Shown here: piece by piece, positions 1 through 64,000 of the stretch
How the letters are laid out: every line of letters begins with the position of its first letter
Numbering within the stretch: position 1 is the stretch's first letter
Assembly (NCBI GenBank): GCA_038893495.1
Contig: JAWARJ010000001.1
Coordinates: 1,353,824-1,417,823 of the forward strand
Direction of reading: 5' to 3'
DNA length: 64,000 nucleotides
From: Thermoproteus sp.
GTDB lineage: Archaea; Thermoproteota; Thermoprotei; Thermoproteales; Thermoproteaceae
Position numbers and translations under genes: made by a program
The notes under the pieces: generated by a model
What the model was told of the DNA's origin: nothing
The model's input: the letters and a program-made list of their open reading frames with translations, nothing else
The model's database searches: none

Positions 1-228
1 GCCGAAGTCGTCGCGGGTAGCGGGTCGATTACGGCCGGCGGGCGGACGTACAACGTCGTCAGCGCCTATGGCGCCGCGGGTAGCAACTACTTCGCCTTGA
101 GGATCTACACGGGCAACGCCCTAATAACCGTCTGGTACTTCAACGGCGTCTACAGGGTTGCAGTCCAACAGCTGGGCTCGACGCAAATAACGATATATTA
201 CGGCAACGCCACAGCTCAAATAACCTAA
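1..228 (+). CDS. C-terminal end of an unknown protein (5' partial)
   Basis: An open frame enters from the left edge and stops at TAA 226-228, giving 75 residues. The tail alternates hydrophobic and polar residues and is rich in Gly, Tyr, Thr and Asn (for example RIYTGNALITVWYFNG), as in the beta-rich ectodomains of archaeal surface proteins. It shows no C-terminal membrane anchor. I do not recognise a family. A T-rich stretch directly after the stop suggests the transcript ends here. Confidence 0.7.
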   Translation, partial: AEVVAGSGSITAGGRTYNVVSAYGAAGSNYFALRIYTGNALITVWYFNGVYRVAVQQLGSTQITIYYGNATAQIT

Positions 229-230
229 CC

Positions 231-239
231 TTTTTTCTT
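231..239 (+). terminator. Poly-T terminator
   Basis: Six T followed by CTT lie 2 nt after the stop of the partial gene. Oligo-T without a required hairpin is the usual archaeal termination signal. It overlaps the approach to the next start codon at 243. Confidence 0.5.
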
Positions 240-242
240 GCC

Positions 243-767
243 GTGTTCTTAATCCCCAACCTTGTCCTAATAGCAGTATCCGCCTACATCATAGTCAGGA
301 GCGTACAGGCATATCGGGCCTTTAGGGAGGCGAGGCTGGGCCTCTTCGCGGTAGGCCAGCTGATCTTCGCGTTCTCCCTAGTGATAGAGGGGCTGGCGGG
401 CGCGGTCGCAGTGCCGAGGCTCTTAAGGCCTCTAGAGCCTGTGTTCCTCATGTCGTATCAAATAATGGCGGCGGGCCTCCTGTTGGTGGCCATATCCGTG
501 ACGCCTGCAGGTCTCTTCGCGGTCTTCGTCCCAATTAGAATAGGCCTATTTGTGGCCGTAAACGCGGCCCTCTCGGCCTACATAGGCGCAGTTCTGCTCT
601 ACCGCTATGTCGAGCGGCGGACAAACCCGTGGCCGGCCGTCGCGTATCTCTTATTCTCGGCCAGCCTGGCCCTCATGCATATATACGGCCTCGCGTTGCT
701 GTTGAGGGTGCTAGCCGCAGTCTTCCTCGCAATCGGCGTCACATATGCCGAAGCGGAAAAGAAGTAA
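243..767 (+). CDS. Six-helix membrane protein of unknown function
   Basis: The 174-residue product is almost entirely hydrophobic, with about six membrane helices and short basic connecting loops (YRAFREAR, RYVERR). It starts with GTG just behind the poly-T tract. The last 23 nt overlap a winged-helix gene in another frame, so the two are probably cotranscribed and translationally coupled. A membrane protein paired with a small DNA-binding protein suggests a sensor-regulator unit, but nothing in the sequence identifies a ligand. I do not recognise the family. Confidence 0.7.
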   Translation: MFLIPNLVLIAVSAYIIVRSVQAYRAFREARLGLFAVGQLIFAFSLVIEGLAGAVAVPRLLRPLEPVFLMSYQIMAAGLLLVAISVTPAGLFAVFVPIRIGLFVAVNAALSAYIGAVLLYRYVERRTNPWPAVAYLLFSASLALMHIYGLALLLRVLAAVFLAIGVTYAEAEKK

Positions 768-1002
768 GATCGAAATAATTGCGGACGTGCTGGCGGCGTT
801 GGAGACCAAATGTTCAAACCCCACCAGGCTGGCCGCAGAGGCCAATTTGGCCTACGACAGGCTGGCCAGACTCCTCGACGAGCTGGAGGCCAGGAGGCTA
901 GTCAGAAGGGACGTAGGCGAGGTCTGTATCACCAAGGAGGGAGTTAGGTTTCTAGAGGAGTATAGGAGGTGGAGGGGATTTCTAGAGGCCTTCGGGCTTT
1001 AG
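745..1002 (+). CDS. Winged helix-turn-helix transcriptional regulator
   Basis: 85 residues. A basic N-terminus (PKRKRSK) precedes a compact winged-helix domain: helix IIADVLAALE, a recognition region SNPTRLAAEANLAYDRLARLL, then a wing strand RRDVGEVCITKEGVRFLEEY. This pattern is common in small archaeal regulators of the HTH_45/ArnR-like type. It overlaps the preceding membrane-protein gene by 23 nt and the convergent hel308 gene by 21 nt. Its target is unknown; control of its own operon with the membrane protein is an inference. Confidence 0.8.
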   Translation: MPKRKRSKIEIIADVLAALETKCSNPTRLAAEANLAYDRLARLLDELEARRLVRRDVGEVCITKEGVRFLEEYRRWRGFLEAFGL

Positions 1003-3129
1003 GCCCAAGAGCGCCTTGGCCTGCTCCACTATGCTTACAGCCAGCTTCTCGCCGAAGCCCGGCAGGCGGGCTATATCGGAGGGCCTCGCCTTGGCTATAT
1101 CCGCCACGGTCCTGTACCCGGCGTTGTAGAGAGTCCTGGCCCTCACCCTCCCGACTCCCCTTAAGTTCAATACGAGCTCCAATAGCTCCTCCTTAACCCC
1201 ATATACCACCCTATAGGTCGCCTTCAAGACGCCCTCGGCCCTCTGGGGCAGGCCCACCGCAGAGGCCAATTTAGCCGCGGCTGTGCCGAGCCACTCGAAG
1301 AGGTCCGCGTAGACCCTAACGTCGCCGGGCCCCACGCCGTATTTGTCGTACAGCTTGTCCTCAGGCGCCTCGTTGGCCCACTCCCACAACATTTGGACCG
1401 TCTTCACGGTCTCTCTAAACTCCTCGTTGTCTTCATCTAGGAGCAAGTCGGGAAATGCCCTCATGATCTCCGCCGCCACCTTCTTGTCGAAACGCCCGCG
1501 CCAGATCTTGGGGACCTCAGGCGACTTCGCCACGATGTAGATATATACTATCGGCGAGTCGCCCCTCATGGCCTTCAACAAGTCTATATATGTCGCCGCG
1601 GTCTCCGGGTCCACATACAGCCTAGACACCAGTCTCCCCAACGGCGTCGCGTAGTAGGCGTCCCCCGCCTTCTCCAAAAAGCCCCAAGCCACCAGTTGGT
1701 CCAACGCGCGTTCGGCCTTATTTCTGGCTATAGACATAGCCGCTGGGCCCAATTGGGCGTAGGCGAGGGTGGAGGAGAGGTAGTCCAAAATCTCGTCGAA
1801 GGTATTGGCGTATCCGCTCCCCACGACGCCGAGGAGGTGGGACCTCAAGTTGATGTCGGTGAAGAGTTGCGAGCGGACGGGCTCTGTCGACCCTCTGATG
1901 TATCTATCCATGATGTATTCGGCCTCCCTCTCGCTGTGGGCTACGGCCACGGCCTCGCCGTATGGGTCCAGCCCCGGCCTGCCGGCCCTCCCCGCCATCT
2001 GTCTATACTCCATGACGGGGATCTCCTCCACGCCCAGGAGGGGGTCGTACCTCCTTACGTCCGTTATGACTACCCTCCGCGCCGGCAGGTTTACGCCCGC
2101 CGCGAGCGTCGTGGTCGACACAACGGCCTTGATGGCGCCCCTCCTGAAGCCCTCCTCTACTATCCTCCTGAGCTCCAACTCGAGTCCCGCGTTGTGGAAC
2201 GCGACGCCCCTCGACACAACTTCTGCGAGCTCCCGGCCGATTATCTTGCTGGCCGCCTCCTCCTCTACGCGCCTGGCGAGCTCCGCCGCCTCGGATGGAT
2301 CTATTAGCTCCTCCCCGCTGGCGGCTATGGCCTCGGCTATCCTCTTGGCTGTAGCCACAGTAGCGGACCTACTGTTGACGAATACCAACGCCTGTCCCCC
2401 GCCCTCAATTGCGTCGAGTGCCAAGGAGACTTCAGGCTCGGCCGACCTGGAGGCTTTGACCGACTTGACGGAGCCGTCTACGTATTTTATCCTGCCCTCA
2501 ACATATACGCCCTCCCTCAGGGGGACGGGCCTCCAGTCAGACTTCACTAGCTTTGCCCCCAGCCATCTGGCCAGAACTTCGGGGTTTCCGACAGTGGCAC
2601 TGAGGGCCAATATCTGGGCCTTGAGGCCGAGGTATTTCATCTTGGCCGCTATGGACTCGAGGACGGGCCCCCTCTTGGGGTCACCCACGTAGTGTATCTC
2701 GTCGAGCACCACCAGCCCCACCTTGTTGAGCCAACTGGGCCTATGCCTCAATAGGCTGTCCAACTTCTCGTAGGTGGTCACCACTACGTCGTATTTATGT
2801 AGCCAAGCGTCGTCTGAGTCGTATTCCCCCGTGGATACCGCCACGTCGACCAGCCCCTCGTAGTAGGAGAAGTGGAGTTGCTTCTCGTAGGCGAGGGCCT
2901 TGAGGGGCACCGTGAAGACGGCCATCCGCCCCTCCAGTGCCGTCTTGACCGCGGCGATTTCGGCCAGTAGAGTCTTGCCGGAGGCCGTGGCGGTGGTCAT
3001 CAGTACATTCGCCCCGTCGAGGACGCCGGCCCTCACGGCGGCCTCCTGCGGAGGGTACAACTTCTCTATTCCCCTCCTCCTCAACACCTCCCTTAGCTCT
3101 CCAGGTATGGGTAACGACAAGATGTCCAC
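982..3129 (-). CDS. hel308: Hel308-type superfamily 2 DNA helicase
   Basis: 715 residues, the normal length for archaeal Hel308/Hjm, a 3'-5' helicase acting at stalled replication forks. Visible motifs are the Q-motif region (LYPPQEAAV), Walker A TATASGKT, DEIH box LVVLDEIHYVGD, motif III LALSATVGN, motif IV region ALVFVNSR, motif V TTTLAAGVNLPA and motif VI YRQMAGRAGRPGLDP. The C-terminus carries a helix-hairpin-helix region (LRGVGRVRARTLYNAGY). The GTG start at 3129 follows a TATA box (CTTTTTAT) at the leaderless spacing. It converges on the winged-helix gene. Confidence 0.95.
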   Translation of the reverse strand: MDILSLPIPGELREVLRRRGIEKLYPPQEAAVRAGVLDGANVLMTTATASGKTLLAEIAAVKTALEGRMAVFTVPLKALAYEKQLHFSYYEGLVDVAVSTGEYDSDDAWLHKYDVVVTTYEKLDSLLRHRPSWLNKVGLVVLDEIHYVGDPKRGPVLESIAAKMKYLGLKAQILALSATVGNPEVLARWLGAKLVKSDWRPVPLREGVYVEGRIKYVDGSVKSVKASRSAEPEVSLALDAIEGGGQALVFVNSRSATVATAKRIAEAIAASGEELIDPSEAAELARRVEEEAASKIIGRELAEVVSRGVAFHNAGLELELRRIVEEGFRRGAIKAVVSTTTLAAGVNLPARRVVITDVRRYDPLLGVEEIPVMEYRQMAGRAGRPGLDPYGEAVAVAHSEREAEYIMDRYIRGSTEPVRSQLFTDINLRSHLLGVVGSGYANTFDEILDYLSSTLAYAQLGPAAMSIARNKAERALDQLVAWGFLEKAGDAYYATPLGRLVSRLYVDPETAATYIDLLKAMRGDSPIVYIYIVAKSPEVPKIWRGRFDKKVAAEIMRAFPDLLLDEDNEEFRETVKTVQMLWEWANEAPEDKLYDKYGVGPGDVRVYADLFEWLGTAAAKLASAVGLPQRAEGVLKATYRVVYGVKEELLELVLNLRGVGRVRARTLYNAGYRTVADIAKARPSDIARLPGFGEKLAVSIVEQAKALLGLKPEGL

Positions 3130-3164
3130 AAAGGGGCTTGAGGTGGCGATAAAAAGAGTTCGCC

Positions 3165-3389
3165 CTAGGCGCCCCTAAAGGCCAGCCGGTACTCGTAGGC
3201 GGCGGCCAGAACGCCCAAGAGCTCCCTCCACCTAAAGGCGCCGCCCTCCAGGAACTTGGAGACGGTCCCCCCATCTGTCCACACGCCGGTTCTACACCTC
3301 CTGCACCACAGCCCGATGCGGCCCCTCCCCTCCCTAAAGGCCAGAGGCCCTCCGCACCGCGGACATCTATATGTAGTTTCGAACCACAA
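3165..3389 (-). CDS. Small zinc-ribbon protein
   Basis: 74 residues with two knuckles, YRCPRCGGP and LWCRRCRTG, which form a four-cysteine zinc ribbon in the N-terminal half. A short hydrophilic-helical tail follows (WRELLGVLAAAYEYRLAF). The only start in a suitable place is TTG at 3389, with a TTTTTAAG box about 20 nt upstream, so a leaderless TTG start is likely. It lies just upstream of hel308 on the same strand. A nucleic-acid-binding accessory role is possible but unproven. Confidence 0.65.
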   Translation of the reverse strand: MWFETTYRCPRCGGPLAFREGRGRIGLWCRRCRTGVWTDGGTVSKFLEGGAFRWRELLGVLAAAYEYRLAFRGA

Positions 3390-3428
3390 CGGCCGTATGG
3401 GCCCGCCTTAAAAAGGGCACTAGTTAAA

Positions 3429-3860
3429 TTAGTCGGCGGCGGGGCCCTTCTCTTCGATCTTCTCGCCGTATTCCACCAAGCCCCTCAAGGTGCTCTCTTC
3501 GCCTATTAGGTCCCTTATGGATATCACGCCGTAGAGCTTCCCATTCTTGGTCACTACGACGTGCCTAATATTGTGGGTCCTCATGACGTCGGCGACCTTC
3601 CAGAGGGGCTCTGAAGTCTCGACAGTTATAACGGGGGTAGTCATGTACCTCTCGGCGGGGATGTTCAAATCGACGCCGGTGGCTATGGCCCTCACGATAT
3701 CCCTCTCGGAAATGACGCCCAGGGGGACGTCGGGCGCCTTCTCGTCGACCACGACCACAAGGCCTATCTTCTTCTCGGCGAGCGTCTTGGCGACCTCCTT
3801 TAGCGTCGTCTTGGTGGTCACAGTTATGGGTGGTTTTCTTGCTATAGTTTCTGCATTCAT
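3429..3860 (-). CDS. Two-CBS-domain protein
   Basis: 143 residues forming a tandem CBS pair. Repeat 1 is TTLKEVAKTLAEKKIGLVVV followed by PLGVISERDIVRAI. Repeat 2 is EPLWKVADVMRTHNIRHVVV followed by LYGVISIRDLIGE. Stand-alone CBS pairs bind adenine nucleotides or S-adenosyl compounds and act as energy or redox sensors; the ligand here is unknown. The ATG start has a TATATAA box about 25 nt upstream (3879-3890), indicating a leaderless transcript. It is divergent from gins23. Confidence 0.9.
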   Translation of the reverse strand: MNAETIARKPPITVTTKTTLKEVAKTLAEKKIGLVVVVDEKAPDVPLGVISERDIVRAIATGVDLNIPAERYMTTPVITVETSEPLWKVADVMRTHNIRHVVVTKNGKLYGVISIRDLIGEESTLRGLVEYGEKIEEKGPAAD

Positions 3861-3935
3861 GTCTACATCGAAGTTCGTGTTATATAAGCCTTTCTAAAAT
3901 TATAGATCCAACCGAGCTGAGGGGAATCGTTATTA

Positions 3936-4460
3936 ATGGGGGATGCGTTTCGGTATATGCCGGTGGTCGGCGGTGTGGCGGAGTCGCGCCAGATAAGAGT
4001 AGTGATAACTAAAGACCTGCCCCAATTTGTGGGGGTGGGGCCCTACAAGGCGGGGACCACGGCCCTACTGCCTGTCTACACCGCCCTGAGGCTTGTGGAG
4101 ATGGGCGCGGCGAAGCTGGACGAGTCGGCTTTACTGAAGCCCCAAGACGTGGCTAGCATGAAGTTCGTAGAGGAGAAGGAACAATTTCCCGCAAAACTGC
4201 CCGAGGACTTCTACGCGCGCCTCAAGGCCACGGTGGCCCAACTGAAGAGGGAGGGCGACTCCAGGAGCCTCAGCGCGCTTATAAGCAACGCCAGAGACCT
4301 CCTGATAAAGAGGGTAGAGAAGGTGGCGAGAGCCCTCGCGGCCTCGCCGGAGCTCATAGAAGACGAGGAGTTTATGGAGAGACTCACGCCTGAAGAGAGG
4401 GCGCTCGCCCAGACCATACAGGCGGAGATAAAGGCCCTTCTAGACGAAATAACGGGCTAG
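3936..4460 (+). CDS. gins23: GINS complex subunit Gins23
   Basis: 174 residues. The small beta-rich B domain comes first (about 20-65: RQIRVVITKDLPQFVGVGPYK), followed by the helical A domain (about 75-174). That B-A order is typical of Gins23 and the eukaryotic Psf2/Psf3 subunits, whereas Gins51 has A-B. GINS ties MCM to GAN/Cdc45 in the replicative CMG helicase. The gene is convergent with mcm, 35 nt away. In Sulfolobus the same two genes also sit together, which supports the assignment. Confidence 0.8.
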   Translation: MGDAFRYMPVVGGVAESRQIRVVITKDLPQFVGVGPYKAGTTALLPVYTALRLVEMGAAKLDESALLKPQDVASMKFVEEKEQFPAKLPEDFYARLKATVAQLKREGDSRSLSALISNARDLLIKRVEKVARALAASPELIEDEEFMERLTPEERALAQTIQAEIKALLDEITG

Positions 4461-4495
4461 CCGCCCCCGAAGTCCAGGCGCACGGCCGGAGGGCC

Positions 4496-6556
4496 CTACG
4501 ACCCTATCCTCTTCACGTAGCCGGGCCTCGGGGTGTAAAGCTCGCCGTTTCTTATCATGAGGTCCACCAGCCTCTGGGCCTCCGCCCTCGGGACGCCCGC
4601 CTTTTCGGCCTCGTCAAGCAGTACGTCTAGCTTCACGGGGCCCTTCACCACCTCCTCCAACTTCTTGATGATCTCGGTCATCTTTATGTAGGCCTCCCTC
4701 CTAGAGGCGGGGACCCCCGTCATTATGGAGTCTATGTCGACCACCCCCGACTCTAGGTCTATCCCCACCGACTTGAGGAAGGCCAGATAGAGCCTTATGG
4801 CCCTCTCGGCGTCCTCGGCGGTGGCTATGGGGGAAAGCCTCATTTTGGCCTCGGCGATGGTGAGGCGTATGAGGGCCTCCAGCTGGCGCGCAGTTATGGC
4901 TATGGCCGTGCCCGGCCCCTGGTAGTGGCGCCTCATCTCCAAATAGAACTGCCTTATGCGGTCCTTGGCCTCCTCGCTGAGCTGAGGCCTCACGTGGCGC
5001 CTCGCGTAGATTATGTACTTCCTCAAGAGGTCGGGCTTTACTATGTCCTTGAAGGTCTCGGGCAACGCGCCCGTGTGGAGGTCCAAGATGTGGGTGGCCA
5101 CTGCCTTGTCGTAGTCCTCCTGCGGCTCGTCCCTAACGACAAAGATCAAATCGAAACGGCTCAATAGGGACACGGGGAGGTCTATGTTCTCGGCCACGGT
5201 CCTGTTGGGCAGGTAGCGGCCGAAGGCCGGATTCGCTGCGGCCACAATCGCGGCTCTGGCGTTTAGCGTAGCCACTATGCCGGCCTTGCTTATGGAGACG
5301 GTCTGTTGCTCCATGGCCTCATGTATGGACACTCTATCCTTGACGTCCATTTTGTCTATTTCGTCTATGACGGCCACGCCTTTGTCGGCGAGGACCAGCG
5401 CGCCTGCCTCCAGGTAGAAATCGCCCGTGAGCTTGTCCCTGACGACCGCCGCCGTTAGGCCCGCCGCGGAGGAGCCCTTGCCCGTGGTGTACACCGCGCG
5501 GGGCGCCACCTTCGCCACGAACTTCAACAGTTGGGACTTGGCGGTGCCCGGATCCCCCACCAGCAAGACGTGTATGTCTCCCCTGACCCTCACGCCGTCG
5601 GGGTACACTATTTCGTTGCCGCCGAAGAGAAGGCAGGCGATGGCCTCCTTGATCTCCTCGTGGCCATATATGGAGGGCGCGATGGACCTCACTATGACGT
5701 CCCTAACGTCGGGCCTCCTGGCCAGCTCCAAGATCTTCTTTTCGTCCTCCCTAGTTATGTCCTCTATGAGCTCCTTGTTCGTCGACTCGAGATGCACCGC
5801 CTGGAGGAACGAGTCGAGGACCGGCGGCTTGCCCTTCTTCAACTCGCTTAGGGTGAGGTCCAAGACGCCAGTTATGGAGACGATATCGCCGGGCTTCACG
5901 GAGTCCACGATGTCGTCCAGCACGACGACCTCTATGGACCTCGGTAGCTGGCCCGGCGGTAGCTCCTCGGGCCTTTCCTGCACTATGAGCTTCTGCCAAT
6001 CTATATATTGCGAGAGCTCTGTCACCAATACGAAGGACTTAACGGCGCCACAACGGGGGCATCGCGCCGGCGGCTCCACACGCCTCTCGAGCTCCTGCAT
6101 CAGCTCCAGCTCGTAGCCGCATTGGCTACAGCGGTAGAGGGCCCTATAGAGGAAGTGTTTCGGCGGCGTCTGGCGCGTCACGATCCCCTCGACCTTTATG
6201 AGCCTCCCTATATATTCCGACCTGAGCTTCCTCAGGGGTATGGAATAGGGCGATCCCCTCACCCTGAAGTAAAACCGCCTCAACTTCCTCGCGGTCTCCG
6301 GGTCCTTCTCCTCAACCACCTCTTTGACCACCGCATCGGCCAGCGGCAAGAACTGTTTCGGCCTCTCGGCGGCCAGGTCCGCCAGCTCCTTGTCAAAAAG
6401 CAAAATGTCGTTGAAGTCGACCTCGAGGCTCCTTTTATGCTGGACAATCATGTTGACGACTTCGTCCAATATCTTCTCGTTTGAAGTTATGAAGTCTCTC
6501 ACCTTATTCTTCACGGCTTCTTGTGCGAGCTCCAGAGCCACAAAAGCCATGGTCAT
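4496..6556 (-). CDS. mcm: MCM replicative DNA helicase
   Basis: 686 residues, full length for an archaeal MCM. The N-terminal domain carries a zinc-binding site YRCSQCGY...PARCPRCGA (about 135-170). The AAA+ core has Walker A GDPGTAKSQLLK, Walker B VAVIDEIDKM, sensor 1 VAAANPAFGRY and arginine finger LLSRFDLIFVV. A C-terminal winged helix ends the protein. It is the motor of the replisome, with the convergent Gins23 as partner. There are two close starts (ATG 6556 and ATG 6550); a TTTTAATT element lies just upstream. Confidence 0.97.
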   Translation of the reverse strand: MTMAFVALELAQEAVKNKVRDFITSNEKILDEVVNMIVQHKRSLEVDFNDILLFDKELADLAAERPKQFLPLADAVVKEVVEEKDPETARKLRRFYFRVRGSPYSIPLRKLRSEYIGRLIKVEGIVTRQTPPKHFLYRALYRCSQCGYELELMQELERRVEPPARCPRCGAVKSFVLVTELSQYIDWQKLIVQERPEELPPGQLPRSIEVVVLDDIVDSVKPGDIVSITGVLDLTLSELKKGKPPVLDSFLQAVHLESTNKELIEDITREDEKKILELARRPDVRDVIVRSIAPSIYGHEEIKEAIACLLFGGNEIVYPDGVRVRGDIHVLLVGDPGTAKSQLLKFVAKVAPRAVYTTGKGSSAAGLTAAVVRDKLTGDFYLEAGALVLADKGVAVIDEIDKMDVKDRVSIHEAMEQQTVSISKAGIVATLNARAAIVAAANPAFGRYLPNRTVAENIDLPVSLLSRFDLIFVVRDEPQEDYDKAVATHILDLHTGALPETFKDIVKPDLLRKYIIYARRHVRPQLSEEAKDRIRQFYLEMRRHYQGPGTAIAITARQLEALIRLTIAEAKMRLSPIATAEDAERAIRLYLAFLKSVGIDLESGVVDIDSIMTGVPASRREAYIKMTEIIKKLEEVVKGPVKLDVLLDEAEKAGVPRAEAQRLVDLMIRNGELYTPRPGYVKRIGS

Positions 6557-6660
6557 GCCAATTAAAAGGACGCAACAAACAGAAGATCGAGTAGAGAGTA
6601 TTCTGCAAATAATCTCCCCCCAGGCGGAAAATTTTTACGGTAGAGATATATCGAGGAGCT

Positions 6661-7806
6661 GTGAGGCGTTATATCTTCGCCATAGGCCTCGAGAGGTTCC
6701 TCAGAAATCTCGCCACGGGATATCTGGCCGTGGCGATTCCGCTATACCTAAAGGAGTTGACCGGAAGCGCCTTCGCGGCCGGGCTTGCGGTGACGCTGGC
6801 CGGAGTCATCTCTCTGGGCTCTTCCATCCTCTACGCGGCTCTCGGCGACATAATAGGCCACGCCCGCGGCCTCGCCGTGAGCGAGACGGCCTTCGCGTCG
6901 GCGCTCCTGGCCATAATCGCAGTTAAGAATCCCTGGGCCGTGGGGCTTGCCTTGGGCCTCGGCGGGGTCGGCATGTTGGGGCCCGGCTCCACTAGGGGTA
7001 GCTTCGTCCCGTTGATTATGGCCCTCGTGAGGAAGCACACGAAAAACGCCGTGGAGAGGACGCAAGACCTCGGCCTGGTCAACGTGCTATCGACGGCTGG
7101 AGGCATCGTCGGCTCGCTCCTGGTGGCCGTCTTGGCCCTCCGCGAGGCGTCGCTCCTCTTCATTTTCTCCGTGTCGGCCGCCGCGGCCCTGATCCTCCTC
7201 GCCCTGGGGAGGTCCGAGGCCGTCAGGAAGGTGAACCCCTTCAAGGCGGTTGGGAGGAGGAGCGGCGCCGTATTTGCCTATTCCATGAGCCAACTGGTCG
7301 CAGGCGTGGGCGTAGGCCTCTCCAACTCTCTCCTCTCCCTATGGATGAACGCCTATTTGGGCCTCGGCGAGGCCGTAATAGGCTTTATATTCGCCCTCGG
7401 GAATGCCGCATTCTCCCTCTTTTCGCTCTTCGCCCACCTCTTCGTCAAGAGGCTCGGCCTAGTCAAGACCTCCGCCCTCAGCAGATTCGCCTCGGGCGCC
7501 CTCCTGGCCGTCATGCCGTTTCTACACAACTGGGCCGTCTTCGCGGCGGTATACGCGCTCTATAACGCCATGGTGGGCTTCGGCGGGACGGCCCGCTCCT
7601 CCTACATCTCCGGCGTAGCCGCAGAGGGAGGAGAGGCGACGACGCCAGCTATAGCGAGCATATCCATGAGGCTCGCCGCGACTCCCTCTGCCGCCGCAGC
7701 GGGGTACCTAATAGACGTAAGCCCGGCCCTCCTCATGCCCCTAGCTGGAGCCTTCGTCATAGCGGCCGGCTATATATTCCTCAAATACCTAAAGGAAGAA
7801 GAATAA
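6661..7806 (+). CDS. MFS transporter
   Basis: 381 residues with about 12 membrane helices and a cytoplasmic loop between helices 2 and 3 (ALGDIIGHARGLAVSE) of the major facilitator type. The central loop is basic (RKVNPFKAVGRRSG). The GTG start has a GAGG ribosome-binding site 5 nt upstream and an AATTTTTAC box about 30 nt upstream. The substrate cannot be inferred. It stands alone, divergent from mcm and convergent with the Cas4-like gene. Confidence 0.85.
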   Translation: MRRYIFAIGLERFLRNLATGYLAVAIPLYLKELTGSAFAAGLAVTLAGVISLGSSILYAALGDIIGHARGLAVSETAFASALLAIIAVKNPWAVGLALGLGGVGMLGPGSTRGSFVPLIMALVRKHTKNAVERTQDLGLVNVLSTAGGIVGSLLVAVLALREASLLFIFSVSAAAALILLALGRSEAVRKVNPFKAVGRRSGAVFAYSMSQLVAGVGVGLSNSLLSLWMNAYLGLGEAVIGFIFALGNAAFSLFSLFAHLFVKRLGLVKTSALSRFASGALLAVMPFLHNWAVFAAVYALYNAMVGFGGTARSSYISGVAAEGGEATTPAIASISMRLAATPSAAAAGYLIDVSPALLMPLAGAFVIAAGYIFLKYLKEEE

Positions 7807-7853
7807 ATATCCCCATCTTCTATATTATCGCCGCGACGCGCGGGGAGGGGCCG

Positions 7854-8687
7854 TCACGGCCGCTGTGAGCCGTCGCGACGACGCCGCGGGATATCTCCGA
7901 CGCATTCGCAGACCTCTTTATACCTACAGGAGGCGCAGGCGGGGCCAGGCCTACATTCGCCTCCAATCAGCGTTTTGTATTTCGGCGTGGGGTCCGCCGC
8001 CTCCTCTACGTATGAATATATGGCCTCGCCGGGCACATATATATGTAGCTTCACGCGCCCCCTCCTAAACGCCGCCGCGGCCACATCGCCCTCGACCAAC
8101 GCGAGCCTCTTGGCCCTCTCCCTATCCCTCGCGATTCTGAATAGGTACACGTGGTCGACGCCTATGCCAGCCACGGCGTAGAAGACGTAGTTGCCATACC
8201 TATGGCCCATCCCGACGTAGGGGTAGACCTCGGCGTATTTCACATAGGCCGCGGCCTCCCTCACAAGGCCCCTGGCGGCTGTAACCACGACCTTCCTGCT
8301 GGCCCTCCTGGCTGCCTCGAACTCCTCCTTGAGGCGGGGCAGAATCGGTGTGAGGTCCTCGGGGCCGACGTCCCTCCCTATGTGTAGAAGAGATTTGAAG
8401 GCCTCCGCCTCGCCTCTAGAGGCCCTTCTGGCCAGAAGGTCTACATGCCTCCCATCTGCGATGCCCAACATCACGGCATATTTGACGCGGTCCCTCAAGG
8501 CCCTCGCGAAGACCTCCACCTCCTCGTCGGCCGCCCTATACGCGGCGGCCCTCGGGCAGATCGTAGCCTCGGCGACGGCCGCCGACGATATGTAGGACAG
8601 GCCGTACTCCTCCTTCTCGAGAGCCAGAGCCCTCTCAAAGAACTTGGAGGTCCTCGGGAGCTCTCTATACAGCCTTTCTATCAACAC
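7854..8687 (-). CDS. Cas4/RecB-like Fe-S protein, possibly inactive nuclease
   Basis: 277 residues. Near the N-terminus is ATICPRAAAYR, resembling the first cluster cysteine of Cas4 (yCPR.a.y). Near the C-terminus is a cysteine group, CRPGPACASCRYKEVCEC. In between, GIGVDHVYLF followed by LALVEGDV resembles the PD-(D/E)XK core, but the lysine of ExK is replaced by Asp. The family link is inferred from the cysteine pattern, and activity is doubtful. No CRISPR array or other cas gene is present. The GTG start has a TATA box (8704-8712) inside the end of the upstream EamA gene. Confidence 0.55.
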   Translation of the reverse strand: MLIERLYRELPRTSKFFERALALEKEEYGLSYISSAAVAEATICPRAAAYRAADEEVEVFARALRDRVKYAVMLGIADGRHVDLLARRASRGEAEAFKSLLHIGRDVGPEDLTPILPRLKEEFEAARRASRKVVVTAARGLVREAAAYVKYAEVYPYVGMGHRYGNYVFYAVAGIGVDHVYLFRIARDRERAKRLALVEGDVAAAAFRRGRVKLHIYVPGEAIYSYVEEAADPTPKYKTLIGGECRPGPACASCRYKEVCECVGDIPRRRRDGSQRP

Positions 8688-8701
8688 GGAGGCCCGACCA
8701 C

Positions 8702-9526
8702 TCAGATATAAAAGGATATGGCTATGGCGGAGAGTATAAGGAGGGCCGCCCCATATTCGCGGAGAGCCGGCCTCTCCCTGCCCAAAACTCTAGATATCAA
8801 CTGGGAGGCTAGGGGGACCACGCCCAGCGCTATGACGGTAGGCCCCAGCCCGATCTCCACCGTGGAGTATGCGAACAACGCCGAGCCGCCTCCCAGATCC
8901 AAGACGGCTATAATCGGCAGGGCCGTCCGCCAGGTCCCTCTTACGGCCTGTCCGGCCCTCTTGGCCCCGCCAAATGCGGCCAATACGGGTAGCGCCGATG
9001 CGACGCGGGCGAAGGCTATCGAGACTGGACTCACCCCGCTTACCCCTGCGACCTTAACCGCGGCGTAGCCGGCGGACCAAGACAAGGCGGCCCCCAAGGC
9101 GTAGAGAACGCCGGCTAGACTGCCACGCCCGGCCCCCGCCGCGAGCAGATAGACCCCCAACACCACGAGGACGGCGGATATTAGGTAAGACGCCCTTAGG
9201 GGCTCGCCGAGGGGCACGGCCATGAACTGTTCTATAATTACATAGCTGTAGGCGGCGGGCACAGCCACCGCAACTCCGGCCGTCCCCAAGGCCTTTAAGT
9301 ACAGAGAGTCGCCGAGCGCTAAGGACAAGATGCCGCTCAACGCCGCATATAGAGCTCCCCGCCCCAACCCAAAATATATAGCCGGCGCCAAGAGGATCAG
9401 AGAGGTGTAGAGCATCCTCAAGAAGTTGAGCCTCAAGACGCCGATCTTCTCCACGTAGTCCCTATAGGCCACGGAGGCGTAGGCCCATATCAAGGCCGCG
9501 CCCAACGCCGGCAGTACGTCCTCCAT
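8702..9526 (-). CDS. EamA/DMT-family transporter
   Basis: 274 residues with ten predicted membrane helices arranged as two five-helix EamA repeats (about 1-135 and 140-274). DMT permeases of this size export or import small metabolites; the substrate is unknown. The start ATGGAGGACG is preceded by an A+T-rich stretch with a TATATC box. Only 14 nt separate it from the Cas4-like gene downstream, which nevertheless has its own TATA box. Confidence 0.85.
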   Translation of the reverse strand: MEDVLPALGAALIWAYASVAYRDYVEKIGVLRLNFLRMLYTSLILLAPAIYFGLGRGALYAALSGILSLALGDSLYLKALGTAGVAVAVPAAYSYVIIEQFMAVPLGEPLRASYLISAVLVVLGVYLLAAGAGRGSLAGVLYALGAALSWSAGYAAVKVAGVSGVSPVSIAFARVASALPVLAAFGGAKRAGQAVRGTWRTALPIIAVLDLGGGSALFAYSTVEIGLGPTVIALGVVPLASQLISRVLGRERPALREYGAALLILSAIAISFYI

Positions 9527-9535
9527 AACGCCAAA

Positions 9536-9665
9536 AAGGAGATATATTTTTAAAAATTATTTTTAACAAAATATAAATAAATAGAAATATACAACAAAAA
9601 TATTTTATATATAATATAGATGTTATTAATTATATGTGGATGAAATCGCTACGCAAAAAATAAAC
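9536..9665. other. Strongly AT-rich intergenic tract
   Basis: About 130 bp of nearly pure A and T (runs such as TATTTTATATATAATATAG) interrupt a GC-rich neighbourhood, between the divergent EamA and ribbon-helix-helix genes. It certainly holds both promoters: AAATATATC for the left gene and AAAAAATAAACG about 27 nt before the GTG at 9688. No open frame or clear repeat unit is seen. An easily melted DNA element is possible, but no origin-binding motif or cdc6 gene is visible nearby. Confidence 0.5.
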
Positions 9666-9687
9666 GCGGGTTTTCGTAGAGGCATAC

Positions 9688-9924
9688 GTGAAGAGGACGG
9701 TGCTGATCACAGTGAGGTTGCCCAAAGGGCTGTTGGACGGCTTGGAGGAGCTGGTGGAGCGGGGCCTCTACCCCAATAGGAGTGAGGCGGTGAGGGCCGC
9801 CATAGTGGACCTACTGGAGCGGCATAGGGACGGCCTACTCCAATTTGAGGGCCAACAGGACTACGGCCAGAATGCCGACGGCCAGAGCCGCGGCGGCCGA
9901 GCCCAAAGCCAGGAGGGCATATAG
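9688..9924 (+). CDS. Ribbon-helix-helix (CopG/MetJ-type) DNA-binding protein
   Basis: 78 residues. Residues 1-50 are a standard RHH fold: beta strand RTVLITVRLP, helix GLLDGLEELVERG, then YPNRSEAVRAAIVDLLERH. The last 28 residues (QFEGQQDYGQNADGQ onward) are low complexity and read antisense across the membrane anchor of the convergent surface-protein gene, so a shorter ancestral protein was probably extended. The leaderless GTG start has an AT-rich box 25-30 nt upstream. Such proteins are repressors or antitoxins; no toxin partner is adjacent. Confidence 0.75.
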   Translation: MKRTVLITVRLPKGLLDGLEELVERGLYPNRSEAVRAAIVDLLERHRDGLLQFEGQQDYGQNADGQSRGGRAQSQEGI

Positions 9925-11091
9925 GAGGCCTGTCGGGACCGAAGTCGATTTGGCGGTCGGCGTGACGCCAGCCGTCGTGGGTCTCGTGGTGGTCGTCGTC
10001 CTCGTGGCGGAGGCGGCGGGGGGCTTGGCGGTCGACGTGGTGGAGATCGGCGTGATGCTGGTGGCAGTCACAGGCGCCGTGAGGTTGAGGTATACTACCT
10101 TCCTCTCGCCGGGCCTCGCCGAGATCGAGGCGGTGGCAGTCAGATTGCGGTAGGCCGCCACCACCGTGTAGTTTCCGCTTAGCACCTCGACTCCGTTTAG
10201 AGGTCCCGTCGAGTTCAAAACCAACGCTCCGTCCAGATAGAGGAGGACGGTGGCATTCTTAAGTACGCCGCCCAATGGGTTTTGGGGATATATATAGAGG
10301 AGGGACGTGGGGACCTTCACGAGGTACGTCTCGTTGGAGCCGGGCGTAGCCGTTATGGTCTCATTGTAGAGGTAGACGCGGCCGCTCAAATTCGCCGAGA
10401 TGGACGCCACGTAGGTGCCGCCCAACACCTCGGCCTTGAGGGGCGAGGGGCCGGAGGCGATGGCCCGCCGGCCGGCTAGAAGCCGCACCGTGTAGTTTAC
10501 AGGCCTGCCGAGGGCTTCGTCGTACGCCTCAACGACAATGTAGGCCGTGGGCACTATTACCGGCAGGGTGTAGTTGTGGCCCGGTTGGGGCTTCGTGTAG
10601 TTGTAGAAGACGCCGTAGGGCGTATTGACGGCGGCCCCTATCTGCTTGCCTACGGCCAGCACTTCTACCTCCACGGAGCCGCGGCCAGACGCCAGAGTCA
10701 AGTTGTCGGGACCTAGGATCGAGATAGGCCAGTCTGCCTCGCGGCCAGAGGCCTGGTCTATCGCCACGGCCCTTATGAAGGCCGTGGGCATCACTATTTT
10801 CTGGCTGGTGGGGCCCTGGACATATATGGAGCTGTTGAAGGTGCCAGGCGGGCAATCCCTACAGCCGGGCACAAGGGGCACGTATATGACGAAAATATAC
10901 GCGCCGGGCGCGAGGTCGCCGTTGTAGATGCCACCCTGCACCACCGTCACGAGCTCGCCGTTGGGGCCGTATATCTCCATCATGGCGTTGTTAACCATGG
11001 CGCCCGTGGTGCTGTCCACCAACGTCACGACCACTTGTACCGCCAGCGCCAGGGCGGGGAGAAGAAGCAGTAAGAGCAATAAGACTCTCAT
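9835..11091 (-). CDS. Surface protein with signal peptide, beta-domain repeats, Thr-rich stalk and membrane anchor
   Basis: 418 residues. An N-terminal signal (MRVLLLLLLLLPALALA) is followed by about four related beta-sandwich units of 75-90 residues, each built on a 'DxxxGRxVxxxVxLLxG' theme (VDSTTGAMVNNAMMEI, IDQASGREADWPISIL, YDEALGRPVNYTVRLL). These resemble carboxypeptidase regulatory-like domains. A Ser/Thr/Pro stalk with runs such as TRTTTTTRPTT (about 345-385) and a final hydrophobic helix anchor it. Many N-x-S/T sites are present. It is presumably displayed outside the membrane; the function is unknown. Confidence 0.8.
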   Translation of the reverse strand: MRVLLLLLLLLPALALAVQVVVTLVDSTTGAMVNNAMMEIYGPNGELVTVVQGGIYNGDLAPGAYIFVIYVPLVPGCRDCPPGTFNSSIYVQGPTSQKIVMPTAFIRAVAIDQASGREADWPISILGPDNLTLASGRGSVEVEVLAVGKQIGAAVNTPYGVFYNYTKPQPGHNYTLPVIVPTAYIVVEAYDEALGRPVNYTVRLLAGRRAIASGPSPLKAEVLGGTYVASISANLSGRVYLYNETITATPGSNETYLVKVPTSLLYIYPQNPLGGVLKNATVLLYLDGALVLNSTGPLNGVEVLSGNYTVVAAYRNLTATASISARPGERKVVYLNLTAPVTATSITPISTTSTAKPPAASATRTTTTTRPTTAGVTPTAKSTSVPTGLLYALLALGSAAAALAVGILAVVLLALKLE

Positions 11092-11123
11092 GGAGCTAGA
11101 GAAATAGGTATATTTCTAGGTTT

Positions 11124-11597
11124 CTAGGCGTAGAGGGAGGTGCGGTCCGCCTTGGGGCGCCTGAAGGTCTCCGAGAAGGACATAATGACTAGAAGGCCAG
11201 CGTTCCTGACTCTGTAATACTCCTCTACGAACTTGTGTGCGTCAAGCCCGTCGACGAGGACTGGCTTGGAGATGTGGATGGCCTCGGGGACCTCGGCCTC
11301 GGGGGGCAGGAAGGCGAAGTCGACTCCCATCTGGAGGATAGCCCTCTTGAGGTCAAGGAGGAACCTCCTCCTATCCTCCTCCTTCATGGAGGCGAGGGCC
11401 GACTTGTGGTCTGGGTGGACGGCTATACCCATGGCGATCACGTAGAGGTTCGCGTCTTTAGGCCTGACTACCTCCACTACGGGGATGCCCGTCGGCGGGG
11501 CCACAGAAATGTGGAAAGGCTCGGGGGCGTTCGGCGGAATCGTCACGTTGAGGCCTAGAGATCTGACCCACCGCTCCACCTCCCTATCCAGATCCAT
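11124..11597 (-). CDS. DUF2299-like conserved archaeal protein
   Basis: 157 residues from the ATG at 11597. The longer frame upstream runs into the region before the tRNA half and adds a Cys/His-rich stretch unlikely to be translated. The sequence (EVERWVRSLGLNVTIPPNA..PFHISVAPPTG) resembles the archaeal DUF2299 family of unknown function, an alpha-beta fold reminiscent of a type III secretion chaperone. That family assignment is from memory of the pattern. A CTTTATATG box lies about 25 nt upstream of the ATG. Confidence 0.65.
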   Translation of the reverse strand: MDLDREVERWVRSLGLNVTIPPNAPEPFHISVAPPTGIPVVEVVRPKDANLYVIAMGIAVHPDHKSALASMKEEDRRRFLLDLKRAILQMGVDFAFLPPEAEVPEAIHISKPVLVDGLDAHKFVEEYYRVRNAGLLVIMSFSETFRRPKADRTSLYA

Positions 11598-11636
11598 ATG
11601 TCCCGAAGAGGCCCAACATATAAAGTTGGCGCAATG

Positions 11637-11644
11637 TATTAATA
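11637..11644 (+). promoter_or_regulatory. TATA box of the tRNA-Ser 5' half
   Basis: TATTAATA is centred 26 nt upstream of the first base of the tRNA 5' half at 11666. That is the expected archaeal spacing between a TATA element and the transcription start. Confidence 0.55.
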
Positions 11645-11665
11645 GCCGCATGAATTAATCTACGA

Positions 11666-11703
11666 GCCCGGGTGGCCGAGCTGGTCCAAGGGGCGTGCCG
11701 GCC
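11666..11703 (+). tRNA. 5' half of a split (trans-spliced) tRNA-Ser(GCU)
   Basis: The 5' exon is 11666-11688: acceptor strand GCCCGGG (11666-11672), TG, D-stem GCC and a D-loop containing GAGCTGGTCC. No anticodon or T-arm follows. Instead 11690-11703 (GGGGCGTGCCGGCC) is exactly complementary, with one G-U, to 55742-55729 on the minus strand. Between exon and helix lies the bulge CAA (11687-11689), preceded by GGTC (11683-11686), which pairs with GACT (55728-55725). A second bulge, CGA (55724-55722), and the outer helix GCT/GGC complete a canonical 3-nt/4-bp/3-nt bulge-helix-bulge. Cutting between bulge bases 2 and 3 joins 11688 to 55722 and restores the D-stem GCC/GGC. Confidence 0.85.
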
Positions 11704-11764
11704 TTCTGCCGCCCGGCGCCGACCTTCCCCCATAAAGGTTTAAATTGCGGCCGCGTAGACACAT

Positions 11765-12610
11765 ATGGGACGCATTTTAGCCGCCGTAGCTGGGGCGGCC
11801 ATGGCCGCCTTGGCGTTCGCCATTGCGCTTCTCTCCAGCGCTCAGACCTACGGACTGCCCCGCTCCCCTTGGAACCAATCTAGCTCAACTATACATAACT
11901 TATCGCCAGGCTACGAGCAGTCCCGCTCCCCTTGGAGCTCCTTTAAGTCTATTGTGCTCAACGGGTCCTCGACTTTGACATATATAGAGACGACCGTGAC
12001 TTATGTCGGTATCGGTAGTGAGAAGTATTGGGCTAAGAGGTGTTGGGCGGTGGAGAAAGTGACCTACGGACTCGATCTGATCAACAAGCGCTTCTACGTC
12101 CACATCGACGTCTTGAACTCAAGTCCCCCGATGTCTTACGTCCAACAGAACACGACCTATTGGGTAAATGGGTCGCTGGTATGCTTCAAGACGGCCACCC
12201 TCTCAAGGTCCGGCGAGACAGCCGTCGAGACTAGCTACAACGAGGGCAATGAGGAGCCGTTCTTGTTATATGCCCCCTTCGCTTACCTCTTCTTCAACAT
12301 AAGCGGCGGGGGGCCGGGCTACGAATACTTCTCAAAGGCGTTTATCCGATATAGGGGCACCTCCACTTGGGACGGACAGATGACTTACTGCTATTCGGCT
12401 AACATAACTGCAGTTTGGGAGACTACCATCACTTGGGGCCCCGCAATCGTCCGGATGTCCAACGAGACTATATGCCTCCTAGGCGACGGGGTGCCGGTCA
12501 CGATAAGCGCCGTGGAGACCTCGCAGATATCCGCCAGCGTGCTTCTTCCTGAGACAGTAGTTGTATACAACGCCACTCTCATCTCCTACGAGCCGAGCTA
12601 TATAGGCTAG
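11765..12610 (+). CDS. Secreted protein of unknown function
   Basis: 281 residues. A hydrophobic N-terminal helix (about 5-27, ILAAVAGAAMAALAFAIALL) acts as signal or anchor. The remainder is hydrophilic, rich in Ser, Thr, Tyr and Asn with many N-x-S/T sites, and has no C-terminal helix. Residues 31-60 contain RSPW twice about 20 residues apart, reflecting a direct DNA repeat (CCCGCTCCCCTTGGA). Four cysteines could form two disulfides. A TATA box GTTTAAATTG (11738-11747) gives a leaderless ATG. I recognise no family. Confidence 0.7.
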   Translation: MGRILAAVAGAAMAALAFAIALLSSAQTYGLPRSPWNQSSSTIHNLSPGYEQSRSPWSSFKSIVLNGSSTLTYIETTVTYVGIGSEKYWAKRCWAVEKVTYGLDLINKRFYVHIDVLNSSPPMSYVQQNTTYWVNGSLVCFKTATLSRSGETAVETSYNEGNEEPFLLYAPFAYLFFNISGGGPGYEYFSKAFIRYRGTSTWDGQMTYCYSANITAVWETTITWGPAIVRMSNETICLLGDGVPVTISAVETSQISASVLLPETVVVYNATLISYEPSYIG

Positions 12611-12721
12611 CCCAAAGCCGTCCCTTTCCGGCGTCCCGCCAGCGGGCCCTCGCGCAGAATGGCTTTTAGATCTGCCCGCGCCTATTGGACGGTGAGGAGG
12701 GGGTTTACGGAGCGGTGACGA

Positions 12722-13234
12722 TTACAACAGGCCGAGCTGTCTGGCCGTCAGAAACGCGATTATAGTCTTGCTGTCCTTTACCTCGCCCTTCTCGATGAGG
12801 GCGAAGACCTCGCGGGGCTCCACCTCGACGACCTCCATGTCGACCTCGCCGGGGTCCCTCTCGCCGACCCCTACGTACTGGAGCCTGTCGGCGTAGTAGA
12901 TCCTTATGAGCTCGTTGCTCACGCCGGGGCTGGGGTAGAACTCCAGGAGGAGCCTCAACGCCAACGGCCTATAGCCCGTCTCCTCCACCATCTCCCTCTC
13001 GGCCGCCGCGATGGGGTCCTCGCCGGGCTCCAAAGTGCCCGCTGGAATCTCCAAGGTCCAGGCCCCTATGGCCGGCCTGAACTGCCTCACCAAGACGGCC
13101 CTCCCGTCCCTCACCGCGAGCACGGCGACTGCGCCCGGATGGACCAAGTACTCGCCCCACACAAGCCTCCCGCCCACCTGTCTCGCCCTCCTGACCAGGA
13201 CGAACTTCCTAGCCCTATATATGACCTCCTCCAC
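12722..13234 (-). CDS. NUDIX hydrolase, ADP-ribose pyrophosphatase-like
   Basis: 170 residues. The NUDIX box is complete: G-x5-E-x7-REMVEETGY, starting at GTLEPGE. The flanking RQFRPAIGAWTLEIPAG and the downstream EFYPSPGVSNELIRIY are typical of the ADP-ribose pyrophosphatase subgroup, which hydrolyses ADP-ribose to AMP and ribose 5-phosphate using Mg2+. The gene has its own TATA box (TTATAATTTTTATAGG on the minus strand, about 13245-13260). It stands alone. Confidence 0.9.
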   Translation of the reverse strand: MEEVIYRARKFVLVRRARQVGGRLVWGEYLVHPGAVAVLAVRDGRAVLVRQFRPAIGAWTLEIPAGTLEPGEDPIAAAEREMVEETGYRPLALRLLLEFYPSPGVSNELIRIYYADRLQYVGVGERDPGEVDMEVVEVEPREVFALIEKGEVKDSKTIIAFLTARQLGLL

Positions 13235-13357
13235 GGGAGATAGAAGGCCTATAAAAATTATAGCCGGCTGAGGACAGCCAATAGGTCATTTCTTTATCCG
13301 CTACGCCTAGGTGGTGGCGTGCACAATGCTTAATATGTCGTCAACTATGGCTCGATC

Positions 13358-14410
13358 GTGTATGTCGCAGTGGTCTACGACACGTTGAGCAGGTGGGGCG
13401 GCCAGGAGTTGATAACGTACGCCATGGCCAAAGCCCTCAACGAAGCCGGCTACACGGTGGATCTGGTGTTGTTGTTCGACGGGGGACTGGACAGGAGAGT
13501 TAGAGACGTGCCTGCTAGGAGGATAATACACCTCTTCGAGGGCGACCCAAAGTTGCCAGTACGCGGCTTGGCTAGGAACGTCTTGACCGGGCTGGCGAGC
13601 CTGGGCTACGACTTGACGATAAACACCATCTACCACATTATGTTCTGGCCTTTCGACATCGGCTATCTGAACAACCCAGGTACCTACATGCCGCCCTACA
13701 GACTCAGGAGGAGGGCCTTCATAGAGTTCAACAGATTGGTGTTGCCCCTCCTAGGGCCGAAGCTGTTGCTGGCCAACTCCAGATGGACACTGGCTCAACT
13801 GCCCTACAGGCCGAAGATGTACGGCGTCCTCCATCCCCCGATAATGCCGAGGCCATGTCGCGCAGATAACAAGGAGGACATGGTCGTCTCAATCGGCAGG
13901 ATAGCCCCTGACAAGAGGACAGACCGCGTCGTCAAGATCATGGAGAAAATCCACGAGGCCTACCCGAAGGCGTCTCTCTACGTCATAGGCCTACCCTACG
14001 AAAAGAAGTACTTCGAGGCCGTCAGGAGTCTGGCCAGACACGTCGAGTTTGTGCTGGACGCCAGCGAGGACGTCAAATGGAGCTATTTGTGTAGAGCCAA
14101 GGCGCTACTACACGCCGCCATAAATGAACACTTCGGCATAGTGGCCGCCGAGGCTCAATTTGCCGGTGCGATACCCGTAGTCCATAAGTCAGGCGGCATC
14201 TGGAGCGATGTTGTTGAACACGGCAAGTTCGGCCTTGGCTATATAGATGAGGACGAGGCCGTAAGGAATATTATAAGGCTACTTAGCGACAACAATTTCT
14301 TCAACATGCTAAGCAACGCGGCCAAAATACATGCATTAAATTTCACTTATGACTCATTTAAACGTAAATTAATTAAATACATCAATATTGTATTATATAG
14401 AAACCAATAA
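13358..14410 (+). CDS. Glycosyltransferase, GT4/GT1-like (GT-B fold)
   Basis: 350 residues. The N-terminal half has the glycine turn after strand 1 (YDTLSRWGGQELITYAMAKAL). The C-terminal nucleotide-sugar domain begins at VVSIGRIAPDKRTD and has the acidic donor motif INEHFGIVAAEAQFAGAIPVV (E-x7-E type). The overall layout is ALG11-like. It probably acts in glycan or glycolipid assembly. The GTG start at 13358 is leaderless. Codon composition becomes markedly AT-rich in the last 100 nt (TTAATTAAATACATC), unlike the GC-rich remainder, suggesting a recombination border. Confidence 0.8.
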   Translation: MYVAVVYDTLSRWGGQELITYAMAKALNEAGYTVDLVLLFDGGLDRRVRDVPARRIIHLFEGDPKLPVRGLARNVLTGLASLGYDLTINTIYHIMFWPFDIGYLNNPGTYMPPYRLRRRAFIEFNRLVLPLLGPKLLLANSRWTLAQLPYRPKMYGVLHPPIMPRPCRADNKEDMVVSIGRIAPDKRTDRVVKIMEKIHEAYPKASLYVIGLPYEKKYFEAVRSLARHVEFVLDASEDVKWSYLCRAKALLHAAINEHFGIVAAEAQFAGAIPVVHKSGGIWSDVVEHGKFGLGYIDEDEAVRNIIRLLSDNNFFNMLSNAAKIHALNFTYDSFKRKLIKYINIVLYRNQ

Positions 14411-14557
14411 AGTTATTATATATTATAAACATATATCTGACGAGTTTAAATTGATAGGCGCCGCGACGCTTGGATCCTTATTTTCATTCAGAAACCTAAA
14501 ATCGGGCAGACGCCACTCGAAAAGCCCACCCCACACACGGATCGACATATGACGCCT

Positions 14558-15292
14558 TTAAGCCACCGACCAGCCTCCGTCCACTAGAATGACGGCGCCC
14601 GTTATGTAGCTAGCGGCGTCGGAGGCCAAGAACGCCACTACTTCTGCTACTTCTAGGGGCTGTCCGAGGCGGCCCATGGGGATTAGCCGCGCGATAAACT
14701 CGGCTTGTCCGGAGGCCGAGGCGCTTCCCACGTCTATAGCGCCAGGAGCCACAGCGTTTACGGTCACTCCGGCCTTGGCCAGCTCTACCGCTAATGCTCT
14801 CGTGAACCCCAAAATGCCGGCTTTAGAGGCGCTGTAATGTACTAGCCCCATCATGCCCATCTCCACGCCAGCGACAGAGGCTATGTTTATAATCCTGCCG
14901 AATTTCTGTTTGACCATATACGGCACTACCGCCCTTGTGACGTTAAAGACGCCGTTTAGATTCACGTTTATGACCCTATACCAGTCCTCAAAGGTCATTT
15001 CGAGGAAGGGCTTCATCGGATAGATCCCCGCGTTGTTTACAAGTATGTCAATTCTGCCGAATTCTCCGAACACTCTTGTTGCCACCTCCTCTGCGTTCTT
15101 GAAGTCGGTTACGTCTAGCCGATAGGACTTGGCGGCTCCGCCCCTCTTGATTATCTCAGCCGCCGTCACCTCCTCTTCGCCCGTTATATCTGTGGGGACC
15201 ACCACAGCGCCGAGTTCTCCTAATTTGAGCGCTATGGCCTTGCCGATGCCCCGCCCTGCCCCCGTAACTATGGCCACCCTCCCTTTAAGCAT
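14558..15292 (-). CDS. Short-chain dehydrogenase/reductase (FabG-like)
   Basis: 244 residues with all classical SDR marks: TGAGRGIGKAIA for NAD(P) binding, NNAGIYP, the catalytic Ser in INIASVAG, YSASK (Tyr/Lys) and a C-terminal TGAVILVDGGW. An acidic or neutral residue after strand 2 (PTDITGEEE) hints at NAD preference. The substrate is unknown. It diverges from an amidohydrolase gene across a promoter region with two palindromes. The ATG at 15292 lies 20-25 nt from TTATAAG, so the message is leaderless. Confidence 0.9.
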   Translation of the reverse strand: MLKGRVAIVTGAGRGIGKAIALKLGELGAVVVPTDITGEEEVTAAEIIKRGGAAKSYRLDVTDFKNAEEVATRVFGEFGRIDILVNNAGIYPMKPFLEMTFEDWYRVINVNLNGVFNVTRAVVPYMVKQKFGRIINIASVAGVEMGMMGLVHYSASKAGILGFTRALAVELAKAGVTVNAVAPGAIDVGSASASGQAEFIARLIPMGRLGQPLEVAEVVAFLASDAASYITGAVILVDGGWSVA

Positions 15293-15299
15293 ATAGACG

Positions 15300-15353
15300 A
15301 CTGATCAGTTACTTATAAGCCTTTTCGCGAAAAACATATTTATAATTTATAAG
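15300..15353. promoter_or_regulatory. Divergent control region with two palindromic operators
   Basis: Two perfect palindromes sit between the SDR and amidohydrolase genes. ACTGATCAGT (15300-15309) lies between the SDR TATA box (15312-15318, minus) and its ATG. TTTTCGCGAAAA (15322-15333) lies midway between that box and an AT-rich plus-strand box (ATATTTATAATTTATAAG, 15336-15353). The arrangement fits repression of both promoters by dimeric regulators; no regulator gene is adjacent. Confidence 0.55.
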
Positions 15354-15469
15354 ACGATACGAACAACAACGACCGGGCGGCGCGATGACATCCGAAGTCT
15401 AAGCCAAAAGCGGTGCGGGCCATTGCACATATATCGGTGGGGCTAATAATAAAGTCCTCTATTACGAAC

Positions 15470-16963
15470 ATGAGGACTGGCTTTCGAGGCGCCGTCTATG
15501 TTAGTTTCAAGCCTCTAGTCAAGGCCGGCGGTATTGTGGTCGATAGAGACGTGGGCGAGGTCGTCCATATCGGCGACGATGTGGAGAAGTTCGCAGATGA
15601 AGTTGTGGATCTCGGCGGGAGGGTCTTGATGCCGGGCTTCATAGACGCCCATATGCACCTGGACGAATTGGGGTTGTTGTTGAACTCGCTCGATCTGCGC
15701 GGAGTTAGGAGCATAGACGAATTTAGGGCTAGGCTTAAGGAATACGCAGAGCGTCACGACGGCCCGATTTTCGGCCACGGCTGGGACCACGAGGCGATGG
15801 GCAGATGGCCCACTAGGAGGGACATCGACGATATAGTCGGCGATAGGCCCGTGTTCCTATCTAGAGTCGACAGCCACGCCGCCGTGGTTAATACCTATAT
15901 GTTGAAAGAGCTTGAGGGCTTGCGGTGGAGGCCAGAGGTCTTCCTGACGGGTCCATCTGGCGAGCCTCTAGGCGTAATCAAGGAGGAGGCCTTTGAGGCG
16001 TATAGGGCTAAGTTCCTCAGCTTAATACCTAGAGGCCAGAAGCGCAAGAGCTTAATCGCCGCTATCGATTACGCGCGCAATTTGGGCGTGACGTCGGTCG
16101 GCTTTATGTCTTGTAGCTTGGAGTCCCTCTACCTACTTAAGGAATTAAGAGATGAGGGACTGCTTAAGATAAGAGTTTTCGTATATCTAGACAAGGAGTC
16201 CTTCGTTAAGTTTCTAGATTCTGGAGGGAAGTTCGATGGAGACGAATGGCTTAAGGTCAAGGGTGTCAAGCTCTTCGTCGACGGGTCGTTGGGGTCCAGG
16301 ACGGCACTATTGAGCGAGCCCTACGCCGACGATCCCGGAAATTTCGGCGTACAGGTGGCGAGCGCCGAGGAGCTTAGGCGGATAGCAGAAATGGCCTCTG
16401 AACGCGGCTACCAAGTCGCCATACACGCCATCGGCGATAAGGCCGTGGACGTAGCCATAGGCGCGCTCAAGGGGCTGAGAGGCCTACATAGGATCGAACA
16501 TTGTTCGGTCGTTAGGGACGACCAACTGCCGGCGCTTAAGGGGGTCGCTTGCGTCGTCCAGCCGCACTTCGTGATAACCGACTTTTGGGTCGTTAATAGG
16601 GTCGGCGTAGGCAGGGCGAGATTCGTCTATAGGTTTAGGGACTTAATAAATAGCGGCGTCTCTGTGGCGTTCTCTACGGACAGCCCTGTGGAGCCCCTTA
16701 ACCCGTGGCGTACAGTGTATGCGGCCGTGACTAGAGGCCTAAACGAGGGCGTAGAGCTCGCTAGATACACTACGGACCAAGTGCTGACCGTCGAAGAGGC
16801 GTTGCATCTATACACGAAGGCGCCGGCGGAGATCATGGGCGAGGAGAAGCTCGGCGCGTTGAGCCCCGGAAATAAGGCGGACGCGATAATACTCGACAGA
16901 GACCCGCTTATGGTGAGCCCGTCGCAACTCGTCGATATACACACGAGTCCGCTATCGGCGTGA
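15470..16963 (+). CDS. Amidohydrolase family protein (YtcJ/amidohydrolase-3 type)
   Basis: About 497 residues from the ATG at 15470; an in-frame GTG at 15413 would add 19. The metal-site motif is MPGFIDAHMHLDE, followed by the internal HAIGDKAVD, HRIEHCSVV and FSTDSPVEPLNPW. This order matches the YtcJ-like branch of metal-dependent amidohydrolases, which cleave amide, urea or ester bonds of mostly unknown substrates. It ends in the usual beta strand PGNKADAIILDRDPL. Pairing with the SDR suggests a shared catabolic role (inference). Confidence 0.85.
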   Translation: MRTGFRGAVYVSFKPLVKAGGIVVDRDVGEVVHIGDDVEKFADEVVDLGGRVLMPGFIDAHMHLDELGLLLNSLDLRGVRSIDEFRARLKEYAERHDGPIFGHGWDHEAMGRWPTRRDIDDIVGDRPVFLSRVDSHAAVVNTYMLKELEGLRWRPEVFLTGPSGEPLGVIKEEAFEAYRAKFLSLIPRGQKRKSLIAAIDYARNLGVTSVGFMSCSLESLYLLKELRDEGLLKIRVFVYLDKESFVKFLDSGGKFDGDEWLKVKGVKLFVDGSLGSRTALLSEPYADDPGNFGVQVASAEELRRIAEMASERGYQVAIHAIGDKAVDVAIGALKGLRGLHRIEHCSVVRDDQLPALKGVACVVQPHFVITDFWVVNRVGVGRARFVYRFRDLINSGVSVAFSTDSPVEPLNPWRTVYAAVTRGLNEGVELARYTTDQVLTVEEALHLYTKAPAEIMGEEKLGALSPGNKADAIILDRDPLMVSPSQLVDIHTSPLSA

Positions 16964-16968
16964 CTCGA

Positions 16969-16987
16969 AACGCCGTATTGCGGCGTT
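16969..16987. repeat. Short perfect hairpin between genes
   Basis: AACGCCG and CGGCGTT (7 bp) flank a TATTG loop just behind the amidohydrolase stop codon. It lacks a following oligo-T, so it may protect the 3' end or simply be chance. Confidence 0.35.
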
Positions 16988-17042
16988 GACGGCCTCCGGA
17001 TCGCCTGTCAATACTTTTAAGGTCTAGACATATTGGCTCCAA

Positions 17043-18488
17043 GTGAGGGACCGCATGTGGCATGTCCTCTCTGTGACCACCCTGGCCTCTTTCCTCGCTG
17101 GCCTTAACGCCAGGCTCGCCGTGGTGGGCCTCCCCACTATAGCGGAGTCCCTCAAGGCCGATTTGGAGCAGGCCTTCTGGATAACGCAAGGCTTCATGTT
17201 AGGTAGCACCGCCGTCCAGCTCGTGGCGGGGAGGCTCGCGGACCTCTACGGGAGGGTTAGGCTCTTCAGCTTCGGCTTTATATTGTTCGCCGTGGGTGCC
17301 CTCCTCTCGGGCCTCTCGCCGAGCCCCATTGCCATAATAGCCTCTAGGATAGTCCAGGGGGCTGGCTCGGCCTTTTTGATGAGCCTCAGTGTCGTCATAC
17401 TGACCGACAACGCGCCGAAGGAGCGGCTGGGGACTTGGCTAGGCGTGAACCAAACGGCGTGGAGGGCCGGCGCCATAGTGGGGCTCAGCGTCAGCGGCTT
17501 CGTGATAGATCTCTTGGGCTGGCGCTGGCTCTTCTTGGGGCAAGTCCCCATAGCCCTCGCCTCCTACTTCTGGGCCAGGTCGAGGCTGGAGGAGGCCTAT
17601 AGGCCGGCTGAGGAGGCCGTGGTGGACTGGGCCGGCTTCTTCCTGTTCACTACGGCCGTCTCGGCGCTGTTGGCCGGCCTCACCCTATACGTCTACGGTA
17701 GCCATAGGCTCCTTTCCTACGCCCTTCTGGCCTCCGTTCCGCCTCTCCTCGCCGGATTTGCGCTATATGAGCTGAAGGCCGAGGCGCCGGCCATGGACCT
17801 TAGGATATTTAGAAACTGGCAGTATACGGGAGGGGTGATCGCCGGCACTCTCTACTCGGTGGCCTTCGGCGCGACATCAATCCTCCTCTCCCTATACCTG
17901 CAGACGGTGAGGGGCTTGAGCGCCACCGCCACAGGCCTGGCCCTACTGCCCTTCGAGGCCACCTATATGGCCTTCGGAGTCGCTGGCGGCAGGCTTTCCG
18001 ACAGGTTCGGCTTCGTCCCGGTCACCATAGCCGGCCTCGCCGCGGGCTCCCTCGCCCTATACCTCCTGGGGGCCCTCGCCTCTTCGGGCCAGGCGGCTCT
18101 GCCCGCCTTCATCGCAGCTACCTGCCTCTTCGGAGTCGGCACGGGCCTCTTCAGCGCGCCCAACACGAGCTCCGTCATGTCGGCCGTGGAGCCCCACAGG
18201 AGAGGCGTCGCCTCTTCTGTCAGAGGCGTCCTCTTTAACGTCGGCTTTACTGCCAGCCTCAATATGGCCGTCCTCTCCATATCGACGGCCGTGCCCTTCG
18301 AGGAGGCCTCGGCTCTAATAGCCGGATCCGCCTCGGTGCCCGCCGACCTGTTAGGCCTCGCCAGGGGGATAGGCAGGGCCTTTTGGGCCCAAGCGGTCGC
18401 CATGGCCCTCGCGATCCCCTTCAGCGCATCTAGGCGCAAGGCCAGCCACGGCGGGCGCAAAGCGGCAGGCTCGCGTAGCGCCAGCTGA
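17043..18488 (+). CDS. MFS drug/metabolite exporter, DHA2-like (14 helices)
   Basis: 481 residues with about 14 membrane helices. It carries the A-motif loop GRLADLYGRVRLF between helices 2 and 3, a repeated version GRLSDRFGFVPV in the second half, and the exporter-type motif C segment (WRAGAIVGLSVSGFVIDLLGWRW). This is the EmrB/QacA (DHA2) layout for proton-driven efflux. Alternative starts are GTG 17043 and ATG 17055. It is monocistronic; substrate unknown. Confidence 0.85.
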   Translation: MRDRMWHVLSVTTLASFLAGLNARLAVVGLPTIAESLKADLEQAFWITQGFMLGSTAVQLVAGRLADLYGRVRLFSFGFILFAVGALLSGLSPSPIAIIASRIVQGAGSAFLMSLSVVILTDNAPKERLGTWLGVNQTAWRAGAIVGLSVSGFVIDLLGWRWLFLGQVPIALASYFWARSRLEEAYRPAEEAVVDWAGFFLFTTAVSALLAGLTLYVYGSHRLLSYALLASVPPLLAGFALYELKAEAPAMDLRIFRNWQYTGGVIAGTLYSVAFGATSILLSLYLQTVRGLSATATGLALLPFEATYMAFGVAGGRLSDRFGFVPVTIAGLAAGSLALYLLGALASSGQAALPAFIAATCLFGVGTGLFSAPNTSSVMSAVEPHRRGVASSVRGVLFNVGFTASLNMAVLSISTAVPFEEASALIAGSASVPADLLGLARGIGRAFWAQAVAMALAIPFSASRRKASHGGRKAAGSRSAS

Positions 18489-18511
18489 TATCACAACATC
18501 GACCGTCTATT

Positions 18512-18754
18512 TTAGATTAGAAATAATTTATAGTAGTATTTCACTTCTTCTTCTAGTTTTTTAATCTCTTGTTCGGATATGTTACAACCGTTGTTTAGAG
18601 CCAGACGGAGTATGCCGACCGCTGACGATAAGAGCATGGTCAGCCTCTTGATGTCCTCCAGGTACTCGCTGGCCAGAAGCTTATAGCGCGTCAGCTCCCC
18701 ATCCCTCTCGGCGCAATATCTAGCAAGTCTTTCATACTCCTCCTGGCAGTTCAT
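18512..18754 (-). CDS. Small helical protein, unknown
   Basis: 80 residues from the ATG at 18754, about 25 nt downstream of AAATAAATAGG. It is mostly helical and charged (CQEEYERLARYCAERDGEL) with a hydrophobic middle helix (MLLSSAVGILRLAL) and an acidic C-terminal coiled-coil-like helix (SEQEIKKLEEEVKYYY). Three cysteines are present. I do not recognise a family. Confidence 0.55.
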   Translation of the reverse strand: MNCQEEYERLARYCAERDGELTRYKLLASEYLEDIKRLTMLLSSAVGILRLALNNGCNISEQEIKKLEEEVKYYYKLFLI

Positions 18755-18932
18755 GTGCCGCAACGTTGTGCCCTATTTATTTGTTTAGCTCAGCGCTGGA
18801 TCTGCTGTAACTACCCTCCGCAAGCCGGCTACGTGGGGTCTGGAACGTGCAGATCGTAGGTTGGGGCCGAGGCGCCTCGACGAGGGGTTGCAGTCGGCGG
18901 ATATAGTTAAAAGGTCGTGTCGATATGCGGAT

Positions 18933-19322
18933 GTGGGGAGGGTAATAATAATGCTGGCCGACAACGATCTGGCCAGGGCGTACCACGCGTTGGTCATAGC
19001 GGTCTCTGCGAAGGCTTTGGGCCATGAGGTGCACCTCTTCGCGACGGGGCTGGGGGCCTTGATATTCTCCAAGAGGCCGAGGACTAGGCTGATAGGACTG
19101 CCTTGGATAGCCAGGCTCTATGTGGAGTGGAGGTTGAAGAGGCTGGGGGCTAGGCCCATAGGGGAGCTCGTACGCGAGGCCTTGGGGGCTGGCATCAACG
19201 TCTATATCGACGAGCCTGTAGCCAAGATGTTGGGCGTAGAGCCGCTGGAGGGCGTCAAGACCGCCGGCTCTCTGACCTTTCTGGCCTTGAGCAGAGAGGC
19301 CGACCTCGTGTTGACCTTCTAG
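18933..19322 (+). CDS. DsrE-family protein
   Basis: 129 residues from the GTG at 18933, chosen because TATAGTTAAAAGG lies about 25 nt upstream; frames extending further upstream are unlikely to be translated. The fold signature is RVIIMLADNDLARAYHALVIAVSAKALGHEVHLFATGLG, broken by a helix and ending in GSLTFLALSREADLVLTF. That is the DsrE/DsrF/peroxiredoxin-like alpha-beta fold. It lacks the conserved sulfur-carrying Cys of DsrE. The convergent TusA-like gene next door supports a sulfur-trafficking context. Confidence 0.7.
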   Translation: MGRVIIMLADNDLARAYHALVIAVSAKALGHEVHLFATGLGALIFSKRPRTRLIGLPWIARLYVEWRLKRLGARPIGELVREALGAGINVYIDEPVAKMLGVEPLEGVKTAGSLTFLALSREADLVLTF

Positions 19323-19537
19323 GCCTTCCGCCTAACTATCACCTCGACGCCCTCGGGGCCATCTGCCACCTTCAAGACCTCGAGGCCTATGTAGGGCGCC
19401 GTATTCGCCACGTCCTGCCCGACGTAGCGCCACTTGCTCACTATCCTCGCCTCCTCGCCGATGCTCACCTCGTTGACGAGCCTCATGAGGACTAGCCCCA
19501 ACTCGGGGCAAGGCCCCTTGATTTCGTACGTCCTCAT
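19319..19537 (-). CDS. TusA/SirA-like small protein
   Basis: 72 residues. The single Cys is in KGPCPELGLVLMRLVNEVS, where the CPxP of TusA has become CPEL, and the beta-alpha-beta-beta pattern fits the TusA sulfur-carrier fold. It overlaps the end of the DsrE-like gene by 4 nt, tail to tail. A TATA box (GATATAAAAACC, minus strand) is close upstream. A persulfide-relay role is inferred from the Cys and its neighbour. Confidence 0.65.
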   Translation of the reverse strand: MRTYEIKGPCPELGLVLMRLVNEVSIGEEARIVSKWRYVGQDVANTAPYIGLEVLKVADGPEGVEVIVRRKA

Positions 19538-19577
19538 AGAGGTATCTCCTTTTTGATATAAAAACCTATTTCGGCGG

Positions 19578-21623
19578 TCAGACCGCAGGCGTCTTGTGGC
19601 GCGGGCTTAAGCCCAATTTCCTCATGGCTTTATATACGGCGATATAGGCGGCCGCCAATCCGCCAGTCGTCCCGGTCTCGCCGACGCCTAGAAATCCGCC
19701 GGGATTAGGCGACGGAATTACGACGTAGTCTATATGGGGGTCTATACGTAGGTCCTCCGCAGTCGGGAAGCCCGTGTCTGCGATGGTCATAAAGGCCGGG
19801 TTCCCCTCGCTGTCGTATTTAGCCTCCTCGAAGAAGACTTGGGAGACCCCTTGGGCTATGCCGCCCTCTATTTGGGCCCTCACCTCGTCTTCAAGCAATA
19901 TATTGCCCACGTTGTCGACCGCATAATAGTACTTCACCTCGGGCCTTAAGGTGTCGGGGTCCAGCTCCACCACTGCTATATGTACGCCGCCGCCGAAGGC
20001 GTCTTGGCCTTTATATTCGCCCACAACCTCTAGGCCCTCGGCTCTACATATGTCGCGCGGCCATTGGAGCCCTAGCTCCCTCGTCTTGGCCATGAGCTTC
20101 TGGACCGCGTCGTATAGAGCGCCCGCTCCGGCCGACAGAGATCTGCTCCCGAAGCTCCCCACGCCCCACGGCGAGGCCTCGGTGTCCGCCAGCTCCACCA
20201 CCACATCTTCTTGAGATATGCCGAGAAGCCTAGAGGCGAGTACTTGAAACGCGGTCCTATGGGCCTGCCCGTGGGGGCCTATGCCTCCAAGCCCCACCCT
20301 AACTTTACACCCCTCGATGCGTATACGACAGCTCTCCCCGGGGACAACCCTTACGTGTTCCGCGAAGAAGGCCACCCCCACGCCCGCATTTGGGTACCTC
20401 TTAGTCACGTCTCGGTAGACCTCGGCGGCGCGGGCCAACAACGCGCGTCCGCCATAGGGCCCCAGTTGCCAGCCCGTAGGCGTCTTAAAGCCGTCGCCAG
20501 CGGCGTTTTTAACTCTCACCTCGAAGGGGTCGAGGCCGAGCTCTTCGGCCAGGCGCTCCACCGCGAACTCCTGTATCAACGCGGCCTCGGGCCTTCCGCC
20601 CCCTCTATAGGGGCCCGTCGGCGGTAAGTTGGTGTAAACTCCGACTGCCCTCAAGTCGACCGCCTCGATTTCGTAAGGTGCCATCAAGAGGCTCGCTATG
20701 AACCTAGCCGCCCGGGTGTTTATGGTGAAGTTGTAGGCGCCTATGTTCACTATTATGGAGCCCCTTATGCCTATGATCTTTCCGTCACGTCTCGCATATA
20801 TCTGGACCTTGCTGTATAGGTCGCGCCCGTGGGTCGGGTTGTTGAGGTGTTCCCTCCTTGTCTCTATCCACTTGACGGGCCTCCTTAGGCGCATAGAGGC
20901 GTAGGCCGCTATGACGTACTCGGGATATGCGGGCACCTTATTGCCGAAGCCTCCCCCGACGTTTCTAGGCGCCTTGACCGATATGCGTTCTGGAGGCAGG
21001 CCCAGAGCCTCGGCGACGTCCTGCCTGACTCTAAACGGCGCCTGTGTGCTCACGTACATATGTAGGACCTCCCCGTCGAAATAAGCCACGCAACCCTTGG
21101 GCTCCAGCGGGTTGGGGACCACGCGGGACTGCCGCACTTCGCTCTCCACGACCACCTCGGCCTTATTGAAGGCGTCTAGGTCTCCTCCCTTAACCACGTC
21201 CTCGACTGATATGTTGTCGGGAGCCCCCTCGTGGACTATCACATCGCCCCTTAGCGCTTGCTCGATGGTGGAGATAGACGGCAGGGGCTCGTAGTCTACA
21301 TATGCCTCGTCGAGCACGTCCTCCCCCTCGTATTTGTCCTCGACTAACACTGCGGCCACGGGCTGGCCTACAAACTTGACCCTATCTACGGCTAGGACCG
21401 GCATCCTCGCGACGTGCCTCACACCCTCGACGTCTCTGGCCGGCATATAGGCCGTGAGCTCTTTGGAGGTAAGGAACAGGAGGCCCCTCTTGGGCGGGGC
21501 GATGGCCTTAACTACGGCGTGGGGGTACGGCGACCTCAACACGAACAGATACGTCTCTCCCGGTAGCCTTATGTCGTCGATATATTCGACTTGCCCGTTG
21601 ACGACCTCCCAGAGCTCCCTCAT
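19578..21623 (-). CDS. cutA: Molybdenum aldehyde oxidoreductase, large (Mo-cofactor) subunit
   Basis: 681 residues of the xanthine oxidase/CoxL family. Visible are VEYIDDIRLP at the start, VPNPLEPKGCVAYFD, the cofactor-binding GGGFGNKVPAYPEYVIAAYA, GPYRGGGRPEA and the catalytic glutamate in FLGVGETGTTGG near the C-terminus. The protein is somewhat shorter than the usual 740-790. In Sulfolobus and relatives the equivalent enzyme is glyceraldehyde oxidoreductase of the non-phosphorylative Entner-Doudoroff pathway, the likeliest substrate here. It is the last gene of a three-gene operon and overlaps the FAD subunit gene by 4 nt. Confidence 0.9.
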   Translation of the reverse strand: MRELWEVVNGQVEYIDDIRLPGETYLFVLRSPYPHAVVKAIAPPKRGLLFLTSKELTAYMPARDVEGVRHVARMPVLAVDRVKFVGQPVAAVLVEDKYEGEDVLDEAYVDYEPLPSISTIEQALRGDVIVHEGAPDNISVEDVVKGGDLDAFNKAEVVVESEVRQSRVVPNPLEPKGCVAYFDGEVLHMYVSTQAPFRVRQDVAEALGLPPERISVKAPRNVGGGFGNKVPAYPEYVIAAYASMRLRRPVKWIETRREHLNNPTHGRDLYSKVQIYARRDGKIIGIRGSIIVNIGAYNFTINTRAARFIASLLMAPYEIEAVDLRAVGVYTNLPPTGPYRGGGRPEAALIQEFAVERLAEELGLDPFEVRVKNAAGDGFKTPTGWQLGPYGGRALLARAAEVYRDVTKRYPNAGVGVAFFAEHVRVVPGESCRIRIEGCKVRVGLGGIGPHGQAHRTAFQVLASRLLGISQEDVVVELADTEASPWGVGSFGSRSLSAGAGALYDAVQKLMAKTRELGLQWPRDICRAEGLEVVGEYKGQDAFGGGVHIAVVELDPDTLRPEVKYYYAVDNVGNILLEDEVRAQIEGGIAQGVSQVFFEEAKYDSEGNPAFMTIADTGFPTAEDLRIDPHIDYVVIPSPNPGGFLGVGETGTTGGLAAAYIAVYKAMRKLGLSPRHKTPAV

Positions 21624-22477
21624 GGCCCCGCCTTGACCCCCGCTTTGGCTAAGGCCTCCCTCAAGGCCCTATACGCCACGGCCCTAAACAGCTTAACTCT
21701 AGTGTTGGCGTCGGCTCTGGCGTCCGACAGCGGCTCGACCTCTGGGTCTACCTCCACCGCGCGCCGTAGGGCGGCCTCCTCGGGTTTCCTCCCAGCCAGC
21801 GCCTCCTCTATCGCCTTCGCCCTAAAGGGCTTGAGGGAGACTCCGCTCACGCCTATCCTCGCCTCCTTCACGACTCCGCCCTCCACGTCGAGGAGCACGG
21901 CGACCGACGCTATCCCGAAGTCCGCCGCGGTCCTGGCGTATTTGACGTACGCCGCATGGCCCCTCCTCTTAGGCACCGACACCTCGACGACGAGCTCGTC
22001 CTCACCCAAAGCCGTCGTGTAGGGCCCCTTGAAGAACTCCTCGACGGGCACAACGCGAGTCGACGTGAGGCCCCTCACGGAGATGTGCCCTCCAAGCGCC
22101 AAGAGGGCAGCGGGATAGTCGGCCGCCGGATCGGCATGTGCGAGGCTCCCCCCTACGGTGCCCATATTCCTCACCTGTACGTCTCCTATCTCCACAGCCG
22201 CCATGGCGAGAAGCGGGACGTATCTAGACGTCAGAGGCGATTTGGCCACGTCGGAGTGGGTCGAGAGGGCGCCCACGACTATGTGGTCCCCTCCGTCGCG
22301 TATATACCTCAAGGGCAACTTCCCGAGGTATACCACCTCTTCAGGCGAAACTATGCGGAGCTTCATGGAGGGTATTAGGCTCTGCCCTCCGGCGAGAGGC
22401 ACGGCGCCCCTCCTCTTAAGCTCCAACGCCTCCTCCAACGTGGAGGCTATATAGAGTTTGAAGTCACGAGGAAACAT
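21620..22477 (-). CDS. cutB: Molybdenum aldehyde oxidoreductase, FAD subunit
   Basis: 285 residues, the CoxM/CutB medium subunit. FAD contacts appear as LAGGQSLIPSMKLRI and GTVGGSLAHADPAADYPAAL. The C-terminal CO-dehydrogenase-flavoprotein domain begins around VSVPKRRGHAAYVKYARTAADF. It shuttles electrons from the 2Fe-2S subunit to an acceptor. It overlaps the small subunit by 14 nt upstream and the large subunit by 4 nt downstream, so the three are cotranscribed in the order small, medium, large. Confidence 0.92.
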   Translation of the reverse strand: MFPRDFKLYIASTLEEALELKRRGAVPLAGGQSLIPSMKLRIVSPEEVVYLGKLPLRYIRDGGDHIVVGALSTHSDVAKSPLTSRYVPLLAMAAVEIGDVQVRNMGTVGGSLAHADPAADYPAALLALGGHISVRGLTSTRVVPVEEFFKGPYTTALGEDELVVEVSVPKRRGHAAYVKYARTAADFGIASVAVLLDVEGGVVKEARIGVSGVSLKPFRAKAIEEALAGRKPEEAALRRAVEVDPEVEPLSDARADANTRVKLFRAVAYRALREALAKAGVKAGP

Positions 22478-22925
22478 AGCGTTGCGCCCGGACCGCCGCC
22501 CTGACTATGCTGGTATATCCCGTACATCTACAGAGGTTGCCCCTTATGGCCCGCCTTATCTCGCCCTCAGATGTCTGTCTCCCGTCCTTCAAGAGGCCGT
22601 ATAGGCTGACTATCATGCCGCTGGTGCAGTAGCCGCATTGAAGCGCGTGTTCCTCCACGAAGGCCCTCTTGAGGGCCGCCGCCAGCCTGTCGTTGAGGCC
22701 CTCCAACGTGACTACCTCCCCTCCGTCGGCCATGAAGGCGAAGACATTGCAACTCTTGACGGGCTCGCCGTTGAGCAGGACCGTACAGGCGCCGCAGTGG
22801 CCCGTATCGCAGCCTATTCTGACGCTCCTAATGCCGAGCCTATCGCGTAGGAGGTGGGCCAGCAACATACGGGGAGGCACGTCGAAGACGTAACTCCTCC
22901 CGTTGACTTTAAGGCGTATTTCCAT
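22464..22925 (-). CDS. cutC: Molybdenum aldehyde oxidoreductase, 2Fe-2S subunit
   Basis: 153 residues from the ATG at 22925; an upstream in-frame extension is rejected because the TATATAG promoter box lies between the two starts. The plant-ferredoxin-type cluster is GCDTGHCGACTVLLNG plus a following Cys. The second cluster is QCGYCTSGMI with LCRCTGYTSI. Both [2Fe-2S] centres are complete. It is the first gene of the operon and relays electrons from the Mo site to FAD. Confidence 0.93.
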   Translation of the reverse strand: MEIRLKVNGRSYVFDVPPRMLLAHLLRDRLGIRSVRIGCDTGHCGACTVLLNGEPVKSCNVFAFMADGGEVVTLEGLNDRLAAALKRAFVEEHALQCGYCTSGMIVSLYGLLKDGRQTSEGEIRRAIRGNLCRCTGYTSIVRAAVRAQRYVSS

Positions 22926-23000
22926 AACCCGGAGGCCATATGGCCTATATATCTTATCACGGCGCCGAAACTTCTTTATAGAGGAGCCCCGCAAGGGGGT

Positions 23001-23168
23001 ATGGAGCTGAAGGCGTTAGTGAGGAGGCTGTTGGACGCGCTCGACGACGCCGATTCCGCGGCCGAAGAGTGTGGATGCGACGACGTCAAGGAGGCCCTAG
23101 ATGAGATTAGATCTATAGCCGAGGAAATAGAGGAGGAGGCCGAGTCTTGCGGCAAGGCGGCGGCTTGA
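23001..23168 (+). CDS. Small acidic helical protein, unknown
   Basis: 55 residues. A GGGGGT ribosome-binding site abuts the ATG and CTTTATAG lies 25-30 nt upstream. The product is strongly acidic and helical (DALDDADSAAEECGCDDVKEA) with three cysteines, two of them as CGC. It is divergent from the aldehyde oxidoreductase operon. No family is recognised; a metal-binding or protein-interaction role is speculation. Confidence 0.6.
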   Translation: MELKALVRRLLDALDDADSAAEECGCDDVKEALDEIRSIAEEIEEEAESCGKAAA

Positions 23169-23193
23169 CGTGCAGGTCCCCAAACTCCTCCTT

Positions 23194-23592
23194 TTAGGGC
23201 AGGACTGGCTTGTAGGCCAGAAGCCTAAAGGCAAATTTGGGCGGCTTGCCTATTCTGGACACGGGGACTAGCGCCAAGACGGGCCCCTCGTATTTAGTCG
23301 CCACTCTTATTTCGACCTTCCTGTCGCACACGACGCCCTTGAGGCGCCCCCTCTTTATCTCGCCCTCTATGGCCTCGTCCCAGTGTTCCAAGACCAGCTC
23401 CTCCTCGGCGAGTGGCTTTGCCCCCACGACGGCCATCCCGCCGTTGGGGGCCTTGAGGACTTCGAGACTGGCCGGAGGCCTTATGGGCGGTTGCGGCATG
23501 GGGACGTGCCTCACTTCTATCTGCCCGCAGGCAATCTTGCCTGTGGCCACTAGGGCGAGCCCCGAGGCCTGTTCGTAGTCGAGGACGATCAT
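23194..23592 (-). CDS. Unknown protein controlled from the divergent operator region
   Basis: 132 residues, soluble, beta-rich (VEIRVATKYEGPVLALVPV). Two cysteines; a proline-rich segment (MPQPPIRPP) in the middle third. The ATG at 23592 is about 26 nt from CCTTTTATAGCC, a leaderless promoter just beside the repeated GTTCACGG operator. I do not recognise the family. The clear promoter and GC-rich codon use support it as a real gene. Confidence 0.6.
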   Translation of the reverse strand: MIVLDYEQASGLALVATGKIACGQIEVRHVPMPQPPIRPPASLEVLKAPNGGMAVVGAKPLAEEELVLEHWDEAIEGEIKRGRLKGVVCDRKVEIRVATKYEGPVLALVPVSRIGKPPKFAFRLLAYKPVLP

Positions 23593-23611
23593 TGGCCTTC
23601 TGAACTTTAGG

Positions 23612-23703
23612 CTATAAAAGGATCAGAAAAGTTCACGGCGCGCCGCCCTCCGTGAACTTAACTGTTCACGGCGTGAACTATGCCGTGGGGAAACCTTTAT
23701 ATT
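23612..23703. promoter_or_regulatory. Divergent promoter with four GTTCACGG-type operator half sites
   Basis: GTTCACGG (23631-23638) and CCGTGAAC (23650-23657) form one inverted repeat. GTTCACGGCGTGAAC (23664-23678) is a second, perfect 15-bp palindrome. They are centred between a minus-strand TATA box (about 23612-23621) for the 132-residue gene and a plus-strand box CCTTTATATTTGG (23694-23703). A single dimeric regulator could control both sides. The plus-strand box is about 160 nt before the oxidoreductase start, implying a long leader or an unannotated RNA. Confidence 0.65.
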
Positions 23704-23862
23704 TGGTCCACCGGGATTTTCGCTAGAATTTGCGCCGTTCGCCTCGGCGGGGTTGTATACTTCATATCGACGCCGATGCGCTACATATCGTGCAAATCGT
23801 TGTGCATTTAGCCGCAAAATTATATTGTTAATGATTTATTAATACGAATCGAAATTGGGTCC
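23704..23862 (+). promoter_or_regulatory. Leader and second promoter of the 2-oxoacid oxidoreductase operon
   Basis: This 159-nt stretch has no convincing open frame. Near its end TTTATTAATACG lies about 25 nt before the ATG at 23863, giving a leaderless second promoter for the operon. The part between the two boxes contains GC-rich inverted segments (CGCCGTTCGCCTCGGCGG) and could be a structured leader or a small RNA. Confidence 0.4.
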
Positions 23863-25536
23863 ATGGAGATTACTATCCGCATAAGCGGAGCGCAAGGCGA
23901 GGGGATCGAGTCGGCTGGGAGGCTGACTGCCCTCGCGCTCGCGAGGTTGGGCTATCACGTCTTCGCCTATAGGCAATACGCCTCGATAATCAAGGGCAAC
24001 CCCACTATGTTCTATCAGATAAGGGCGTCCGACAGCAAGATCTACAGCCACGGCCCCTGGGCCTCCTACGACGTCCTCATAGCCCTAAACAAAAACGCCC
24101 TCGCCGCATATGAGACCAGGGCTAAATATGTGATATACGACTCAGCGGACAAGCCTACGCCTCAACGCAAAGGCGAGGTGCCGGTGCCTCTGACGGACTA
24201 TGCGCTTAAGGCCGGAAACAAGATCATGAGGAATGTAGTCGCCGTGGGCGCCTTGATGGGACTCCTCGGCGCAGATATCTCGGTTCTGGGCGAGCTCTTG
24301 AGGAGGGAATTCGGCGAGAAGGGCGAAAAGATAGCGGAGCAGAACATCGCCGCGGCCCAGATGGGCTTCGACCACGCCGTGAAGGCCGCAGGGCGCGTCT
24401 GGGGCTTCGACAAGGCTGGCGAGCCCAAGCTCTTGATGTCGGGCGCCGAGGCGCTCGCGGTGGGCTCCATATTGGCCGGTATGAAGTTCTACGTGGCCTA
24501 CCCCATGACTCCAGCCAGCCCCATAATGCACTTCCTCGCCGAAGTGGGGCCCAAATTCGGCGTCGCCGTGGTGCAGGCGGAGGACGAAATAGCGGCCATA
24601 AATATGGCCATTGGAGCCTCCTACGCCGGAGTTAGGGCGGCCACCGGCACTTCGGGCGGCGGCTTCGACTTGATGCACGAAGGCTTCGGCCTGGCCGCAA
24701 TGATAGAGACGCCAGTCGTCGTCTTTCTAAGCCAGAGGGGCGGCCCCAGTACGGGCCTCCCCACGGAGACGGAGCAGGCGGATCTCCTGATGGCGCTGTC
24801 GCCGTCCCACGGCGAGTACCCCCACGCGGTCATAGCGCCCTACTCCATTGAGGATGGCCTCTACGCGGCCGCGAGGGCCTTCAACATAGCCGAGAAGTAC
24901 CAAATACCGGCGATAGTCGTAACCGACCTCTACTTCAACGAGTCTTTGACGACAGTAGACGGAATAGACTGGAGCAGGTTCAAAATAGAGAGGGGCGAGT
25001 TGGTCACATCGCCAGTGGTATGGGAGGAATATAAGCGCTACAAGCTGACGGAGAGCGGCATATCGCCCAGAACAATACCCGGCGTCCCCGGCGGGATGCA
25101 TATAGCTACCAGCGACGAACACGACGAGAGGGGCGACGTCATAACGGACCGCCACCTGCCGGAGGTGAGGAGGGCCATGCAGGACAAGAGGATGAGGAAG
25201 ATGGCCAAGTTGGTAGAGGAGATGGAGGGCCCCATCTCCTTCGGCTCCGGCGAGGTCGTACTGGTCACTTGGGGCTCTACGGCCATGCCCGTCCTCGACC
25301 TATTGAAGTCTAGGGGCGACCTAAGCGCCGTGGTCTTTAGGGACATATATCCGCTCAACAGGGAGGCGGCGGCCAAGGCGCTGAACGGCGGGAGGGCCCT
25401 TATAGACGTGGAGCTGAACTACAGCGGCCAGCTCGCGACGTACCTCAAGAGGGAGCTCGGCGTGGAGTTCAAGAGGAAGGTGTTAAAGTGGTGGGGAGAG
25501 CCCTACAGCGTAGATGAGCTCTCGGAGTTAGTATGA
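23863..25536 (+). CDS. 2-oxoacid:ferredoxin oxidoreductase, fused gamma-alpha subunit
   Basis: 557 residues. Residues 1-180 are the gamma domain (ISGAQGEGIESAGRLTALAL, QIRASDSKIYSHGP). The alpha domain starts near 195 (LMSGAEALAVGSILAGMKFY) with YPMTPASPIMHFLAE, where family members usually have YPITP, then QAEDEIAAINMAIGASYAG and TGTSGGGFDLM. With the beta subunit it converts 2-oxoacids plus CoA to acyl-CoA, CO2 and reduced ferredoxin. This is the two-subunit crenarchaeal type, usually broad in substrate. It overlaps the beta gene by 4 nt. Confidence 0.93.
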   Translation: MEITIRISGAQGEGIESAGRLTALALARLGYHVFAYRQYASIIKGNPTMFYQIRASDSKIYSHGPWASYDVLIALNKNALAAYETRAKYVIYDSADKPTPQRKGEVPVPLTDYALKAGNKIMRNVVAVGALMGLLGADISVLGELLRREFGEKGEKIAEQNIAAAQMGFDHAVKAAGRVWGFDKAGEPKLLMSGAEALAVGSILAGMKFYVAYPMTPASPIMHFLAEVGPKFGVAVVQAEDEIAAINMAIGASYAGVRAATGTSGGGFDLMHEGFGLAAMIETPVVVFLSQRGGPSTGLPTETEQADLLMALSPSHGEYPHAVIAPYSIEDGLYAAARAFNIAEKYQIPAIVVTDLYFNESLTTVDGIDWSRFKIERGELVTSPVVWEEYKRYKLTESGISPRTIPGVPGGMHIATSDEHDERGDVITDRHLPEVRRAMQDKRMRKMAKLVEEMEGPISFGSGEVVLVTWGSTAMPVLDLLKSRGDLSAVVFRDIYPLNREAAAKALNGGRALIDVELNYSGQLATYLKRELGVEFKRKVLKWWGEPYSVDELSELV

Positions 25537-26441
25537 CGTCGGTTAAGATCCAGGTAGGCAGAAAGCCGATGGATTTCGCCGTTGCGAGGCAGCCCATTTG
25601 GTGTCCCGGTTGCGGCGACTACGGCATATTGGAGGCCTTGAGGAGGGCTCTGGCCGACGTCGGCCTGAAGAACGAAGAGGTAGTCGTAGTTTCGGGCATC
25701 GGGTGCTCCTCCCAGTTGCCCCACTTCATGAAGACCTATGGGGTCCACGGCATACACGGGCGCATATTGCCGGTGGCCACAGGCATAAAGATCTCGAATC
25801 CCAAGCTTACGGTCATCGGCGTCGGCGGCGACGGGGACGGATACGGCATAGGGCTGAACCACATGATCCACGCCGCTAGGCGCAACGTAGGCGTGGTCTA
25901 CATAGTGTCTAACAACCAGGTCTACGGCCTCACCACCGGCCAGATGGCGCCCACTACGCTTAAGGGCGTCAAGACCAAGACCACGCCCTACGGCTCTATA
26001 GACTCGCCGGTGAACCCGTTGGCGTTGGCGCTGGCGGCCGGCGCGACGTTCGTGGCGAGAGGCTTCAGCGGCGACGTGGCGCATCTGGCCCAGATAATCT
26101 CGGAGGCCTTGAAGCACAAGGGCTTCGCCTTAGTCGACGTCTTGAGCCCCTGCGTCACCTTCAACCGCATAAACACCTACGACTGGTTTAGGGCGCGGGT
26201 ATACAAGCTGGAGTCCGTAGGGCACGACCCCTCCGACTACGAACAGGCCTATAAGAGGGCTTTGGAGTGGCCGACGTTGGACCCCTACGGGAAGATACCC
26301 ATAGGGATCTTCTACAAGAGGGAGGACCTGCCGCCCTACGAGGAGGAGGTGTCTCGACTGCTAGGAGGCGTCTCGCCGATAGAGGCGCCGTTGGAGCTGA
26401 CGGGCGAGAAGCTCAAAGCCCTTCTGAGCTACTTCCAATAG
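25533..26441 (+). CDS. 2-oxoacid:ferredoxin oxidoreductase, beta subunit
   Basis: 302 residues. Cluster cysteines are in WCPGCGDYGIL and GIGCSSQLPHF, plus a later SPCVTFN. Thiamine diphosphate is bound through GDGDGYGIGLNH with the Mg ligand VSNNQVYGLTTGQ. This subunit holds the [4Fe-4S] cluster and thiamine cofactor. It overlaps the alpha gene by ATGA and ends in a seven-T terminator, so the operon is two genes. Confidence 0.95.
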   Translation: MTSVKIQVGRKPMDFAVARQPIWCPGCGDYGILEALRRALADVGLKNEEVVVVSGIGCSSQLPHFMKTYGVHGIHGRILPVATGIKISNPKLTVIGVGGDGDGYGIGLNHMIHAARRNVGVVYIVSNNQVYGLTTGQMAPTTLKGVKTKTTPYGSIDSPVNPLALALAAGATFVARGFSGDVAHLAQIISEALKHKGFALVDVLSPCVTFNRINTYDWFRARVYKLESVGHDPSDYEQAYKRALEWPTLDPYGKIPIGIFYKREDLPPYEEEVSRLLGGVSPIEAPLELTGEKLKALLSYFQ

Positions 26442-26444
26442 ATC

Positions 26445-26451
26445 TTTTTTT
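26445..26451 (+). terminator. Poly-T terminator of the oxidoreductase operon
   Basis: Seven consecutive T begin 4 nt after the stop codon of the beta subunit, directly upstream of tmcA. No strong hairpin precedes them, as is usual for archaeal termination. Confidence 0.6.
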
Positions 26452-26469
26452 ACCCGGCAAAACTCCTCT

Positions 26470-28833
26470 GTGCTGAAAGAAGTCCTGTCGGAGGAACTCG
26501 CCAAGGCGAGGAGGGCCCGCCACCGGAGGCTTCTGGCCGTAATTTCGTCGGACGACCGGAAAGCGGCCGAGGGGGTGGCGGAGGCCCTCGAGGTGTTCGA
26601 ATCGGCGGCTGGAGGAGGCAGGGGGCTCTACATGTTCCAGCCCGAATACGCCGACGCGAATAGGAGGCAGAACTACGTGAGGGACCTCCTGGGCGACTCC
26701 TCGTTGGAGGTGGAGTTCAGGCCCTATAAGGACACGCCGAAGCTGTTGGGGAAGACCTACGACTTCGCGGTGCTAGATCTCGTGAACGATCTTAAGCCCA
26801 ACGACGTGGGGAGACTCGGCGGCGTAGTCGCCGGTGGGGGCCTCTACGTCTTGGTCCTACCGCCTTTAGAGGTCTGGAAGTCCTACCTCACGAAGTTCCA
26901 AGCCACGCTGTTGGTGCCTCAGTACAAGCCCAACGATGTGAGGCATAGGACCAAGGAGAGGTTTTGGAGGAAGTTGTGGGAGCACGACGGGATAATAATC
27001 TACGACGCCGATAGGGGCGAGGTGTTGAGGAGGCCCCAGTCGCAACCGCCCGAGTGGGTCAAGCCGGAGGTCAAAATCCCCGAGAAGGCCGTCATACCCG
27101 TCAAGATATACCAACTGGCCGCCACGCAGGACCAAGTGGAGGTCTTGAGGCTCATGGAGGGTCTCTACGAGAGGCCCAAGAGGAAGCAAGTCCTCGTGGT
27201 GATTGCAGATAGGGGGAGGGGTAAGAGCGCGGCGTTGGGGCTGGGCCTCGCGGGGCTGGGACATAGGTTGCGTAAAGCCAAGTCGCAAGTGCAGTTGGTG
27301 GTGAGCGCCATGGAGTACAGCAACGTCGAGACTCTGGCGGAGTTCCTATTGAGGGGCTTGAAGGCCCTCGGCTACAAGCCCGGCGTGGAGAAGGAAGGGG
27401 GAGAGGTCAAATCGGTCAAGGCCAAGGGCATATTTGTGGACTTCATAACGCCCTACCAGTTAATGAAGAGGGAGAAGGCCGACATAGTGGCGGTAGACGA
27501 GGCGGCGTCTATACCCCTCCCCATACTCTACGGCGCACATAAGAAGTTCGACAGGCTGATATTCGCCACGACGATACACGGATACGAGGGGGCGGGGAGG
27601 GGCTTCTCCATAAGGTTCCTCGAGAGCTTGAAGAGGGACCCAGAGACCGACGTCAAGATATACGAGATGGAGGAGCCCATTAGGTACGGGAGGGGCGACC
27701 CCATAGAGCGTTGGCTTTTCGACGCCTTCCTCCTCGACGCGGAGCCTGAAGACCTAGACGACGGGGACTACGAGGCCATAAGGGCCAAGAGGCTGAGGTA
27801 CCTAAGGGAGGAGGAGATTTTGGGGGACGAGGAGAAGCTACGCCGTTTCTTCGGCATATACGTCCAGGCCCACTATAGGAACGAGCCGGACGACCTGGGC
27901 ATGCTCCTAGACGCTCCGCACCATACGGCGCGGGCCGTGGCGTTGGAGAACGGCAAGATAGTGGTATCCCTAGAGCTGGCCGAAGAGGGAGGTCTCAACG
28001 ACGACTTCGTAGACGAGGCGTTGAGGGGCCTGAAGCTGCCGGGCAACATACTGCCTGACCGCTTCCTTAAGTATTGGCGCCTGCCGGAGTTCGCGAAGCT
28101 CAAGGGCTGGAGGATAGTGAGGATAGCCACACACCCCGCGGCGCAGGACATGGGGCTGGGCACCGAAGCCTTGAGGCTAGTCGAGAAGGAGGCCGCGGAG
28201 AGGGGCTACGACTGGGTCGGCGTGGGGTTCGGCGTCTACGGCAAGCTCCTCAAGTTCTGGATCAAAAACGGCTATATACCCATACACATATCGCCCGAGC
28301 GCAACCCCGTGTCGGGCGAATACAGCGTCTTGTTGATAAAGCCGCTGAACGAAAAGGCGGCCAAGCTCGTCGAGTACGCCAATGTGGAGTTCAGAAGGCG
28401 CCTCATCCACTCCCTAATGGGGCCCTACAGCGATTTGGACCCAGCCGAGGCCAGGATGTTGTTGGAGGACTGGGGCTGGGACATAGAGCCGAAGCCCAAG
28501 CTCTCCAAAAACCAAATAGACAGGCTGGTCGCCTATGCGGTGGGCCCCATGACCTTCGAGAACGTGTCGGACGCCCTCTACTTCATAACGGCGCAATATT
28601 TCTACTCCTCCAAGGCGAGGAGGCCCACGTTGGGGGAGGCCCTAGAGCTCGCCCTAGTTTCTAAAGTCCTACAAGCGAGGCCCTGGAAGGAGGCGGCCGA
28701 GGCCATAGGCGTCAGGCGGGGCTCCCTCATGTTGGTGCTGAGGGAAATAACCAAGACCCTCCTCTATTATTTCTACGGAGGAGAGTTCGAAGTGCCGCTG
28801 TTCGTAGTGGGCGTAGTCAAAGGCGAGGACTAA
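26470..28833 (+). CDS. tmcA: tRNA(Met) cytidine acetyltransferase TmcA
   Basis: 787 residues. Order of domains: an N-terminal DUF1726-type domain, a P-loop helicase-like module with VIADRGRGKSAALGLGLAG and the Walker B region IVAVDEAASIPLPIL, then a GNAT acetyltransferase with RIATHPAAQDMGLGTEAL, then a C-terminal tail. TmcA/Nat10 forms N4-acetylcytidine in tRNA and, in hyperthermophiles, widely in rRNA, using acetyl-CoA and ATP. The GTG start lies just behind the poly-T terminator. Confidence 0.93.
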   Translation: MLKEVLSEELAKARRARHRRLLAVISSDDRKAAEGVAEALEVFESAAGGGRGLYMFQPEYADANRRQNYVRDLLGDSSLEVEFRPYKDTPKLLGKTYDFAVLDLVNDLKPNDVGRLGGVVAGGGLYVLVLPPLEVWKSYLTKFQATLLVPQYKPNDVRHRTKERFWRKLWEHDGIIIYDADRGEVLRRPQSQPPEWVKPEVKIPEKAVIPVKIYQLAATQDQVEVLRLMEGLYERPKRKQVLVVIADRGRGKSAALGLGLAGLGHRLRKAKSQVQLVVSAMEYSNVETLAEFLLRGLKALGYKPGVEKEGGEVKSVKAKGIFVDFITPYQLMKREKADIVAVDEAASIPLPILYGAHKKFDRLIFATTIHGYEGAGRGFSIRFLESLKRDPETDVKIYEMEEPIRYGRGDPIERWLFDAFLLDAEPEDLDDGDYEAIRAKRLRYLREEEILGDEEKLRRFFGIYVQAHYRNEPDDLGMLLDAPHHTARAVALENGKIVVSLELAEEGGLNDDFVDEALRGLKLPGNILPDRFLKYWRLPEFAKLKGWRIVRIATHPAAQDMGLGTEALRLVEKEAAERGYDWVGVGFGVYGKLLKFWIKNGYIPIHISPERNPVSGEYSVLLIKPLNEKAAKLVEYANVEFRRRLIHSLMGPYSDLDPAEARMLLEDWGWDIEPKPKLSKNQIDRLVAYAVGPMTFENVSDALYFITAQYFYSSKARRPTLGEALELALVSKVLQARPWKEAAEAIGVRRGSLMLVLREITKTLLYYFYGGEFEVPLFVVGVVKGED

Positions 28834-28997
28834 ACCGACTCCTGGCCCGCCCCTCGGGGCGATGGGCCAAACGCAAGTCGCCGATCTCGACGCTCCGGTC
28901 ATGTCGGCGAGAGCGATGACCCCATCGCCGCCTCTACGGTCTAGGAAGACCTCCGCGACAGTTAGAAAGATATAAAGTCCGTATATAGGACCCGGCT

Positions 28998-29351
28998 GTG
29001 GAGTGGGGGGCCGCGTCTAGGGTATTCGAGAAGTGGGGCGTGGTGTTCGCATATCTCTTCGGCTCGAGGGCCAGGGGCACTGCTAGGGAGGACAGCGATT
29101 GGGACGTGGCGGCGTATTTCGGCAGGGACGTGACGGTGTTGGAGGAGGTAGCCCTAGAGGAGGAGCTGTCCGACGCCCTCGGCGTCGAGGTCAACGTGGT
29201 GGCTCTCGACGCGGCGCCGCTGGACTTGATCTACACGGTCTTGAACTCCGGCGTCCCCATATACTCAAAGGACGAGGACAGGAGGCGTAGCTGGGAGATA
29301 GAGGCGTATCTAGAGTATTTGGACTGGGCCAGCCAGTATGAAGAGGCCTAG
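28998..29351 (+). CDS. MNT-type nucleotidyltransferase (HEPN-MNT antitoxin family), orphan
   Basis: 117 residues. The nucleotidyltransferase signature GSRARGTAREDSDWDVAAYF carries the GSxxx...DxD pattern, and a later acidic strand EVNVVALD supplies the third Asp. Small proteins of this type (MntA) inactivate a HEPN toxin partner by AMP transfer. No HEPN gene follows within 265 nt, so it appears to be orphan. The GTG start has a GATATAAAG box about 28 nt upstream. Confidence 0.8.
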   Translation: MEWGAASRVFEKWGVVFAYLFGSRARGTAREDSDWDVAAYFGRDVTVLEEVALEEELSDALGVEVNVVALDAAPLDLIYTVLNSGVPIYSKDEDRRRSWEIEAYLEYLDWASQYEEA

Positions 29352-29616
29352 GCCCGGCCCTCGGTAGGGATCGAGCGGCGGGAGACATTGCGGCGGCCTT
29401 GACGTCCGGCCTCACCAAGCTGGAGGGCCCTCTGAGGCGTAGAGGTTTAGACAGACCTACAGGCCGCTCCTCTAAGTCACGTCTCGCTGAGTCGAGGTTT
29501 CGAACAGCCCGGCAAAGTCGCCCGTCAAGAATTTTCACACTCTCCATTGGACGTAAAAGGACCAAGGTACTCAACATGACCAGCGCCGTCGTTGCATTTA
29601 TACTCTGCATTATTAT

Positions 29617-30189
29617 GTGGACGTGTACGAGGTTCTCAAAAGGCCTTTGCCCAAGCCGACAGCGGAGGGATATGCCTCAGCCAGACTGTTAGAGGCGATT
29701 ACGGAGGCGTATATTGCGCTTAGATTTATTAGAGACGGCTTAATACGCAACGCCGCGGAGAAGGCCTTCCAGGCGTGGAGAGCCCTTCTCGCCGCGTTGT
29801 TGAGGCTCGAACTGGAGAGGTTGAAGACGGCGGCCAGGACGGAGGAGGAGAAGAGGTGGCTCGAAGAGAAGGCGGTGCCAAGGGTGCCCACTACTAGGAT
29901 GAAAGAGCTCTCTAGACTTCTAGAAGAAGCTGGATACCCAGACGTCTCTCTGTGGACGTCGTTGGCCCTCGACCTACACGACTACCAGTACCACGGCCCG
30001 GACCCCGACGTGGCGTTGTCGAAGTACAGAACTAGTAAAGAGGCCGCCTACGACGTGTTGAAAATGGCAGAGGGAGTGCTGAGATGCGCCTTGGAGATGC
30101 GAAAGGAGGTTAAGTGGGACGAGGAACTGGAGACAGCGACGTCTAAACTGAGAGAAGAGTTGGAGAAGGTAAAGACGTCGAAACATTGA
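29617..30189 (+). CDS. PaREP1/PaREP8-family protein
   Basis: 190 residues, nearly all helical. The family hallmark is RDGLIRNAAEKAFQAWRALLAALL around residues 40-62, followed by LHDYQYHGPDPDVALSKYRT. PaREP1 proteins are a multicopy group of Thermoproteales (named in Pyrobaculum aerophilum) with a HEPN-like helical fold and no established function. TTTATACTC lies close before the ATG. Its position beside nucleotidyltransferase genes fits a toxin-antitoxin-like neighbourhood. Confidence 0.8.
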   Translation: MDVYEVLKRPLPKPTAEGYASARLLEAITEAYIALRFIRDGLIRNAAEKAFQAWRALLAALLRLELERLKTAARTEEEKRWLEEKAVPRVPTTRMKELSRLLEEAGYPDVSLWTSLALDLHDYQYHGPDPDVALSKYRTSKEAAYDVLKMAEGVLRCALEMRKEVKWDEELETATSKLREELEKVKTSKH

Positions 30190-30461
30190 TACATCCAGGC
30201 TTATGTAGTCGAGACCTCTCTTCTGAAAGGCGGGGGCGTGTGGAGTAGCGACTGTAAGCGCCTTGAGGGCCGCCGCTTGTCGCATCACAAGTTTCACCCC
30301 TCTGTACTTTCTTCCGGGCGACCCCCTACGGTCTTGCCGCGGGACGGCGCCAAGTCCCAGCTGCTCAACGCAAAGCCTACGCTGACGACCGCCTTCGGCA
30401 CACTGCGCTTGTTAGCACTCCGAGGCATGAAAGAACGTAACGGAGATCATTACTACATCCC

Positions 30462-30605
30462 AGATATCCGGATGCCTACTCCGAGGGGAGCCACTACGAG
30501 CTCTATACCGGAGGGATGGCAAGCAGGGCCGTGTCGTTGGCGGAAAAAATATTGAGGTGTATGGAAGAGATGTGGAGTGCCGAGATGTCTTTCCGGGGGC
30601 CTTAA
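30462..30605 (+). pseudogene. Remnant of a HEPN-domain gene (C-terminal part)
   Basis: Frame 30462-30605 reads RYPDAYSEGSHYELYTGGM followed by ASRAVSLAEKILRCMEEMW, the typical end of a HEPN protein (RYPDA..G.PYE.YT...A..A...A..I). The N-terminal half is not found in an aligned frame in 30190-30461, which contains only short broken frames. It overlaps the start of the degenerate nucleotidyltransferase, as in intact HEPN-MNT operons. Confidence 0.6.
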
Positions 30606-30978
30606 AGCTGGCGACGTGTCTGAGGGAAAAGCTGGGGAGCTTCTCGGCGCTTTTGACCGGGTCGAGGGCGCGCAAAGAGGCCCGAGGCGCGCTCAGCGAT
30701 GTCGACATAATAGTCTTCGCTGAGGGGGCCCGGAGGCTCTGCTCTGCTGTTGGGGGCTCCCCTACGAGTGCGATCTGATGTTCATGAGGCCCGAGGAGAC
30801 GTACCGACGGCTCGAGGCCGGCTTCATAGCCTTGATAGAGGGCTTGTGACACGGCGTGTGGATCTGTAGAGACGAAAAGGCCGAGCTCGTGGAGGAGGCG
30901 TGGAGGAAGTTCCTACAGACGCACGTAGTTGTCCGCAAGGGGGACTATTGGGTCATAAGGAGGCGGGACCGGCCCTAA
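30557..30978 (+). pseudogene. Broken MNT nucleotidyltransferase gene
   Basis: The first part (30557 to about 30750) encodes LLTGSRARKEARGALSDVDI, a complete nucleotidyltransferase signature. A frameshift near 30730-30765 (GGGGGCTCCCC region) moves the reading into a second frame. That frame continues with YECDLMFMRPEETYRRLEAG, is interrupted by an in-frame TGA at 30847-30849, and resumes with RDEKAELVEEAWRKFLQTHV to TAA 30976-30978. Both lesions mark it as inactive. It was the antitoxin partner of the overlapping HEPN remnant. Confidence 0.75.
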
Positions 30979-31019
30979 CGCCGGCGGGAACTATTATTAA
31001 TTGGCTCCATCTCTCTCGT

Positions 31020-31181
31020 GTGTGCGTCAAGATACCGGAGGAGCTGTACCAAAGGCTCAAGAGGGCGGCTGAAAGCGCGGGGTACGACGACGTGGATAAA
31101 TACGTCGTCGACCTCCTAGAGCGGGTATTGGCCGAAGAGGAGGAGATCACGAAGAGGCTTAGGTCTTGGGGCTACGCATGA
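31020..31181 (+). CDS. Small ribbon-helix-helix-like protein
   Basis: 53 residues from the GTG at 31020 (CVKIPEELYQRLKRAAESAGY followed by VVDLLERVLAEEEEI). The start is set by an AT-rich box (CTATTATTAATTGG) about 25 nt upstream. It looks like a VapB/RHH-type DNA-binding or antitoxin protein. It overlaps the following FAD oxidoreductase gene by ATGA, so both are made from one transcript, an unusual pairing. Confidence 0.65.
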   Translation: MCVKIPEELYQRLKRAAESAGYDDVDKYVVDLLERVLAEEEEITKRLRSWGYA

Positions 31182-32278
31182 GGGCCGTAGTGGTGGGGGG
31201 AGGCGTCGTCGGGCTTTTCGCGGCTTATTACCTCAAGAGGGAGGGGGCGGAGGTCGTAGTGGTCGACGGGTCCGAGCTGGGGGAGGGCTCGAGGGCTGCT
31301 GCGGGCATTTTGGAGTTTACCAGATTTAAAATAAATAGAATAAATGTGGTGGGCTACCCCACGGCCTACCTCAAAATGTTGTCTAGAGGCGCCGCGAGGA
31401 TTAGACATCTAGACCTCAAGTGGATATTGGCCTACATCAAGTCCTACGGGCGGGATCCCGGCGAGGAGGTCTGGAGCGCCGTGAGGGAAATGGGCGCCTT
31501 CTCCTGGGCCGAATATAGGAGGCTGGCCGAGGAGAAGAATGACTTCGACTACGCTGAGGAGCCCCTCTACGAGCTCGTAGACGACGTGGAGGCCGAGGCG
31601 GAGGAGCTCAAGAGGGACCCCCTAAGGCCTAAATTCGAGGTGGGGGAGCTGGGGGGAAGGCCCGCAGTGGTCTACCTAGAGGCGGCCAAACTCTCCACGG
31701 ATCTGGCCGCCAAGAGGCTGGCCGAAGAGGCGAAGCCCGCGCACGTGAGGGCGTTCGCCGAGGCCGTGGGGGACGGATACGTCGTGGCTGGAGGCAAGAA
31801 GCTGGAGGCCGATGTGGTCGTAGTGGCCGCAGGCTGGCGGACCTCGCGGCTCCTGGGGCTGCCTGTCGCCCCCTTCAAGGGCTACGGCTTTAGGGTAAGG
31901 CCCGCCGAGAGGCCCAAGGCCATGTTCATAGACCTCGCCGACACGGGAGTCGCGGTGGTCCCCCTCGGCGGCTGGACGAAGGCCACAGGGAGGTTCGACT
32001 TCGACTCGACCGACGACCACTCGCCGGCCGAAAAGGTGCTGGCGGGGGCCAAGAGACTGTTGGGCGGCCTGGAGGTGTTGGACATGGCGGTGGGCTATAG
32101 GCCCTGCACCCCCGACGGCCTCCCCATAGTGGAGAGGCTCGGCGAGAGACTGGTGGTCGCGGCGGGCGCCTGTAGGCTCGGCTGGACCTTCGGCCCGGCT
32201 CTAGGCAAAATGGCGGCCGACCTCGCCTTGGGGAGGACTAAAAGGTCTGTATTTACGGCATCTAGGTTTTCCGTATAG
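31178..32278 (+). CDS. FAD-dependent oxidoreductase, DAO family (D-amino-acid dehydrogenase-like)
   Basis: 366 residues. The dinucleotide motif VVVGGGVVGLFAAYYLKREG is at the N-terminus and the end carries the family closing motif GYRPCTPDGLPIVERLG...LGWTFGPALGKMAADL. Substrate domain features match glycine oxidase/D-amino-acid dehydrogenase/sarcosine oxidase relatives; dye-linked D-amino-acid dehydrogenases are known in Pyrobaculum. The exact substrate is not determined. It is translationally coupled to the small RHH protein and precedes the cytochrome cluster. Confidence 0.8.
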   Translation: MRAVVVGGGVVGLFAAYYLKREGAEVVVVDGSELGEGSRAAAGILEFTRFKINRINVVGYPTAYLKMLSRGAARIRHLDLKWILAYIKSYGRDPGEEVWSAVREMGAFSWAEYRRLAEEKNDFDYAEEPLYELVDDVEAEAEELKRDPLRPKFEVGELGGRPAVVYLEAAKLSTDLAAKRLAEEAKPAHVRAFAEAVGDGYVVAGGKKLEADVVVVAAGWRTSRLLGLPVAPFKGYGFRVRPAERPKAMFIDLADTGVAVVPLGGWTKATGRFDFDSTDDHSPAEKVLAGAKRLLGGLEVLDMAVGYRPCTPDGLPIVERLGERLVVAAGACRLGWTFGPALGKMAADLALGRTKRSVFTASRFSV

Positions 32279-32305
32279 TAGCCATATTGGGCATATAGTA
32301 TTACC

Positions 32306-32317
32306 TATGTACAAGTA
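32306..32317 (+). promoter_or_regulatory. TATGTACARRTA element, copy 1
   Basis: TATGTACAAGTA lies 40-51 nt before the ATG of the first cytochrome-cluster gene and 12 nt upstream of its TATA box (ATTTTATAC). The same 12-mer consensus recurs at 36513 and 39248. The palindromic TGTACA core suggests a dimeric regulator site. Confidence 0.5.
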
Positions 32318-32356
32318 GATTACGTAGGATTTTATACAGATACATAGAGCATACTT

Positions 32357-33991
32357 ATGAAATGGATAGGCTTGATGCCGTTATTGGTAGCGCCGGTTCT
32401 CTACGCCAACGCGGTCCTATACCCAATTACTGGCATAAAAATAGAAATTATTAATACTACCATATTTGGATATATAACTGATTATAGGATCAATATTTAT
32501 GTAAATAATACTGACCTATCTAAAATATTAAAAACAGATGTTTACACTATGGCGATTCTATCATACGGATTTAATTGCACAATTCCCGGCAATATAACCA
32601 GGACCTATACTGTCGACATACCGACAGGCTCCATCTCTATATCTCTCATAGATCTGGCCTCTTCTTATTGTTATGGAGAGCCCACAAGGATAACAAAACT
32701 TTCCCTCTCGGTATTAGTCCTTGGCAGATTTGACAATCTGCCCAAGTGGTATAAGGCGATAGATCTACTGGGAGAATTGAAATCTGTGGGCTATTCCGAC
32801 ATAATAACGCCTGAATCTAGACTAGTTAAATTCACTGTAGAGAAGGTAATAGTAGATAAAGACAGATGGGTCTCCTACCTACTAAAGAGCTACTACGGCC
32901 AGTATTTTGGCGAGATCGACGTAGTTGCTTGGAGTAATTTCAGTTCCGCCTTCGCGATAAGGGTGTCCTACACCCCATTTTACTACTGGCTGACTAAATA
33001 TCTCGACGTTAAGCTCTACGTAAACGGGACTACGTTCGACTTAAACAATGGAGATGCGATACTGCCCCTCTACGCCCCCATATATGGCAATATCTCTATG
33101 TATTTAGTACTCACGGCCTTGAAGTTCTCCACGAAGATATATGTCAACAACGACACGGGGCCGATAAGGCTGGTGCCCATGGAGGTAGTAAGAAGAGGCC
33201 TAGAGGGCAATATCACCTCCTTCGAGAAGATAGGCAAAAACGCATATAGGGTCATCATTTCCCTTAACGACACGATAGACCCAGCCTCTACGACCTTCAA
33301 GTTAGTGCCTTCTACAGGGTCCGTCCAGGTCATGTACTTCGCACGGGTAGTCGGACCTAGGACGGTCGAGCTCTATTTATTCCCCTACAGGCCGGGGGCC
33401 CTATTCGGCGAACTTTACATCTCAATGGATAGAATTGTAATTAGGAAGGAGGGCGCCGTGCGGTTGGAGCTTTCATTTGACGAAGGCTATGAGCCGGAGG
33501 CAGTCTATACGCCTCTGTCAGTCCAGCGCTATGCCCCCTCGGCGACCGATGTGTCGAAAATTCTAGAAATCCATGTGGTTAATGTAAATAGCACCGAATT
33601 CCTCTATGTGTACCTAAACATGACGGCAACTCCTAGAGATCCCCACAAGCCTGTCCTCATAGTCCCTATAGTCCTGTACGAGACCTACTACGGCCCTATG
33701 ATATACGACGTAATCAACGCGACGGGAGTTACGCCTATCGCCGTGGCTCAAAATAAATCGACAGGCATAACGCTTTTAGTTCCGCTATACCTAATGGAGA
33801 GCCCCCAGGAGGTCGACTTGTTGATATATGCAGAGAACATAAGGAGCTACAAGATCCTAGACCTAGAGGCATATGCATATGCCTTTCCCGACTACGACGG
33901 CTCTGTTATTCCATATCTGTCGGCCGTATCGTTGGCACTAATCGCTTTGGCGTTCAGTTTGGCGAGAAAACGCCCTGGGGAGGGACCATGA
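32357..33991 (+). CDS. Secreted membrane-anchored protein of the cytochrome cluster, unknown
   Basis: 544 residues. An N-terminal signal (LMPLLVAPVLYANAVLY) is followed by a long beta-rich ectodomain with many N-x-S/T sites. The C-terminus has one membrane helix (VIPYLSAVSLALIALAFSL) and a basic tail RKRPGEG. The first 400 nt are richer in A and T than neighbouring genes. It overlaps the octaheme cytochrome gene by ATGA, so it is the first gene of that operon. I do not recognise a family; there are no heme motifs. Confidence 0.75.
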   Translation: MKWIGLMPLLVAPVLYANAVLYPITGIKIEIINTTIFGYITDYRINIYVNNTDLSKILKTDVYTMAILSYGFNCTIPGNITRTYTVDIPTGSISISLIDLASSYCYGEPTRITKLSLSVLVLGRFDNLPKWYKAIDLLGELKSVGYSDIITPESRLVKFTVEKVIVDKDRWVSYLLKSYYGQYFGEIDVVAWSNFSSAFAIRVSYTPFYYWLTKYLDVKLYVNGTTFDLNNGDAILPLYAPIYGNISMYLVLTALKFSTKIYVNNDTGPIRLVPMEVVRRGLEGNITSFEKIGKNAYRVIISLNDTIDPASTTFKLVPSTGSVQVMYFARVVGPRTVELYLFPYRPGALFGELYISMDRIVIRKEGAVRLELSFDEGYEPEAVYTPLSVQRYAPSATDVSKILEIHVVNVNSTEFLYVYLNMTATPRDPHKPVLIVPIVLYETYYGPMIYDVINATGVTPIAVAQNKSTGITLLVPLYLMESPQEVDLLIYAENIRSYKILDLEAYAYAFPDYDGSVIPYLSAVSLALIALAFSLARKRPGEGP

Positions 33992-34719
33992 AGTGGGGCG
34001 AAGCCGTCAGGGGCTTTAAAGAGGCCTTGAGGAACCCGTTGGTGTTGGCGTTATTGATAATAGTCGTAATAGTGGTGGCCGCGACGGCGGGGTTCTTGTG
34101 GCTAAAATACGACCCTGGAGCCAACGGCTTTTGTACTGCATGCCACAGCATGGTTCCGTTCTATTCGGCCATAGAGTCGACGCCCCACGGAGCTTTTAAC
34201 TGCCATGTCTGTCACGAACTTACAGTATCGGAATTACCGCAACTGGCGGGGGAGTTGTGGGTCTATATAACCGAAAACCCATCTCCCAGCGATATAGCCA
34301 AACGCGCCCATATAACCATGTTGGACCAATGTCTAGCCTGCCATCCACAAGCTCTGGGCGATCTACAGATACACTCTGTACATAGCGGTCTGGTCCAAAC
34401 ACTCGGGACTTGTACTATTTGCCACAACCCGCATAATTTAGCCCAGACGCCCGCCAAATGCCAAACCTGCCATAGATTAGACGAAGTCCTAAATACCCAC
34501 CTAGAATTCCATACCTATGCCTGGCAACAAGTCCAAATGGGCAATATACAAGTGTGCGCCCAATGCCACGGCCCTACAGTTACGTGGGGCGTGCCGTGGG
34601 GACCCGACTGCACAAACGGCATTGCGCGCGGCATGTCTTGTGTGGCGTGTCACGGCCCCACGGCGGCTCCGTGGAGCCCATCCGACTTCGTAGACTGTAC
34701 TAGATGTCACGCCAAGTAG
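33988..34719 (+). CDS. Octaheme membrane cytochrome c, NapC/NrfH-like
   Basis: 243 residues. One N-terminal membrane helix (about 18-40, LVLALLIIVVIVVAATAGFL) is followed by eight CXXCH sites: CTACH, CHVCH, CLACH, CTICH, CQTCH, CAQCH, CVACH and CTRCH. The beginning GFCTACHSMVPF...HGAFNCHVCH matches the NapC/NrfH quinol-dehydrogenase pattern, but those have four or five hemes. It probably takes electrons from membrane quinol to extracytoplasmic partners. It overlaps the neighbours on both sides (4 and 16 nt). No terminal reductase is recognised nearby. Confidence 0.9.
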   Translation: MKWGEAVRGFKEALRNPLVLALLIIVVIVVAATAGFLWLKYDPGANGFCTACHSMVPFYSAIESTPHGAFNCHVCHELTVSELPQLAGELWVYITENPSPSDIAKRAHITMLDQCLACHPQALGDLQIHSVHSGLVQTLGTCTICHNPHNLAQTPAKCQTCHRLDEVLNTHLEFHTYAWQQVQMGNIQVCAQCHGPTVTWGVPWGPDCTNGIARGMSCVACHGPTAAPWSPSDFVDCTRCHAK

Positions 34720-36506
34720 CGTTGAGTTTTTTGCTCCTAGCCGCTTTAGTGCGGGCCGCCACCTACGGAGTGGGGATATATCAAGGCGTGGGGGTGCCCG
34801 TCTCGGTGTCGATAGAGCTCACGCCGGGAAACGGCACTATATACGTCCCCGGCTACACCGCCAGCTCCGACTTCTTGTATTCGGCTAAAGTGGCCATATG
34901 GGAGGCCGCCCTCAACGCGGGAGTCCAGCCATGGCGGTACAACTACATCATAGAGATAAAGCCGCTCGGCAATATGTCGACCTACATCGGAGGCCCCAGT
35001 CTTTCGCTTACCATATACCTCGAAGCTCTAAATGTATTTACAGGGAGGCAAGGCAACTCGTCGATAGCGTACAGCGGCGCCGTGGGGCCAGGCGGAGTCG
35101 TAGACCTAGTTGGCAATATAAGAGAGAAAGCCCTGGGCCTCCAAAATAGCGGCTTTAAGGCGTTCGCCTTCCCGGTCTTAGAGCTGTTCACATATAGGTT
35201 CGAACTGCGCCCTGTCTACTACGGCGTCTACGCCACGGTGATAAGGCAATTGACGGCAATCCCGACGAATCTGACCGGCGTCCATATAGGGCTGATCGAA
35301 GTGGGAAATGTATATCAAGCGGCCGCCGTCGCGCAAGGCCTTCCGTACAACATAACGGCCGATCTATACGCCCTAGACCTCAAAATCAACGCGAGCCATA
35401 TCAACTACAGCGGCTTTGCGGCCCCCGCGCTGTCCCTATTAAAAAACGAGACGGCGACGCTCATAAACGGCACGCTAGACGCCATGAAGGCCCTAAACAT
35501 ACAAGGCGGCACATATCTCGATCTAGTCCGACAAGCTCTGGCATATTTAGAGGCGGGCGAGAGGACGCCGGACCTCAGGCCAGAACTTTGGGTTCAAGCC
35601 TACGGCACAGCGGCGACGGCCTATTATTATCTATTATTACTCTACAACAACACGAGAGCCGTGAGGGAGATGGAGGTCCGCTACTACGCCCTTCTGTCTG
35701 TTGCCGTCGAGGCGCAAAAATTCGTGAAGCCGGACTTGCAGAACCTCTGCGAGGCCGCATATTCGCGTATGTATTTACACCTAGCTAACCAGTCCCTAGA
35801 CCAGCTGAAGGCCTATCTCGACTACTACCTCTGGACGGGCTCTCCGACCTATGCGGCCGCTGCCGTATATACCTACGCCACCATTACGGAATACCTCTGG
35901 AGGAGTATAATCTACGCCTCTTTCGCCGCCAACGGCAGCGGCGTGGATCTAAACGCCACCTACAATAGATTTACGGACTACCTCAACGCGGTGGTTAGAT
36001 ACGCCGAGCTCTACAGCGAAGAGACCAACATCTATTCGACACAACTAGTCGGCGGCGCCGAGACTAATTACTATCGGATGTTAGAAACAGACGACCGGCT
36101 AGCCGCGCTCGGATATGGAACCGAGGCGCTGGCCTACGCCATGGCCTATTTCGCGATACATCCAGGCTATCCCAACACCACTGCCGTCAAATATGCGTTT
36201 TTCGCCGATTCGGCATACCACAAACTCGGCCGGTTGACCTATACACAGATAGTAGACCTCAAAACTGCAAGTCTTGCAGAACTCAACGAGACGAGGGTGC
36301 TATACCTCTCTAGGGCCTTGGCGTGCGAATACTTGAGGGAATTCGCCGAGCCCGGCCCCGCCGTAGAGGCCGCCTCGGCCTCCACAACTACGTTGCCTAC
36401 GCCCAACAGCGAAAATACGGGAGGACTTTGGGCCTTGGCGGTGGGAATCGCCGCCTGTATGGGGGCCTGTCTAGGCGTCTTGGAGCGCAGAAGGAGGCCA
36501 GACTGA
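34704..36506 (+). CDS. Secreted, membrane-anchored Lon-like (S16) protease-domain protein
   Basis: 600 residues. A signal peptide (QVALSFLLLAALVRAA) precedes a Lon-type proteolytic domain. The nucleophile region is YIGGPSLSLTIYLEAL (Ser of GPS), and GPGGVVDLVGNIREKALGLQ supplies the catalytic Lys, ending FKAFAFP, as in archaeal predicted secreted serine proteases. About 350 helical residues follow and a C-terminal helix (GLWALAVGIAACMGACLGVL) anchors it. It has no ATPase domain. It may act on misfolded or unmatured exported cytochromes (inference from operon position). Confidence 0.75.
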   Translation: MSRQVALSFLLLAALVRAATYGVGIYQGVGVPVSVSIELTPGNGTIYVPGYTASSDFLYSAKVAIWEAALNAGVQPWRYNYIIEIKPLGNMSTYIGGPSLSLTIYLEALNVFTGRQGNSSIAYSGAVGPGGVVDLVGNIREKALGLQNSGFKAFAFPVLELFTYRFELRPVYYGVYATVIRQLTAIPTNLTGVHIGLIEVGNVYQAAAVAQGLPYNITADLYALDLKINASHINYSGFAAPALSLLKNETATLINGTLDAMKALNIQGGTYLDLVRQALAYLEAGERTPDLRPELWVQAYGTAATAYYYLLLLYNNTRAVREMEVRYYALLSVAVEAQKFVKPDLQNLCEAAYSRMYLHLANQSLDQLKAYLDYYLWTGSPTYAAAAVYTYATITEYLWRSIIYASFAANGSGVDLNATYNRFTDYLNAVVRYAELYSEETNIYSTQLVGGAETNYYRMLETDDRLAALGYGTEALAYAMAYFAIHPGYPNTTAVKYAFFADSAYHKLGRLTYTQIVDLKTASLAELNETRVLYLSRALACEYLREFAEPGPAVEAASASTTTLPTPNSENTGGLWALAVGIAACMGACLGVLERRRRPD

Positions 36507-36512
36507 ATATTT

Positions 36513-36524
36513 TATGTACAGATA
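36513..36524 (+). promoter_or_regulatory. TATGTACARRTA element, copy 2
   Basis: TATGTACAGATA lies 40-51 nt before the ATG of the ccmF-like gene, at exactly the same distance from the start as copy 1, and 7 nt after the stop of the preceding gene. Confidence 0.5.
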
Positions 36525-36563
36525 TTATAACAAGGAATATTAGTTGAGTCAACGTTATGGGCC

Positions 36564-39245
36564 ATGGATCTACACCCAACAAGCTATCTCTTCTTAATAT
36601 CAATTGCACTATATCTCATATACTTTATCGCATCGTTTTTACGGATATCTAAAAGAGCGCGCGACATCCTCTTTGCCGGAGCTCTCGTTTTGCTTGTAGC
36701 AAGCTGGGCCTACTACCTCTACTCATTCGTAATACAAGACTTCTCGCTCGAGCCAGTCGCGTTGGACACTAACGTGGGGATGCCGCCACTATTGAGGATA
36801 GGGGCCTCTTGGAGCGGATCTGGGTCCAGCTTGTTCCTATTCCTCTTGTTTTTTGAGCTTTCGGCGTATTTCCTGTCTAAACACGCTGGGGAGTGGTTTG
36901 GAAGGTCGGCCTCTCTAGTGGCGTTGGGCGTAGGCGCCTCCATAGTGCTCTACGGCGCCTTCAACAAGTTCTCGGGGGGCACTGTGGGGGCCGGGCTGAA
37001 TCCTTTACTTCAGAGCTTTTGGGTGTTAATACATCCGCCTCTGGTTATGGCGGGCTTCGCGCTCATAGCCGCCTCCGCCATGGCGTTGTTGTCCAGGAGG
37101 TCTCCCGCCGCCGAGAGGGCGCTCCATTTAGGGGCTGCGGTCTTATTTTCCGGGATGGTAATAGGCGGATATTGGAGCTACGTCACCTTCGGGTGGGGCG
37201 GATATTGGGCGTGGGACCCCGTCGAGACGGCCCAATTGATGGCGCTAATCGTCGCCGTGGCTACATTCCACGTGCCGCAGAGCCTAGAGCCCTTTAGGCG
37301 TCCCTCGTTGTATTTAGCGGTAAGCGCGGTCTTCCTGGCGCTATTTGTGACGCGTACAGGGATGAGTCCGCTACACGGCTTCGCGTCTCCAGGCGCGGGC
37401 GCCTATGTCCTCCTACTGGCGTCTTTAATACCTCTAGGCGGCGCGCTCAGAGGCCTATTGACGGCGCAATTCTCCAGGTTGCCGCAAGCGCCAGAGGTCC
37501 TCTCACGCGCGTTAATGTCTCTGGCCATTTTTGCTGCCGCCGTGTTGCTCTACGGCTCTTTGTTTGTGCCGGCCATAGGCGCGGCGCTTGGGCTCAACGT
37601 ATCTCCGCCCCAACAAGACGACGGCATGTGGTTCTACAACACCGCGTTGGTGCCTCTAGTCCTCTTCACGCTGGTCTTAGCCCCGTTGGCTTTCCTCAAT
37701 AAGGGCAGGAGGGCGTTTAGGGCGTACCTAATTGTGGGGACAGCCGCGACTGTCGCCGTCGTGATGGCGGCGGCATACGGCCTATTCGACTACTCGCCCA
37801 AATCGCACCTATTGACAAACATAGCAGTGGCTACTGCCCTAGTGTGGTCCGCATTGGGAGGCGCCGTCCTTGTGCTCTTCGCCGCGAGGCCCGGCAAGCG
37901 GCTGGTGGGGCTGTTGCACCTAGCCCTATTGGTGTTCTTCGTAGCTGTAGTCCTCAGCATGCCCTACGCCTACAACCGCTCGTATTTCGTAGACTACTCC
38001 ATGGAGCCCGGCGCGTCGGCGAATATCTACGGCGTGCAGACAGCCCTAAAGGGCCTGAAGTTCGGAATGCTCCAAGGCTCAGTGGACTTGGGTCCATATG
38101 CTGGAGGCGCCACCTACACCTATGCGAGCTACGCGGTGGCTTATGGAGGCATGTTCGCCCAACAGGTAGCGCCGATGCTCACAGACGCCAAGGCCAGAGC
38201 CTTCTCGAACCCGGCGCTGGGGCTCCTATTGAATTTATCGCAAGAGGCGCCTATAGCTCTAGGCAACGTCGACATAGTCGTAAACTCCACATCGTCGCTA
38301 AGGCTCATAAACGCGTCGTTGTGGATATATACACAACACTCCGGGACGGGCCTACTCTCAATTTTGGCCTACCTCGTAGCGAATAGCGCCGAGACGAAAG
38401 GCCTTGTTGTCGGCAACGCCACAGTGGTTAGACTGTCAAAGCCGCTTTTATTACCCGTCGGCGGAGGCCTCTTGAATATATCAGGCCCTGTGGAGATAGG
38501 CAACGAGAGTTTTTGGTATCTACTGCCCATGGTGGCCTACCTCTCGGCGGGAAATCAGACCATCGGCCTGCCCTACGGGTTAGACCTCAACTTGACCCTA
38601 TACTACATGTCCCTCTCGCCGCAATACCCCATATACTATGCGATCAATTCCCCCTATTGGAATATACTAACCGACCAGCAAAAACTCGCCGCCGTGGCGC
38701 CCGCCGTAGGCGTCGTTGAGGCGCCGACGCAAGTGCCCCGCGGCAGCTATATGGAAGTAGATATGGGGATAGACGGGTCGGTCAGGAAAGCCGTGATAAG
38801 ATATGAAGTAAACGGCGAGGTCTCTGGAGTACACGGGCTTGTGGTGTCCGTATTGACGGTCCCGAAGGGCCTCGGCGACGTGTATATGGCGGTCTTCGCC
38901 CCCTCCGAATCCACACAATTCGCCCAGTACCCAGCGCCAATGTTGTATTACGTCAAGAACATAACAGCCTCTATGCCTCCAGACAAATCGCTGGCGGTAT
39001 TGGCCTTAATAGCGTCGGGGTTCTACCTAGATCAACTCCGCAATATGGACATAAACACAGCCGCATCATACCTCTTCAACGCCATGATGGACCTATATGG
39101 AGCCGCCTCCAGCTTCGACCCAGCCGCATTAAATGCGGTAGACATATCGGTCAAAATAGTCCCCTTCGTGAACCTCCTATGGGCCTCGGCCGCTGCCGTA
39201 ACGGCGCTGTTGATAGCCTACGCCGCAATGGAGCGCAAAGAATAA
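36564..39245 (+). CDS. ccmF: CcmF-like cytochrome c heme lyase with extra ectodomain
   Basis: 893 residues. The first 480 or so hold the multi-helix CcmF/CcsA core with the tryptophan-rich heme-handling motif TFGWGGYWAWDPVETAQLM and preceding histidine-bearing loops (LIHPPLVMAGF, LFVTRTGMSPLHGF). Residues about 485-865 form an additional extracytoplasmic domain with many N-x-S/T sites, before a final helix (LLWASAAAVTALLIAYA). CcmF joins heme to apocytochrome CXXCH sites. Bacterial CcmF is about 640 residues, so the extra domain is notable. Confidence 0.85.
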   Translation: MDLHPTSYLFLISIALYLIYFIASFLRISKRARDILFAGALVLLVASWAYYLYSFVIQDFSLEPVALDTNVGMPPLLRIGASWSGSGSSLFLFLLFFELSAYFLSKHAGEWFGRSASLVALGVGASIVLYGAFNKFSGGTVGAGLNPLLQSFWVLIHPPLVMAGFALIAASAMALLSRRSPAAERALHLGAAVLFSGMVIGGYWSYVTFGWGGYWAWDPVETAQLMALIVAVATFHVPQSLEPFRRPSLYLAVSAVFLALFVTRTGMSPLHGFASPGAGAYVLLLASLIPLGGALRGLLTAQFSRLPQAPEVLSRALMSLAIFAAAVLLYGSLFVPAIGAALGLNVSPPQQDDGMWFYNTALVPLVLFTLVLAPLAFLNKGRRAFRAYLIVGTAATVAVVMAAAYGLFDYSPKSHLLTNIAVATALVWSALGGAVLVLFAARPGKRLVGLLHLALLVFFVAVVLSMPYAYNRSYFVDYSMEPGASANIYGVQTALKGLKFGMLQGSVDLGPYAGGATYTYASYAVAYGGMFAQQVAPMLTDAKARAFSNPALGLLLNLSQEAPIALGNVDIVVNSTSSLRLINASLWIYTQHSGTGLLSILAYLVANSAETKGLVVGNATVVRLSKPLLLPVGGGLLNISGPVEIGNESFWYLLPMVAYLSAGNQTIGLPYGLDLNLTLYYMSLSPQYPIYYAINSPYWNILTDQQKLAAVAPAVGVVEAPTQVPRGSYMEVDMGIDGSVRKAVIRYEVNGEVSGVHGLVVSVLTVPKGLGDVYMAVFAPSESTQFAQYPAPMLYYVKNITASMPPDKSLAVLALIASGFYLDQLRNMDINTAASYLFNAMMDLYGAASSFDPAALNAVDISVKIVPFVNLLWASAAAVTALLIAYAAMERKE

Positions 39246-39247
39246 TA

Positions 39248-39259
39248 TATGTACAAATA
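39248..39259 (+). promoter_or_regulatory. TATGTACARRTA element, copy 3
   Basis: TATGTACAAATA starts 2 nt after the stop of the ccmF-like gene. A TATA box (ATAATATATAATAGG, about 39291-39305) follows 32 nt further on, upstream of the next cytochrome. Confidence 0.5.
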
Positions 39260-39339
39260 GTATATTAATAGAACATCTTACATAAAGACTGATAATATAT
39301 AATAGGAAGGCTTAAATGGATTTCTTGTATAGCTCTCAC

Positions 39340-40398
39340 ATGAATAAAAGCCCAATTCTAGCAGTCCTAGCCATATTGGCACTAGCCGCCGGCGCGGCGG
39401 CCTACGGCCTATACAACCACCCACCCCACTGCGACGCATGCCACAGCCAGCCTTACGCCAACTACTCCGGCTCTCTAGTCGGCCTACTCAGCGGCCCGGC
39501 CGCCGGTAGTTGCAACACGGCGTCCGCCGAATGCGTCTGGAGCCACCAGATACTAACTGACGGACAGGCGTGGTTGCAGTGCCAGAACTGCCACAGCGCT
39601 ATATACAGTAGCATTATGTCCTCTGTCCACTCGTCTCTACAAGGCACCTACGGCTGTGCATGTCACGCAGTGATGCATGTCGGCTACGGCACACCCACTG
39701 CTGGCTATGCGGCTTGTATTTATTACTACAAGCCCAGCACCAACGCCCCCGCGGCAGTAGCTGCTGGCAGCTTCACCCCCACAAGCCTATGTTTCTATGG
39801 GACTCCCGGCGGCACATACTACTTCTTCAACGGCACGCCTATGACTACGCCGCCGCAAGCTCTAGCAGTAACTCCCGGATATATAGCCAATGCAACTGCT
39901 GGAACTGTTAAGATATTGCCTGGTAGGGGTAGCGAATACAGTGGCGACGTCTTCCAGGTATTGACCTGGACTCTTGCCGCCTACAATGCGCCGCCAGCAC
40001 CTTACGAACATGCCTTAACTGAAGAGCAACCCAATGGAGAGACCATAATAGTGGGCGTTTATGACATACACACCGGCACCTTCATACTGGTAAGGCCTTG
40101 GGGTCCCTACAACTCATTTAGGTATACATCTCCCTATGAGGAGCCCGGCTGGGCCGCGTGTTTCAACTGCCACTTCATCTACCAAGGCCAGCCCACCGCC
40201 TTTAGCGTAGCCAAGATCGATGGAGTCTGGAAGATAGGCATACCTGAAGATGTATTTAAGTCGTTGACCGACCCCCACAATATACAGGTGCCTGCAGCTG
40301 CCGTTGAGGCCAAGCCCGTCTTCAACATGGCCGCCGCCGGCGCGGCCGCCGTAGTGGTGCTACTAGCCGGAGCCATATTGGCGCTAAAACGTAGGTAA
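39340..40398 (+). CDS. Multiheme cytochrome c with CXCH site
   Basis: 352 residues from the ATG at 39340; an upstream ATG at 39316 would lie before the expected transcription start. A signal helix (ILAVLAILALAAGAAAYGLY) leads into three CXXCH sites (CDACH, CQNCH, CFNCH) and one CXCH site in YGCACHAVMHVGYG. A C-terminal helix anchors it outside (FNMAAAGAAAVVVLLAGAIL). The segment from CQNCH to HVGYG is closely matched in the next gene product, so the two share a duplicated heme module. An electron-carrier role is likely. Confidence 0.85.
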   Translation: MNKSPILAVLAILALAAGAAAYGLYNHPPHCDACHSQPYANYSGSLVGLLSGPAAGSCNTASAECVWSHQILTDGQAWLQCQNCHSAIYSSIMSSVHSSLQGTYGCACHAVMHVGYGTPTAGYAACIYYYKPSTNAPAAVAAGSFTPTSLCFYGTPGGTYYFFNGTPMTTPPQALAVTPGYIANATAGTVKILPGRGSEYSGDVFQVLTWTLAAYNAPPAPYEHALTEEQPNGETIIVGVYDIHTGTFILVRPWGPYNSFRYTSPYEEPGWAACFNCHFIYQGQPTAFSVAKIDGVWKIGIPEDVFKSLTDPHNIQVPAAAVEAKPVFNMAAAGAAAVVVLLAGAILALKRR

Positions 40399-40415
40399 TA
40401 AACCCCTCCTTTTTC

Positions 40416-43163
40416 ATGTATTTACCTCCTCTCCTGATTACCTCTTTTTCTCTTGCCGCATCTATAGCGGTAAGACGTAGAGGGCTCTCTCTATTTCTTT
40501 ATGGAATTGGGGCGGGCGGCATCCTCGCCTTCTTTTTGGGCGGTCAGGCCGGGCCCTTCTGGCCTTTCGGCGTGGCTTCCGGCTTCTTGTACCTCGCATC
40601 TTCGGCGGCGCTTTACTACGGCAGGTTCATCTCAGCGTGGCTTCTAGGAGCCGCCGCATATGCCATAAACGGAATAGCCCACGCCGCCTTCGGCCAGTGG
40701 TACGACCTCTTTGGCGATATCTTCGGCGTAGCCTACTTGGCGTCTTTATGCGCTTGGGCGCTGGGCGGCGGCCGCCTCGCGCTCCTCGCGGCATCTCTGT
40801 CTGCCCTCTCGTCTATTATGTACGACTGGTCGGGCTCCGTCGCGGGGCTGGGCGGCGGGCCTTCAGCTCTGGCGTTCCTCATGGCGGCGCCTTTCGCGTT
40901 GGCCTATACGGCCGGCGGAGCGGCTAGGAACTTCACACATGTTGGGGCGGTCGTATCTACAGGAGTGTTCGTCATCCTCCTATATATATACATTTATATA
41001 TTCTCTAGGTCCGCCGCGCCGCCCCTAGGGGCGATAGGCCTCGGCGTCTTGGTCCTGTCAGCCATATGCGCATTGGCCTCTACGAGGCCCCGTGTGGCGG
41101 CCGCGGCGTTATTGATAGCGCTAGGCGTCTATCTGGCTTCGGGGCTAGTCATGCCGAATCCGATACTGAGGTCTATAGCCGTTGCCGCCGTGTTCCTGTC
41201 GTTTGCAACAGGGAGGACGCGCCTACTTGTAGGGGTATTGGCGTCTCTGTTTGTCCTAGCCGCCGCCTCTATGTGGGGGCCTCAGCTGGTTCCCTTCAAC
41301 GCTACATATTTCTTGCCTTTAAGCTTCGGCGCCAACGGCGTCCTGTTGGCTCAATCCCAACAGGGCCCCATCGCCGTGAAGAGCGCCGCTATTTCTTTCA
41401 GCGACTCGGCGGCTTCTATTAAGACTGTCTTGGCCTTCAATATAGATAGGGAGAGGATAGAGAGGACATACCTACTGCCCGTATCGATAGACGGCACCTC
41501 CATAAGGGATGTGTTCTTCGCCCCTCCTCATCTCGTATATGTGACTATAAGCGCAGGCGAGGACCTAGCCCAGTCGGTATACGCCGCCATATATCTAAAT
41601 AGGATCTTCGGGGTGTACAACGGAGCTGTTGGGACTATAAACGTCGAGTTGGTGGTATATCCCTATATGTTGGTCTTAGCAACATTAGTCTTCCTGTCTA
41701 TTTCTGTGTGGATTGCGGCCTACATGTTTAAAAAGCCGATCCGCTTGTTCTTTGTCCTATTTCTGCTTTTCTTGTTTGCCCACACGGCTCTGGGATACCC
41801 GATAAAAAGCGCCAACTGCAACGATTGCCACGGAGGGAGCGGCTGTCTTAGTTGCCATACGTCGACATATTTAACAAGCACGGCCCACGGCGTGTTGTCC
41901 AACGCGGTCCTATATAGATCTCCACCACCGTCTTCGCCTAACTACTGTGCCTGTCATTTTGGGGTATCTAGCACGACAGGAGGTGGGGGCATGGTGGGAG
42001 GGCCCGGCATGTCTCCGTCTTGCGCATGTCATGTGGTGATACATATAAACCTTACCAACCATGGATTTCAATTCCCGTCGGAGGTAGTAGTGGAGAACTA
42101 CTTGCCGACAGCTCAAAGCCCCTACGTCTCGCCTAGCCTTTACATTAAACAAGCTAAGTTGTGGTACAATTGCACCCGCGCGCCGGCTAACTGTCCGCCG
42201 AATTTACATCAATTAGTCACGTCGCTCTATTCGGCCGGATATACGCAAAATGTAGTGGTAGTGGCATTGTGGGATTGGTATAGAGGCGACGTGATACTGC
42301 CTCTGCCCGGAGGCGTGGGGCCCTCGGCTGTAGCTGGGGTATACGGAGAAGCGGCGGATTCCAGCTGGACTTCGTGTTTCAATTGTCATTTCGTTTATGT
42401 GAGCCCTTGGGCTGTGGGCGCTACAATAAATGCGACAAAACAGACTAATCCCGGTGCGTCTTTTATACAACACCCCGATTTGTGCCAACCGTGTCACGGT
42501 GTCCCTAAGAACGCAACGGACGTATCGCGCACCATATGGGCCCATAACATATATGGCTATAGCGCAAATGGGGCAGATGCTATTTGGAGCAATTGTGGGG
42601 TTTGCCATTCGGCTATAGCCTCGGTGGTGTCCTCTAGTGTACACTCGTCGATAGGTTGTGAGTGCCACGCGGTGGTCCATATGGGCTATTCCTATAATGG
42701 CATGTGGCTGGCGGGGCTTTATACCTTCGAGGGCTCTGGCGTCGGTGTGGCGCCGAGCTCCCTCGTGAGGGCTGTTCGGGTCTATACGCCATATAACGTC
42801 ACAGCGGGGGTCTCTCAGCTGGTCTCCTTTATTCTAGCTAAAACTCCAGGCGAAAACATAGAAGTGGGCCTTTGGGACGCCTATTTGAACGATTATGTGT
42901 CGACTTTACCGCTTGGGCCGGGCCCCGAGGCTGTCTGGGCTACGTGTTTTAGTTGCCACTTCATGTCTATAGACCCCAGTAAGTTCTCGGACCCCCACGG
43001 GATACAAGCCACGTCGATTGGTGTGGTCGAATTGCCGGCGGCGCCTCCGACCTCGACGACTCTAAGTATGAGCGGCTGGCGTGGCGGGACTGTGGGGGCG
43101 GCCGTCGTGTTTCTAATAGTCGCTTTGGGGGTATACATCCTATTCAGGAGGGATTCCAATTAG
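40416..43163 (+). CDS. Large membrane protein fused to a multiheme domain with CXCH sites
   Basis: 915 residues. The N-terminal part has about eight to ten membrane helices (1-275), then an ectodomain and another hydrophobic pair (about 425-465). The heme domain follows with six CXXCH (CNDCH, CLSCH, CFNCH, CQPCH, CGVCH, CFSCH) and three CXCH (YCACHF, SCACHVVIH, GCECHAVVHMGY). A final helix anchors the C-terminus. Two copies of the module CxxCHSAI...SSVHSS..GCxCHAVxH occur across this and the preceding protein. It may be a membrane-embedded electron conduit. I know no named family with this architecture. Confidence 0.85.
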   Translation: MYLPPLLITSFSLAASIAVRRRGLSLFLYGIGAGGILAFFLGGQAGPFWPFGVASGFLYLASSAALYYGRFISAWLLGAAAYAINGIAHAAFGQWYDLFGDIFGVAYLASLCAWALGGGRLALLAASLSALSSIMYDWSGSVAGLGGGPSALAFLMAAPFALAYTAGGAARNFTHVGAVVSTGVFVILLYIYIYIFSRSAAPPLGAIGLGVLVLSAICALASTRPRVAAAALLIALGVYLASGLVMPNPILRSIAVAAVFLSFATGRTRLLVGVLASLFVLAAASMWGPQLVPFNATYFLPLSFGANGVLLAQSQQGPIAVKSAAISFSDSAASIKTVLAFNIDRERIERTYLLPVSIDGTSIRDVFFAPPHLVYVTISAGEDLAQSVYAAIYLNRIFGVYNGAVGTINVELVVYPYMLVLATLVFLSISVWIAAYMFKKPIRLFFVLFLLFLFAHTALGYPIKSANCNDCHGGSGCLSCHTSTYLTSTAHGVLSNAVLYRSPPPSSPNYCACHFGVSSTTGGGGMVGGPGMSPSCACHVVIHINLTNHGFQFPSEVVVENYLPTAQSPYVSPSLYIKQAKLWYNCTRAPANCPPNLHQLVTSLYSAGYTQNVVVVALWDWYRGDVILPLPGGVGPSAVAGVYGEAADSSWTSCFNCHFVYVSPWAVGATINATKQTNPGASFIQHPDLCQPCHGVPKNATDVSRTIWAHNIYGYSANGADAIWSNCGVCHSAIASVVSSSVHSSIGCECHAVVHMGYSYNGMWLAGLYTFEGSGVGVAPSSLVRAVRVYTPYNVTAGVSQLVSFILAKTPGENIEVGLWDAYLNDYVSTLPLGPGPEAVWATCFSCHFMSIDPSKFSDPHGIQATSIGVVELPAAPPTSTTLSMSGWRGGTVGAAVVFLIVALGVYILFRRDSN

Positions 43164-43171
43164 TATTATAA

Positions 43172-44137
43172 GTGTTCACTATGGATAACAAGGCTTATAT
43201 GACGTATAGATATATAGCGTTTGTGTTCACACTCAAAGATTTTATATTACCGGCTTTAGCCGTAATAGATATAGGTACCGCTATTTGGCTTGTACAATTC
43301 GGCCCCTTTCCGTTAGTGGTAGATACGGGCGCCTCTACCGCCTATTTAAATGTATATGTCCACGTGCCGGGCTCGGTAGCTCTCTACGTCGCCGCGACTC
43401 TCGCCCTAATAGCGGCTCTATTGAGAAGAATTAGGATTATGGACTTCTCTGCATACGCCACAGCGGCTCTCGGCTGGTTTGCCTTCATAACGGGCACCAT
43501 TTGGGCCGCCGAGAGTTGGGGCTCCGCCTTGGCTCTAGACCCCAGACAGATGTCGGTGTTGGTCTTCGCGTTGATTTACAGCATATATCCTGCCGTCAAG
43601 AGGGGCGTAGAGGACCCCGAGAGGAGGGAGAGGCTGGCCAGGATCTATATAGCGGCCGGCTACGCCCTCGCCGTTTTGTCCCTCATAGCGCCGTATCTAG
43701 CCACTTCATTCCACCCAAGGCCTGGCACAACCATGGAGGGACCTCTAGGCGCGTATATGGGCCTACGCATCTTAATAGCGTTGGCGGTCTTCGCGGCGCT
43801 GGCGGCAGTCAGACCTCCCAGATTCGTCGCCTATATCTACCTGGCGGGCATCGCCGCCTCGTTAGTGCTCTTATACCCATGGTTCTTCTATTCTCCTGTC
43901 AGGGTCGTCAACGTCACCACGTCTTCGATAGGTCTTGCCGACGGCCGCGTGTTGGACATAAAGCCCTCTGCGGTGTTGTCCCCGGCTTTTGTCAACAACA
44001 CCCCAACTCTAGTGGGGAACTTCGTGGCGTTAATTGGCGGCGTCCCCCAACTCGTCAGGCACTACTCGGCTTATGTCAACTTAGCGCTTTATTGTGCCAC
44101 TATGTCTCTACTAGTTGAGGTTAGGAGGAGGCTATGA
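43172..44137 (+). CDS. ccmC: CcmC-like heme delivery protein
   Basis: 321 residues with about eight helices. The first heme His lies in YVHVPGSVALYVAATLAL. The WWD-like segment is diverged (TIWAAESWGSALALDPRQM). A second His is in ATSFHPRPGTTMEG, where bacterial CcmC has the NTLHQG loop. CcmC loads heme onto CcmE outside the membrane. ATG 43181 is an alternative to the GTG at 43172. It overlaps ccmE by ATGA. Confidence 0.8.
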   Translation: MFTMDNKAYMTYRYIAFVFTLKDFILPALAVIDIGTAIWLVQFGPFPLVVDTGASTAYLNVYVHVPGSVALYVAATLALIAALLRRIRIMDFSAYATAALGWFAFITGTIWAAESWGSALALDPRQMSVLVFALIYSIYPAVKRGVEDPERRERLARIYIAAGYALAVLSLIAPYLATSFHPRPGTTMEGPLGAYMGLRILIALAVFAALAAVRPPRFVAYIYLAGIAASLVLLYPWFFYSPVRVVNVTTSSIGLADGRVLDIKPSAVLSPAFVNNTPTLVGNFVALIGGVPQLVRHYSAYVNLALYCATMSLLVEVRRRL

Positions 44138-44511
44138 GGGGCGTAGTTGTGGCGGCTGTCTTGGCGGCGGTCTTCGCTGCGGTGGGCCTACTGTCCGTAT
44201 ATATGGGGTCGCCTATGGACGTATCAGATTTGGCTAAACTAAAGGGCCCGCCTGTCTCCGTCAAGGTCTCTGGGGCTTTTGGCGGGTATTGGATGTCGAA
44301 CGGCTACGTCTATATAAAACTCGTAGGGAGAGACGGCTTTTCGATAATAGCAGTCGCGCCGTATTCTGAAATAGTCAAGAGGGCCGGCACGTCTTTCCAG
44401 TTCAGCAACACCGTGGTGGTGGAGGGCATATACAACCCGGCCACCAGGACGCTTAACGTGACGACTATACTGCAGGGGTGCCACTCGGCCTACTACAGCC
44501 CAGTGTCATGA
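44134..44511 (+). CDS. ccmE: CcmE-like heme chaperone, cysteine type
   Basis: 125 residues. An N-terminal membrane helix (VVVAAVLAAVFAAVGLLSVY) carries an OB-like domain (PPVSVKVSGAFGGYW, TVVVEGIYNPATRTLNV). The C-terminal heme-binding motif is LQGCHSAYY: CxxxY replaces the bacterial HxxxY, a variant described for archaeal and some deltaproteobacterial CcmE. Heme would be held covalently by the Cys before transfer through CcmF. ATGA overlaps link it to ccmC and ccmA. Confidence 0.85.
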   Translation: MRGVVVAAVLAAVFAAVGLLSVYMGSPMDVSDLAKLKGPPVSVKVSGAFGGYWMSNGYVYIKLVGRDGFSIIAVAPYSEIVKRAGTSFQFSNTVVVEGIYNPATRTLNVTTILQGCHSAYYSPVS

Positions 44512-45080
44512 TATTGGTGGAGGGGCTATGGAAGAGGTTCGGCGACTTCTGGGTCCTCCGCGGCGTCAATCTGAAGGTGAACAGTATAGTCACGTTGATA
44601 GGCCCCAACGGGTCTGGGAAGACCACGCTCGTGAGGATAATAGCGGGGCTTTTGGAGCCCAGCAGGGGGAGGGTTCTGGTGGACGGAATGAGGCCGAAAG
44701 TGCCGGCGGGGGTGTTGGGCGTGGTGTTCCACAGCCCCATGCTCTACCCCGAGCTGACTGTGGGGGAGAACTTAAGGCTCTTCTCGAAGCTGGCGGGCGG
44801 GAAGCTGGAGGGGTGCCCCTTGGGGGTCTGCAAGGTTTTGGACAGGCCCGTGAGGGCTTTGAGTTTCGGCTGGAGGAGGAGAGTAGACATAGTGAGGGCC
44901 CTACTGCCGGACCCACCCAATTTGGTCATAGACGAGCCCACGACGGGCCTAGACCAAGAGGCGAGGGGCGAGCTCGCAGACATCTTGAAGTCCAGAGAGG
45001 CCGTACTTCTAACCTCGCCGTTCCCGTTGGGGATAGGAAGGGAGCTACGCCTAGAAGAAGTGCAATGTTTGAATTGTTGA
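44508..45080 (+). CDS. ccmA: CcmA-like ABC transporter ATPase
   Basis: 190 residues from the ATG at 44508, which overlaps the ccmE stop. Walker A is GPNGSGKTTL, the signature LSFGWRRRVDIVRALL replaces LSGGQ, and Walker B is NLVIDEPTTGLD. Energising release of holo-CcmE from CcmC is the known role of CcmAB. The protein ends with a Cys pair (EEVQCLNC), unusual for this family. It overlaps ccmB by 16 nt. Confidence 0.85.
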   Translation: MILVEGLWKRFGDFWVLRGVNLKVNSIVTLIGPNGSGKTTLVRIIAGLLEPSRGRVLVDGMRPKVPAGVLGVVFHSPMLYPELTVGENLRLFSKLAGGKLEGCPLGVCKVLDRPVRALSFGWRRRVDIVRALLPDPPNLVIDEPTTGLDQEARGELADILKSREAVLLTSPFPLGIGRELRLEEVQCLNC

Positions 45081-45613
45081 GAGCAGATATGTTGTCGGCA
45101 TTTAGGAGGACAGATGAGTTGACGTATCTCATAGTTGCGGCTGTTGCTATGGGCCTTATAGGCTCTCTCGCGGGGGCTTTCGCCGTATATTTAGTGGCCC
45201 TGGCGGAATCCCAATTGGCCGCCTATATTTTCATCTTGAGGGATTGGGACCGCGGCCTCCTTGAGGGCCTCGTGTATTATGTGGGACATATGGGAGTTTA
45301 TATATCTCGACTGGTCCTTACCGCTTTGTTCTCGGCAATGGCCTCAGCACTTGCGGCTGTATTGGTCAGTCCGAGCTATGTGCTTCTAGCGGTACTCGCC
45401 GCGATCCTTACATCTTCTTCAAGTGCCCTTGCGGCCATGTTGACCGCTTACGGCGGCCTTTCGGCCCCTGCGGGAGCCGCCATGTCTGCAGTGTTGTCGC
45501 TACCGCCGTTATTACATATGGCCGAGACGGGCGCAGGCGCGCCCGCCGCCTACGTGATATGTTTTGTGGTCGCAATTGGCCTTCTGGCCTCTGAGATGTT
45601 GGATAGGCCATGA
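45065..45613 (+). CDS. ccmB: CcmB-like ABC permease
   Basis: 182 residues from the ATG at 45065 inside the ccmA end. There are six hydrophobic segments and the N-terminus FELLRADMLSAFRRTDEL has the cytoplasmic coupling-helix look of CcmB. It is smaller than bacterial CcmB (about 220). The pairing with CcmA and position between ccmA and the thioredoxin-CcdA gene are the main evidence. An ATGA overlap joins the next gene. Confidence 0.75.
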   Translation: MFELLRADMLSAFRRTDELTYLIVAAVAMGLIGSLAGAFAVYLVALAESQLAAYIFILRDWDRGLLEGLVYYVGHMGVYISRLVLTALFSAMASALAAVLVSPSYVLLAVLAAILTSSSSALAAMLTAYGGLSAPAGAAMSAVLSLPPLLHMAETGAGAPAAYVICFVVAIGLLASEMLDRP

Positions 45614-46770
45614 GGGCGGCTATATTCCTCGTCGTGTTGCTGTCCGCTGGCTTGGCTTTGGCCTATTCTTACATCAAGATGGGTTTAATTAACTTTACAG
45701 AGGTTTCATCTCCATATGAAGTGTCGGGAACATTCCTTCTATACATATATAGTCCTATATGTGATGAATGTAAAATGTTTGAAGAACAAGTCTTGTCGAG
45801 CCCCTCTGTGGCATCTCTCCTCTCCGGACTGAACCTATATGCGCTTAACGCCTACGCGCACCCCCTGCCGGGCCTACAGGTAAAAGTCGAGGGACAGGTG
45901 GTATATGTCGACATAGACGCGCAGACCGTTAAATATGTCGTGGCTAACGGGACTAGGTACTTCCCGATAGAGGGCACGCCTGCCGTATTAATTGGACGCG
46001 TCAAGAATGGAACTATTACGTTATTGGGCTTCTGGATAGGCGGCGTCCCTCCATCCAATCAGAGGATGGACGTCCAGTTCTCTCAATTCGTCAAGGAGGC
46101 GTTGGGCATAAGTCCTTCGGCAAAGGCCCAGGCGGCCGTACTGCCGTCGTTATTCGCCGCGTTGGCGACGTCGGCTGTCATGGGATTTCTGAGCGCCTTC
46201 TCGCCTTGCGTGTTGCCTGTGTTGTCGCTGGCCGGCGTGACCTATTTGGCTAGGAGGAGCCTCTGGAAGATGTTGGCGGGCTTAGTGACGTCGTTTTTGT
46301 TGTTTAGCGCTATCCTCGCCTCTTTGGGATCTGCGCTCGTGCCTTTGAGGCAGATAGTGGCTACTATCGGCGGCTCCATCTTGGCGGCTCTCGGCCTTAC
46401 TCAACTCGTGGGGCGTCTAAACGTCGAGTTCTCGAGGCTCGCCTCTTACATCCAGACGGCGGCCTTTAAGAGAACTCGCGGCGCTGGGGACTTTCTGTTG
46501 GGCGCGTCGCTCGGCGCCGTCTGGCTTCCTTGCGTATCGCCTTATGCGGGCGTGGCGATAGCCGCGACGTTGTACTCGCTGGCGGGAAGCCCCGTGGACG
46601 CCTTTATCTCTATTGCGCTATATGGGGCTTGTCTCGCCGCGGCGGTGTATTTAATTGTAAGGGGCCTAGTCAAAATAGGGAAGAAGATTGGCTCGATGCG
46701 GCACCTAGAGCAAATAGTAGGCGTTATAGCCATAGCATTGGGGGCGTATATAATATGGACGTCTCTATGA
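45610..46770 (+). CDS. Thioredoxin-like domain fused to CcdA/DsbD membrane reductase
   Basis: 386 residues. A signal helix, then an extracytoplasmic thioredoxin-fold domain (about 35-170) with YSPICDECKMFEEQ (CxxC) and the cis-Pro region EGTPAVLIGRV. The six-helix CcdA part has the paired cysteines AFSPCVLPVLSLAG and VWLPCVSPYAG. It would carry reducing equivalents across the membrane and keep apocytochrome cysteines reduced, taking over the roles of CcdA plus CcmG/CcmH, which are not found separately. It overlaps hemA by ATGA. Confidence 0.85.
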   Translation: MRAAIFLVVLLSAGLALAYSYIKMGLINFTEVSSPYEVSGTFLLYIYSPICDECKMFEEQVLSSPSVASLLSGLNLYALNAYAHPLPGLQVKVEGQVVYVDIDAQTVKYVVANGTRYFPIEGTPAVLIGRVKNGTITLLGFWIGGVPPSNQRMDVQFSQFVKEALGISPSAKAQAAVLPSLFAALATSAVMGFLSAFSPCVLPVLSLAGVTYLARRSLWKMLAGLVTSFLLFSAILASLGSALVPLRQIVATIGGSILAALGLTQLVGRLNVEFSRLASYIQTAAFKRTRGAGDFLLGASLGAVWLPCVSPYAGVAIAATLYSLAGSPVDAFISIALYGACLAAAVYLIVRGLVKIGKKIGSMRHLEQIVGVIAIALGAYIIWTSL

Positions 46771-47942
46771 ACCTAGTCGACAAGCTAGTGGGGCTCTCCT
46801 TGACCTATAGGAAGCTGGACTCGAAGAAGCTCGGCGAGATAGCCAATAGGGTGCGGAATGTATGCGCCAGCCCCAAATACCCAATTTTCGTCCTACATAC
46901 CTGCAATAGGGTCGAAGTCTACCTCTACGACGCGCCTCACGAATATGTGGAGGAGATAAAGTCCTACTATGCGCCCTATGTTGATAAAGTTGAGGTATAT
47001 CGCGGCGTTGCGGCCGCCCAACACCTCTTTGCGGTTGCCGCCGGGCTCGACTCCATGTTGATAGGCGAGACCGACGTGTTGGGACAATTGGAAGAGGCCT
47101 ACGACTCGCAGGTGAGGAAGGGCACCCTCAAGGGCCTGTTGAAAGTCGTCGTTGAACATGCAATACACGTGGGTAAGAAGGTGAGGACCTCTACAGGCAT
47201 ATCTAGAGGGCCGAGGAGTTTAAGCTCTCTTTCCGTTGAATATCTCAAGCGGCTTTATGGAGACCTTTCTGCGATGGCCTTTTGTATAGTCGGCGCGGGT
47301 TCCGTCGGGAGGGGCGTGGCTAAGGAGCTTCTAGAATCTGGCGCCGCCAAAGTGGTCGTGTTGAATAGAACGGTGGAGAAGGCCCTCGACCTACCTCAGA
47401 TAGGGATAGAGGTGCGGCCCCTCACCCAAGAGACATTACGTTGGTGTCTCCTCGATTTCGATGTGGTCTACACCGCAATTAGTTCTTTCGAGCCCGTGAT
47501 AACCTCGGTGCCGGACGGCGCCAAGGTCAAAGTGATAGTGGACTTGGGAGTCCCGCGTAACGTTGCCTCCGACCTCTCCGTGACGGTGCTCACTCTCGAC
47601 GACATGAGGGGGCTCGCTGAGGAATACAATAAGTTGAGGAGAGCCGAAGTGGAGAGGGCTTGGGAGATTGTGAAGAACGACGTGGCTCTACTTGAAACGC
47701 GGCTCCGAAAGAAGTGGGTAGATGAGACAATTTCAGAGATCATGGCGACGGCTCTTTCAGCTGCTGAAGAGGAGGGGCGGAGGGCCGGATGCGAAGGAGC
47801 AATTCTGGCTGCCAGGTCGACGGCGAAGCGGGTATTACTGCCCGTAGTGGAGCAATTGAAATACATGGCCGAAAATGGAAACTTGGAGCTAGTCAGATCT
47901 ATAATAGAGTTCTTAGGTAATAGTTATGAGCGTCGCAAGTAA
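46767..47942 (+). CDS. hemA: Glutamyl-tRNA reductase
   Basis: 391 residues from the ATG at 46767 that overlaps the previous stop; ATG 46755 is an alternative. The active-site Cys is in LHTCNRVEVYLYD, substrate contacts are in GLDSMLIGETDVLGQLEEAY, and the NADPH site is FCIVGAGSVGRGVAKELL. It catalyses the first step of C5 tetrapyrrole synthesis, reducing glutamyl-tRNA to glutamate semialdehyde. Coupling to cytochrome c maturation genes links heme supply to heme export. The remaining hem genes are not in this window. Confidence 0.95.
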   Translation: MNLVDKLVGLSLTYRKLDSKKLGEIANRVRNVCASPKYPIFVLHTCNRVEVYLYDAPHEYVEEIKSYYAPYVDKVEVYRGVAAAQHLFAVAAGLDSMLIGETDVLGQLEEAYDSQVRKGTLKGLLKVVVEHAIHVGKKVRTSTGISRGPRSLSSLSVEYLKRLYGDLSAMAFCIVGAGSVGRGVAKELLESGAAKVVVLNRTVEKALDLPQIGIEVRPLTQETLRWCLLDFDVVYTAISSFEPVITSVPDGAKVKVIVDLGVPRNVASDLSVTVLTLDDMRGLAEEYNKLRRAEVERAWEIVKNDVALLETRLRKKWVDETISEIMATALSAAEEEGRRAGCEGAILAARSTAKRVLLPVVEQLKYMAENGNLELVRSIIEFLGNSYERRK

Positions 47943-48489
47943 GACTACAATTCCTGTAGAGAAGGACGTAGCGCAGGAGTTTTCTCAGTTGGCCAAATCT
48001 CAGGGATTTTCGGTAGTTCGACTGGCGACAGACGCGTTGAAATTAACTACAGAACTGTTAAAGAGGGGCATAAGCCCTGCCGCTATAATCGACATAGTTA
48101 AACTGTTCGAAAAGGTAATGGCCTTCGACGCAGTGCCAGTGCCTTTAAGCTTCTTGGAGCTACTCGCCGAGAAGTGGGGCGTATGCGATGACGAGAACGT
48201 CGAAAAGACGTTAAGGGAGATGGGCCAAAAGTTCGGAACGATCTTAGTCGAGGAGTTTAGGACCTTCGGCGAGCTCCTCCAAGTGGTGTCTCAGATATCT
48301 CTACTCATGCCTACAGCCCGTTTGAGCTATGTGAAGTCGGGCAACTTGTGGCGAATAGTATTCATACCGGCCGGAGAGCGCTCGGCTAAATGTTTTGTCT
48401 ATTTCGCCGAAGAGTCCATAAAGCAATTTAAATGTAGAACTAAAATCGAATATTTAAGTACTCATATAGTAGCGGAAGTAATGTGTTAA
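47926..48489 (+). CDS. RHH-like protein with extra C-terminal domain, copy 1
   Basis: 187 residues. The start TTIPVEKDVAQEFSQLAKSQGF followed by VRLATDALKLTTELLKRG looks like a ribbon-helix-helix domain. The rest (about 60-187) is an alpha-beta domain with DENVEKTLREMGQKFGTILV and NLWRIVFIPAG, with cysteines in GVCDD, SAKCFVY, QFKCRT and the final MC. It overlaps hemA by 17 nt and so is probably cotranscribed. A heme- or redox-responsive regulator of the cluster is an attractive but unproven idea. Confidence 0.6.
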   Translation: MSVASKTTIPVEKDVAQEFSQLAKSQGFSVVRLATDALKLTTELLKRGISPAAIIDIVKLFEKVMAFDAVPVPLSFLELLAEKWGVCDDENVEKTLREMGQKFGTILVEEFRTFGELLQVVSQISLLMPTARLSYVKSGNLWRIVFIPAGERSAKCFVYFAEESIKQFKCRTKIEYLSTHIVAEVMC

Positions 48490-48537
48490 ATATAGCGTGT
48501 TAATAAGATTTTTAACTGTATTAACTCATTATAGTTC

Positions 48538-48978
48538 ATGCCCAATCGATATGTCAGATTGGCAGTTGAGCGGTCAATAGCCAACGACTTCTACAAGAAG
48601 ATTAGAAAAATTGGCCGTAAGCCCTCTGAGGTCATTAATGCCATGATGAGCGCTGTCGTGGACGCAATAGACCACGGCATAGATCCTCTCGACATGATAC
48701 ATATATGTAGAATAGCTAGGAGCGTGGGGATCGGCCGTAGCGGATTCGATATCGGTCTGCGCGCAGGAGTACTCTTAAGGGCCTACTACACGCCGACACA
48801 ACTCGTAGACGTACTTTCACGTATAGGGCCGGCCGTGTTGGGGATATATAGGGTGGGAGCCAACGCGTTTCGCGCGACCGACGAAAGGTCTAGAGAAACG
48901 GCCAGAGGGCTTTTAGTTGGTATTGGGTGTAAGGCGGAGGCCGACCACGAACTATTGAGGATTAATTGTAACGAATAG
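48538..48978 (+). CDS. RHH-like protein with extra C-terminal domain, copy 2
   Basis: 146 residues. VRLAVERSIANDFYKKIRKIG followed by PSEVINAMMSAVVDAIDHGIDP aligns in layout with the N-terminus of the preceding gene product, including the 'G(I)xPxxxI' turn. The C-terminal part is shorter (GLRAGVLLRAYY..GPAVLGIYRVGANAF) and ends with CKAEADHELLRINC. ATTATAG lies before the ATG, so it may be separately transcribed. It is probably a DNA-binding paralogue; the target is unknown. Confidence 0.55.
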   Translation: MPNRYVRLAVERSIANDFYKKIRKIGRKPSEVINAMMSAVVDAIDHGIDPLDMIHICRIARSVGIGRSGFDIGLRAGVLLRAYYTPTQLVDVLSRIGPAVLGIYRVGANAFRATDERSRETARGLLVGIGCKAEADHELLRINCNE

Positions 48979-49023
48979 TTTTTCTCTAGTTAGAAATTAA
49001 AAGCCCTATACGGAGTTGAGGGC

Positions 49024-50781
49024 GTGGAGCGCTTTTTCCCATATGACCAGTTTAGGCCGTTCCAGAGGGAGCTTGCCTCGGCCATATTGGACGGCTTTAG
49101 GTCCGGCAAGATAGCGCTGGTAAACGCACCGACTGGCCTCGGCAAGACCTCGGCCGCGCTGGCCGCGGCTTTGACATATGCGAAGGAGGTCGACGCGAGG
49201 GTGTTGTATCTAGTCAGGACGAAAAACGAGATGTTGCAACCCCTTAAGGAGCTGGCCAGGCTGAGGGCCAGGGGGGTCGAGGTCAAGTATGCCTTCCTTA
49301 GGAACAAACAGGATATGTGTTGCTATAGGGAGCTGAGGGGGCTCCCATACGCCGAGTTCCTCGCCGAATGTAGATACCTAAGGGCTCTAGGGAAGTGCAA
49401 GTACTACCCCCCAAAGCCCTTCGAGCCCGGCGAGGCGTTGTCGCCTAGGGCGTTCGTCAAGGCGGCCTGCGAGGCGGGGACTTGCGCCTACGAGGCGGCG
49501 AAGGCGCTCGCACTGTGGGCTGACGTAGTCGTAGCCACGTATTTCTACGCCTTCAGCCCCCGGGCGGAGCAGTGGGCCGACTTGCAGAGGGCGGTCTTGG
49601 TTGTGGACGAGGCCCACTCCCTGCTGGACTCGGTCGCCTCTATCAACTCCGTCGTGGTGACCGAAGGGGAGGTGAGGAGGGCGAGGGCCGACGCAGAGCG
49701 CTACGGCCTACAGGAGGCCGCTGCTACTCTCTACAAGGCCCAGAGGGGCTTGAGGGAGCTCAGGCCGGGCCCCATCTCGATTGGCGATGTCCTCTCGCTT
49801 TTCGACGAGCCCTCCGCCATAGAGAAGGCCGCGGTGGAGGCTGTCAAAAGGAGGATAGACGAGGGCTCTACGCCCTACACGCCTCTCGTAGCCGTCTCCG
49901 AGTTCGTAAAGACGTTGAGGGGGGCTGGCAGATATTTAGTGTTGGTCGAGGAGTCGGAGGAGGGGCTTAGGCTGAGGGCCGTGCCCTACGACGTCTCTAG
50001 GATTGTCGCCAACGTGTTGAGCTCGGCGAAGGCCGCGGCGCTGATTAGCGGATCCCTGCCTGTGGACCTCTTCGCGAAGGCCGTGCCTCTGCCGAGGCCC
50101 TATAGGGTCTTCGACGTGCCTCTCGACAGCTATATAGGCGCCGAGAACTTCGTCGCCGTAGTCGACAGGTCTGTCACCTCTAAGTATACCTCTAGGGGCG
50201 AGGAGATGTATAGGGCCCTGGCGAGGAGGATTGCCGTAGCTGTTGCCGCCTCGCCGGGAGGAGTGCTCGTGGTGTTTCCCAGCTACGACCTCTTGAAGGC
50301 TGTGAGGAGGTACCTCTCCTTCAACATACCGCTCTACGTAGAGGCGAGAGACACAGACCTGGAGGAGGTCGAGCTCAGCTCTAAATTTGCCGTATTTGCG
50401 GTGGCCGGGGGGAAGCTGGCCGAGGGCGTGGAGTACGTGAGGAGCGGGAAGAACCTCCTCTCGACGGTGGTGGTGGTCGGCGTGCCCTACCCCGAGAGGG
50501 ACTACTACCTCGACAAGAGGGTCGAAGAGCTCTCGCCCGGTCTGGGCCCCGAGGGCGCTTGGAGCGCCGTATATCTCTACAACGCCGTGGTGAAGGTCAG
50601 ACAGGCGGTGGGCAGACTCTTCAGGTCGCCGGGAGACAGGGGGGCCCTGGTCTTTCTAGACTATAGGTTCTTAGAGCCCGAAGTCTATATCCACCTCAAG
50701 GACTTATTGAAGGGCGCCAAGATAGTAGAAAGTGAGGAGGAGCTCAAGAGGGCCCTCGACGACTTCTTTACTTCTTCTTAG
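49024..50781 (+). CDS. xpd: XPD/Rad3-family Fe-S DNA helicase
   Basis: 585 residues. Walker A is NAPTGLGKTSAAL (about 34-46), the DEAH box is LVVDEAHSLLDS (about 193-204), and the final motif VI is VRQAVGRLFRSPGD. Cysteines at about 99/100, 116, 125, 149 and 154 provide the [4Fe-4S] cluster domain. Archaeal XPD is a 5'-3' helicase of nucleotide-excision-type repair. The GTG start has GAAATTAAAAGCC about 30 nt upstream. It converges with the proline-rich gene and overlaps it by 14 nt. Confidence 0.93.
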   Translation: MERFFPYDQFRPFQRELASAILDGFRSGKIALVNAPTGLGKTSAALAAALTYAKEVDARVLYLVRTKNEMLQPLKELARLRARGVEVKYAFLRNKQDMCCYRELRGLPYAEFLAECRYLRALGKCKYYPPKPFEPGEALSPRAFVKAACEAGTCAYEAAKALALWADVVVATYFYAFSPRAEQWADLQRAVLVVDEAHSLLDSVASINSVVVTEGEVRRARADAERYGLQEAAATLYKAQRGLRELRPGPISIGDVLSLFDEPSAIEKAAVEAVKRRIDEGSTPYTPLVAVSEFVKTLRGAGRYLVLVEESEEGLRLRAVPYDVSRIVANVLSSAKAAALISGSLPVDLFAKAVPLPRPYRVFDVPLDSYIGAENFVAVVDRSVTSKYTSRGEEMYRALARRIAVAVAASPGGVLVVFPSYDLLKAVRRYLSFNIPLYVEARDTDLEEVELSSKFAVFAVAGGKLAEGVEYVRSGKNLLSTVVVVGVPYPERDYYLDKRVEELSPGLGPEGAWSAVYLYNAVVKVRQAVGRLFRSPGDRGALVFLDYRFLEPEVYIHLKDLLKGAKIVESEEELKRALDDFFTSS

Positions 50782-51298
50782 AGGAGAAGAAGGCCCTCCA
50801 AAGGGCGAAGAGCGATATGGCCAACACGACGTCGGTGGCGGCTAGAGATATGGAGAGCATCTCCACGGCCCTCCCTATGTCGCCTAGCGACAATAAGAAC
50901 GACATGACGCCCAAGACGGCGCCCACTATGCCCACCACAACCCCAACCAGAGGCAACGCCTGGGGGGCAGCGGCTCCCGACGGCAACTGCGGCCTCCTAG
51001 TGACTGTCGGCTGTTGTTGAGGCGGTTGTTGGGCCGGCTGTGGCGGATAGGGCTGCTGGCCTGGAGGAGGCGGCGGGGGCGGAGGGGGATAGGCCCTCTG
51101 CGTCGCCCGTGGCGGGTAGGGGTAGGGATAGGGGTAGGGCCCTGTGGTCGCAGGCGGAGGCGGTGGGGGCAATGGCGGCGGCGGAGGGGCTGGCTGTTGG
51201 GCTGGCGGCGGATATGGCTGTCCCTGTTGTTGCGGTTGCCTCTGGAGCGGCGGCCTCTTCAAGGGCTTCTCCTCGCCTCCAGTCTCCTCGCTCGACAT
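50768..51298 (-). CDS. Polyproline membrane protein
   Basis: 176 residues. Residues 15-105 are extreme low complexity: Pro, Gln and Tyr runs including PPPPPLPPPPPP and YPYPYPYPP. Two membrane helices follow (VGVVVGIVGAVLGVMSFLL and SISLAATDVVLAISLFALW) and a basic end FFSSKKK. A cytoplasmic or extracytoplasmic proline-rich arm on a membrane hairpin suggests a protein-binding scaffold. No homologue is recognised. Confidence 0.75.
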   Translation of the reverse strand: MSSEETGGEEKPLKRPPLQRQPQQQGQPYPPPAQQPAPPPPPLPPPPPPATTGPYPYPYPYPPRATQRAYPPPPPPPPPGQQPYPPQPAQQPPQQQPTVTRRPQLPSGAAAPQALPLVGVVVGIVGAVLGVMSFLLSLGDIGRAVEMLSISLAATDVVLAISLFALWRAFFSSKKK

Positions 51299-51376
51299 GT
51301 ACCGCCACTACTTCCTATTATAAAAAAGTTGCGAACGCCAACTCCAGAGCTTTTATATGGAGGTCCCATTATATGT

Positions 51377-53194
51377 GTGCTTATAGTGGCCGAGAAGAGG
51401 TCTGTGGCGCAGGCCATAGCTAAATATCTAGGGGGGACCTACTCCCAGTTCAAAGTGGCGGGCGTGTCGGCCTATAGGTTTAAATACGGCGTCCGGCCCG
51501 CCGTCAGTTTAGGCCTCAGCGGCCACATATTGGATTTCGACTTCCCCCAAGAGCTCAACAGATGGGGCGCGGTGGACCCCGCCAAGCTCTTCGACGAGAT
51601 TGTGGTGTTGACGCCGAGGGCCGAGACCTTGAAGTACCTATACGCCCTTAGGTCTCTCGCCAAGGGGCAGGACGAGGTGTATCTAGCCCTCGACGCGGAC
51701 TCCGAGGGCGAGGCCATAGCCTACGAGGTGGTGCTACAGGTGAGGACCGTAAATCCCGCCGCGCGCTTCAAGAGGGTCCGCTTCAACGCGGTGACCAAAA
51801 AGGAGATAGTCCAGGCCTTCGAGAGGCCCGTCGACCTGGACCTAAAGACCGTGGAGAAGGTCTTCGCAAGGATGGCGAGCGACCTGACCGTAGGCGCGGC
51901 CTTCACCAGGCTCTTGACTCTCTCCGTGAGGAGGGAGGACTCGAAGGCTCTCCCCTACGGCAAGTTTTTGAGCTACGGCCCCTGCCAGACCCCCGTCCTC
52001 GGCCTCGTGGTCTCCAGAGAACTCGAAAGGATGAACTTCAAGCCGGAGGAGTACTTCGTGGTCAGGGCCGTCGTGGCCACAGAGGCAGGCGAGTTCGAGG
52101 CGCATTCGAGGCCCTTCAAGTCGCGGGAGGAGGCAGAGAGGGCCTTGGCTGAGGCCAAAAGGGCCAGGGGGGTAATCGCTGAGGCCAAATACGAGGAGGC
52201 CCGCGTGAGGCCGCCAGTTCCTCTAGACACCATAGAGCTTGAGAGGAGAGCCAGCAGGTGGCTGAACATAAGGGCTAAGGCCGCTCTGGACATAGCGGAG
52301 GAGCTCTATAGGGCCGGCTACATATCGTACCCCCGCACCGAGACGACGATCTACCCGCCCACTCTAGACCTCAAGGCCATATTGGAGGAGCTGGCCGCGA
52401 CGCCATTCGCTCAATACGCCGAGAGGCTCCTCAAGGGGCCCTTGACGCCCACTAGAGGCACGTCCGACGATAGGGCCCATCCCCCGATACACCCCACGAG
52501 AGGCGCCCAGAGGGGGGAAATAGAGGCGAGGCTGGGGGCCAGGGGCTGGAAGATATACGAGCTCGTGGTGAGGCACTTCCTGGCCACTCTGAGCCCGCCG
52601 GCGGTGGTGGAGAGGCAGAAGCTGGTGGCGGCCTTCGGGCCCCTGGCGCTGGAGGCCGAGGGGAGGAAGATTGTGTCGAGGGGCTACTGGGAGGTATACC
52701 CCTACGAGGAGGAAGAGGAGAAGCCCCTCCCGAGGGCCAAGAGGGGTGACCCCGCCGAGTTGGTCAAGGCGAAGGTGGAGAGGAGGGAGACAGAGCCCCC
52801 GCCGAGGATGACCGAGTCGGAGCTCCTTAGGCTCATGAGGAGGTACGGCATAGGCACCGACGCCACCATGCAGGACCATATACACACCAACGTCTTGAGG
52901 GGCTACATGAAGATAGCTGGAGGCAAATGCGTGCCGACGCCTCTCGGCATGTCTCTGGCTACTGCCCTCATGAAGCACGCAAAGCCCATAATAGACCCCC
53001 AAGTCAGGTCAAAAATGGAGAGTGCCCTACAGGAGATAGCCGCGGGGAGGGCCGACCCAGCTAAGGTCATGTGGGCCATAAGGGAGGAGTTCAAGTCGTT
53101 CTACAAGGCGCTGGAGGGCAAGAGGGAGGAAATAGCGGGGGAGCTGGTTAAGGCCCTAAAGGAGCTGGGACGGCAAAAAGGTGCGAAAAGCTGA
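51377..53194 (+). CDS. topA: DNA topoisomerase, type IA
   Basis: 605 residues from the GTG at 51377, with TTTTATATGG about 25 nt upstream; longer frames run antisense through the proline-rich gene and are rejected. The Toprim domain starts LIVAEKRSVAQAIAKYLGG and has the acidic site ALDADSEGEAIA. The cleavage tyrosine is in GYISYPRTETTIYPP. The C-terminal part carries YGIGTDATMQDHI. There are no zinc fingers at the C-terminus. It relaxes negative supercoils or decatenates; the length fits crenarchaeal topoisomerase IA/III. Confidence 0.92.
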   Translation: MLIVAEKRSVAQAIAKYLGGTYSQFKVAGVSAYRFKYGVRPAVSLGLSGHILDFDFPQELNRWGAVDPAKLFDEIVVLTPRAETLKYLYALRSLAKGQDEVYLALDADSEGEAIAYEVVLQVRTVNPAARFKRVRFNAVTKKEIVQAFERPVDLDLKTVEKVFARMASDLTVGAAFTRLLTLSVRREDSKALPYGKFLSYGPCQTPVLGLVVSRELERMNFKPEEYFVVRAVVATEAGEFEAHSRPFKSREEAERALAEAKRARGVIAEAKYEEARVRPPVPLDTIELERRASRWLNIRAKAALDIAEELYRAGYISYPRTETTIYPPTLDLKAILEELAATPFAQYAERLLKGPLTPTRGTSDDRAHPPIHPTRGAQRGEIEARLGARGWKIYELVVRHFLATLSPPAVVERQKLVAAFGPLALEAEGRKIVSRGYWEVYPYEEEEEKPLPRAKRGDPAELVKAKVERRETEPPPRMTESELLRLMRRYGIGTDATMQDHIHTNVLRGYMKIAGGKCVPTPLGMSLATALMKHAKPIIDPQVRSKMESALQEIAAGRADPAKVMWAIREEFKSFYKALEGKREEIAGELVKALKELGRQKGAKS

Positions 53195-53362
53195 CGGCGC
53201 GGAGACGCTACGCCTTGGCGACGCGGCCTGACCGGCGCTGAGACCCCCGCCATCTCTTCTCTTGTATCAAGTAGCGCTACACACATGGCGTTGTCAGTCG
53301 CCGCCGAATGGCAACAGCCGCCGCATACGTGTAAGTTTTTTATAAATAGCGTAGAGTATATC

Positions 53363-54136
53363 GTGGAGGAGCTTAAGGAGGCCCTGAGGCGGCTGTTGAG
53401 GGAGGACAGAGAGTTCCTTAGAGATTTGATCCTAGGCGCCATCTCCGGCGACGGCTCTGTCGCTGAGGAGATAATGAAGTTGATACTGAACAACCCCAAG
53501 ACCAAGGCCGAACTGCTCAGCGAAATAGCGGGCGGCATAACGATACCCCTCAACGTGGCCACAAAGGACGACATAAAACAGCTAGAGGGGAAAATGGCAA
53601 CTAAAGACGACATAAGGAGGCTGGAGGAGAGGATGGCCACCAAAGACGACCTGAAACAGTTTGCGACGAAGGAGGACCTCATGCGGGAGGTCAGGAGACT
53701 TGAAGAGAAGATGGCGACTAAGGAGGACCTAAAGAGGCTGGAAGAGAGAATGGCCACAAGGGAGCAGATCGAGAACATAACGATGACCGTCGAGGAGGAG
53801 GCCAGAGAGACCGTCAAGTGGTTGTTACAACAGAGGGGCGTTAAATGCGAGCCGCAGAGGCTGTTCCTCGACGGCGACTACGAGTTCGACGTGTACTGCG
53901 TCGCCGACAGCCTTACGGTGGTGGGTGAGGCTAAGGTGAGGGCAGGCCCCAACATCGTGGACAGGCTCGTCGCGAGAGTGGACGAGGCCGCGAGGAGATG
54001 GCCCGATAAGTTTAGGGGGAAGGTCGTCAAGGTGTTGTACTGTTTGGTGGCCCACCCAACGGCTGTCGACAGGGCCAAGGAGCTGGGCGTGTGGCTCATC
54101 GAGAGCCTAAAGGAGAAGACCTCCGTCGAGCTCTAG
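53363..54136 (+). CDS. Coiled-coil protein with PD-(D/E)XK-like C-terminal domain (DUF3782-type)
   Basis: 257 residues from the GTG at 53363, placed 15-20 nt behind TTTTTTATAAAT. The middle (about 70-140) repeats MATKDDIRRLEERMATKDDL-type units at about 14-residue spacing, a long coiled coil. The C-terminal domain has DGDYEFDVYCVADSLTVVGEAKVRA, the D...ExK pattern of restriction-like nucleases. Proteins of this build are frequent in Thermoproteales and Sulfolobales and are of unknown role. It stands alone after topA. Confidence 0.75.
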   Translation: MEELKEALRRLLREDREFLRDLILGAISGDGSVAEEIMKLILNNPKTKAELLSEIAGGITIPLNVATKDDIKQLEGKMATKDDIRRLEERMATKDDLKQFATKEDLMREVRRLEEKMATKEDLKRLEERMATREQIENITMTVEEEARETVKWLLQQRGVKCEPQRLFLDGDYEFDVYCVADSLTVVGEAKVRAGPNIVDRLVARVDEAARRWPDKFRGKVVKVLYCLVAHPTAVDRAKELGVWLIESLKEKTSVEL

Positions 54137-54333
54137 GCGCTTGACCAGCCGTCCGAGGCCGTCGGCAAGACGCCTCGCGGAGGCTTAAGCGGTCGATGAG
54201 GCCCATTCTCGGCTCGGCGGAGCACATGAGGGGCTGGCGCCCGCAGGGGCCCTTAGGTAGATAGACGGCCGGCGGGATCCCTGTCTCGCCGCTTGCGGCC
54301 GAATTTCGCTTCCGCTAGCTCCCGCCGTTAATG

Positions 54334-54345
54334 TTGTCGCGACAA
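54334..54345. repeat. 12-bp palindrome between convergent genes
   Basis: TTGTCGCGACAA is a perfect palindrome in the 228-nt gap 54137-54364 between two convergent genes. I see no gene, RNA motif or promoter in the rest of the gap. Confidence 0.35.
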
Positions 54346-54364
54346 AGTCGTTGAGTTATGCGCC

Positions 54365-55291
54365 TTAGAGGAGGCGCACTATGTTCTGGGGCTTGAAGCC
54401 CTCCAGCTCGTGTAGGTTCACCACTGGGGTCTTTATCCTGTCGAGGTCGTCGAAGCCCACGCGGGGGCAGGCCGTGTTCACGACCAAGTCGGCGCCCAAG
54501 TCGTCCAACAGCTCGGGCGACGTCTCGTCGACCTCCACCACCACGGCGCCGAGCCTCGCCGCGACCCTCTCGGCCTCCTCCCTCTGCATCTGCCCCGGCT
54601 TCCTGGAGACCACCACGACGGCCTTCTTCCACCCGCCCAAATGGGCCCTCGCCTTCAGCCCCATGAGCCTCCTGTATTCCCCCTCGACGGAGTAGGACTT
54701 CCCCCTAAAGGGGTCGTAGCCCCAGACCTCGACGTCGGGGTAGAAGAGCTTTACGGCGAGGGGGTAAAAATAGCCCGACGACACGACCACGGCGGGGCCC
54801 CCCGGCGGCTCTCCGACCCAACAGCCAGTTATGGGCTCCCTGGCCACCTCCATGGAGTGCTGTAGGGCCAGCTCCTCCGCTATGAGCCTATAGGGCAAGG
54901 GGAAATATATCTTGCCGGCCGGAGGCCTGGGGAGGGAAGGCGGAGGGACGTAGTAGACAGGCACGAAGTAGGCCTCGACGCCGCGGGCCTTGAGGAGGTA
55001 GGTGTCTACATCTATCTTCTCCAGAGAGCCCCCCGTGTTTTTCTTTAGGAGGTGGCCTATATTGGGCGGCACCCCGTGGCCCAGATGGACGACTCTCTTG
55101 AGGCCCAAGGCCTCTGCGTCTTGAAGCCCCACGTCGCAACTGCCCCAGACCGGCCTCCCCGAGACCTTGGCGCCAGTCCTCCTAGCCAGCTCCAAGGCGA
55201 CCCGTTTGAAGCCTGGAGGGGCCTCCACCAAGACGTCGGGCCCCAACAACGAGAGGACGAAGTCCGGCACGATCAGGTTGTCGATCTCCAC
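54365..55291 (-). CDS. dph2: Diphthamide synthase subunit Dph2
   Basis: 308 residues from the GTG at 55291. This start has GGAGG 7 nt upstream and TTTTTAAG about 25 nt upstream, and it gives the usual N-terminus (LLGPDVLVEAPPGFKRVA). The three cluster cysteines are in WGSCDVGLQDAEA, ITGCWVGEP and NTACPRVGFDD, one in each repeat domain. The [4Fe-4S] enzyme cuts S-adenosylmethionine unconventionally and adds a 3-amino-3-carboxypropyl group to the histidine of elongation factor 2. An in-frame extension upstream to 55528 is rejected. Confidence 0.9.
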   Translation of the reverse strand: MEIDNLIVPDFVLSLLGPDVLVEAPPGFKRVALELARRTGAKVSGRPVWGSCDVGLQDAEALGLKRVVHLGHGVPPNIGHLLKKNTGGSLEKIDVDTYLLKARGVEAYFVPVYYVPPPSLPRPPAGKIYFPLPYRLIAEELALQHSMEVAREPITGCWVGEPPGGPAVVVSSGYFYPLAVKLFYPDVEVWGYDPFRGKSYSVEGEYRRLMGLKARAHLGGWKKAVVVVSRKPGQMQREEAERVAARLGAVVVEVDETSPELLDDLGADLVVNTACPRVGFDDLDRIKTPVVNLHELEGFKPQNIVRLL

Positions 55292-55359
55292 GGCAGGACC
55301 TCCATATGCCCTTAAAAACTTCTCGCATAGCTTTCGAGCAATCGAGCCGCCGAGTGGCG

Positions 55360-55542
55360 CTATCCCTTCCTGCCTGCCACCGCCGCCAGTATTGAGGCAT
55401 GTATGTCCATGAGGGTCTTGTTCACCCCCATGAACCACCGTCCTTGAACGCCATAATCTATTAGAGCTGGGCATGTGGAAAGAGATGCCTCGAGACTTTT
55501 TATGAAAGGGCATGTCTCTAACCGACACGCCGGAGCCCCCAT
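55360..55542 (-). CDS. Possible small protein
   Basis: A 60-residue frame with three cysteines (PACRLETCPFIKSLEASLSTC) and a helical, fairly ordinary C-terminus (VNKTLMDIHASILAAVAG). It fills the otherwise gene-free gap 55292-55657. Codon use is less GC-biased than the neighbours, and no strong TATA box lies at 25 nt, though an AT-rich box in the repeat region at 55617-55624 could serve with a 50-nt leader. The case is weak. Confidence 0.25.
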   Translation of the reverse strand: MGAPACRLETCPFIKSLEASLSTCPALIDYGVQGRWFMGVNKTLMDIHASILAAVAGRKG

Positions 55543-55608
55543 AACATGTTGATAGAATGTAGATATCGACCTGGATTCACTTTAGCCCGCCGAGGGTGTG
55601 AAATGGCG

Positions 55609-55655
55609 CGCTTTACATATTTAAGTAAAGCGGAATAAAGACTGTAGTAAAGCGG
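55609..55655. repeat. Three GTAAAGCG units (one inverted, two direct)
   Basis: CGCTTTAC (55609-55616) and GTAAAGCG (55625-55632) form a perfect 8-bp inverted repeat around ATATTTAA. GTAAAGCGG occurs again at 55647-55655, 22 bp from the first direct copy, i.e. two helical turns. The set adjoins the 3' end of the split-tRNA half. It could be an operator around the AT-rich box or part of an old integration site. Confidence 0.5.
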
Positions 55656-55657
55656 GG

Positions 55658-55742
55658 TGGCGCCCGGGGTGGGATTTGAACCCACGCCCCCTTTCGGGGA
55701 CGGACTTAGCAGGCCCGCGCCTCGAGTCGGGACGTGCCGGCC
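55658..55742 (-). tRNA. 3' half of a split (trans-spliced) tRNA-Ser(GCU)
   Basis: Read on the minus strand from 55742: a 14-nt leader GGCCGGCACGTCCC that pairs with the 5' half, GACT, the bulge CGA, then the 3' exon 55722-55661. The exon holds AGGCG (end of the D-arm), anticodon stem CGGGC/GTCCG around loop CTGCTAA (anticodon GCT), variable arm CCCC-GAAA-GGGG, T-arm GTGGG-TTCAAAT-CCCAC, acceptor CCCGGGC and discriminator G. CCA is encoded at 55660-55658. CCCGGGC pairs perfectly with GCCCGGG at 11666. Joined exons make 85 nt plus CCA. A TATA-like CTTAAAAAT (55769-55761) lies upstream. Confidence 0.88.
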
Positions 55743-55760
55743 GTAAGCTATATCGTAGCG

Positions 55761-55769
55761 ATTTTTAAG
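55761..55769 (-). promoter_or_regulatory. TATA box of the tRNA-Ser 3' half
   Basis: CTTAAAAAT on the minus strand lies 19-27 nt upstream of 55742, the first base of the leader helix, so this half has its own promoter and no 5' tRNA part precedes it. Confidence 0.55.
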
Positions 55770-55787
55770 CTTAACGTCGGCCTTGCG

Positions 55788-56194
55788 TTAGGGGTCGAGG
55801 CCCCTTTTCTTCAGCTCCTCATATACCTTAAGCCCGATTTTGGCGAGCTCCCTATACTCCCTGTTCCTTACAATCCTCGCAACTACGTTCGGGTCGACCA
55901 CGCCGTATTGATGCACCGCGATGTTCCTAAACCTGACCGCCGCCCTATACCTATTCAGCTCGTCGTCGCTCAGAAGGCCCGCGGCCCTCAGCTTGACGCC
56001 CGCGTCTATATAGCCCTCTACGTTAAAGCCGAGCGCCGAGGCGGCCCTCACCGCTATAAAGCGATTGGGCCTGTACTTGAAGCAGGTGGACCGCCGCGCT
56101 GAATTTATAGACATCGCCCAGCTCCTCCGGCCTGAGCCCGTCCAGTAGCCCCAAATACTCGAAACAATTTCACCAATCTGCCTATTGCCCCCAT
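55788..56194 (-). pseudogene. HepT-like HEPN toxin gene, frameshifted
   Basis: Read in three frames this gives a normal HepT-sized protein. It starts MGAIGRLVKLF at 56194, shifts near 56172-56168 into EYLGLLDGLRPEELGDVYKF and SAAVHLLQVQAQ, then shifts near 56070-56080 into FIAVRAASALGFNVEGYIDAG. The HEPN ribonuclease motif RNIAVHQYG (R-x4-H-x-Y) is intact in the last frame. Its start overlaps the end of the MNT gene by 13 nt, the usual operon layout. Two frameshifts indicate decay unless they are assembly errors. Confidence 0.65.
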
Positions 56195-56585
56195 CTGCCC
56201 ATCACCGCCTCGATCTGCGTGTTGAACAAGTCGAGCCTCTCGGCGTCTATCATGAAGTCGAGGCAGGGCTTCAGTATCCTGAGCTTCAAGTCGAGGTACT
56301 CCCCCATGTCCCTCGCGTAGAGCAACTTCCCTCTGCCCAAGACGTCCACTATCAACGTACAGGGGATCAGCTCGTAGCCGTTGAGGACTAGGAGGTCCAC
56401 CTCGTCATCTCTAACCCCCCCAAAAACCTCGCGAGAGCATACTGTAAGTCTATGTCGGCCTCCGGGTCCTCCAACATCGCGGCCACGTCCCAATCGCCCT
56501 TGACCGCGCCGCCCCACGCCCTAGAGCCGTAGAGCACGGCGAATATCACGCCGTATCTGCCCCAGGGGAAGTCTCTCAGATCCAT
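56182..56585 (-). pseudogene. MNT nucleotidyltransferase gene, frameshifted at a G7 tract
   Basis: The first frame (ATG 56585) encodes FAVLYGSRAWGGAVKGDWDV with the GSxxx...DxD site and continues to YALARFLGG. At a tract of seven C on the plus strand (56415-56421, G7 on the coding strand) the reading passes into the next frame, VRDDEVDLLVLNGYELIP, down to the stop at 56182. A one-base change in the tract restores a full-length antitoxin. It may be a pseudogene, a slippery phase-variable site or a sequencing error. Confidence 0.65.
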
Positions 56586-56650
56586 AAATACGAGGGAGGC
56601 CGAATTTATAAGGATCCGCCGGCGCAAGGGATTGGGGCTTTAGGATAAAT

Positions 56651-57535
56651 ATGCGCGTATATAGGTCCGTGGAGTTCGGGATAGTGGGCATGGGGTCCGT
56701 GGGGACTCTCCTCGCCTACTTCTTGAACTCGGCCGGGATCGTGCCGTACGCGGTGGCGAGGACCCCCAGGGCCAGATACGTCTTACGGATTAGAGGTGAG
56801 GAGCACGAAGTACACGTGAGGCTCGTGGAGAGGCTTCCGCCGGCGGTCTCCTTCTCCCTAGTTGCCGTCAAGGCCTACGACACTGAGTCTGTCCTCGGCC
56901 TCATCTCGGGGGTCCCTGTGGTATTCCAAAACGGGATCGGGGGCCTCGAGCTCGTCAGGGAAAGGTTGGGGAGGGGCCTCGGCGCGGTTGTGACATACGG
57001 CGCCACGAGGAGGGGCGGCGTAGTGGAGTTGAGGGGCTTCGGCGAGTTCATCCTGCCGGAGGAAGCGGGCGCGCTGGCCGATATCCTTAAGGCGGGCGGC
57101 GCCTCTGTGAGGGTCGTGGCCGACGTGGAGCCCTACCGATGGCTGAAGGTAGCCGTCAACGCGGCGATAAATCCCATCACGGCCGTTCTCGGCGTTAAGA
57201 ACGGCTTCGTGGCCGAAGACCCCCACGCCCGCGCCGTCGCGCTGTCGGCCGCCAGAGAGGCCGCAGTAGTTGCGGAGAGGCTCGGCGTGAGGCTCCCCGC
57301 CGACCCAATCGAGGAGACTTTGCGTGTGGCCTCGGCGACGCGGGACAACTGCTCCTCTATGCTTCAAGACCTGTCGGCCGGCGGGAGGACCGAGGTGGAC
57401 TACATAAACGGCGCCGTGGTGAAATACGGCGCGAGGGTCGGCGTGGAGGCCCCCGTCAATTTCGCCCTTTGGTCTCTCGTCAAGGCGTTGGAGTCCACGA
57501 GAAGCTTTAAAGGCCATGGCTGTCTAGCGTCGTGA
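56651..57535 (+). CDS. panE: 2-dehydropantoate 2-reductase (ketopantoate reductase)
   Basis: 294 residues. NADPH binding is FGIVGMGSVGTLLAYFL, followed by AVKAYDTESVL and QNGIGG. The catalytic Lys/Asn region is WLKVAVNAAINPITAVLGV, and a C-terminal SMLQDLSAGGRTEVDYINGAV is diagnostic for ApbA/PanE. It reduces ketopantoate to pantoate in CoA synthesis. Its stop codon lies inside the C box of the small RNA at 57532. Confidence 0.92.
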   Translation: MRVYRSVEFGIVGMGSVGTLLAYFLNSAGIVPYAVARTPRARYVLRIRGEEHEVHVRLVERLPPAVSFSLVAVKAYDTESVLGLISGVPVVFQNGIGGLELVRERLGRGLGAVVTYGATRRGGVVELRGFGEFILPEEAGALADILKAGGASVRVVADVEPYRWLKVAVNAAINPITAVLGVKNGFVAEDPHARAVALSAAREAAVVAERLGVRLPADPIEETLRVASATRDNCSSMLQDLSAGGRTEVDYINGAVVKYGARVGVEAPVNFALWSLVKALESTRSFKGHGCLAS

Positions 57536-57579
57536 TGAGCTCCAGCTCGCCGACACTTGACGAAATTGCACGTCGCTGA
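57532..57579 (+). ncRNA. C/D box sRNA (2'-O-methylation guide)
   Basis: All four boxes are in order: C box GTGATGA (57532-57538), D' CCGA (57550-57553), C' TTGACGA (57557-57563) and D CTGA (57576-57579). The D' guide is GCTCCAGCTCG (11 nt), the spacer CAC, and the D guide AATTGCACGTCG (12 nt). These are the standard dimensions of Thermoproteales guide RNAs. CCAGCTCG of the D' guide is complementary to CGAGCUGG, which I recall from the conserved peptidyl-transferase region of 23S rRNA. It overlaps the panE stop codon, as such genes often do. Confidence 0.75.
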
Positions 57580-57594
57580 CCTCCACCGATGTCC

Positions 57595-58653
57595 TCAACG
57601 ACTCCAGACAACTATCGCCCGGTGATGTAGCCCACGCCTTAAGTTCTCATAGGCTTGGTTCACCTCATGAGGCTGGTAACTATGCGAGACGAGTCTCTGC
57701 GGCCTTATCTTCCCGGTCGCCGCCAGGGATAAGAGCTCCGGTATGTCTACTCTCGGCTTGTAGCCCAGACTACCAATTATCCTTATGCCGTTCATCACTA
57801 AATGGCTCGCGGGAATTTCGATAGTCGACATGCCGAGCCCCGTCACGACGATGGCGCCACCCCTCCTCACGACCTCCCGGGCTATTTTTAGGTCTGGATT
57901 GGGCTTGGCTTCATGTACCACATCCGCGCCCTGCGGCAAATACTCTCTTATTTTAGAAACCGGATCGCCCGACGACGCATCTACGAGGTGGGTAGCGCCG
58001 AGCTCTCTGGCCTTCTCTAACGATTGAGACCTCACATCGACGGCAATTATGGGATTTGCGCCGAGAGCTGAGGCCAGCTCTATTGCGGCAAGCCCCACGC
58101 CGCCTGTCCCTATGACGACTATTGAGGTGCCAGGTCCCACCCCGGCCTCTCTCAACGCCCTATAGGCCGTCCCATATGCGCAAGAAATGACTGCCGCCGT
58201 GTGGACGTCCAACCCCTTGGGTATGGGGAACACCGCCGCCTCGGGGACCACCATATATTCTGCATGTCCGCCGTTGAGACCCAACAGCCCGGGCATCCTG
58301 GCCGCGGCATATGGGCAGTAGTTCTCCTGTCCTCTAGCGCAATAACTACATTTGCCGCAAGGTATCAACCACGAGACGACTACCGGATCTCCTGGCGACA
58401 AGCCGTGCGGATTTTCGCAACGAGGGCCAAATTCTACGACCCAGCCGGACACCTCATGGCCCAATATGAAGCCCTCGGGCGGCGGTATCAGCTCGCCGTC
58501 AAGCACATGGAGATCAGTATGGCATATCCCCGTCGCGGCCACTTTAATTAACACCTCGCCCTCTCCTGGAGAGGGCGTGGGCACTTCCGAAACCTCGAGG
58601 GGCAGGCCGGGTGCTCTGTAGACCGCTGCCTTCATCTTGATGGGTATATTCAT
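57595..58653 (-). CDS. Zinc-dependent alcohol dehydrogenase
   Basis: 352 residues from the ATG at 58653 (another ATG at 58635). Catalytic zinc ligands are in GICHTDLHVLDG and GHEVSGWV. The structural zinc site is CGKCSYCARGQENYC. The nucleotide site is VIGTGGVGLAAIELASALG with Asp after strand 2 (IAVDVRS), predicting NAD use. This is the medium-chain family oxidising alcohols or reducing aldehydes. It starts 1 nt after the SCP2-like gene ends and is cotranscribed with it. Confidence 0.9.
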   Translation of the reverse strand: MNIPIKMKAAVYRAPGLPLEVSEVPTPSPGEGEVLIKVAATGICHTDLHVLDGELIPPPEGFILGHEVSGWVVEFGPRCENPHGLSPGDPVVVSWLIPCGKCSYCARGQENYCPYAAARMPGLLGLNGGHAEYMVVPEAAVFPIPKGLDVHTAAVISCAYGTAYRALREAGVGPGTSIVVIGTGGVGLAAIELASALGANPIIAVDVRSQSLEKARELGATHLVDASSGDPVSKIREYLPQGADVVHEAKPNPDLKIAREVVRRGGAIVVTGLGMSTIEIPASHLVMNGIRIIGSLGYKPRVDIPELLSLAATGKIRPQRLVSHSYQPHEVNQAYENLRRGLHHRAIVVWSR

Positions 58654-58654
58654 A

Positions 58655-59068
58655 TCACACCCCAACCTCTTGGGCTGTTTTTATCATGGCGAGGGCCGCC
58701 GGCGCGTATTGCGCCAAAACCGCAAGGCTCCCCCTTTTCACTCTTATCTTTCCGAGCAACATCGCCGGTATTGGCTGGAGCCTCCCAGCTATTACGTCGA
58801 GCCAAGTCCTATAGTCGGCCTCGAGGATATAGGGGGCGTCGGCCAGTTGAGCTGAATCGCCTGGATAGAACTCATAGCCGAGACACATGCCATGCTTTAA
58901 ATAGAACTTCATGGCGGCTACGGCACCCACGCCAACGTCAAGAGGTATATTGATCGCCAGGAAGACTATGTCGCCCTCCCATTTGGCCGCCGTAGATTTG
59001 TATTCAGAGGATCGATTTAACGCCGAACAGAAAGAATCTGCCCACTCTCTGCTAGGAAATTTTGCCAT
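58655..59068 (-). CDS. SCP2-like sterol/lipid-carrier domain protein
   Basis: 137 residues. The order of strands and helices (EWADSFCSALNRSSEYKSTA, GDIVFLAINIPLDVG, then SAQLADAPYILEADYRTWLD and LLGKIRVKRGSLAVLAQY) is typical of stand-alone SCP2 domains that bind acyl chains. It is the first gene of a two-gene unit with the alcohol dehydrogenase, suggesting a hydrophobic substrate. AAATTGATATTTAAATT before the ATG provides the promoter. Confidence 0.75.
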   Translation of the reverse strand: MAKFPSREWADSFCSALNRSSEYKSTAAKWEGDIVFLAINIPLDVGVGAVAAMKFYLKHGMCLGYEFYPGDSAQLADAPYILEADYRTWLDVIAGRLQPIPAMLLGKIRVKRGSLAVLAQYAPAALAMIKTAQEVGV

Positions 59069-59149
59069 AGTAATATTAAATTGATATTTAAATTTTCATG
59101 TAGTCAAATTTGATTTCTAGCCCTAATGCTACATGACATGAAATACGCA

Positions 59150-59192
59150 ATAGGCATAAAGAATTGCCCCTATAGGCATAATGTTTAATAAT
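59150..59192 (+). promoter_or_regulatory. Paired ATAGGCATAA repeats and TATA box upstream of the permease
   Basis: ATAGGCATAA occurs at 59150-59159 and 59172-59181, 22 bp apart on the same face of the helix, directly followed by TTTAATAATTG, the probable TATA box of the permease gene at 59211. A further inverted pair, CATGTAG/CTACATG, lies just upstream (about 59098-59136). This is a likely regulator-binding site. Confidence 0.5.
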
Positions 59193-59210
59193 TGTTCTTT
59201 TCAGGATGGT

Positions 59211-61007
59211 ATGCCCGAAGGAGAGGTGAAATTGAGGAGGTCTCTGACGATGTTGGACTACTTTATGCTTTCGCTGACTGGCATGGTGGGCTCCGGCTGG
59301 CTCTTCGCCGCATTGGGGGCCGCCGGCGCCATGGGGCCAGCCGCTGTGTTGTCTTGGATTATAGCGGGGATCCTCTTCATATTTTTGGTCTTTTCCTTCG
59401 CCGAGCTGGGCGGCCTCTTCCCCTTCAGCGGGGCCCTGGCCAGGTACAACCACTACAGCCACGGCGTTTTGAGCAACTACCTATTGGCTTGGGCCTACAC
59501 CCTCGGCGCCATAACTACCCTCTCCGTAGAGGCAGTCTCCATTGTGGAGTACGCCAGCTACTACGCGCCTCAACTCTGGGACTCCACAAACGGCGTGTTG
59601 ACCCCCCTCGGCGTGGCCGTGGCGGTGGCCCTCCTGTTGCTCTTCTTCTTGATACAGGTGGTGGGAGTCCACATATATGGGTGGTTCAACCGCTTTATAA
59701 CCGCCTGGAAGATCATAGTGCCTCTAGCCACCGTCGTGCTCCTCATGGCGCTCTATTTCCACCCAGACTACATCACGGGCAACTTGCCGGGCGGCTTCGC
59801 GCCTTACGGCTACGAGGCGCTGTTCTCGGGGATGATCGCGTCGGGCATAGTCTGGGCCTATCAAGGCTTTAGGCAGGGCCTGGAATACGCGGGAGAGGGG
59901 AAGAACCCCCAGAGGGACGTGCCTCTAGGCGTAATCGCGGCCATATTGGTCACCATGGCCCTCTACGTCTTGCTCCAAATTGCATTTATAGGCGCCGTGA
60001 ACTGGCAGGCCGCCGGAGTGCAACCAGGCGACTGGCACGACCTCGCCAATTCCAACTGGGGAGCCCATCCCTTCGTCAGCGAGGCCATGGCGACCGGCAT
60101 ACCCATATTGGTCGGCTTGGCCTACCTCCTTCTGACCGACGCCGTGATTTCGCCCGCGGGGACCCTTGCGGTATATGTGGGCACAGCCGGCAGGAACCTA
60201 TACGGCATGAGCAGAATGGGCTACATACCGGGGACCTTCTCGAAGATACATGGGAGCTTTAGGACCCCCTGGATAGCCCTGTTGGCCGCGACGATAATAG
60301 CCATGGTCTTCTTGGTGCCGCACCCAGAATGGTACGCCATAATGTCCTACTCGGTCACCGTAACTCTCTACGGCTACCTAATGGGCGGGCTGACGAACCA
60401 CGCCTTGAGACGTCTCGCGCCGGACCTCAAGAGGCCCTTCAACCCGCCCGCCTGGCAGGTCTTCTATCCCTTGAGCTTCTTGGTGTCGTCCCTATTGATA
60501 TATTGGTCCTCTTGGCCCTACGTCGACGCCGCAATAGTCAGCGCCCTTATAGGCCTGCCGCTTCTGCTCCTCGGACCCTACAAGGAAGTGATGAAGATGT
60601 CCAGAACTTCCGCCATCGCCTTCTCTATAGCCTACTGGGCCGTCCTCGCGGCCATTGTGGCCGTCTGGCATTTAGGCCTCCTGTCGGGACTCGGCCCCAT
60701 GGCCTCATTCGCCGTATATTGGGCCGTCCTCTCCCTATTGCAGATAGCCGCCTTCGTCTATCTCTGGCTCAAATCTAGACACCCCGACGTAAAGGCGGCG
60801 GCTTGGGTGCCCGCCTTCAACATAGCGCTCGGCGCCATGTCCTACGTGGGCTCTCTAGGCAACCTCCAGACGCCTCTAGTGCCCTACCCCTGGGACTACG
60901 TGGCGTGGTCCGTCGTCACGTTGATCATATACTACGTCGCCGTGCGTTTAGCCTACGAGACTCCCGACCTCAAGGAGGTAAGGACTAGAGGCCTCCCAGT
61001 CGAATAA
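59211..61007 (+). CDS. APC-family amino acid permease
   Basis: 598 residues from the ATG at 59211, about 20-25 nt behind TTTAATAA; an upstream ATG at 59181 would precede the transcript start. Twelve or more helices. The first carries the substrate-site pattern LTGMVGSGWLFAALGAAGAMG, the APC helix-1 unwound motif G(S/T)G. The loop FRQGLEYAGEGKNPQRDVP after helix 6 is typical of the APC superfamily. Proton- or sodium-coupled amino acid uptake is probable. Its regulation may involve the repeats just upstream. Confidence 0.88.
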   Translation: MPEGEVKLRRSLTMLDYFMLSLTGMVGSGWLFAALGAAGAMGPAAVLSWIIAGILFIFLVFSFAELGGLFPFSGALARYNHYSHGVLSNYLLAWAYTLGAITTLSVEAVSIVEYASYYAPQLWDSTNGVLTPLGVAVAVALLLLFFLIQVVGVHIYGWFNRFITAWKIIVPLATVVLLMALYFHPDYITGNLPGGFAPYGYEALFSGMIASGIVWAYQGFRQGLEYAGEGKNPQRDVPLGVIAAILVTMALYVLLQIAFIGAVNWQAAGVQPGDWHDLANSNWGAHPFVSEAMATGIPILVGLAYLLLTDAVISPAGTLAVYVGTAGRNLYGMSRMGYIPGTFSKIHGSFRTPWIALLAATIIAMVFLVPHPEWYAIMSYSVTVTLYGYLMGGLTNHALRRLAPDLKRPFNPPAWQVFYPLSFLVSSLLIYWSSWPYVDAAIVSALIGLPLLLLGPYKEVMKMSRTSAIAFSIAYWAVLAAIVAVWHLGLLSGLGPMASFAVYWAVLSLLQIAAFVYLWLKSRHPDVKAAAWVPAFNIALGAMSYVGSLGNLQTPLVPYPWDYVAWSVVTLIIYYVAVRLAYETPDLKEVRTRGLPVE

Positions 61008-61010
61008 AAA

Positions 61011-61898
61011 TCAACCCTTTTTATACTTCAAAATTCCCTCTACGGCCATCTTGAAGAGGTGGTAATGCGCCTTCATCTCCCTCAACTTCGGGTAGGCCTT
61101 CCTGAGCCCTTCGTCCCTCTGCGCCAAGACAGCCTCTAGCTCTCCAGCCGAAAGCCCCTCCCGCGCCGCCTCCTCAGCGCTTCTACTCCACACTTCGACC
61201 TGCGCCAGATGTCTCTCCAGTAGGTCCCCCGCCGGGACCAAGTCGTAGTGGGTATATGCTATATATCTGGGCCTCCTGGCGGCCAGCTTCTTTATACTCT
61301 CTACATATAGGTCGAGCCTCAGAGGCTCCATGGTTGTGGGTATCACGTAGTCGAGCTCCCTAAGGTATATCCCCGCCGCGTCCCCCACAAAGAGGACCCC
61401 CCAGGGCTCTAGGAGGAAAGACTGATGGTGGCTCGCATGGCCCGGCGTGTGTATTACCTCCACAGCGGCGTCGCCGATCTGGACGACCTCGCCGTCTCTG
61501 GTCTCCACGGCGTTTTTGGCGGGTATCACATAGGGCCTCCCGTAGAGCTCGCCCAGCCACCCCATGGCCTCCCTAGCGGGGATCCAGATCAGATCCGGAT
61601 TAGGGAGGACTTTGGAGCCCCTTGGGTGTACGTAGAAACGGACGTCGGGGCTTATTTCGGCCGCCGCGCCCGCCCCGCCGTAGTGGTCTATATGGACGTG
61701 AGTCAAGAACACGTGGGACGCCGGCTTCCCGAAGGACCTAAGGGCCTCCACGAGCTCGGGCCCCGTGACGGCGGGGCCGCCCTCGAAGGCGACCAGCTCC
61801 CTCCCCGCGTCTGCCACATATACCGACACCAGGTTGGAGTAGCCGCCGGGCTCTAGGTCTATCCTATAGAGGCCCTCGAAGACCTTAACGACCCTCAT
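61011..61898 (-). CDS. Metallo-beta-lactamase-fold hydrolase
   Basis: 295 residues. The metal site is FLTHVHIDHYGG (HxHxDH), then HTPGHASHH and FVGDAAGIYL for further ligands, and a final YTHYDLVPAG. A helical tail follows (RDEGLRKAYPKLREMKAHYH). The subgroup resembles glyoxalase II-like thioesterases; the substrate is unknown. The gene converges on the permease with 3 nt between stops. Confidence 0.88.
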   Translation of the reverse strand: MRVVKVFEGLYRIDLEPGGYSNLVSVYVADAGRELVAFEGGPAVTGPELVEALRSFGKPASHVFLTHVHIDHYGGAGAAAEISPDVRFYVHPRGSKVLPNPDLIWIPAREAMGWLGELYGRPYVIPAKNAVETRDGEVVQIGDAAVEVIHTPGHASHHQSFLLEPWGVLFVGDAAGIYLRELDYVIPTTMEPLRLDLYVESIKKLAARRPRYIAYTHYDLVPAGDLLERHLAQVEVWSRSAEEAAREGLSAGELEAVLAQRDEGLRKAYPKLREMKAHYHLFKMAVEGILKYKKG

Positions 61899-61964
61899 GG
61901 CCTGACGGCCGGTCTTGTACGCCCATGGACTATGAGGCGTCCCTATTTAAATCGATGTCGCCAG

Positions 61965-62870
61965 CTAGACGTAGTCCTCCCTCTTGGCTATATTCCTCGG
62001 CGCCTCGCCCCGGGCCCACCTCAAGAGGTTCTCTACGGCCTCCTCCAACATCTTGCGCCAGACCGCCTCGTTCCCGTAGCCGCCTGCGACCCAAGGCGTC
62101 GCCACCACGTTGGGCATGGCTATCACGTCGGCGTCTTTGGCGAAGTCGTTCCTCCCCCACCAGACGTCGGACGCGAAGACGAAATTGGGCCGCTCCCTCA
62201 ATATCCTCACCACGGCCTCCCTCTCCACGACCTCTGCCCTCCCCACGTTGACGAAGACCCCCGCGGGGTCCATGGCGGCTAGATGCTCGTATTTCACGAG
62301 GCCCCTCGTGTGTTTATTTAGGGGGAGGGCCGCCACCGCTATGCCGGCCCCCCTCAGAGCCTCGAGGAGGTCGTTTGTGAAGATCCAAGGCCCCTCCTTC
62401 TTGGTCCTAGAGAAGCCGTAGACCCTTGCCCCCAGCGCCGCCAACATTTTGGCGGTCCTGGTCCCTATCTCGCCCAGACCCAGCACCGCCGCCTTGGCGC
62501 CGGCCACCATAGGTATCGAGGCGTCTCTCTTGTAGTCGCCTCTCTTCATCTTCTCGTTGTAGTAGAAGGCGCGCTTGTAGGCGGCCAGCGCGAGGGCCAC
62601 GGCGAATTCCGCCACGGCGTCGGCGTTGGACCCAGCGTTCCCCGCGACGACCACGTTGGGCGGTATGGCCTCCCAGGGGAGGTGGTCGAGGCCCGCCGTT
62701 ATTACCTGTATGAACTTGAGGCGGGGCATGGCCCTTATCTCCTCCTCGGTTATGCGGAAACAGAGGGCCGCCTCGGCCTCGCCCATGGCCTCGCGGCCCA
62801 CAGGCTCCACCGCCCGCGCCAGCCGCTCGTATAGGTCTCTGGGCAGGTCCACCGACACGTAGACCTTCAT
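61965..62870 (-). CDS. D-2-hydroxyacid dehydrogenase-like protein lacking the catalytic His
   Basis: 301 residues from the ATG at 62870; GTG 62879 has a nearby GGAGG and is the alternative. The NAD site is AVLGLGEIGTRTAKMLAALG, and the substrate Arg is in NVGRAEVVE. The expected catalytic His of TPHxA is Trp here (VVATPWVAGGYG), and the usual Glu partner near DVWWGRNDF is not evident. The fold is the D-isomer 2-hydroxyacid dehydrogenase type, but normal chemistry seems unlikely without the His. Confidence 0.8.
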   Translation of the reverse strand: MKVYVSVDLPRDLYERLARAVEPVGREAMGEAEAALCFRITEEEIRAMPRLKFIQVITAGLDHLPWEAIPPNVVVAGNAGSNADAVAEFAVALALAAYKRAFYYNEKMKRGDYKRDASIPMVAGAKAAVLGLGEIGTRTAKMLAALGARVYGFSRTKKEGPWIFTNDLLEALRGAGIAVAALPLNKHTRGLVKYEHLAAMDPAGVFVNVGRAEVVEREAVVRILRERPNFVFASDVWWGRNDFAKDADVIAMPNVVATPWVAGGYGNEAVWRKMLEEAVENLLRWARGEAPRNIAKREDYV

Positions 62871-62897
62871 GTATGCCACTAGGCCCCTCCTTTAAAG

Positions 62898-64000
62898 CTA
62901 TCTCGCCGCGAGCTTCATGCCGGCGCCGCCGTGTTGGGTCAGCCTCTCGCCGACCTTTATGAGGAGGGGCAACGACACAGAGACTCCCGTCACCAACGCC
63001 GCGTCTTCATCGAGGCCCCTCAACTGGTAGGGGTCGTCCAGGTGTTCTGCAACCGCGGCGACGTACTTCAGGTCTAGGGGGTTGATTATCCTCTTGAATA
63101 TTTGGGTCATGCACTGCGAGAGGGCGTCTGGGTCCAGCTTGGTGGGCCTCTGCGATATTAGGCAAAGCCCCAGCCCGAACTTCCTGCCCTCCCTCGCGAT
63201 CTTCACTACATACGGCTTGCTGACCGGCGACTCTCTAGCCGGGACGAAATTGTGGGCCTCTTCTATGACGATCAGGGCGGGCAGGTTGGCCCTCTTGAGT
63301 GCCGTCTTGTACATGCCGTCCAGCGCCACGGCCATGAATATCCTCTGGTCGAAGAGGTCCAGCCCCGAGAGGTCCAGCACCTTTATGCCCCTAGCGGCCA
63401 GGAGCTTGGCCGGGTCGAAGAGCCTCACGGGCTCGCCCCTATAGGTCTCGCCGTACCGCTCCAAAAAGACGGGACTGCCCTTGAAGAGGGCCCTCAGCCT
63501 CCCGGCGAGTCCCCCAAGCGCCATCTCACCGGCGTAGCCGCTGGGCGCCGCGGCCTTGCCTCCCTCCAGCACCTCCTCAACCAGCTGTTCCAAGTCGGTC
63601 AACGGCTGTCTGTCGCCGTAGGCCGTCGCCGCCTGCCAGCCCTCCTCCAATATCCTCCTCTGGGCGTCGGTGAGGCCGTAGGTCGACTCCAGAAGCCTCT
63701 CGAGGACCCTCAAGGGGAGCGACCTGGGGTTCAGGCCGACCCTCTCGTACCTCCTCGCTACGCCGAACTTCGCCTCGAAGGCCTTGTCCTGCGCCGAGAC
63801 GTCGACCTTCCCCACCACGTAGACCTCTACCAGCTCTGACACGGCCTTGCCCCCTTCGGCCCTCGGCACCTGCATGGCCGAATACTCGCCGTGGGGATCG
63901 AAGACCACCACCGAGACGTCCGCGGCGGAGACGAGGCGCTCTATTATCACTCCGGCCAGCCAGGACTTGCCGGCGCCCGTACTGGCAAGTATGGCACAGT
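62898..64000 (-). CDS. herA: HerA-type DNA translocase/helicase (5' end outside window)
   Basis: At least 367 residues; the frame remains open to the right edge, where it reads ILASTGAGKSWLAGVIIERL, the Walker A site. Further in come VVVFDPHGEYS, the Walker B region PALIVIEEAHNFVPA, and FGLGLCLISQRPTKLDPDALSQC with the sensor and arginine-finger area. HerA is a hexameric translocase working with NurA in DNA end resection. Only the N-terminal HAS barrel is expected to be missing. Confidence 0.9.
   Translation of the reverse strand, partial: CAILASTGAGKSWLAGVIIERLVSAADVSVVVFDPHGEYSAMQVPRAEGGKAVSELVEVYVVGKVDVSAQDKAFEAKFGVARRYERVGLNPRSLPLRVLERLLESTYGLTDAQRRILEEGWQAATAYGDRQPLTDLEQLVEEVLEGGKAAAPSGYAGEMALGGLAGRLRALFKGSPVFLERYGETYRGEPVRLFDPAKLLAARGIKVLDLSGLDLFDQRIFMAVALDGMYKTALKRANLPALIVIEEAHNFVPARESPVSKPYVVKIAREGRKFGLGLCLISQRPTKLDPDALSQCMTQIFKRIINPLDLKYVAAVAEHLDDPYQLRGLDEDAALVTGVSVSLPLLIKVGERLTQHGGAGMKLAAR

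Follow-up and report, generated by a model that had tools for sequence, protein, structure and literature searches.

Two fragments of a serine tRNA lie 44 kb apart and on opposite strands (+ and -) in the genome of Thermoproteus sp., a heat-loving archaeon. Are they the two halves of one gene whose transcripts are joined in trans, as proposed in an earlier note on this DNA, or the debris of an ordinary gene? The genome is a single contig (1,995,394 bp, 99.99% complete); the window, i.e. the whole 64-kb stretch of DNA that was analysed, covers its positions 1353824-1417823. Our main reading, to which we give a probability of about 0.95, is that tRNA-Ser(GCU) is a genuine split gene, expressed by trans-splicing: own promoters, leader pairing, bulge-helix-bulge (BHB) cutting and ligation.

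Joined in silico, the two halves give a class II serine tRNA

The two halves and the end of the 3' half are the following.

11666-11688, + strand: 5' half of tRNA-Ser(GCU), tRNA positions 1-21, GCCCGGGTGGCCGAGCTGGTCCA (exact string match)
55661-55722, - strand: 3' half of tRNA-Ser(GCU), positions 22-73 (exact string match)
55658-55660, - strand: encoded CCA end, directly after G73 of the 3' half

The string matches place both halves, to the base and on the same strands, where the earlier note had put them. The 5' half contains the acceptor strand 1-7, the D stem and the D loop up to A21; the 3' half runs from A22 to G73 and contains the anticodon loop CTGCTAA, the long variable arm and the T arm. 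Joined in silico, they are called tRNA-Ser(gct) by ARAGORN, which recognises no tRNA at either half locus alone. The joined molecule carries the class II features, i.e. a CCCC-GAAA-GGGG variable arm together with the GCU anticodon and the G73 discriminator. Thus the claims that each half lacks the remainder and that together they form a complete class II tRNA both hold. Neither ARAGORN nor Rfam at gathering score detects a tRNA in the 64-kb window, which is the expected outcome because the genes are halves.

The flanks of the halves rebuild a bulge-helix-bulge at the junction 21/22

The sequences that flank the two halves are complementary.

11690-11703, + strand: 3' trailer of the 5' half, helix strand GGGGCGTGCCGGCC of the 14-bp intermolecular helix
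55729-55742, - strand: 5' leader of the 3' half, partner strand GGCCGGCACGTCCC of the same helix
11683-11686, + strand: BHB core strand GGTC, paired with GACT 55728-55725 (sequence, duplex fold)
55725-55728, - strand: BHB core strand GACT (sequence, duplex fold)
11687-11689, + strand: 3-nt bulge CAA, predicted cut 11688/11689 (sequence, T. tenax junction)
55722-55724, - strand: 3-nt bulge CGA, predicted cut 55723/55722 (sequence, T. tenax junction)

The 14-bp helix described earlier is indeed found; it is GC-rich and consists of 13 Watson-Crick pairs and one G-U pair. When position pairs of this window are drawn at random, the fraction that shows 14 consecutive pairs in a fixed register is 4e-6. 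In the duplex fold both the BHB core and the helix are paired. The BHB drawn in the earlier note stands, with its core GGTC/GACT and its bulges CAA and CGA. Its outer exon helix has no more than 3 bp and competes with the D stem; in the unconstrained co-fold optimum the D-arm bases are partly paired in another way, the 14-bp helix being retained.

A cut between the second and third bulge bases generates GGUCCA/AGGC, which is exactly the junction of the T. tenax tRNA (GGTCCAAGGC); a cut one base earlier does not reproduce it. The predicted joined sequence across the junction reads ...GGUCCA/AGGCGCGGG..., in a tRNA with C4 and G69. The junction thus falls between A21 and A22 (21/22 is our own numbering), at the 3' edge of the D-loop in which it had been located.

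Promoter-like motifs and processing

A promoter PWM was trained on 29 intact tRNA genes from this genome (consensus AAAACTTAAAAA), in which the motif starts at a median position of -33 (n=29). Each half is preceded by a TATA-like element.

11633-11644, + strand: TATA-like element of the 5' half, AATGTATTAATA, starting at -33 from the tRNA 5' end
55762-55773, - strand: TATA-like element of the 3' half, TAAGCTTAAAAA, starting at -31 from the leader helix

The motif of the 5' half is weak, with a score of 10.6 that is in the top 0.06% of the window sites and below all 29 intact genes. That of the 3' half is strong: its score of 17.4 exceeds those of 15 intact tRNA promoters out of 29. It starts at -31, counted from the base with which the leader helix opens, so the transcript is predicted to start close to the helix. 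The TATA box at the right spacing announced for each half thus has its counterpart in a TATA-like motif on both sides. The halves of the other split tRNAs (see below) have promoter-like motifs at -32 to -35. These motifs are consensus matches, and they suggest that the halves are transcribed.

Archaeal split tRNAs are defined, among other features, by a heterotetrameric (alpha-beta)2 splicing endonuclease. In this genome one tRNA_int_endo gene scores well above the Pfam cut-off and would encode the catalytic subunit; the structural subunit may be encoded by a second gene, whose match is weak (E = 0.06). Four other features that define such tRNAs are seen in the sequence of tRNA-Ser(GCU): two loci that together encode a full cloverleaf and have no intact copy, a GC-rich complementary trailer and leader, a BHB where exon and leader meet, and a promoter-like motif before each half.

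The pathway that we propose is as follows. Two promoters, one per half, would drive transcription; the trailer of the 5' half and the leader of the 3' half would pair over 14 bp, rebuilding a canonical BHB; the splicing endonuclease would cut both 3-nt bulges after their second base; a tRNA ligase, presumably of the RtcB type, would join A21 to A22; and the resulting mature tRNA-Ser(GCU) would be aminoacylated.

No intact copy, and a concerted change in the acceptor stem

The earlier note had proposed checking that no intact tRNA-Ser(GCU) gene exists, and the search was run genome-wide. The GCU anticodon arm (CTGCTAAGYCCR) occurs a single time in the genome, in the 3' half. BLAST of the genome with the joined tRNA returned the two halves and three other serine tRNAs, with anticodons GGA, UGA and CGA (read by inspection), and no intact Ser(GCU) gene elsewhere. 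On these searches tRNA-Ser(GCU) is predicted to be the only tRNA of the genome for AGC/AGU codons. These codons are in use, with 137 of the 527 Ser codons counted in 13 ORFs of the window, and the cell must therefore make this tRNA.

The joined tRNA is 97% identical to the intact T. tenax gene, and its 5' half differs from that of T. tenax Ser(GCU) only by C4 instead of G4. The acceptor pair 4-69 is here formed by C4 of the 5' half and G69 of the 3' half. It is G-C in all 45 serine tRNA occurrences examined (32 of them GCU), which come from relatives and from the other Ser genes of the same genome, a few genomes entering through two loci. Since the pair is C-G here and G-C everywhere else examined, both loci changed together. 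Complementary changes 44 kb apart would be hard to explain unless both products pair in one tRNA; the products of the half-genes are almost certainly joined as RNA.

At least six further predicted split tRNAs in the same genome

At least six further tRNAs of this genome are predicted to be split: Val(GAC), Val(CAC), Val(UAC), Gly(CCC), Arg(UCG) and one CAU tRNA, candidate elongator Met or Ile2. Their halves were traced via low-scoring tRNA hits, a D-arm pattern scan and BLAST, then by leader matching, and each of the six pairs is called a tRNA once joined.

1810.2-1810.4, 455.7, 1044.6 and 458.9 kb of the genome: Val split loci (L119, L068, L113 and L095)
554.6 and 1812.3 kb: Gly(CCC), L100 with L072, 13-bp helix
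460.3 and 461.6 kb: CAU tRNA, L096 with L071, 12-bp helix
486.3 and 487.9 kb: Arg(UCG), L098 with L069, 9-bp helix and GGUG/CACC core

The 3' halves of the three Val tRNAs bear a common leader, GGGGCGCCACGGC, complementary to GCCGTGGCGCCCC in two 5' halves with identical exons (at about 458.9 and 1810.4 kb), one of which precedes the Val(GAC) 3' half by about 190 bp. Homology puts the Val junctions at about 25/26, those of Gly and CAU at about 29/30 and that of Arg at about 30/31. In Val(UAC) and CAU a cis-intron has to be removed as well. The halves of the Arg and CAU pairs are on the same strand with just 1.3-1.6 kb between them; given this closeness, the one basis for two separate transcripts is the promoter-like motif that precedes the 3' half. 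With the split tRNAs counted, the anticodon set is complete at 46 (by inspection).

One more Arg pair, L108 with L110, was tried and rejected: the leaders do not match and the 3' fragment is decayed. L108 (1094.9 kb) is an orphan Arg-like 5' half, and no partner leader can be recognised after it. L110 (1083.8 kb) is a palindrome, long and perfect, with its right arm extending into the decayed 3' part of an Arg(UCU)-like tRNA. A decayed Arg-like tRNA pseudogene with an apparent promoter is found at 119.5 kb (L084).

The surroundings of the 3' half and other readings of the locus

Synteny breaks off at the 3' half, which lies upstream of a diphthamide-synthesis gene; the place beside this gene is taken by another one in Thermoproteus sp. 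CP80, UBA157 and Pyrobaculum. Two features were recorded next to the 3' half.

55788-56114: HepT-like gene, beside the 3' half
55609-55633: palindrome CCGCTTTAC-N-GTAAAGCG, downstream of the 3' half

The genome has six copies of the palindrome, and all of them closely follow a tRNA 3' end (two at Glu, two at Gln, one at a bare Gln 3' fragment and one at the Ser 3' half); the palindrome is possibly tied to integration at tRNA genes. The synteny break, the HepT-like gene and the palindrome are hints of mobile-element activity near the 3' half. Two intervals of the window, 32300-49000 and 55800-61900, have no counterpart in the syntenic region of Thermoproteus sp. CP80. Elsewhere in the genome the bare tRNA-Gln 3' fragment lies 9.7 kb from tRNA-Gln(UUG) (1468.0 and 1477.7 kb; L061, L118), with the palindrome after each; the stretch between them resembles an integrated element, about 9.7 kb long.

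The two Ser halves could then be att-site remnants of such an element rather than a functional gene. Remnants of this kind do occur: the relative G007 has, 8 kb from its intact Ser(GCU) gene, a bare 3' fragment of that tRNA (L142), probably left by integration, this genome has its Gln fragment, and the rare palindrome that follows the Ser 3' half recurs at the tRNA-Gln sites. But att fragments duplicate part of an intact gene, and the genome has no intact Ser(GCU); the Ser halves abut at A21/A22 with zero overlap; and remnants would have neither 14-bp complementary flanks in BHB register nor the concerted change at 4-69. We therefore regard this origin as very improbable. The same low probability is assigned to an assembly error or strain rearrangement that would have split one ordinary intron-containing gene, the halves being contiguous in the cell. 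The synteny break beside the diphthamide-synthesis gene could be read in this way, but the assembly is one contig, six other tRNAs of the genome are split alike, and a contiguous gene would have no need of the two correctly spaced promoter-like motifs, one before each half, that are seen here. Lastly, archaeal tRNA-derived fragments exist, and the halves might be transcribed mainly into tRNA-half small RNAs while another tRNA reads AGC/AGU; this is the least probable reading, as the remaining Ser tRNAs (GGA, UGA, CGA) cannot read AGY by known rules.

Origin of the splits

A trans-spliced tRNA-Ser(GCU) being the reading retained, how did it arise? For Val and CAU the congener T. uzoniensis is informative: it has intact genes with short cis-introns at the sites that are split here, and the ends of these introns, GAAAGCC...TTCCC and AGGGGCG...CCCCGCGTA, match the trans leaders. 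The Val and CAU splits therefore look recent and derived from introns, judging by these matches. The Val gene of T. tenax, another congener, has no intron. A derivation of splits from introns has also been argued for other archaea (PMC3218864, PMC4390854).

For Ser(GCU) no intron at 21/22 was found in any relative examined, so the usual intron-to-split history is not seen. The genes of T. tenax and T. uzoniensis have no intron; introns elsewhere in the molecule occur in G003 (anticodon loop) and G005 (anticodon loop and T loop). A cis-intron near 26/27 is present in G028 and G043 (L144, L145): non-canonical introns do exist in class II tRNAs of Thermoproteales. A single inversion through the tRNA does not explain the split, for the genes that flank the intact Ser(GCU) of T. 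uzoniensis are at 770.5 and 717-719 kb here and adjoin neither half.

Comparison with known split tRNAs and meaning

The archaeal split tRNAs known are class I, with junctions at 25/26, 29/30, 30/31, 32/33 or 37/38 (PMC3218864, PMC4090602), and a review of 2015 knew of no class II tRNA that is split (PMC4390854). Our literature search, in which subscription journals were thinly covered, found no later report of one. The earlier note, which knew of no case of this isoacceptor with a D-loop junction, is consistent with the record, which lacks 21/22, and tRNA-Ser(GCU) is probably the first class II split tRNA.

Caldivirga maquilingensis, like Nanoarchaeum equitans, has six split tRNAs (PMC3218864), the highest number reported so far for an organism. 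Those of C. maquilingensis (Gly, Ala and Glu; Fujishima 2009, reviewed in PMC4090602 and PMC4390854) resemble the present case by the order, Thermoproteales, by GC-rich complementary leaders and a BHB junction, and by halves common to isoacceptors, as in Val here. This species differs in that all six are class I with junctions 25/26, 29/30 and 37/38, whereas here a class II tRNA is split at 21/22 and the split tRNAs number seven in all; its Ser(GCU) gene is intact and intronless. Lys(CUU) of Staphylothermus and Asp(GUC) of Aeropyrum and Thermosphaera share with our case a 13- to 14-bp GC-rich trans helix, the hBHBh' form, separate promoters and a recent lineage-specific split, and the Thermosphaera halves are also on opposite strands; in contrast, these are class I tRNAs with junctions 30/31 and 37/38, one per genome (PMC3218864). 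N. equitans likewise has BHB trans-splicing, distant halves and one half common to isoacceptors, but in a reduced symbiont genome, with class I only and junctions 30/31, 32/33 and 37/38 (PMC3218864). A D-loop junction (20/21) is known from the type I permuted tRNAs of Cyanidioschyzon merolae, a eukaryote in which one transcript carries the halves in reversed order, and not two genes (PMC3978253).

With moderate confidence we propose that this genome has the largest known set of split tRNAs (seven: Ser GCU, Val GAC/CAC/UAC, Gly CCC, Arg UCG and CAU), among them the first split in class II and the first archaeal D-loop split, and that Val and CAU came to trans-splicing via pre-existing introns and Ser(GCU) without a visible intron stage. 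The tRNA-Ser(GCU) gene is presumably essential, so its processing would have to be efficient. The 2015 review argues for a late evolution of class II tRNAs from the lack of class II splits (PMC4390854); Ser(GCU) would remove the exception on which this argument draws, and would extend the list of archaeal split sites by one in the D-loop. Within one genus the same Val tRNA is intronless in T. tenax, intron-bearing in T. uzoniensis and split here, and thus the transition from intron to split becomes directly testable.

What the first reader, a model, noticed from the sequence alone, without database searches (positions are those of the whole stretch)
39340..43163. Recurrent CXCH sites next to CXXCH sites in two multiheme proteins
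Four motifs have only one residue between the cysteines: GCACHAVMH (gene at 39340), and YCACHF, SCACHVVIH and GCECHAVVH (gene at 40416). Three share CxCHxVxH, and two sit in a repeated module CxxCHSAI..SSVHSS..GCxCHAVxH(M/V)GY. The pattern is in frame and duplicated, so it is not a sequencing slip. Heme c normally attaches at CXXCH; a CXCH site would be a new or rarely noted variant, or a non-heme metal site.
Basis: partly seen in the sequence, partly recalled or inferred. Interest (0 to 1): 0.78.

Follow-up and report, generated by a model that had tools for sequence, protein, structure and literature searches.

The report
One-residue heme-binding motif in archaeal nanowires
Two heme-rich proteins of a heat-loving archaeon carry heme-attachment sites in which the two anchoring cysteines are one residue closer than the textbook rule; relatives, including the building block of a known protein 'nanowire', show that these short sites very probably hold hemes and have switched to and from the normal form several times in evolution.

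Summary
The 39340 gene has 3 CXXCH + 1 CXCH and the 40416 gene has 6 + 3. CXCHxVxH occurs exactly three times in the 2-Mb genome, all here. The first protein is a homologue (~48% identity) of the tetraheme filament subunit of Pyrobaculum calidifontis (PDB 8E5F). That protein also has 3 CXXCH + 1 CACH, only four Cys-His pairs in all, yet is published as carrying four bis-His c-type hemes; so CXCH is a heme site. The second protein fuses a membrane part to two more copies of this module. In 36 homologous modules the third heme site is CXCH in 23 and CXXCH in 13, differing by one residue, with about five switches on the tree. One Ccm set (CcmF, C, E, A; no CcmH) lies in the same cluster and is the only one detected in the genome, so one lyase probably serves both spacings. 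A non-heme metal site is unlikely. Covalent attachment in this organism, the number of thioether bonds and filament formation were not tested. This is a rarely noted variant, already present (though I found no text naming it) in a solved structure.

The parts
39316..40398 (+). Tetraheme nanowire-type cytochrome (likely start 39340): signal peptide, four heme sites, C-terminal TM + KRR tail
   Evidence: phmmer to 8e5f_A E=3.3e-85 over nearly full length; homologues
39430..39444 (+). heme-1 site CDACH
39580..39594 (+). heme-2 site CQNCH
39655..39678 (+). heme-3 site CACHAVMH (CXCH + second His, probable distal ligand of another heme)
   Evidence: the same site is CXXCH in G575, G559, G581, G747
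40159..40173 (+). heme-4 site CFNCH
40416..43163 (+). 915-aa fusion: polytopic membrane part (about res 1-455) + signal-like hydrophobic segment + double tetraheme-type module
   Evidence: in three Pyrobaculum-type genomes the two halves are separate genes
41817..42389 (+). Module A: CNDCH, CLSCH, extra CACHF (41946-41957), heme-3 CACHVVIH (42021-42044), CFNCH
42483..42959 (+). Module B: CQPCH, CGVCH, heme-3 CECHAVVH (42657-42680), CFSCH
   Evidence: profile-profile match to the single-module family E=1.8e-39
36564..39245 (+). CcmF-type heme lyase with WWD motif (WGGYWAWD)
   Evidence: PF01578 E=3.9e-14, motif, tree
43172..44137 (+). CcmC-like heme handling protein
   Evidence: PF01578 E=2.8e-8, TIGR01191 E=5.9e-12
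44134..44511 (+). probable CcmE of the archaeal type, CHSAY = CXXXY
   Evidence: position and motif conserved in four genomes; no significant Pfam match
44478..45080 (+). CcmA-like ABC ATPase
   Evidence: PF00005 E=2.5e-22
45062..45613 (+). membrane ORF in the CcmB position
   Evidence: position only; no Pfam match
45610..46770 (+). thioredoxin-like/CcdA-like thiol-reduction protein
   Evidence: weak PF13098 match and syntenic in Pyrobaculum-type genomes
33988..34719 (+). NrfH-like octaheme cytochrome, 8 CXXCH and no CXCH, probable electron donor
   Evidence: TIGR03153 E=3.4e-7, PF14522 E=4.4e-12; near the nanowire-type gene in the relatives whose flanks were read
34704..36506 (+). conserved 600-aa protein of no known family
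   Evidence: syntenic in Pyrobaculum-type genomes, G231 and the Geothermarchaeota MAG

Best explanation
The CXCH motifs are genuine c-type heme attachment sites with a one-residue spacer. They sit at the third heme position of a tetraheme module whose archetype is the P. calidifontis extracellular cytochrome nanowire subunit. The gene at 39340 encodes the nanowire-type subunit of this organism; the gene at 40416 encodes a membrane-anchored cytochrome with two such modules, probably the link between the membrane (quinone pool, NrfH-like donor at 33988-34719) and the filament or cell surface. The apoproteins are exported and heme is attached outside by the adjacent CcmA-C-E-F set, which lacks CcmH and must accept both C-x-C-H and C-x-x-C-H. 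The second His of CxCHxVxH and other invariant His serve as distal ligands, giving bis-His hemes for long-range electron transfer. Shown here: homology, site conservation, CXCH/CXXCH interchange, gene cluster. Inferred: covalent attachment in this organism, filament formation, electron route, the lyase's tolerance.
For: (1) The G028 homologue is identical over 385/385 residues to PDB 8e5f_A; it has 3 CXXCH + 1 CACH and just four Cys-His dipeptides, yet published work calls this filament a tetraheme protein with one cofactor type, bis-His c-type heme (PMC11936953): the fourth heme can only sit at CXCH. (2) Profile-found homologues show the same aligned site as CXCH in some and CXXCH in others, e.g. 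GCKCHAVVHVGY against GCKGCHSVVHIGY: 23 of 36 modules CXCH, 13 CXXCH, five changes on a tree built with the linker masked, at least three forced by starred branches. (3) All single-module homologues outside G747 have exactly four CH sites whatever the spacing, as do two of the four G747 copies. (4) Proximal His 43, 93, 117, 286 and other His 35, 77, 105, 121, 321 are invariant over 15 proteins. (5) In module A the extra YCxCH and a downstream His are both kept in three orthologues and both lost in G029, as expected of a heme and its ligand. (6) Ccm genes are interleaved with the cytochrome genes and the order is nearly conserved in Pyrobaculum-type genomes.
Against: Neither the coordinates of 8E5F nor the original paper could be opened, so the heme at CXCH was inferred from counts, not seen. 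No protein chemistry exists for this organism. Altered cysteine spacing is handled badly by the E. coli Ccm system (extra sulfur atom in the product, PMC3601427), so attachment might be by one thioether only. The site YCACH at 41946 is absent in one of three orthologues and has no structural counterpart. The AlphaFold model of the double module was worthless (pLDDT 35).
Confidence: 0.92

Rival explanations
1. CXCH is a non-heme metal site (iron-sulfur or zinc) or a disulfide set among the hemes.
Against: The homologous site is an ordinary CXXCH in G575, G559, G581, G437 and G747; the total of four CH sites per subunit and the tetraheme structure of the P. calidifontis homologue need it for heme.
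Confidence: 0.02
2. The CXCH heme is held by a single thioether bond (or an altered one), the other cysteine being free.
For: Spacing changes gave aberrant attachment with the E. coli system (PMC3601427).
Against: Both cysteines of CXCH are kept in all 23 CXCH modules; a free Cys would be expected to drift. The modules were partly recognised by that motif, so this is not fully independent.
Confidence: 0.1
3. A dedicated second heme lyase, like NrfE for CXXCK or CcsA1 for CX15CH, attaches heme to CXCH.
For: The cluster CcmF of four CXCH-bearing Thermoproteaceae-type genomes forms its own clade, apart from the other CcmF proteins of that family; in three of these genomes both types coexist.
Against: The window's own closed genome has only two PF01578 genes, the CcmF and the CcmC of this cluster, so one CcmF must also serve all CXXCH sites there; the Geothermarchaeota MAG likewise has one CcmF; CXCH genomes are spread over several CcmF clades.
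Confidence: 0.2
4. The gene at 39340 is a nanowire homologue that does not polymerise but acts as a membrane-tethered electron carrier.
For: Relatives in G401, G545 and G513 are shorter; nearly all keep a C-terminal hydrophobic helix with a basic tail.
Against: About 48% identity to a filament-forming subunit over the full length.
Confidence: 0.3

Closest known systems
Pyrobaculum calidifontis extracellular cytochrome nanowire subunit (UniProt A3MW92, PDB 8E5F)
   Same: Full-length homology, order CXXCH-CXXCH-CXCHxxxH-CFNCH, same ligand histidines, same gene neighbourhood
   Different: ~48% identity; in the window the neighbouring membrane protein is fused to the double-module cytochrome; filament formation not shown
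Archaeoglobus veneficus nanowire subunit (F2KMU8, PDB 8E5G) and Geobacter OmcE/OmcS
   Same: Work alike: multi-heme bis-His wires (literature)
   Different: None was recovered by sequence with the module profiles; whether they have CXCH was not tested
Variant heme c motifs with dedicated lyases: CXXCK (NrfA, NrfEFG) and CX15CH (CcsA1)
   Same: Non-standard heme-attachment motif with maturation genes
   Different: Spacer shorter, not longer; His kept; no separate lyase detected in the window's genome
Archaeal Ccm set without CcmH (System I*)
   Same: CcmE-like protein with CXXXY, CcmF with WWD, no CcmH found
   Different: Long CcmF (893 aa); acts, by inference, on CXCH as well as CXXCH

Membership tests
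P. calidifontis-type tetraheme nanowire subunit | sequence homology over the whole chain | tested here: met
   E=3.3e-85, residues 11-360 against 3-383
P. calidifontis-type tetraheme nanowire subunit | four heme sites in fixed order, third one CXCH | tested here: met
P. calidifontis-type tetraheme nanowire subunit | histidines available for bis-His ligation of four hemes | tested here: met
   4 proximal and 5 other His invariant in 15 proteins; ligation itself not observed
P. calidifontis-type tetraheme nanowire subunit | polymerises into an extracellular filament | not testable with these tools
   needs microscopy
c-type heme attachment site | covalent thioether heme at the site | not testable with these tools
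   needs mass spectrometry or density; inferred from heme count of 8E5F
c-type heme attachment site | homologous position is CXXCH in relatives | tested here: met
canonical CXXCH heme c motif | two residues between the cysteines | tested here: not met
   one residue; hence 'variant'
Archaeal System I* maturation | CcmE with CXXXY instead of HXXXY | tested here: met
   CHSAY conserved in four genomes; the CcmE assignment itself is by motif and position
Archaeal System I* maturation | no CcmH | tested here: met
   PF03918 absent from six CXCH genomes, positive controls ring
Dedicated lyase for a variant motif (NrfE/CcsA1-like) | separate lyase besides the general one | tested here: not met
   only one CcmF in the closed genome
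CcmF family (N-terminal part of the 915-aa protein) | WWD motif and CcmF fold | tested here: inconclusive
   no WWD-type motif apparent in the sequence; low-confidence model (pLDDT 57.8) hits CcmF 6zmq by Foldseek E=1.6e-4 but TM 0.32, Z 7.5 over 257 residues; profile comparison negative

The most novel reading that the evidence does not exclude
A single CcmH-free archaeal heme lyase naturally attaches heme to CX1CH as well as CX2CH sites (and perhaps CX4CH or longer in distant relatives), so that spacing at one heme position drifts in evolution; this would break the rule, drawn from bacteria, that each non-standard motif needs its own lyase. The membrane protein fused to the double-module cytochrome might be a degenerate CcmF that presents these sites.
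Probability: 0.45. Interest if true: 0.68.

Novelty: new variant of a known kind. Interest (0 to 1): 0.52.

Why it matters
Heme c proteins are counted by searching for CXXCH. A conserved CXCH site means that archaeal cytochromes, nanowires among them, are undercounted (three instead of four hemes per subunit) and that electron paths drawn from sequence would have false gaps. The natural CXCH/CXXCH interchange at one position also offers a clean test of what the archaeal heme lyase recognises, an open question because these archaea lack CcmH.

Tried and rejected
The original nanowire paper (Cell 2023) is not in the library. Full-text searches for CXCH found a single relevant mention, as a regular expression in a heme-counting script (PMC11218250); the archaeal cytochrome survey PMC4429474 counted CxxCH only. 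The first named-genome scan with one protein found nothing. AlphaFold of the double module failed (pLDDT 35) and was not searched. The idea that the membrane half of the 915-aa protein is CcmF-like stays a lead only. The idea that CXCH tracks one special CcmF clade was tested and not upheld. The loci L026 and L027 from the second named-genome scan were fetched by a pattern that contains CXCH, so they were not taken as independent evidence of conservation. Weak profile hits in G427, G514 and G667 are other multiheme proteins or chance and were left out.

Full report
OBSERVATION. The ORFs 39316-40398 (start probably 39340) and 40416-43163 carry the four CXCH motifs exactly as described, with 3 and 6 CXXCH. 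The pattern CxCHx[VIM]xH occurs three times in the closed 1,995,394-bp genome, all here, and its reversed control not at all. Shuffles make chance very unlikely for the second protein; for the first a lone CXCH could arise by chance in 1.4% of shuffles, but the fuller motif CXCHxxxH in 0.06%.

IDENTITY. The first protein matches PDB 8e5f_A from end to end (E=3.3e-85). Genome G028 encodes a protein identical to that chain over all 385 residues; reviews name it the P. calidifontis cytochrome nanowire A3MW92 (PMC12954529; PMC11936953). The window's genome belongs to another genus of the same family. The second protein is a fusion. Its C-terminal half contains two copies of the module: module B with CQPCH-CGVCH-CECHAVVH-CFSCH, and module A with CNDCH-CLSCH-CACHF-CACHVVIH-CFNCH. 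Single- and double-module profiles align at E=1.8e-39. Its N-terminal half is a polytopic membrane protein which in three Pyrobaculum-type genomes is a separate gene between the nanowire gene and ccmF. The double-module cytochrome is also a separate gene there, with its own signal peptide; a signal-like stretch is still visible at the junction in the window.

IS CXCH A HEME SITE? Three lines agree. First, count: A3MW92 has only four Cys-His dipeptides, three CXXCH and one CACH, and it is published as a tetraheme chain in a class of filaments that hold a single type of cofactor, bis-His c-type heme (PMC11936953). The fourth heme can only be at CACH. I could not open the coordinates or the original paper, so this is a deduction. 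Second, replacement: profile searches found convincing homologues in six genomes of the order of G231 (214 searched) and five of the class of the Geothermarchaeota MAG (400 searched). At the third heme position some have CXCH (GCKCHAVVHVGY) and others CXXCH (GCKGCHSVVHIGY); 36 modules give 23 and 13. On a tree with the linker masked, CXCH and CXXCH changed places five times, at least three times by well-supported branches. Even within one genome (G559, G575) one protein has CXXCH there and the other CXCH. In G032 another site, heme 2 of module A, has become PCSCH where its orthologues have CXXCH. Third, ligands: the four proximal His and five other His are invariant in 15 single-module proteins, and the extra YCxCH of module A is lost together with a nearby His in G029.

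MATURATION. The cluster is 544-aa unknown, NrfH-like octaheme, 600-aa unknown, CcmF, nanowire subunit, fusion protein, CcmC, CcmE-like, CcmA, membrane ORF, CcdA-like, HemA. CcmF has the WWD motif; the small protein has CHSAY, the CXXXY signature of archaeal CcmE (archaeal CcmE with Cys and absence of CcmH: PMC3601427 and PMC9084895). CcmH is absent from six CXCH genomes. The genome has just one CcmF and one CcmC by PF01578. As the octaheme neighbour has eight CXXCH, the same lyase should serve both spacings. In bacteria odd motifs (CXXCK, CX15CH) have their own lyases (PMC10663686) and altered spacing gives faulty products with the E. coli system (PMC3601427), so this tolerance would be notable. 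A separate clade of CcmF goes with the cluster in this family, so some adaptation is possible, but CXCH genomes elsewhere use other CcmF clades.

MECHANISM (inferred). Electrons pass from the membrane via the NrfH-like octaheme to the anchored double-module cytochrome and on to the nanowire-type subunit, for use of outside acceptors such as metal oxides. The short linker changes how one heme is hung but keeps the chain unbroken.

KNOWN OR NEW. The protein is a new member of a known family; the motif is a variant of the heme c site that is present, unremarked in the texts I could read, in a solved structure. The authors of that structure may well have described it; I could not check. Hence 'new variant of a known kind' with moderate interest.

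Noticed in passing
40416-41786: Membrane half of the 915-aa protein: about 11 TM helices + beta domain + TM; Foldseek's only significant PDB match is the heme lyase CcmF (6zmq), on a low-confidence model; could be a degenerate CcmF fused to its substrate.
   Followed up: partly
L024:7278-8789 (G231), module B: Heme-2 site reads CSGASGVDSTLSCH, a possible CX11CH site.
   Followed up: no
L092, L097, L100, L101 (G747) and L080 (G437): Sites with longer spacers near heme 2: CGSDSCH, CGAASCH, CAVQHCH, CYGSRCH (CX4CH) and CVGENSHCH (CX6CH); spacing in this family seems generally elastic.
   Followed up: no
   Followed up: partly
32357-33991 and 34704-36506: Two conserved proteins of no known family that travel with the nanowire genes; the 600-aa one reaches the Geothermarchaeota MAG.
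   Followed up: no
window cluster 32357-47942: The cytochrome genes are patchy: only 4 of 45 genomes of the order have them, and the five other members of the window's genus lack them, suggesting transfer or repeated loss.
   Followed up: partly

Follow-up and report, generated by a model that had tools for sequence, protein, structure and literature searches.

A split class II tRNA-Ser(GCU) gene and six further split tRNAs predicted in a Thermoproteus genome

The 3' half of a serine tRNA

The stretch of DNA analyzed here (the window, 64,000 nucleotides) comes from a Thermoproteus sp. genome of 1,995,394 bases, designated G000. Its minus strand carries the 3' part of a tRNA-Ser(GCU), which consists of the following elements:

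55742..55658, minus strand: locus of the 3' half, class II, with CCA and a 5' leader
55734..55742, minus strand: leader core GGCCGGCAC, the predicted 5' end of the transcript, placed by the reverse complement of the trailer and by promoter spacing
55722..55733, minus strand: spacer GTCCCGACTCGA between the leader core and the predicted 3' splice site, placed by fold and junction scan
55658..55721, minus strand: 3' exon of tRNA-Ser(GCU), whose joined product ARAGORN calls tRNA-Ser(gct)
55710-55708, 55700-55686 and 55660-55658, minus strand: anticodon GCT, long variable arm and CCA

Read 5' to 3', the half is GGCCGGCAC-GTCCCGACTCGA-GGCGCGGGCCTGCTAAGTCCG-TCCCCGAAAGGGGGC-GTGGGTTCAAATCCCAC-CCCGGGC-G-CCA. 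The tRNA portion extends from the D-stem 3' strand to the CCA and includes the anticodon GCT, the long variable arm, the T arm, and G73. Three characters place it in class II: the long variable arm TCCCCGAAAGGGGGC, the serine anticodon, and similarity to class II orthologues. An earlier sequence-only reading had recognized a tRNA 3' half with an encoded CCA, and this sequence is indeed present on the minus strand, with a matching 5' half at window 11666-11703. The anticodon arm, as that reading proposed, lies wholly inside the 3' piece, where both the anticodon stem and the loop with GCT can be read. Its expectation that automatic annotation misses the half holds for the tools used, because ARAGORN reports no tRNA in the window and Rfam reports none there at gathering score; at a loose threshold the tRNA model RF00005 scores the 3' half at 21.9 bits, below the cut-off of 29.

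Two features flank the 3' half:

55609..55632, minus strand: downstream hairpin CGCTTTAC..GTAAAGCG, shared with regions 3' of Glu and Gln tRNAs
55788-56639, minus strand: HepT-like gene lacking its N-terminal part, with possible antitoxin-partner fragments upstream

The hairpin also follows tRNAs at G000:938298, 1468045, 1599912, and 802416. The GTAAAGCG repeats had been taken to fit a site once attacked by integrating elements, from which splitting might offer protection, but they are not specific to a wrecked site: that hairpin also stands downstream of Glu and Gln tRNAs that are intact. The decayed toxin-antitoxin genes said to lie beside the half are borne out in part: the HepT-like match covers only profile positions 47-114 of 120, and the neighboring fragments have no Pfam match. 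Among the 40 window open reading frames scanned with Pfam (of 132 listed at >=90 aa), there is no integrase or transposase. Before a diphthamide-synthesis gene, window positions 55366-55433 repeat the C terminus of a coiled-coil-like repeat protein that is found at three further places (G000:764288, 1992460, and 503228).

A matching 5' half and its complementary trailer

The 5' half was sought across the whole genome with a pattern that combined the expected acceptor strand with the beginning of the D arm and a portion of the leader complement. The pattern has a single match (G000:1365489), and it lies in the window:

11666..11703, plus strand: 5'-half locus, sequence GCCCGGGTGGCCGAGCTGGTCCAAGGGGCGTGCCGGCC
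11666..11691, plus strand: 5' exon of tRNA-Ser(GCU), comprising the acceptor strand GCCCGGG, U8G9, the D-stem 5' strand, and the D-loop
11690..11703, plus strand: complementary trailer GGGGCGTGCCGGCC, whose first bases overlap the ambiguous end of the exon

The 5' exon also aligns, by eye, with intact orthologues. The two halves lie about 44 kb apart on the same contig and on opposite strands; these are separate loci beyond the reach of one transcript, and because of the opposite strands a single transcript holding both is impossible. Across the halves, all seven acceptor-stem pairs are complementary. The trailer and leader form a helix of 14 consecutive pairs, one of them G-U, and the GTCCC of the spacer GTCCCGACTCGA lengthens this helix. 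Only 7 of 20,000 random pairs of 30-nt segments from the window reach 14 pairs, although six trailer bases were part of the search pattern and thus only the pairs beyond those six count as independent.

When the exons are joined, ARAGORN calls tRNA-Ser(gct); neither half alone is called. Over 86 bases, the joined sequence is 97% identical to the intact gene of one relative (G002) and 94% identical to that of another (G004). The two exons span the whole tRNA, and no middle transcript of the kind found in tri-split tRNAs is needed.

A single gene with a compensatory change

The motif CTGCTAAGNCCGTCCCC occurs once in the genome. A whole-genome scan for T arms gives 46 matches: 44 in tRNAs, one non-tRNA (1667975), and one displaced fragment (1477750). 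After the latter two were dropped and Arg(CCG) and Pro(TGG), whose T arms carry introns, were added, the tRNA set again comprises 46 members, 39 contiguous and 7 split. With anticodons read by eye, one of these has GCU; the remaining three serine tRNAs have GGA, TGA, and CGA. Since neither the motif search nor the T-arm scan found a contiguous Ser(GCU) gene in the genome, the split gene is predicted to be the only one that reads AGU and AGC, and its joined exons make a complete tRNA with no contiguous duplicate.

The acceptor stem carries a further signature. In intact orthologues its strands are GCCGGGG...CCCCGGC, whereas in the split gene they are GCCCGGG...CCCGGGC. Pair 4:69 has thus gone from G:C in the intact relatives to C:G, a compensatory double change across two loci on opposite strands.

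Predicted promoters of the two halves

Promoter-like sites were scored with a matrix derived from the genome's own intact tRNA genes, 29 in all (the 30 best tRNA loci less one partial match, L042). In 28 of the 29 the promoter ends 19-23 nt ahead of the tRNA; the single outlier is at 39. Each half has a separate predicted promoter:

55761..55778, minus strand: predicted 3'-half promoter GACGTTAAGCTTAAAAAT, matrix score 13.8, ending 18 nt before the leader (GGCCGG)
11628..11645, plus strand: predicted 5'-half promoter GGCGCAATGTATTAATAG, matrix score 11.1, ending 20 nt before the tRNA 5' end

The 3'-half score is equalled or beaten at 9 of 127,966 window positions, and in leave-one-out scoring at least 12 of the 29 intact genes fall below it; a chance origin of this site is unlikely. 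The 5'-half promoter ranks among the weaker ones (48 of 127,966 positions equal or beat it, and in leave-one-out at least 6 of the 29 intact genes are weaker still). The claim that the 3' half has a promoter of its own thus gains support from both the matrix score and a spacing near that of intact tRNAs. The leader had been placed about 25 nt after the center of CTTAAAAAT; it does stand at the expected distance from the promoter, but the interval measures 23 nt rather than 25.

The splice junction

The bases AGG are common to both Ser halves, and cuts from 21/22 to 24/25 yield an identical product. Because AGG is shared, the exon end is ambiguous by up to 4 nt and the cut cannot be placed exactly. 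A cut at 22/23 gives an exon helix GGTCC/GGGCC with 5 of 5 pairs, a 5' bulge AA|G, and a central helix with 3 of 4 pairs, while the 3' side is enlarged. The three remaining positions leave exon helices of 1/5, 2/5, and 1/5 pairs. None of the four fully fits the canonical hBHBh' form of the bulge-helix-bulge, the 22/23 cut failing by its central-helix mismatch and its enlarged 3' side. The junction is best described as a predicted relaxed bulge-helix-bulge with its best fit at 22/23. The exon start had been assigned to the D-loop instead of the anticodon; it does lie outside the anticodon, but at the border of D-loop and D-stem (22-25) and not deep in the loop. According to the accessible text of PMC4731332, Thermoproteus tenax, an organism with 46 tRNAs and 48 introns in them, has a splicing endonuclease of the family whose recognition is the most relaxed. 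On a suggestion from the same paper, C/D box sRNAs were sought near the halves, and a simple pattern found none within about 1 kb.

Six further predicted split tRNAs

Outside the window, six other tRNAs of the genome appear to be split: Val GAC, CAC, and UAC, Gly CCC, Arg UCG, and a CAU tRNA. Their halves are located as follows:

G000:458942 and 1810358, minus strand: Val 5' halves
G000:460297, plus strand: CAU 5' half
G000:486294, plus strand: Arg 5' half
G000:554601, plus strand: Gly 5' half
G000:1810166, minus strand: Val(GAC) 3' half
G000:455705, minus strand: Val(CAC) 3' half
G000:1044622, minus strand: Val(UAC) 3' half
G000:461594, plus strand: CAU 3' half
G000:487879, plus strand: Arg(UCG) 3' half
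G000:1812321, plus strand: Gly(CCC) 3' half

The joined products are called as Gly(ccc), Val(gac), Val(cac), Val(tac), Arg(tcg), and Met(cat). Gly(CCC), Arg(UCG), and the CAU tRNA each have promoter-like sites and complementary tails. The longest trailer/leader runs are 16, 13, and 14 for Val, 13 for Gly, 12 for CAU, and 9 for Arg; the like-for-like figure for Ser, without the shared exon bases, is 12. The promoter in all seven split tRNAs ends 18-21 nt ahead of the first paired leader base, so that, as a predicted general rule in this genome, the 3'-half RNA would open directly with the clamp strand. The earlier proposal that the pairing strand of the Ser 3' half is the very 5' end of its transcript is likewise supported by the matching 5' half and by the promoter spacing in the six further 3' halves.

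In all three tRNA-Val genes the split appears to fall at 25/26; the leaders are nearly identical, and there are two 5' halves that seem interchangeable (L240, L191, L174, L228). The Val(UAC) 3' half carries an anticodon-loop intron as well, and the two Val(GAC) halves are adjacent. In Thermoproteus sp. UBA157 (L248), Val(GAC) is contiguous, with a short insert, AGAAGCAGTTCCCTGAG, at the position of the split. The ends of this insert, compared by eye and without a statistic, resemble the start of the Val trailer (AGAAAGC) and the end of the leader (TTCCCGAAG). The insert supports a Val split that would have arisen by the opening of an intron.

Other tRNA-like remnants were also seen. An orphan Arg-like 5' tRNA part lies at G000:1094936(+), and a degenerate tRNA copy with the upstream region of tRNA-Arg(TCT) lies at G000:119472(+) (L207 and L184 for the two loci). 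In G004, Glu- and Asp-like tRNAs at 590853 and 591082 (in L100) seem to have a long insert between the acceptor 5' strand and the D arm. A tRNA-Gln 3' fragment with the downstream hairpin (G000:1477750) lies about 10 kb from tRNA-Gln(TTG) at G000:1468045 (L167, L233), and the pair resembles the two ends of an integrated element.

Distribution among relatives and synteny

The pattern AGGCGCGGGCCTGCTA has one match in each of 17 of the 19 family genomes. Ser(GCU) is contiguous through the D arm in 16 of these 17 and split only in G000; the two genomes without a match (G001 and G018) are 73-74% complete and uninformative. An exact-pattern search for relatives in genome contigs gave no match. Intact orthologues exist within the genus, and on the sampled tree the predicted split is recent. 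Synteny in related Thermoproteales, proposed as a means of dating the split, places it no more finely than after divergence from the other sampled Thermoproteaceae. An intron in the D arm, the possible forerunner of the Ser split, is present in 0 of the 16 intact family genes; six of the 16 have an intron near the anticodon.

Among 13 relatives compared (11 plus G002 and G004), only G004 has a gene block near its intact Ser gene that is shared with G000. The block corresponds to window 6661-11651, adjoins the 5' half, is inverted, and lies about 5 kb from the G004 tRNA. The immediate neighbors of the G004 gene, which we take to be RadA-like and HerA-like, map to 771 kb and 718 kb of G000, some 590 kb or more away. 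In G004 the diphthamide-synthesis gene that neighbors the 3' half maps to 90 kb, at a great distance from that genome's Ser tRNA. A simple inversion ending inside the tRNA was considered and finds no support in the synteny: the G004 neighbors are dispersed and only the one block is shared. Because only the 5' side shares some gene neighbors with the intact locus of a relative whose genome is complete, the 3' half is tentatively the likelier mover, and the 5' half may mark the old locus.

A split, trans-spliced gene and the alternatives

With high confidence, we interpret Ser(GCU) as a split, trans-spliced class II tRNA gene, and one that is very probably functional. The halves, their complementarity, the promoter-like sites, the lack of a contiguous copy, and the compensatory change are read from sequence; transcription, annealing, cleavage, and ligation are predicted from known split-tRNA biology. 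On that model, the two halves would be transcribed separately and the transcripts would anneal by their complementary trailer and leader. The tRNA splicing endonuclease would then cut the relaxed bulge-helix-bulge at about 22/23, at the D-loop/D-stem border, removing trailer and leader, and a tRNA ligase would join the exons into tRNA-Ser(GCU), the predicted only decoder of AGU and AGC.

A broader reading, plausible though somewhat short of an even chance, is that tRNA splitting is actively under way in this lineage, with 7 of 46 tRNAs trans-spliced (including all Val and one class II Ser). Small introns would have opened in the hairpin loop, their stems lengthening into clamps, and the Ser 3' part would have been relocated together with a tRNA 3'-flank element. 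If so, that no class II tRNA was known to be split would reflect chance in sampling and would not point to a late origin of the class.

One version of the split-gene explanation adds a cause: a tRNA-targeting mobile element with the CGCTTTAC/GTAAAGCG hairpin moved the 3' part, which then captured a promoter. The hairpin shared by Glu and Gln tRNA 3' flanks and the displaced Gln 3' fragment is in keeping with this, as is the adjoining truncated HepT gene; yet no integrase was found nearby, the hairpin may be a plain tRNA terminator, and it is absent from the downstream stretches read of five of the six other 3' halves and from the short stretch after the sixth, Val UAC. This cause is improbable.

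Far less probable is that the 3' piece is an integration leftover, an attR-like tRNA fragment whose real gene lies elsewhere. Such a fragment is known in this genome, the tRNA-Gln 3' end at G000:1477750, and the hairpin downstream of it also follows the Ser 3' half. However, the motif search and the T-arm scan show no other Ser(GCU) gene to serve as the intact copy of an att site, and the Pfam-scanned frames hold no integrase or transposase. The piece also has a promoter-like site at the distance expected, its leader pairs with a distinct 5' half, and its acceptor stem shows a compensatory change. Least probable of all is a single gene interrupted by a very long intron, or a contiguous gene of which part was inverted through misassembly: the halves do share a contig, 44 kb apart, amid scrambled synteny, but opposite strands preclude a common transcript, both halves have novel complementary tails and separate promoter-like sites, and six other tRNAs elsewhere in the genome are laid out in the same way.

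Comparison with known systems

According to a 2015 review (PMC4390854, accessible text), split tRNAs of class II (Leu, Ser) were not known, a point that the review uses to support a late origin of that class. The predicted Ser(GCU) gene is a counter-example to this. The literature searched, outside subscription papers and databases such as GtRNAdb, describes no Ser or Leu tRNA as split and no split tRNA from Thermoproteus. Because a recent split has intact orthologues in the same genus, models of origin (opened intron, rearrangement, mobile element) become testable. One species of the genus, T. tenax, is in culture, and its splicing endonuclease has been produced and assayed (PMC4731332).

The permuted circular SRP RNA of T. 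tenax and T. uzoniensis, which belong to the same genus as the nearest relatives, is a rearrangement repaired by the tRNA splicing endonuclease at a relaxed bulge-helix-bulge, as is predicted for the Ser gene. Unlike the Ser halves, it is one transcript that is circularized, and no split tRNA is reported in the accessible text of that paper (PMC4731332). Nanoarchaeum equitans also has separate halves and a half common to two isoacceptors (Glu), together with relaxed bulge-helix-bulge motifs of the kind predicted here, but its genome is that of a reduced parasite, with six split tRNAs and no Ser or Leu among them in the accessible accounts (PMC4390854, PMC3218864).

In the Desulfurococcales, the split Asp GUC and Lys CUU genes (Chan 2011, PMC3218864) resemble the present case as recent, independent splits with halves near each other. 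In Thermosphaera aggregans the halves lie on opposite strands and synteny ends inside the tRNA, and in Aeropyrum pernix the Asp halves are adjacent, like the Val(GAC) halves here. As far as the accessible text of that study goes, these differ in being class I tRNAs with canonical bulge-helix-bulge motifs, one per genome, and junctions at 37/38 or 30/31.

A further close parallel is Caldivirga maquilingensis, also of the Thermoproteales, whose split and tri-split tRNAs were described by Fujishima 2009 (via the accessible text of PMC4090602, PMC4390854, and PMC4033280). Like the present genome, it belongs to a free-living member of that order, with complementary leaders and a 5' half shared by isoacceptors, in its case Ala CGC and UGC. 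Its junctions are at 25/26, 29/30, and 37/38, and its six split or tri-split tRNAs (Gly, Glu, Ala) include none of class II in those accounts. The seven predicted here exceed the six reported for Caldivirga and for Nanoarchaeum, and they include all three Val tRNAs and a Ser tRNA with its junction near 22/23.
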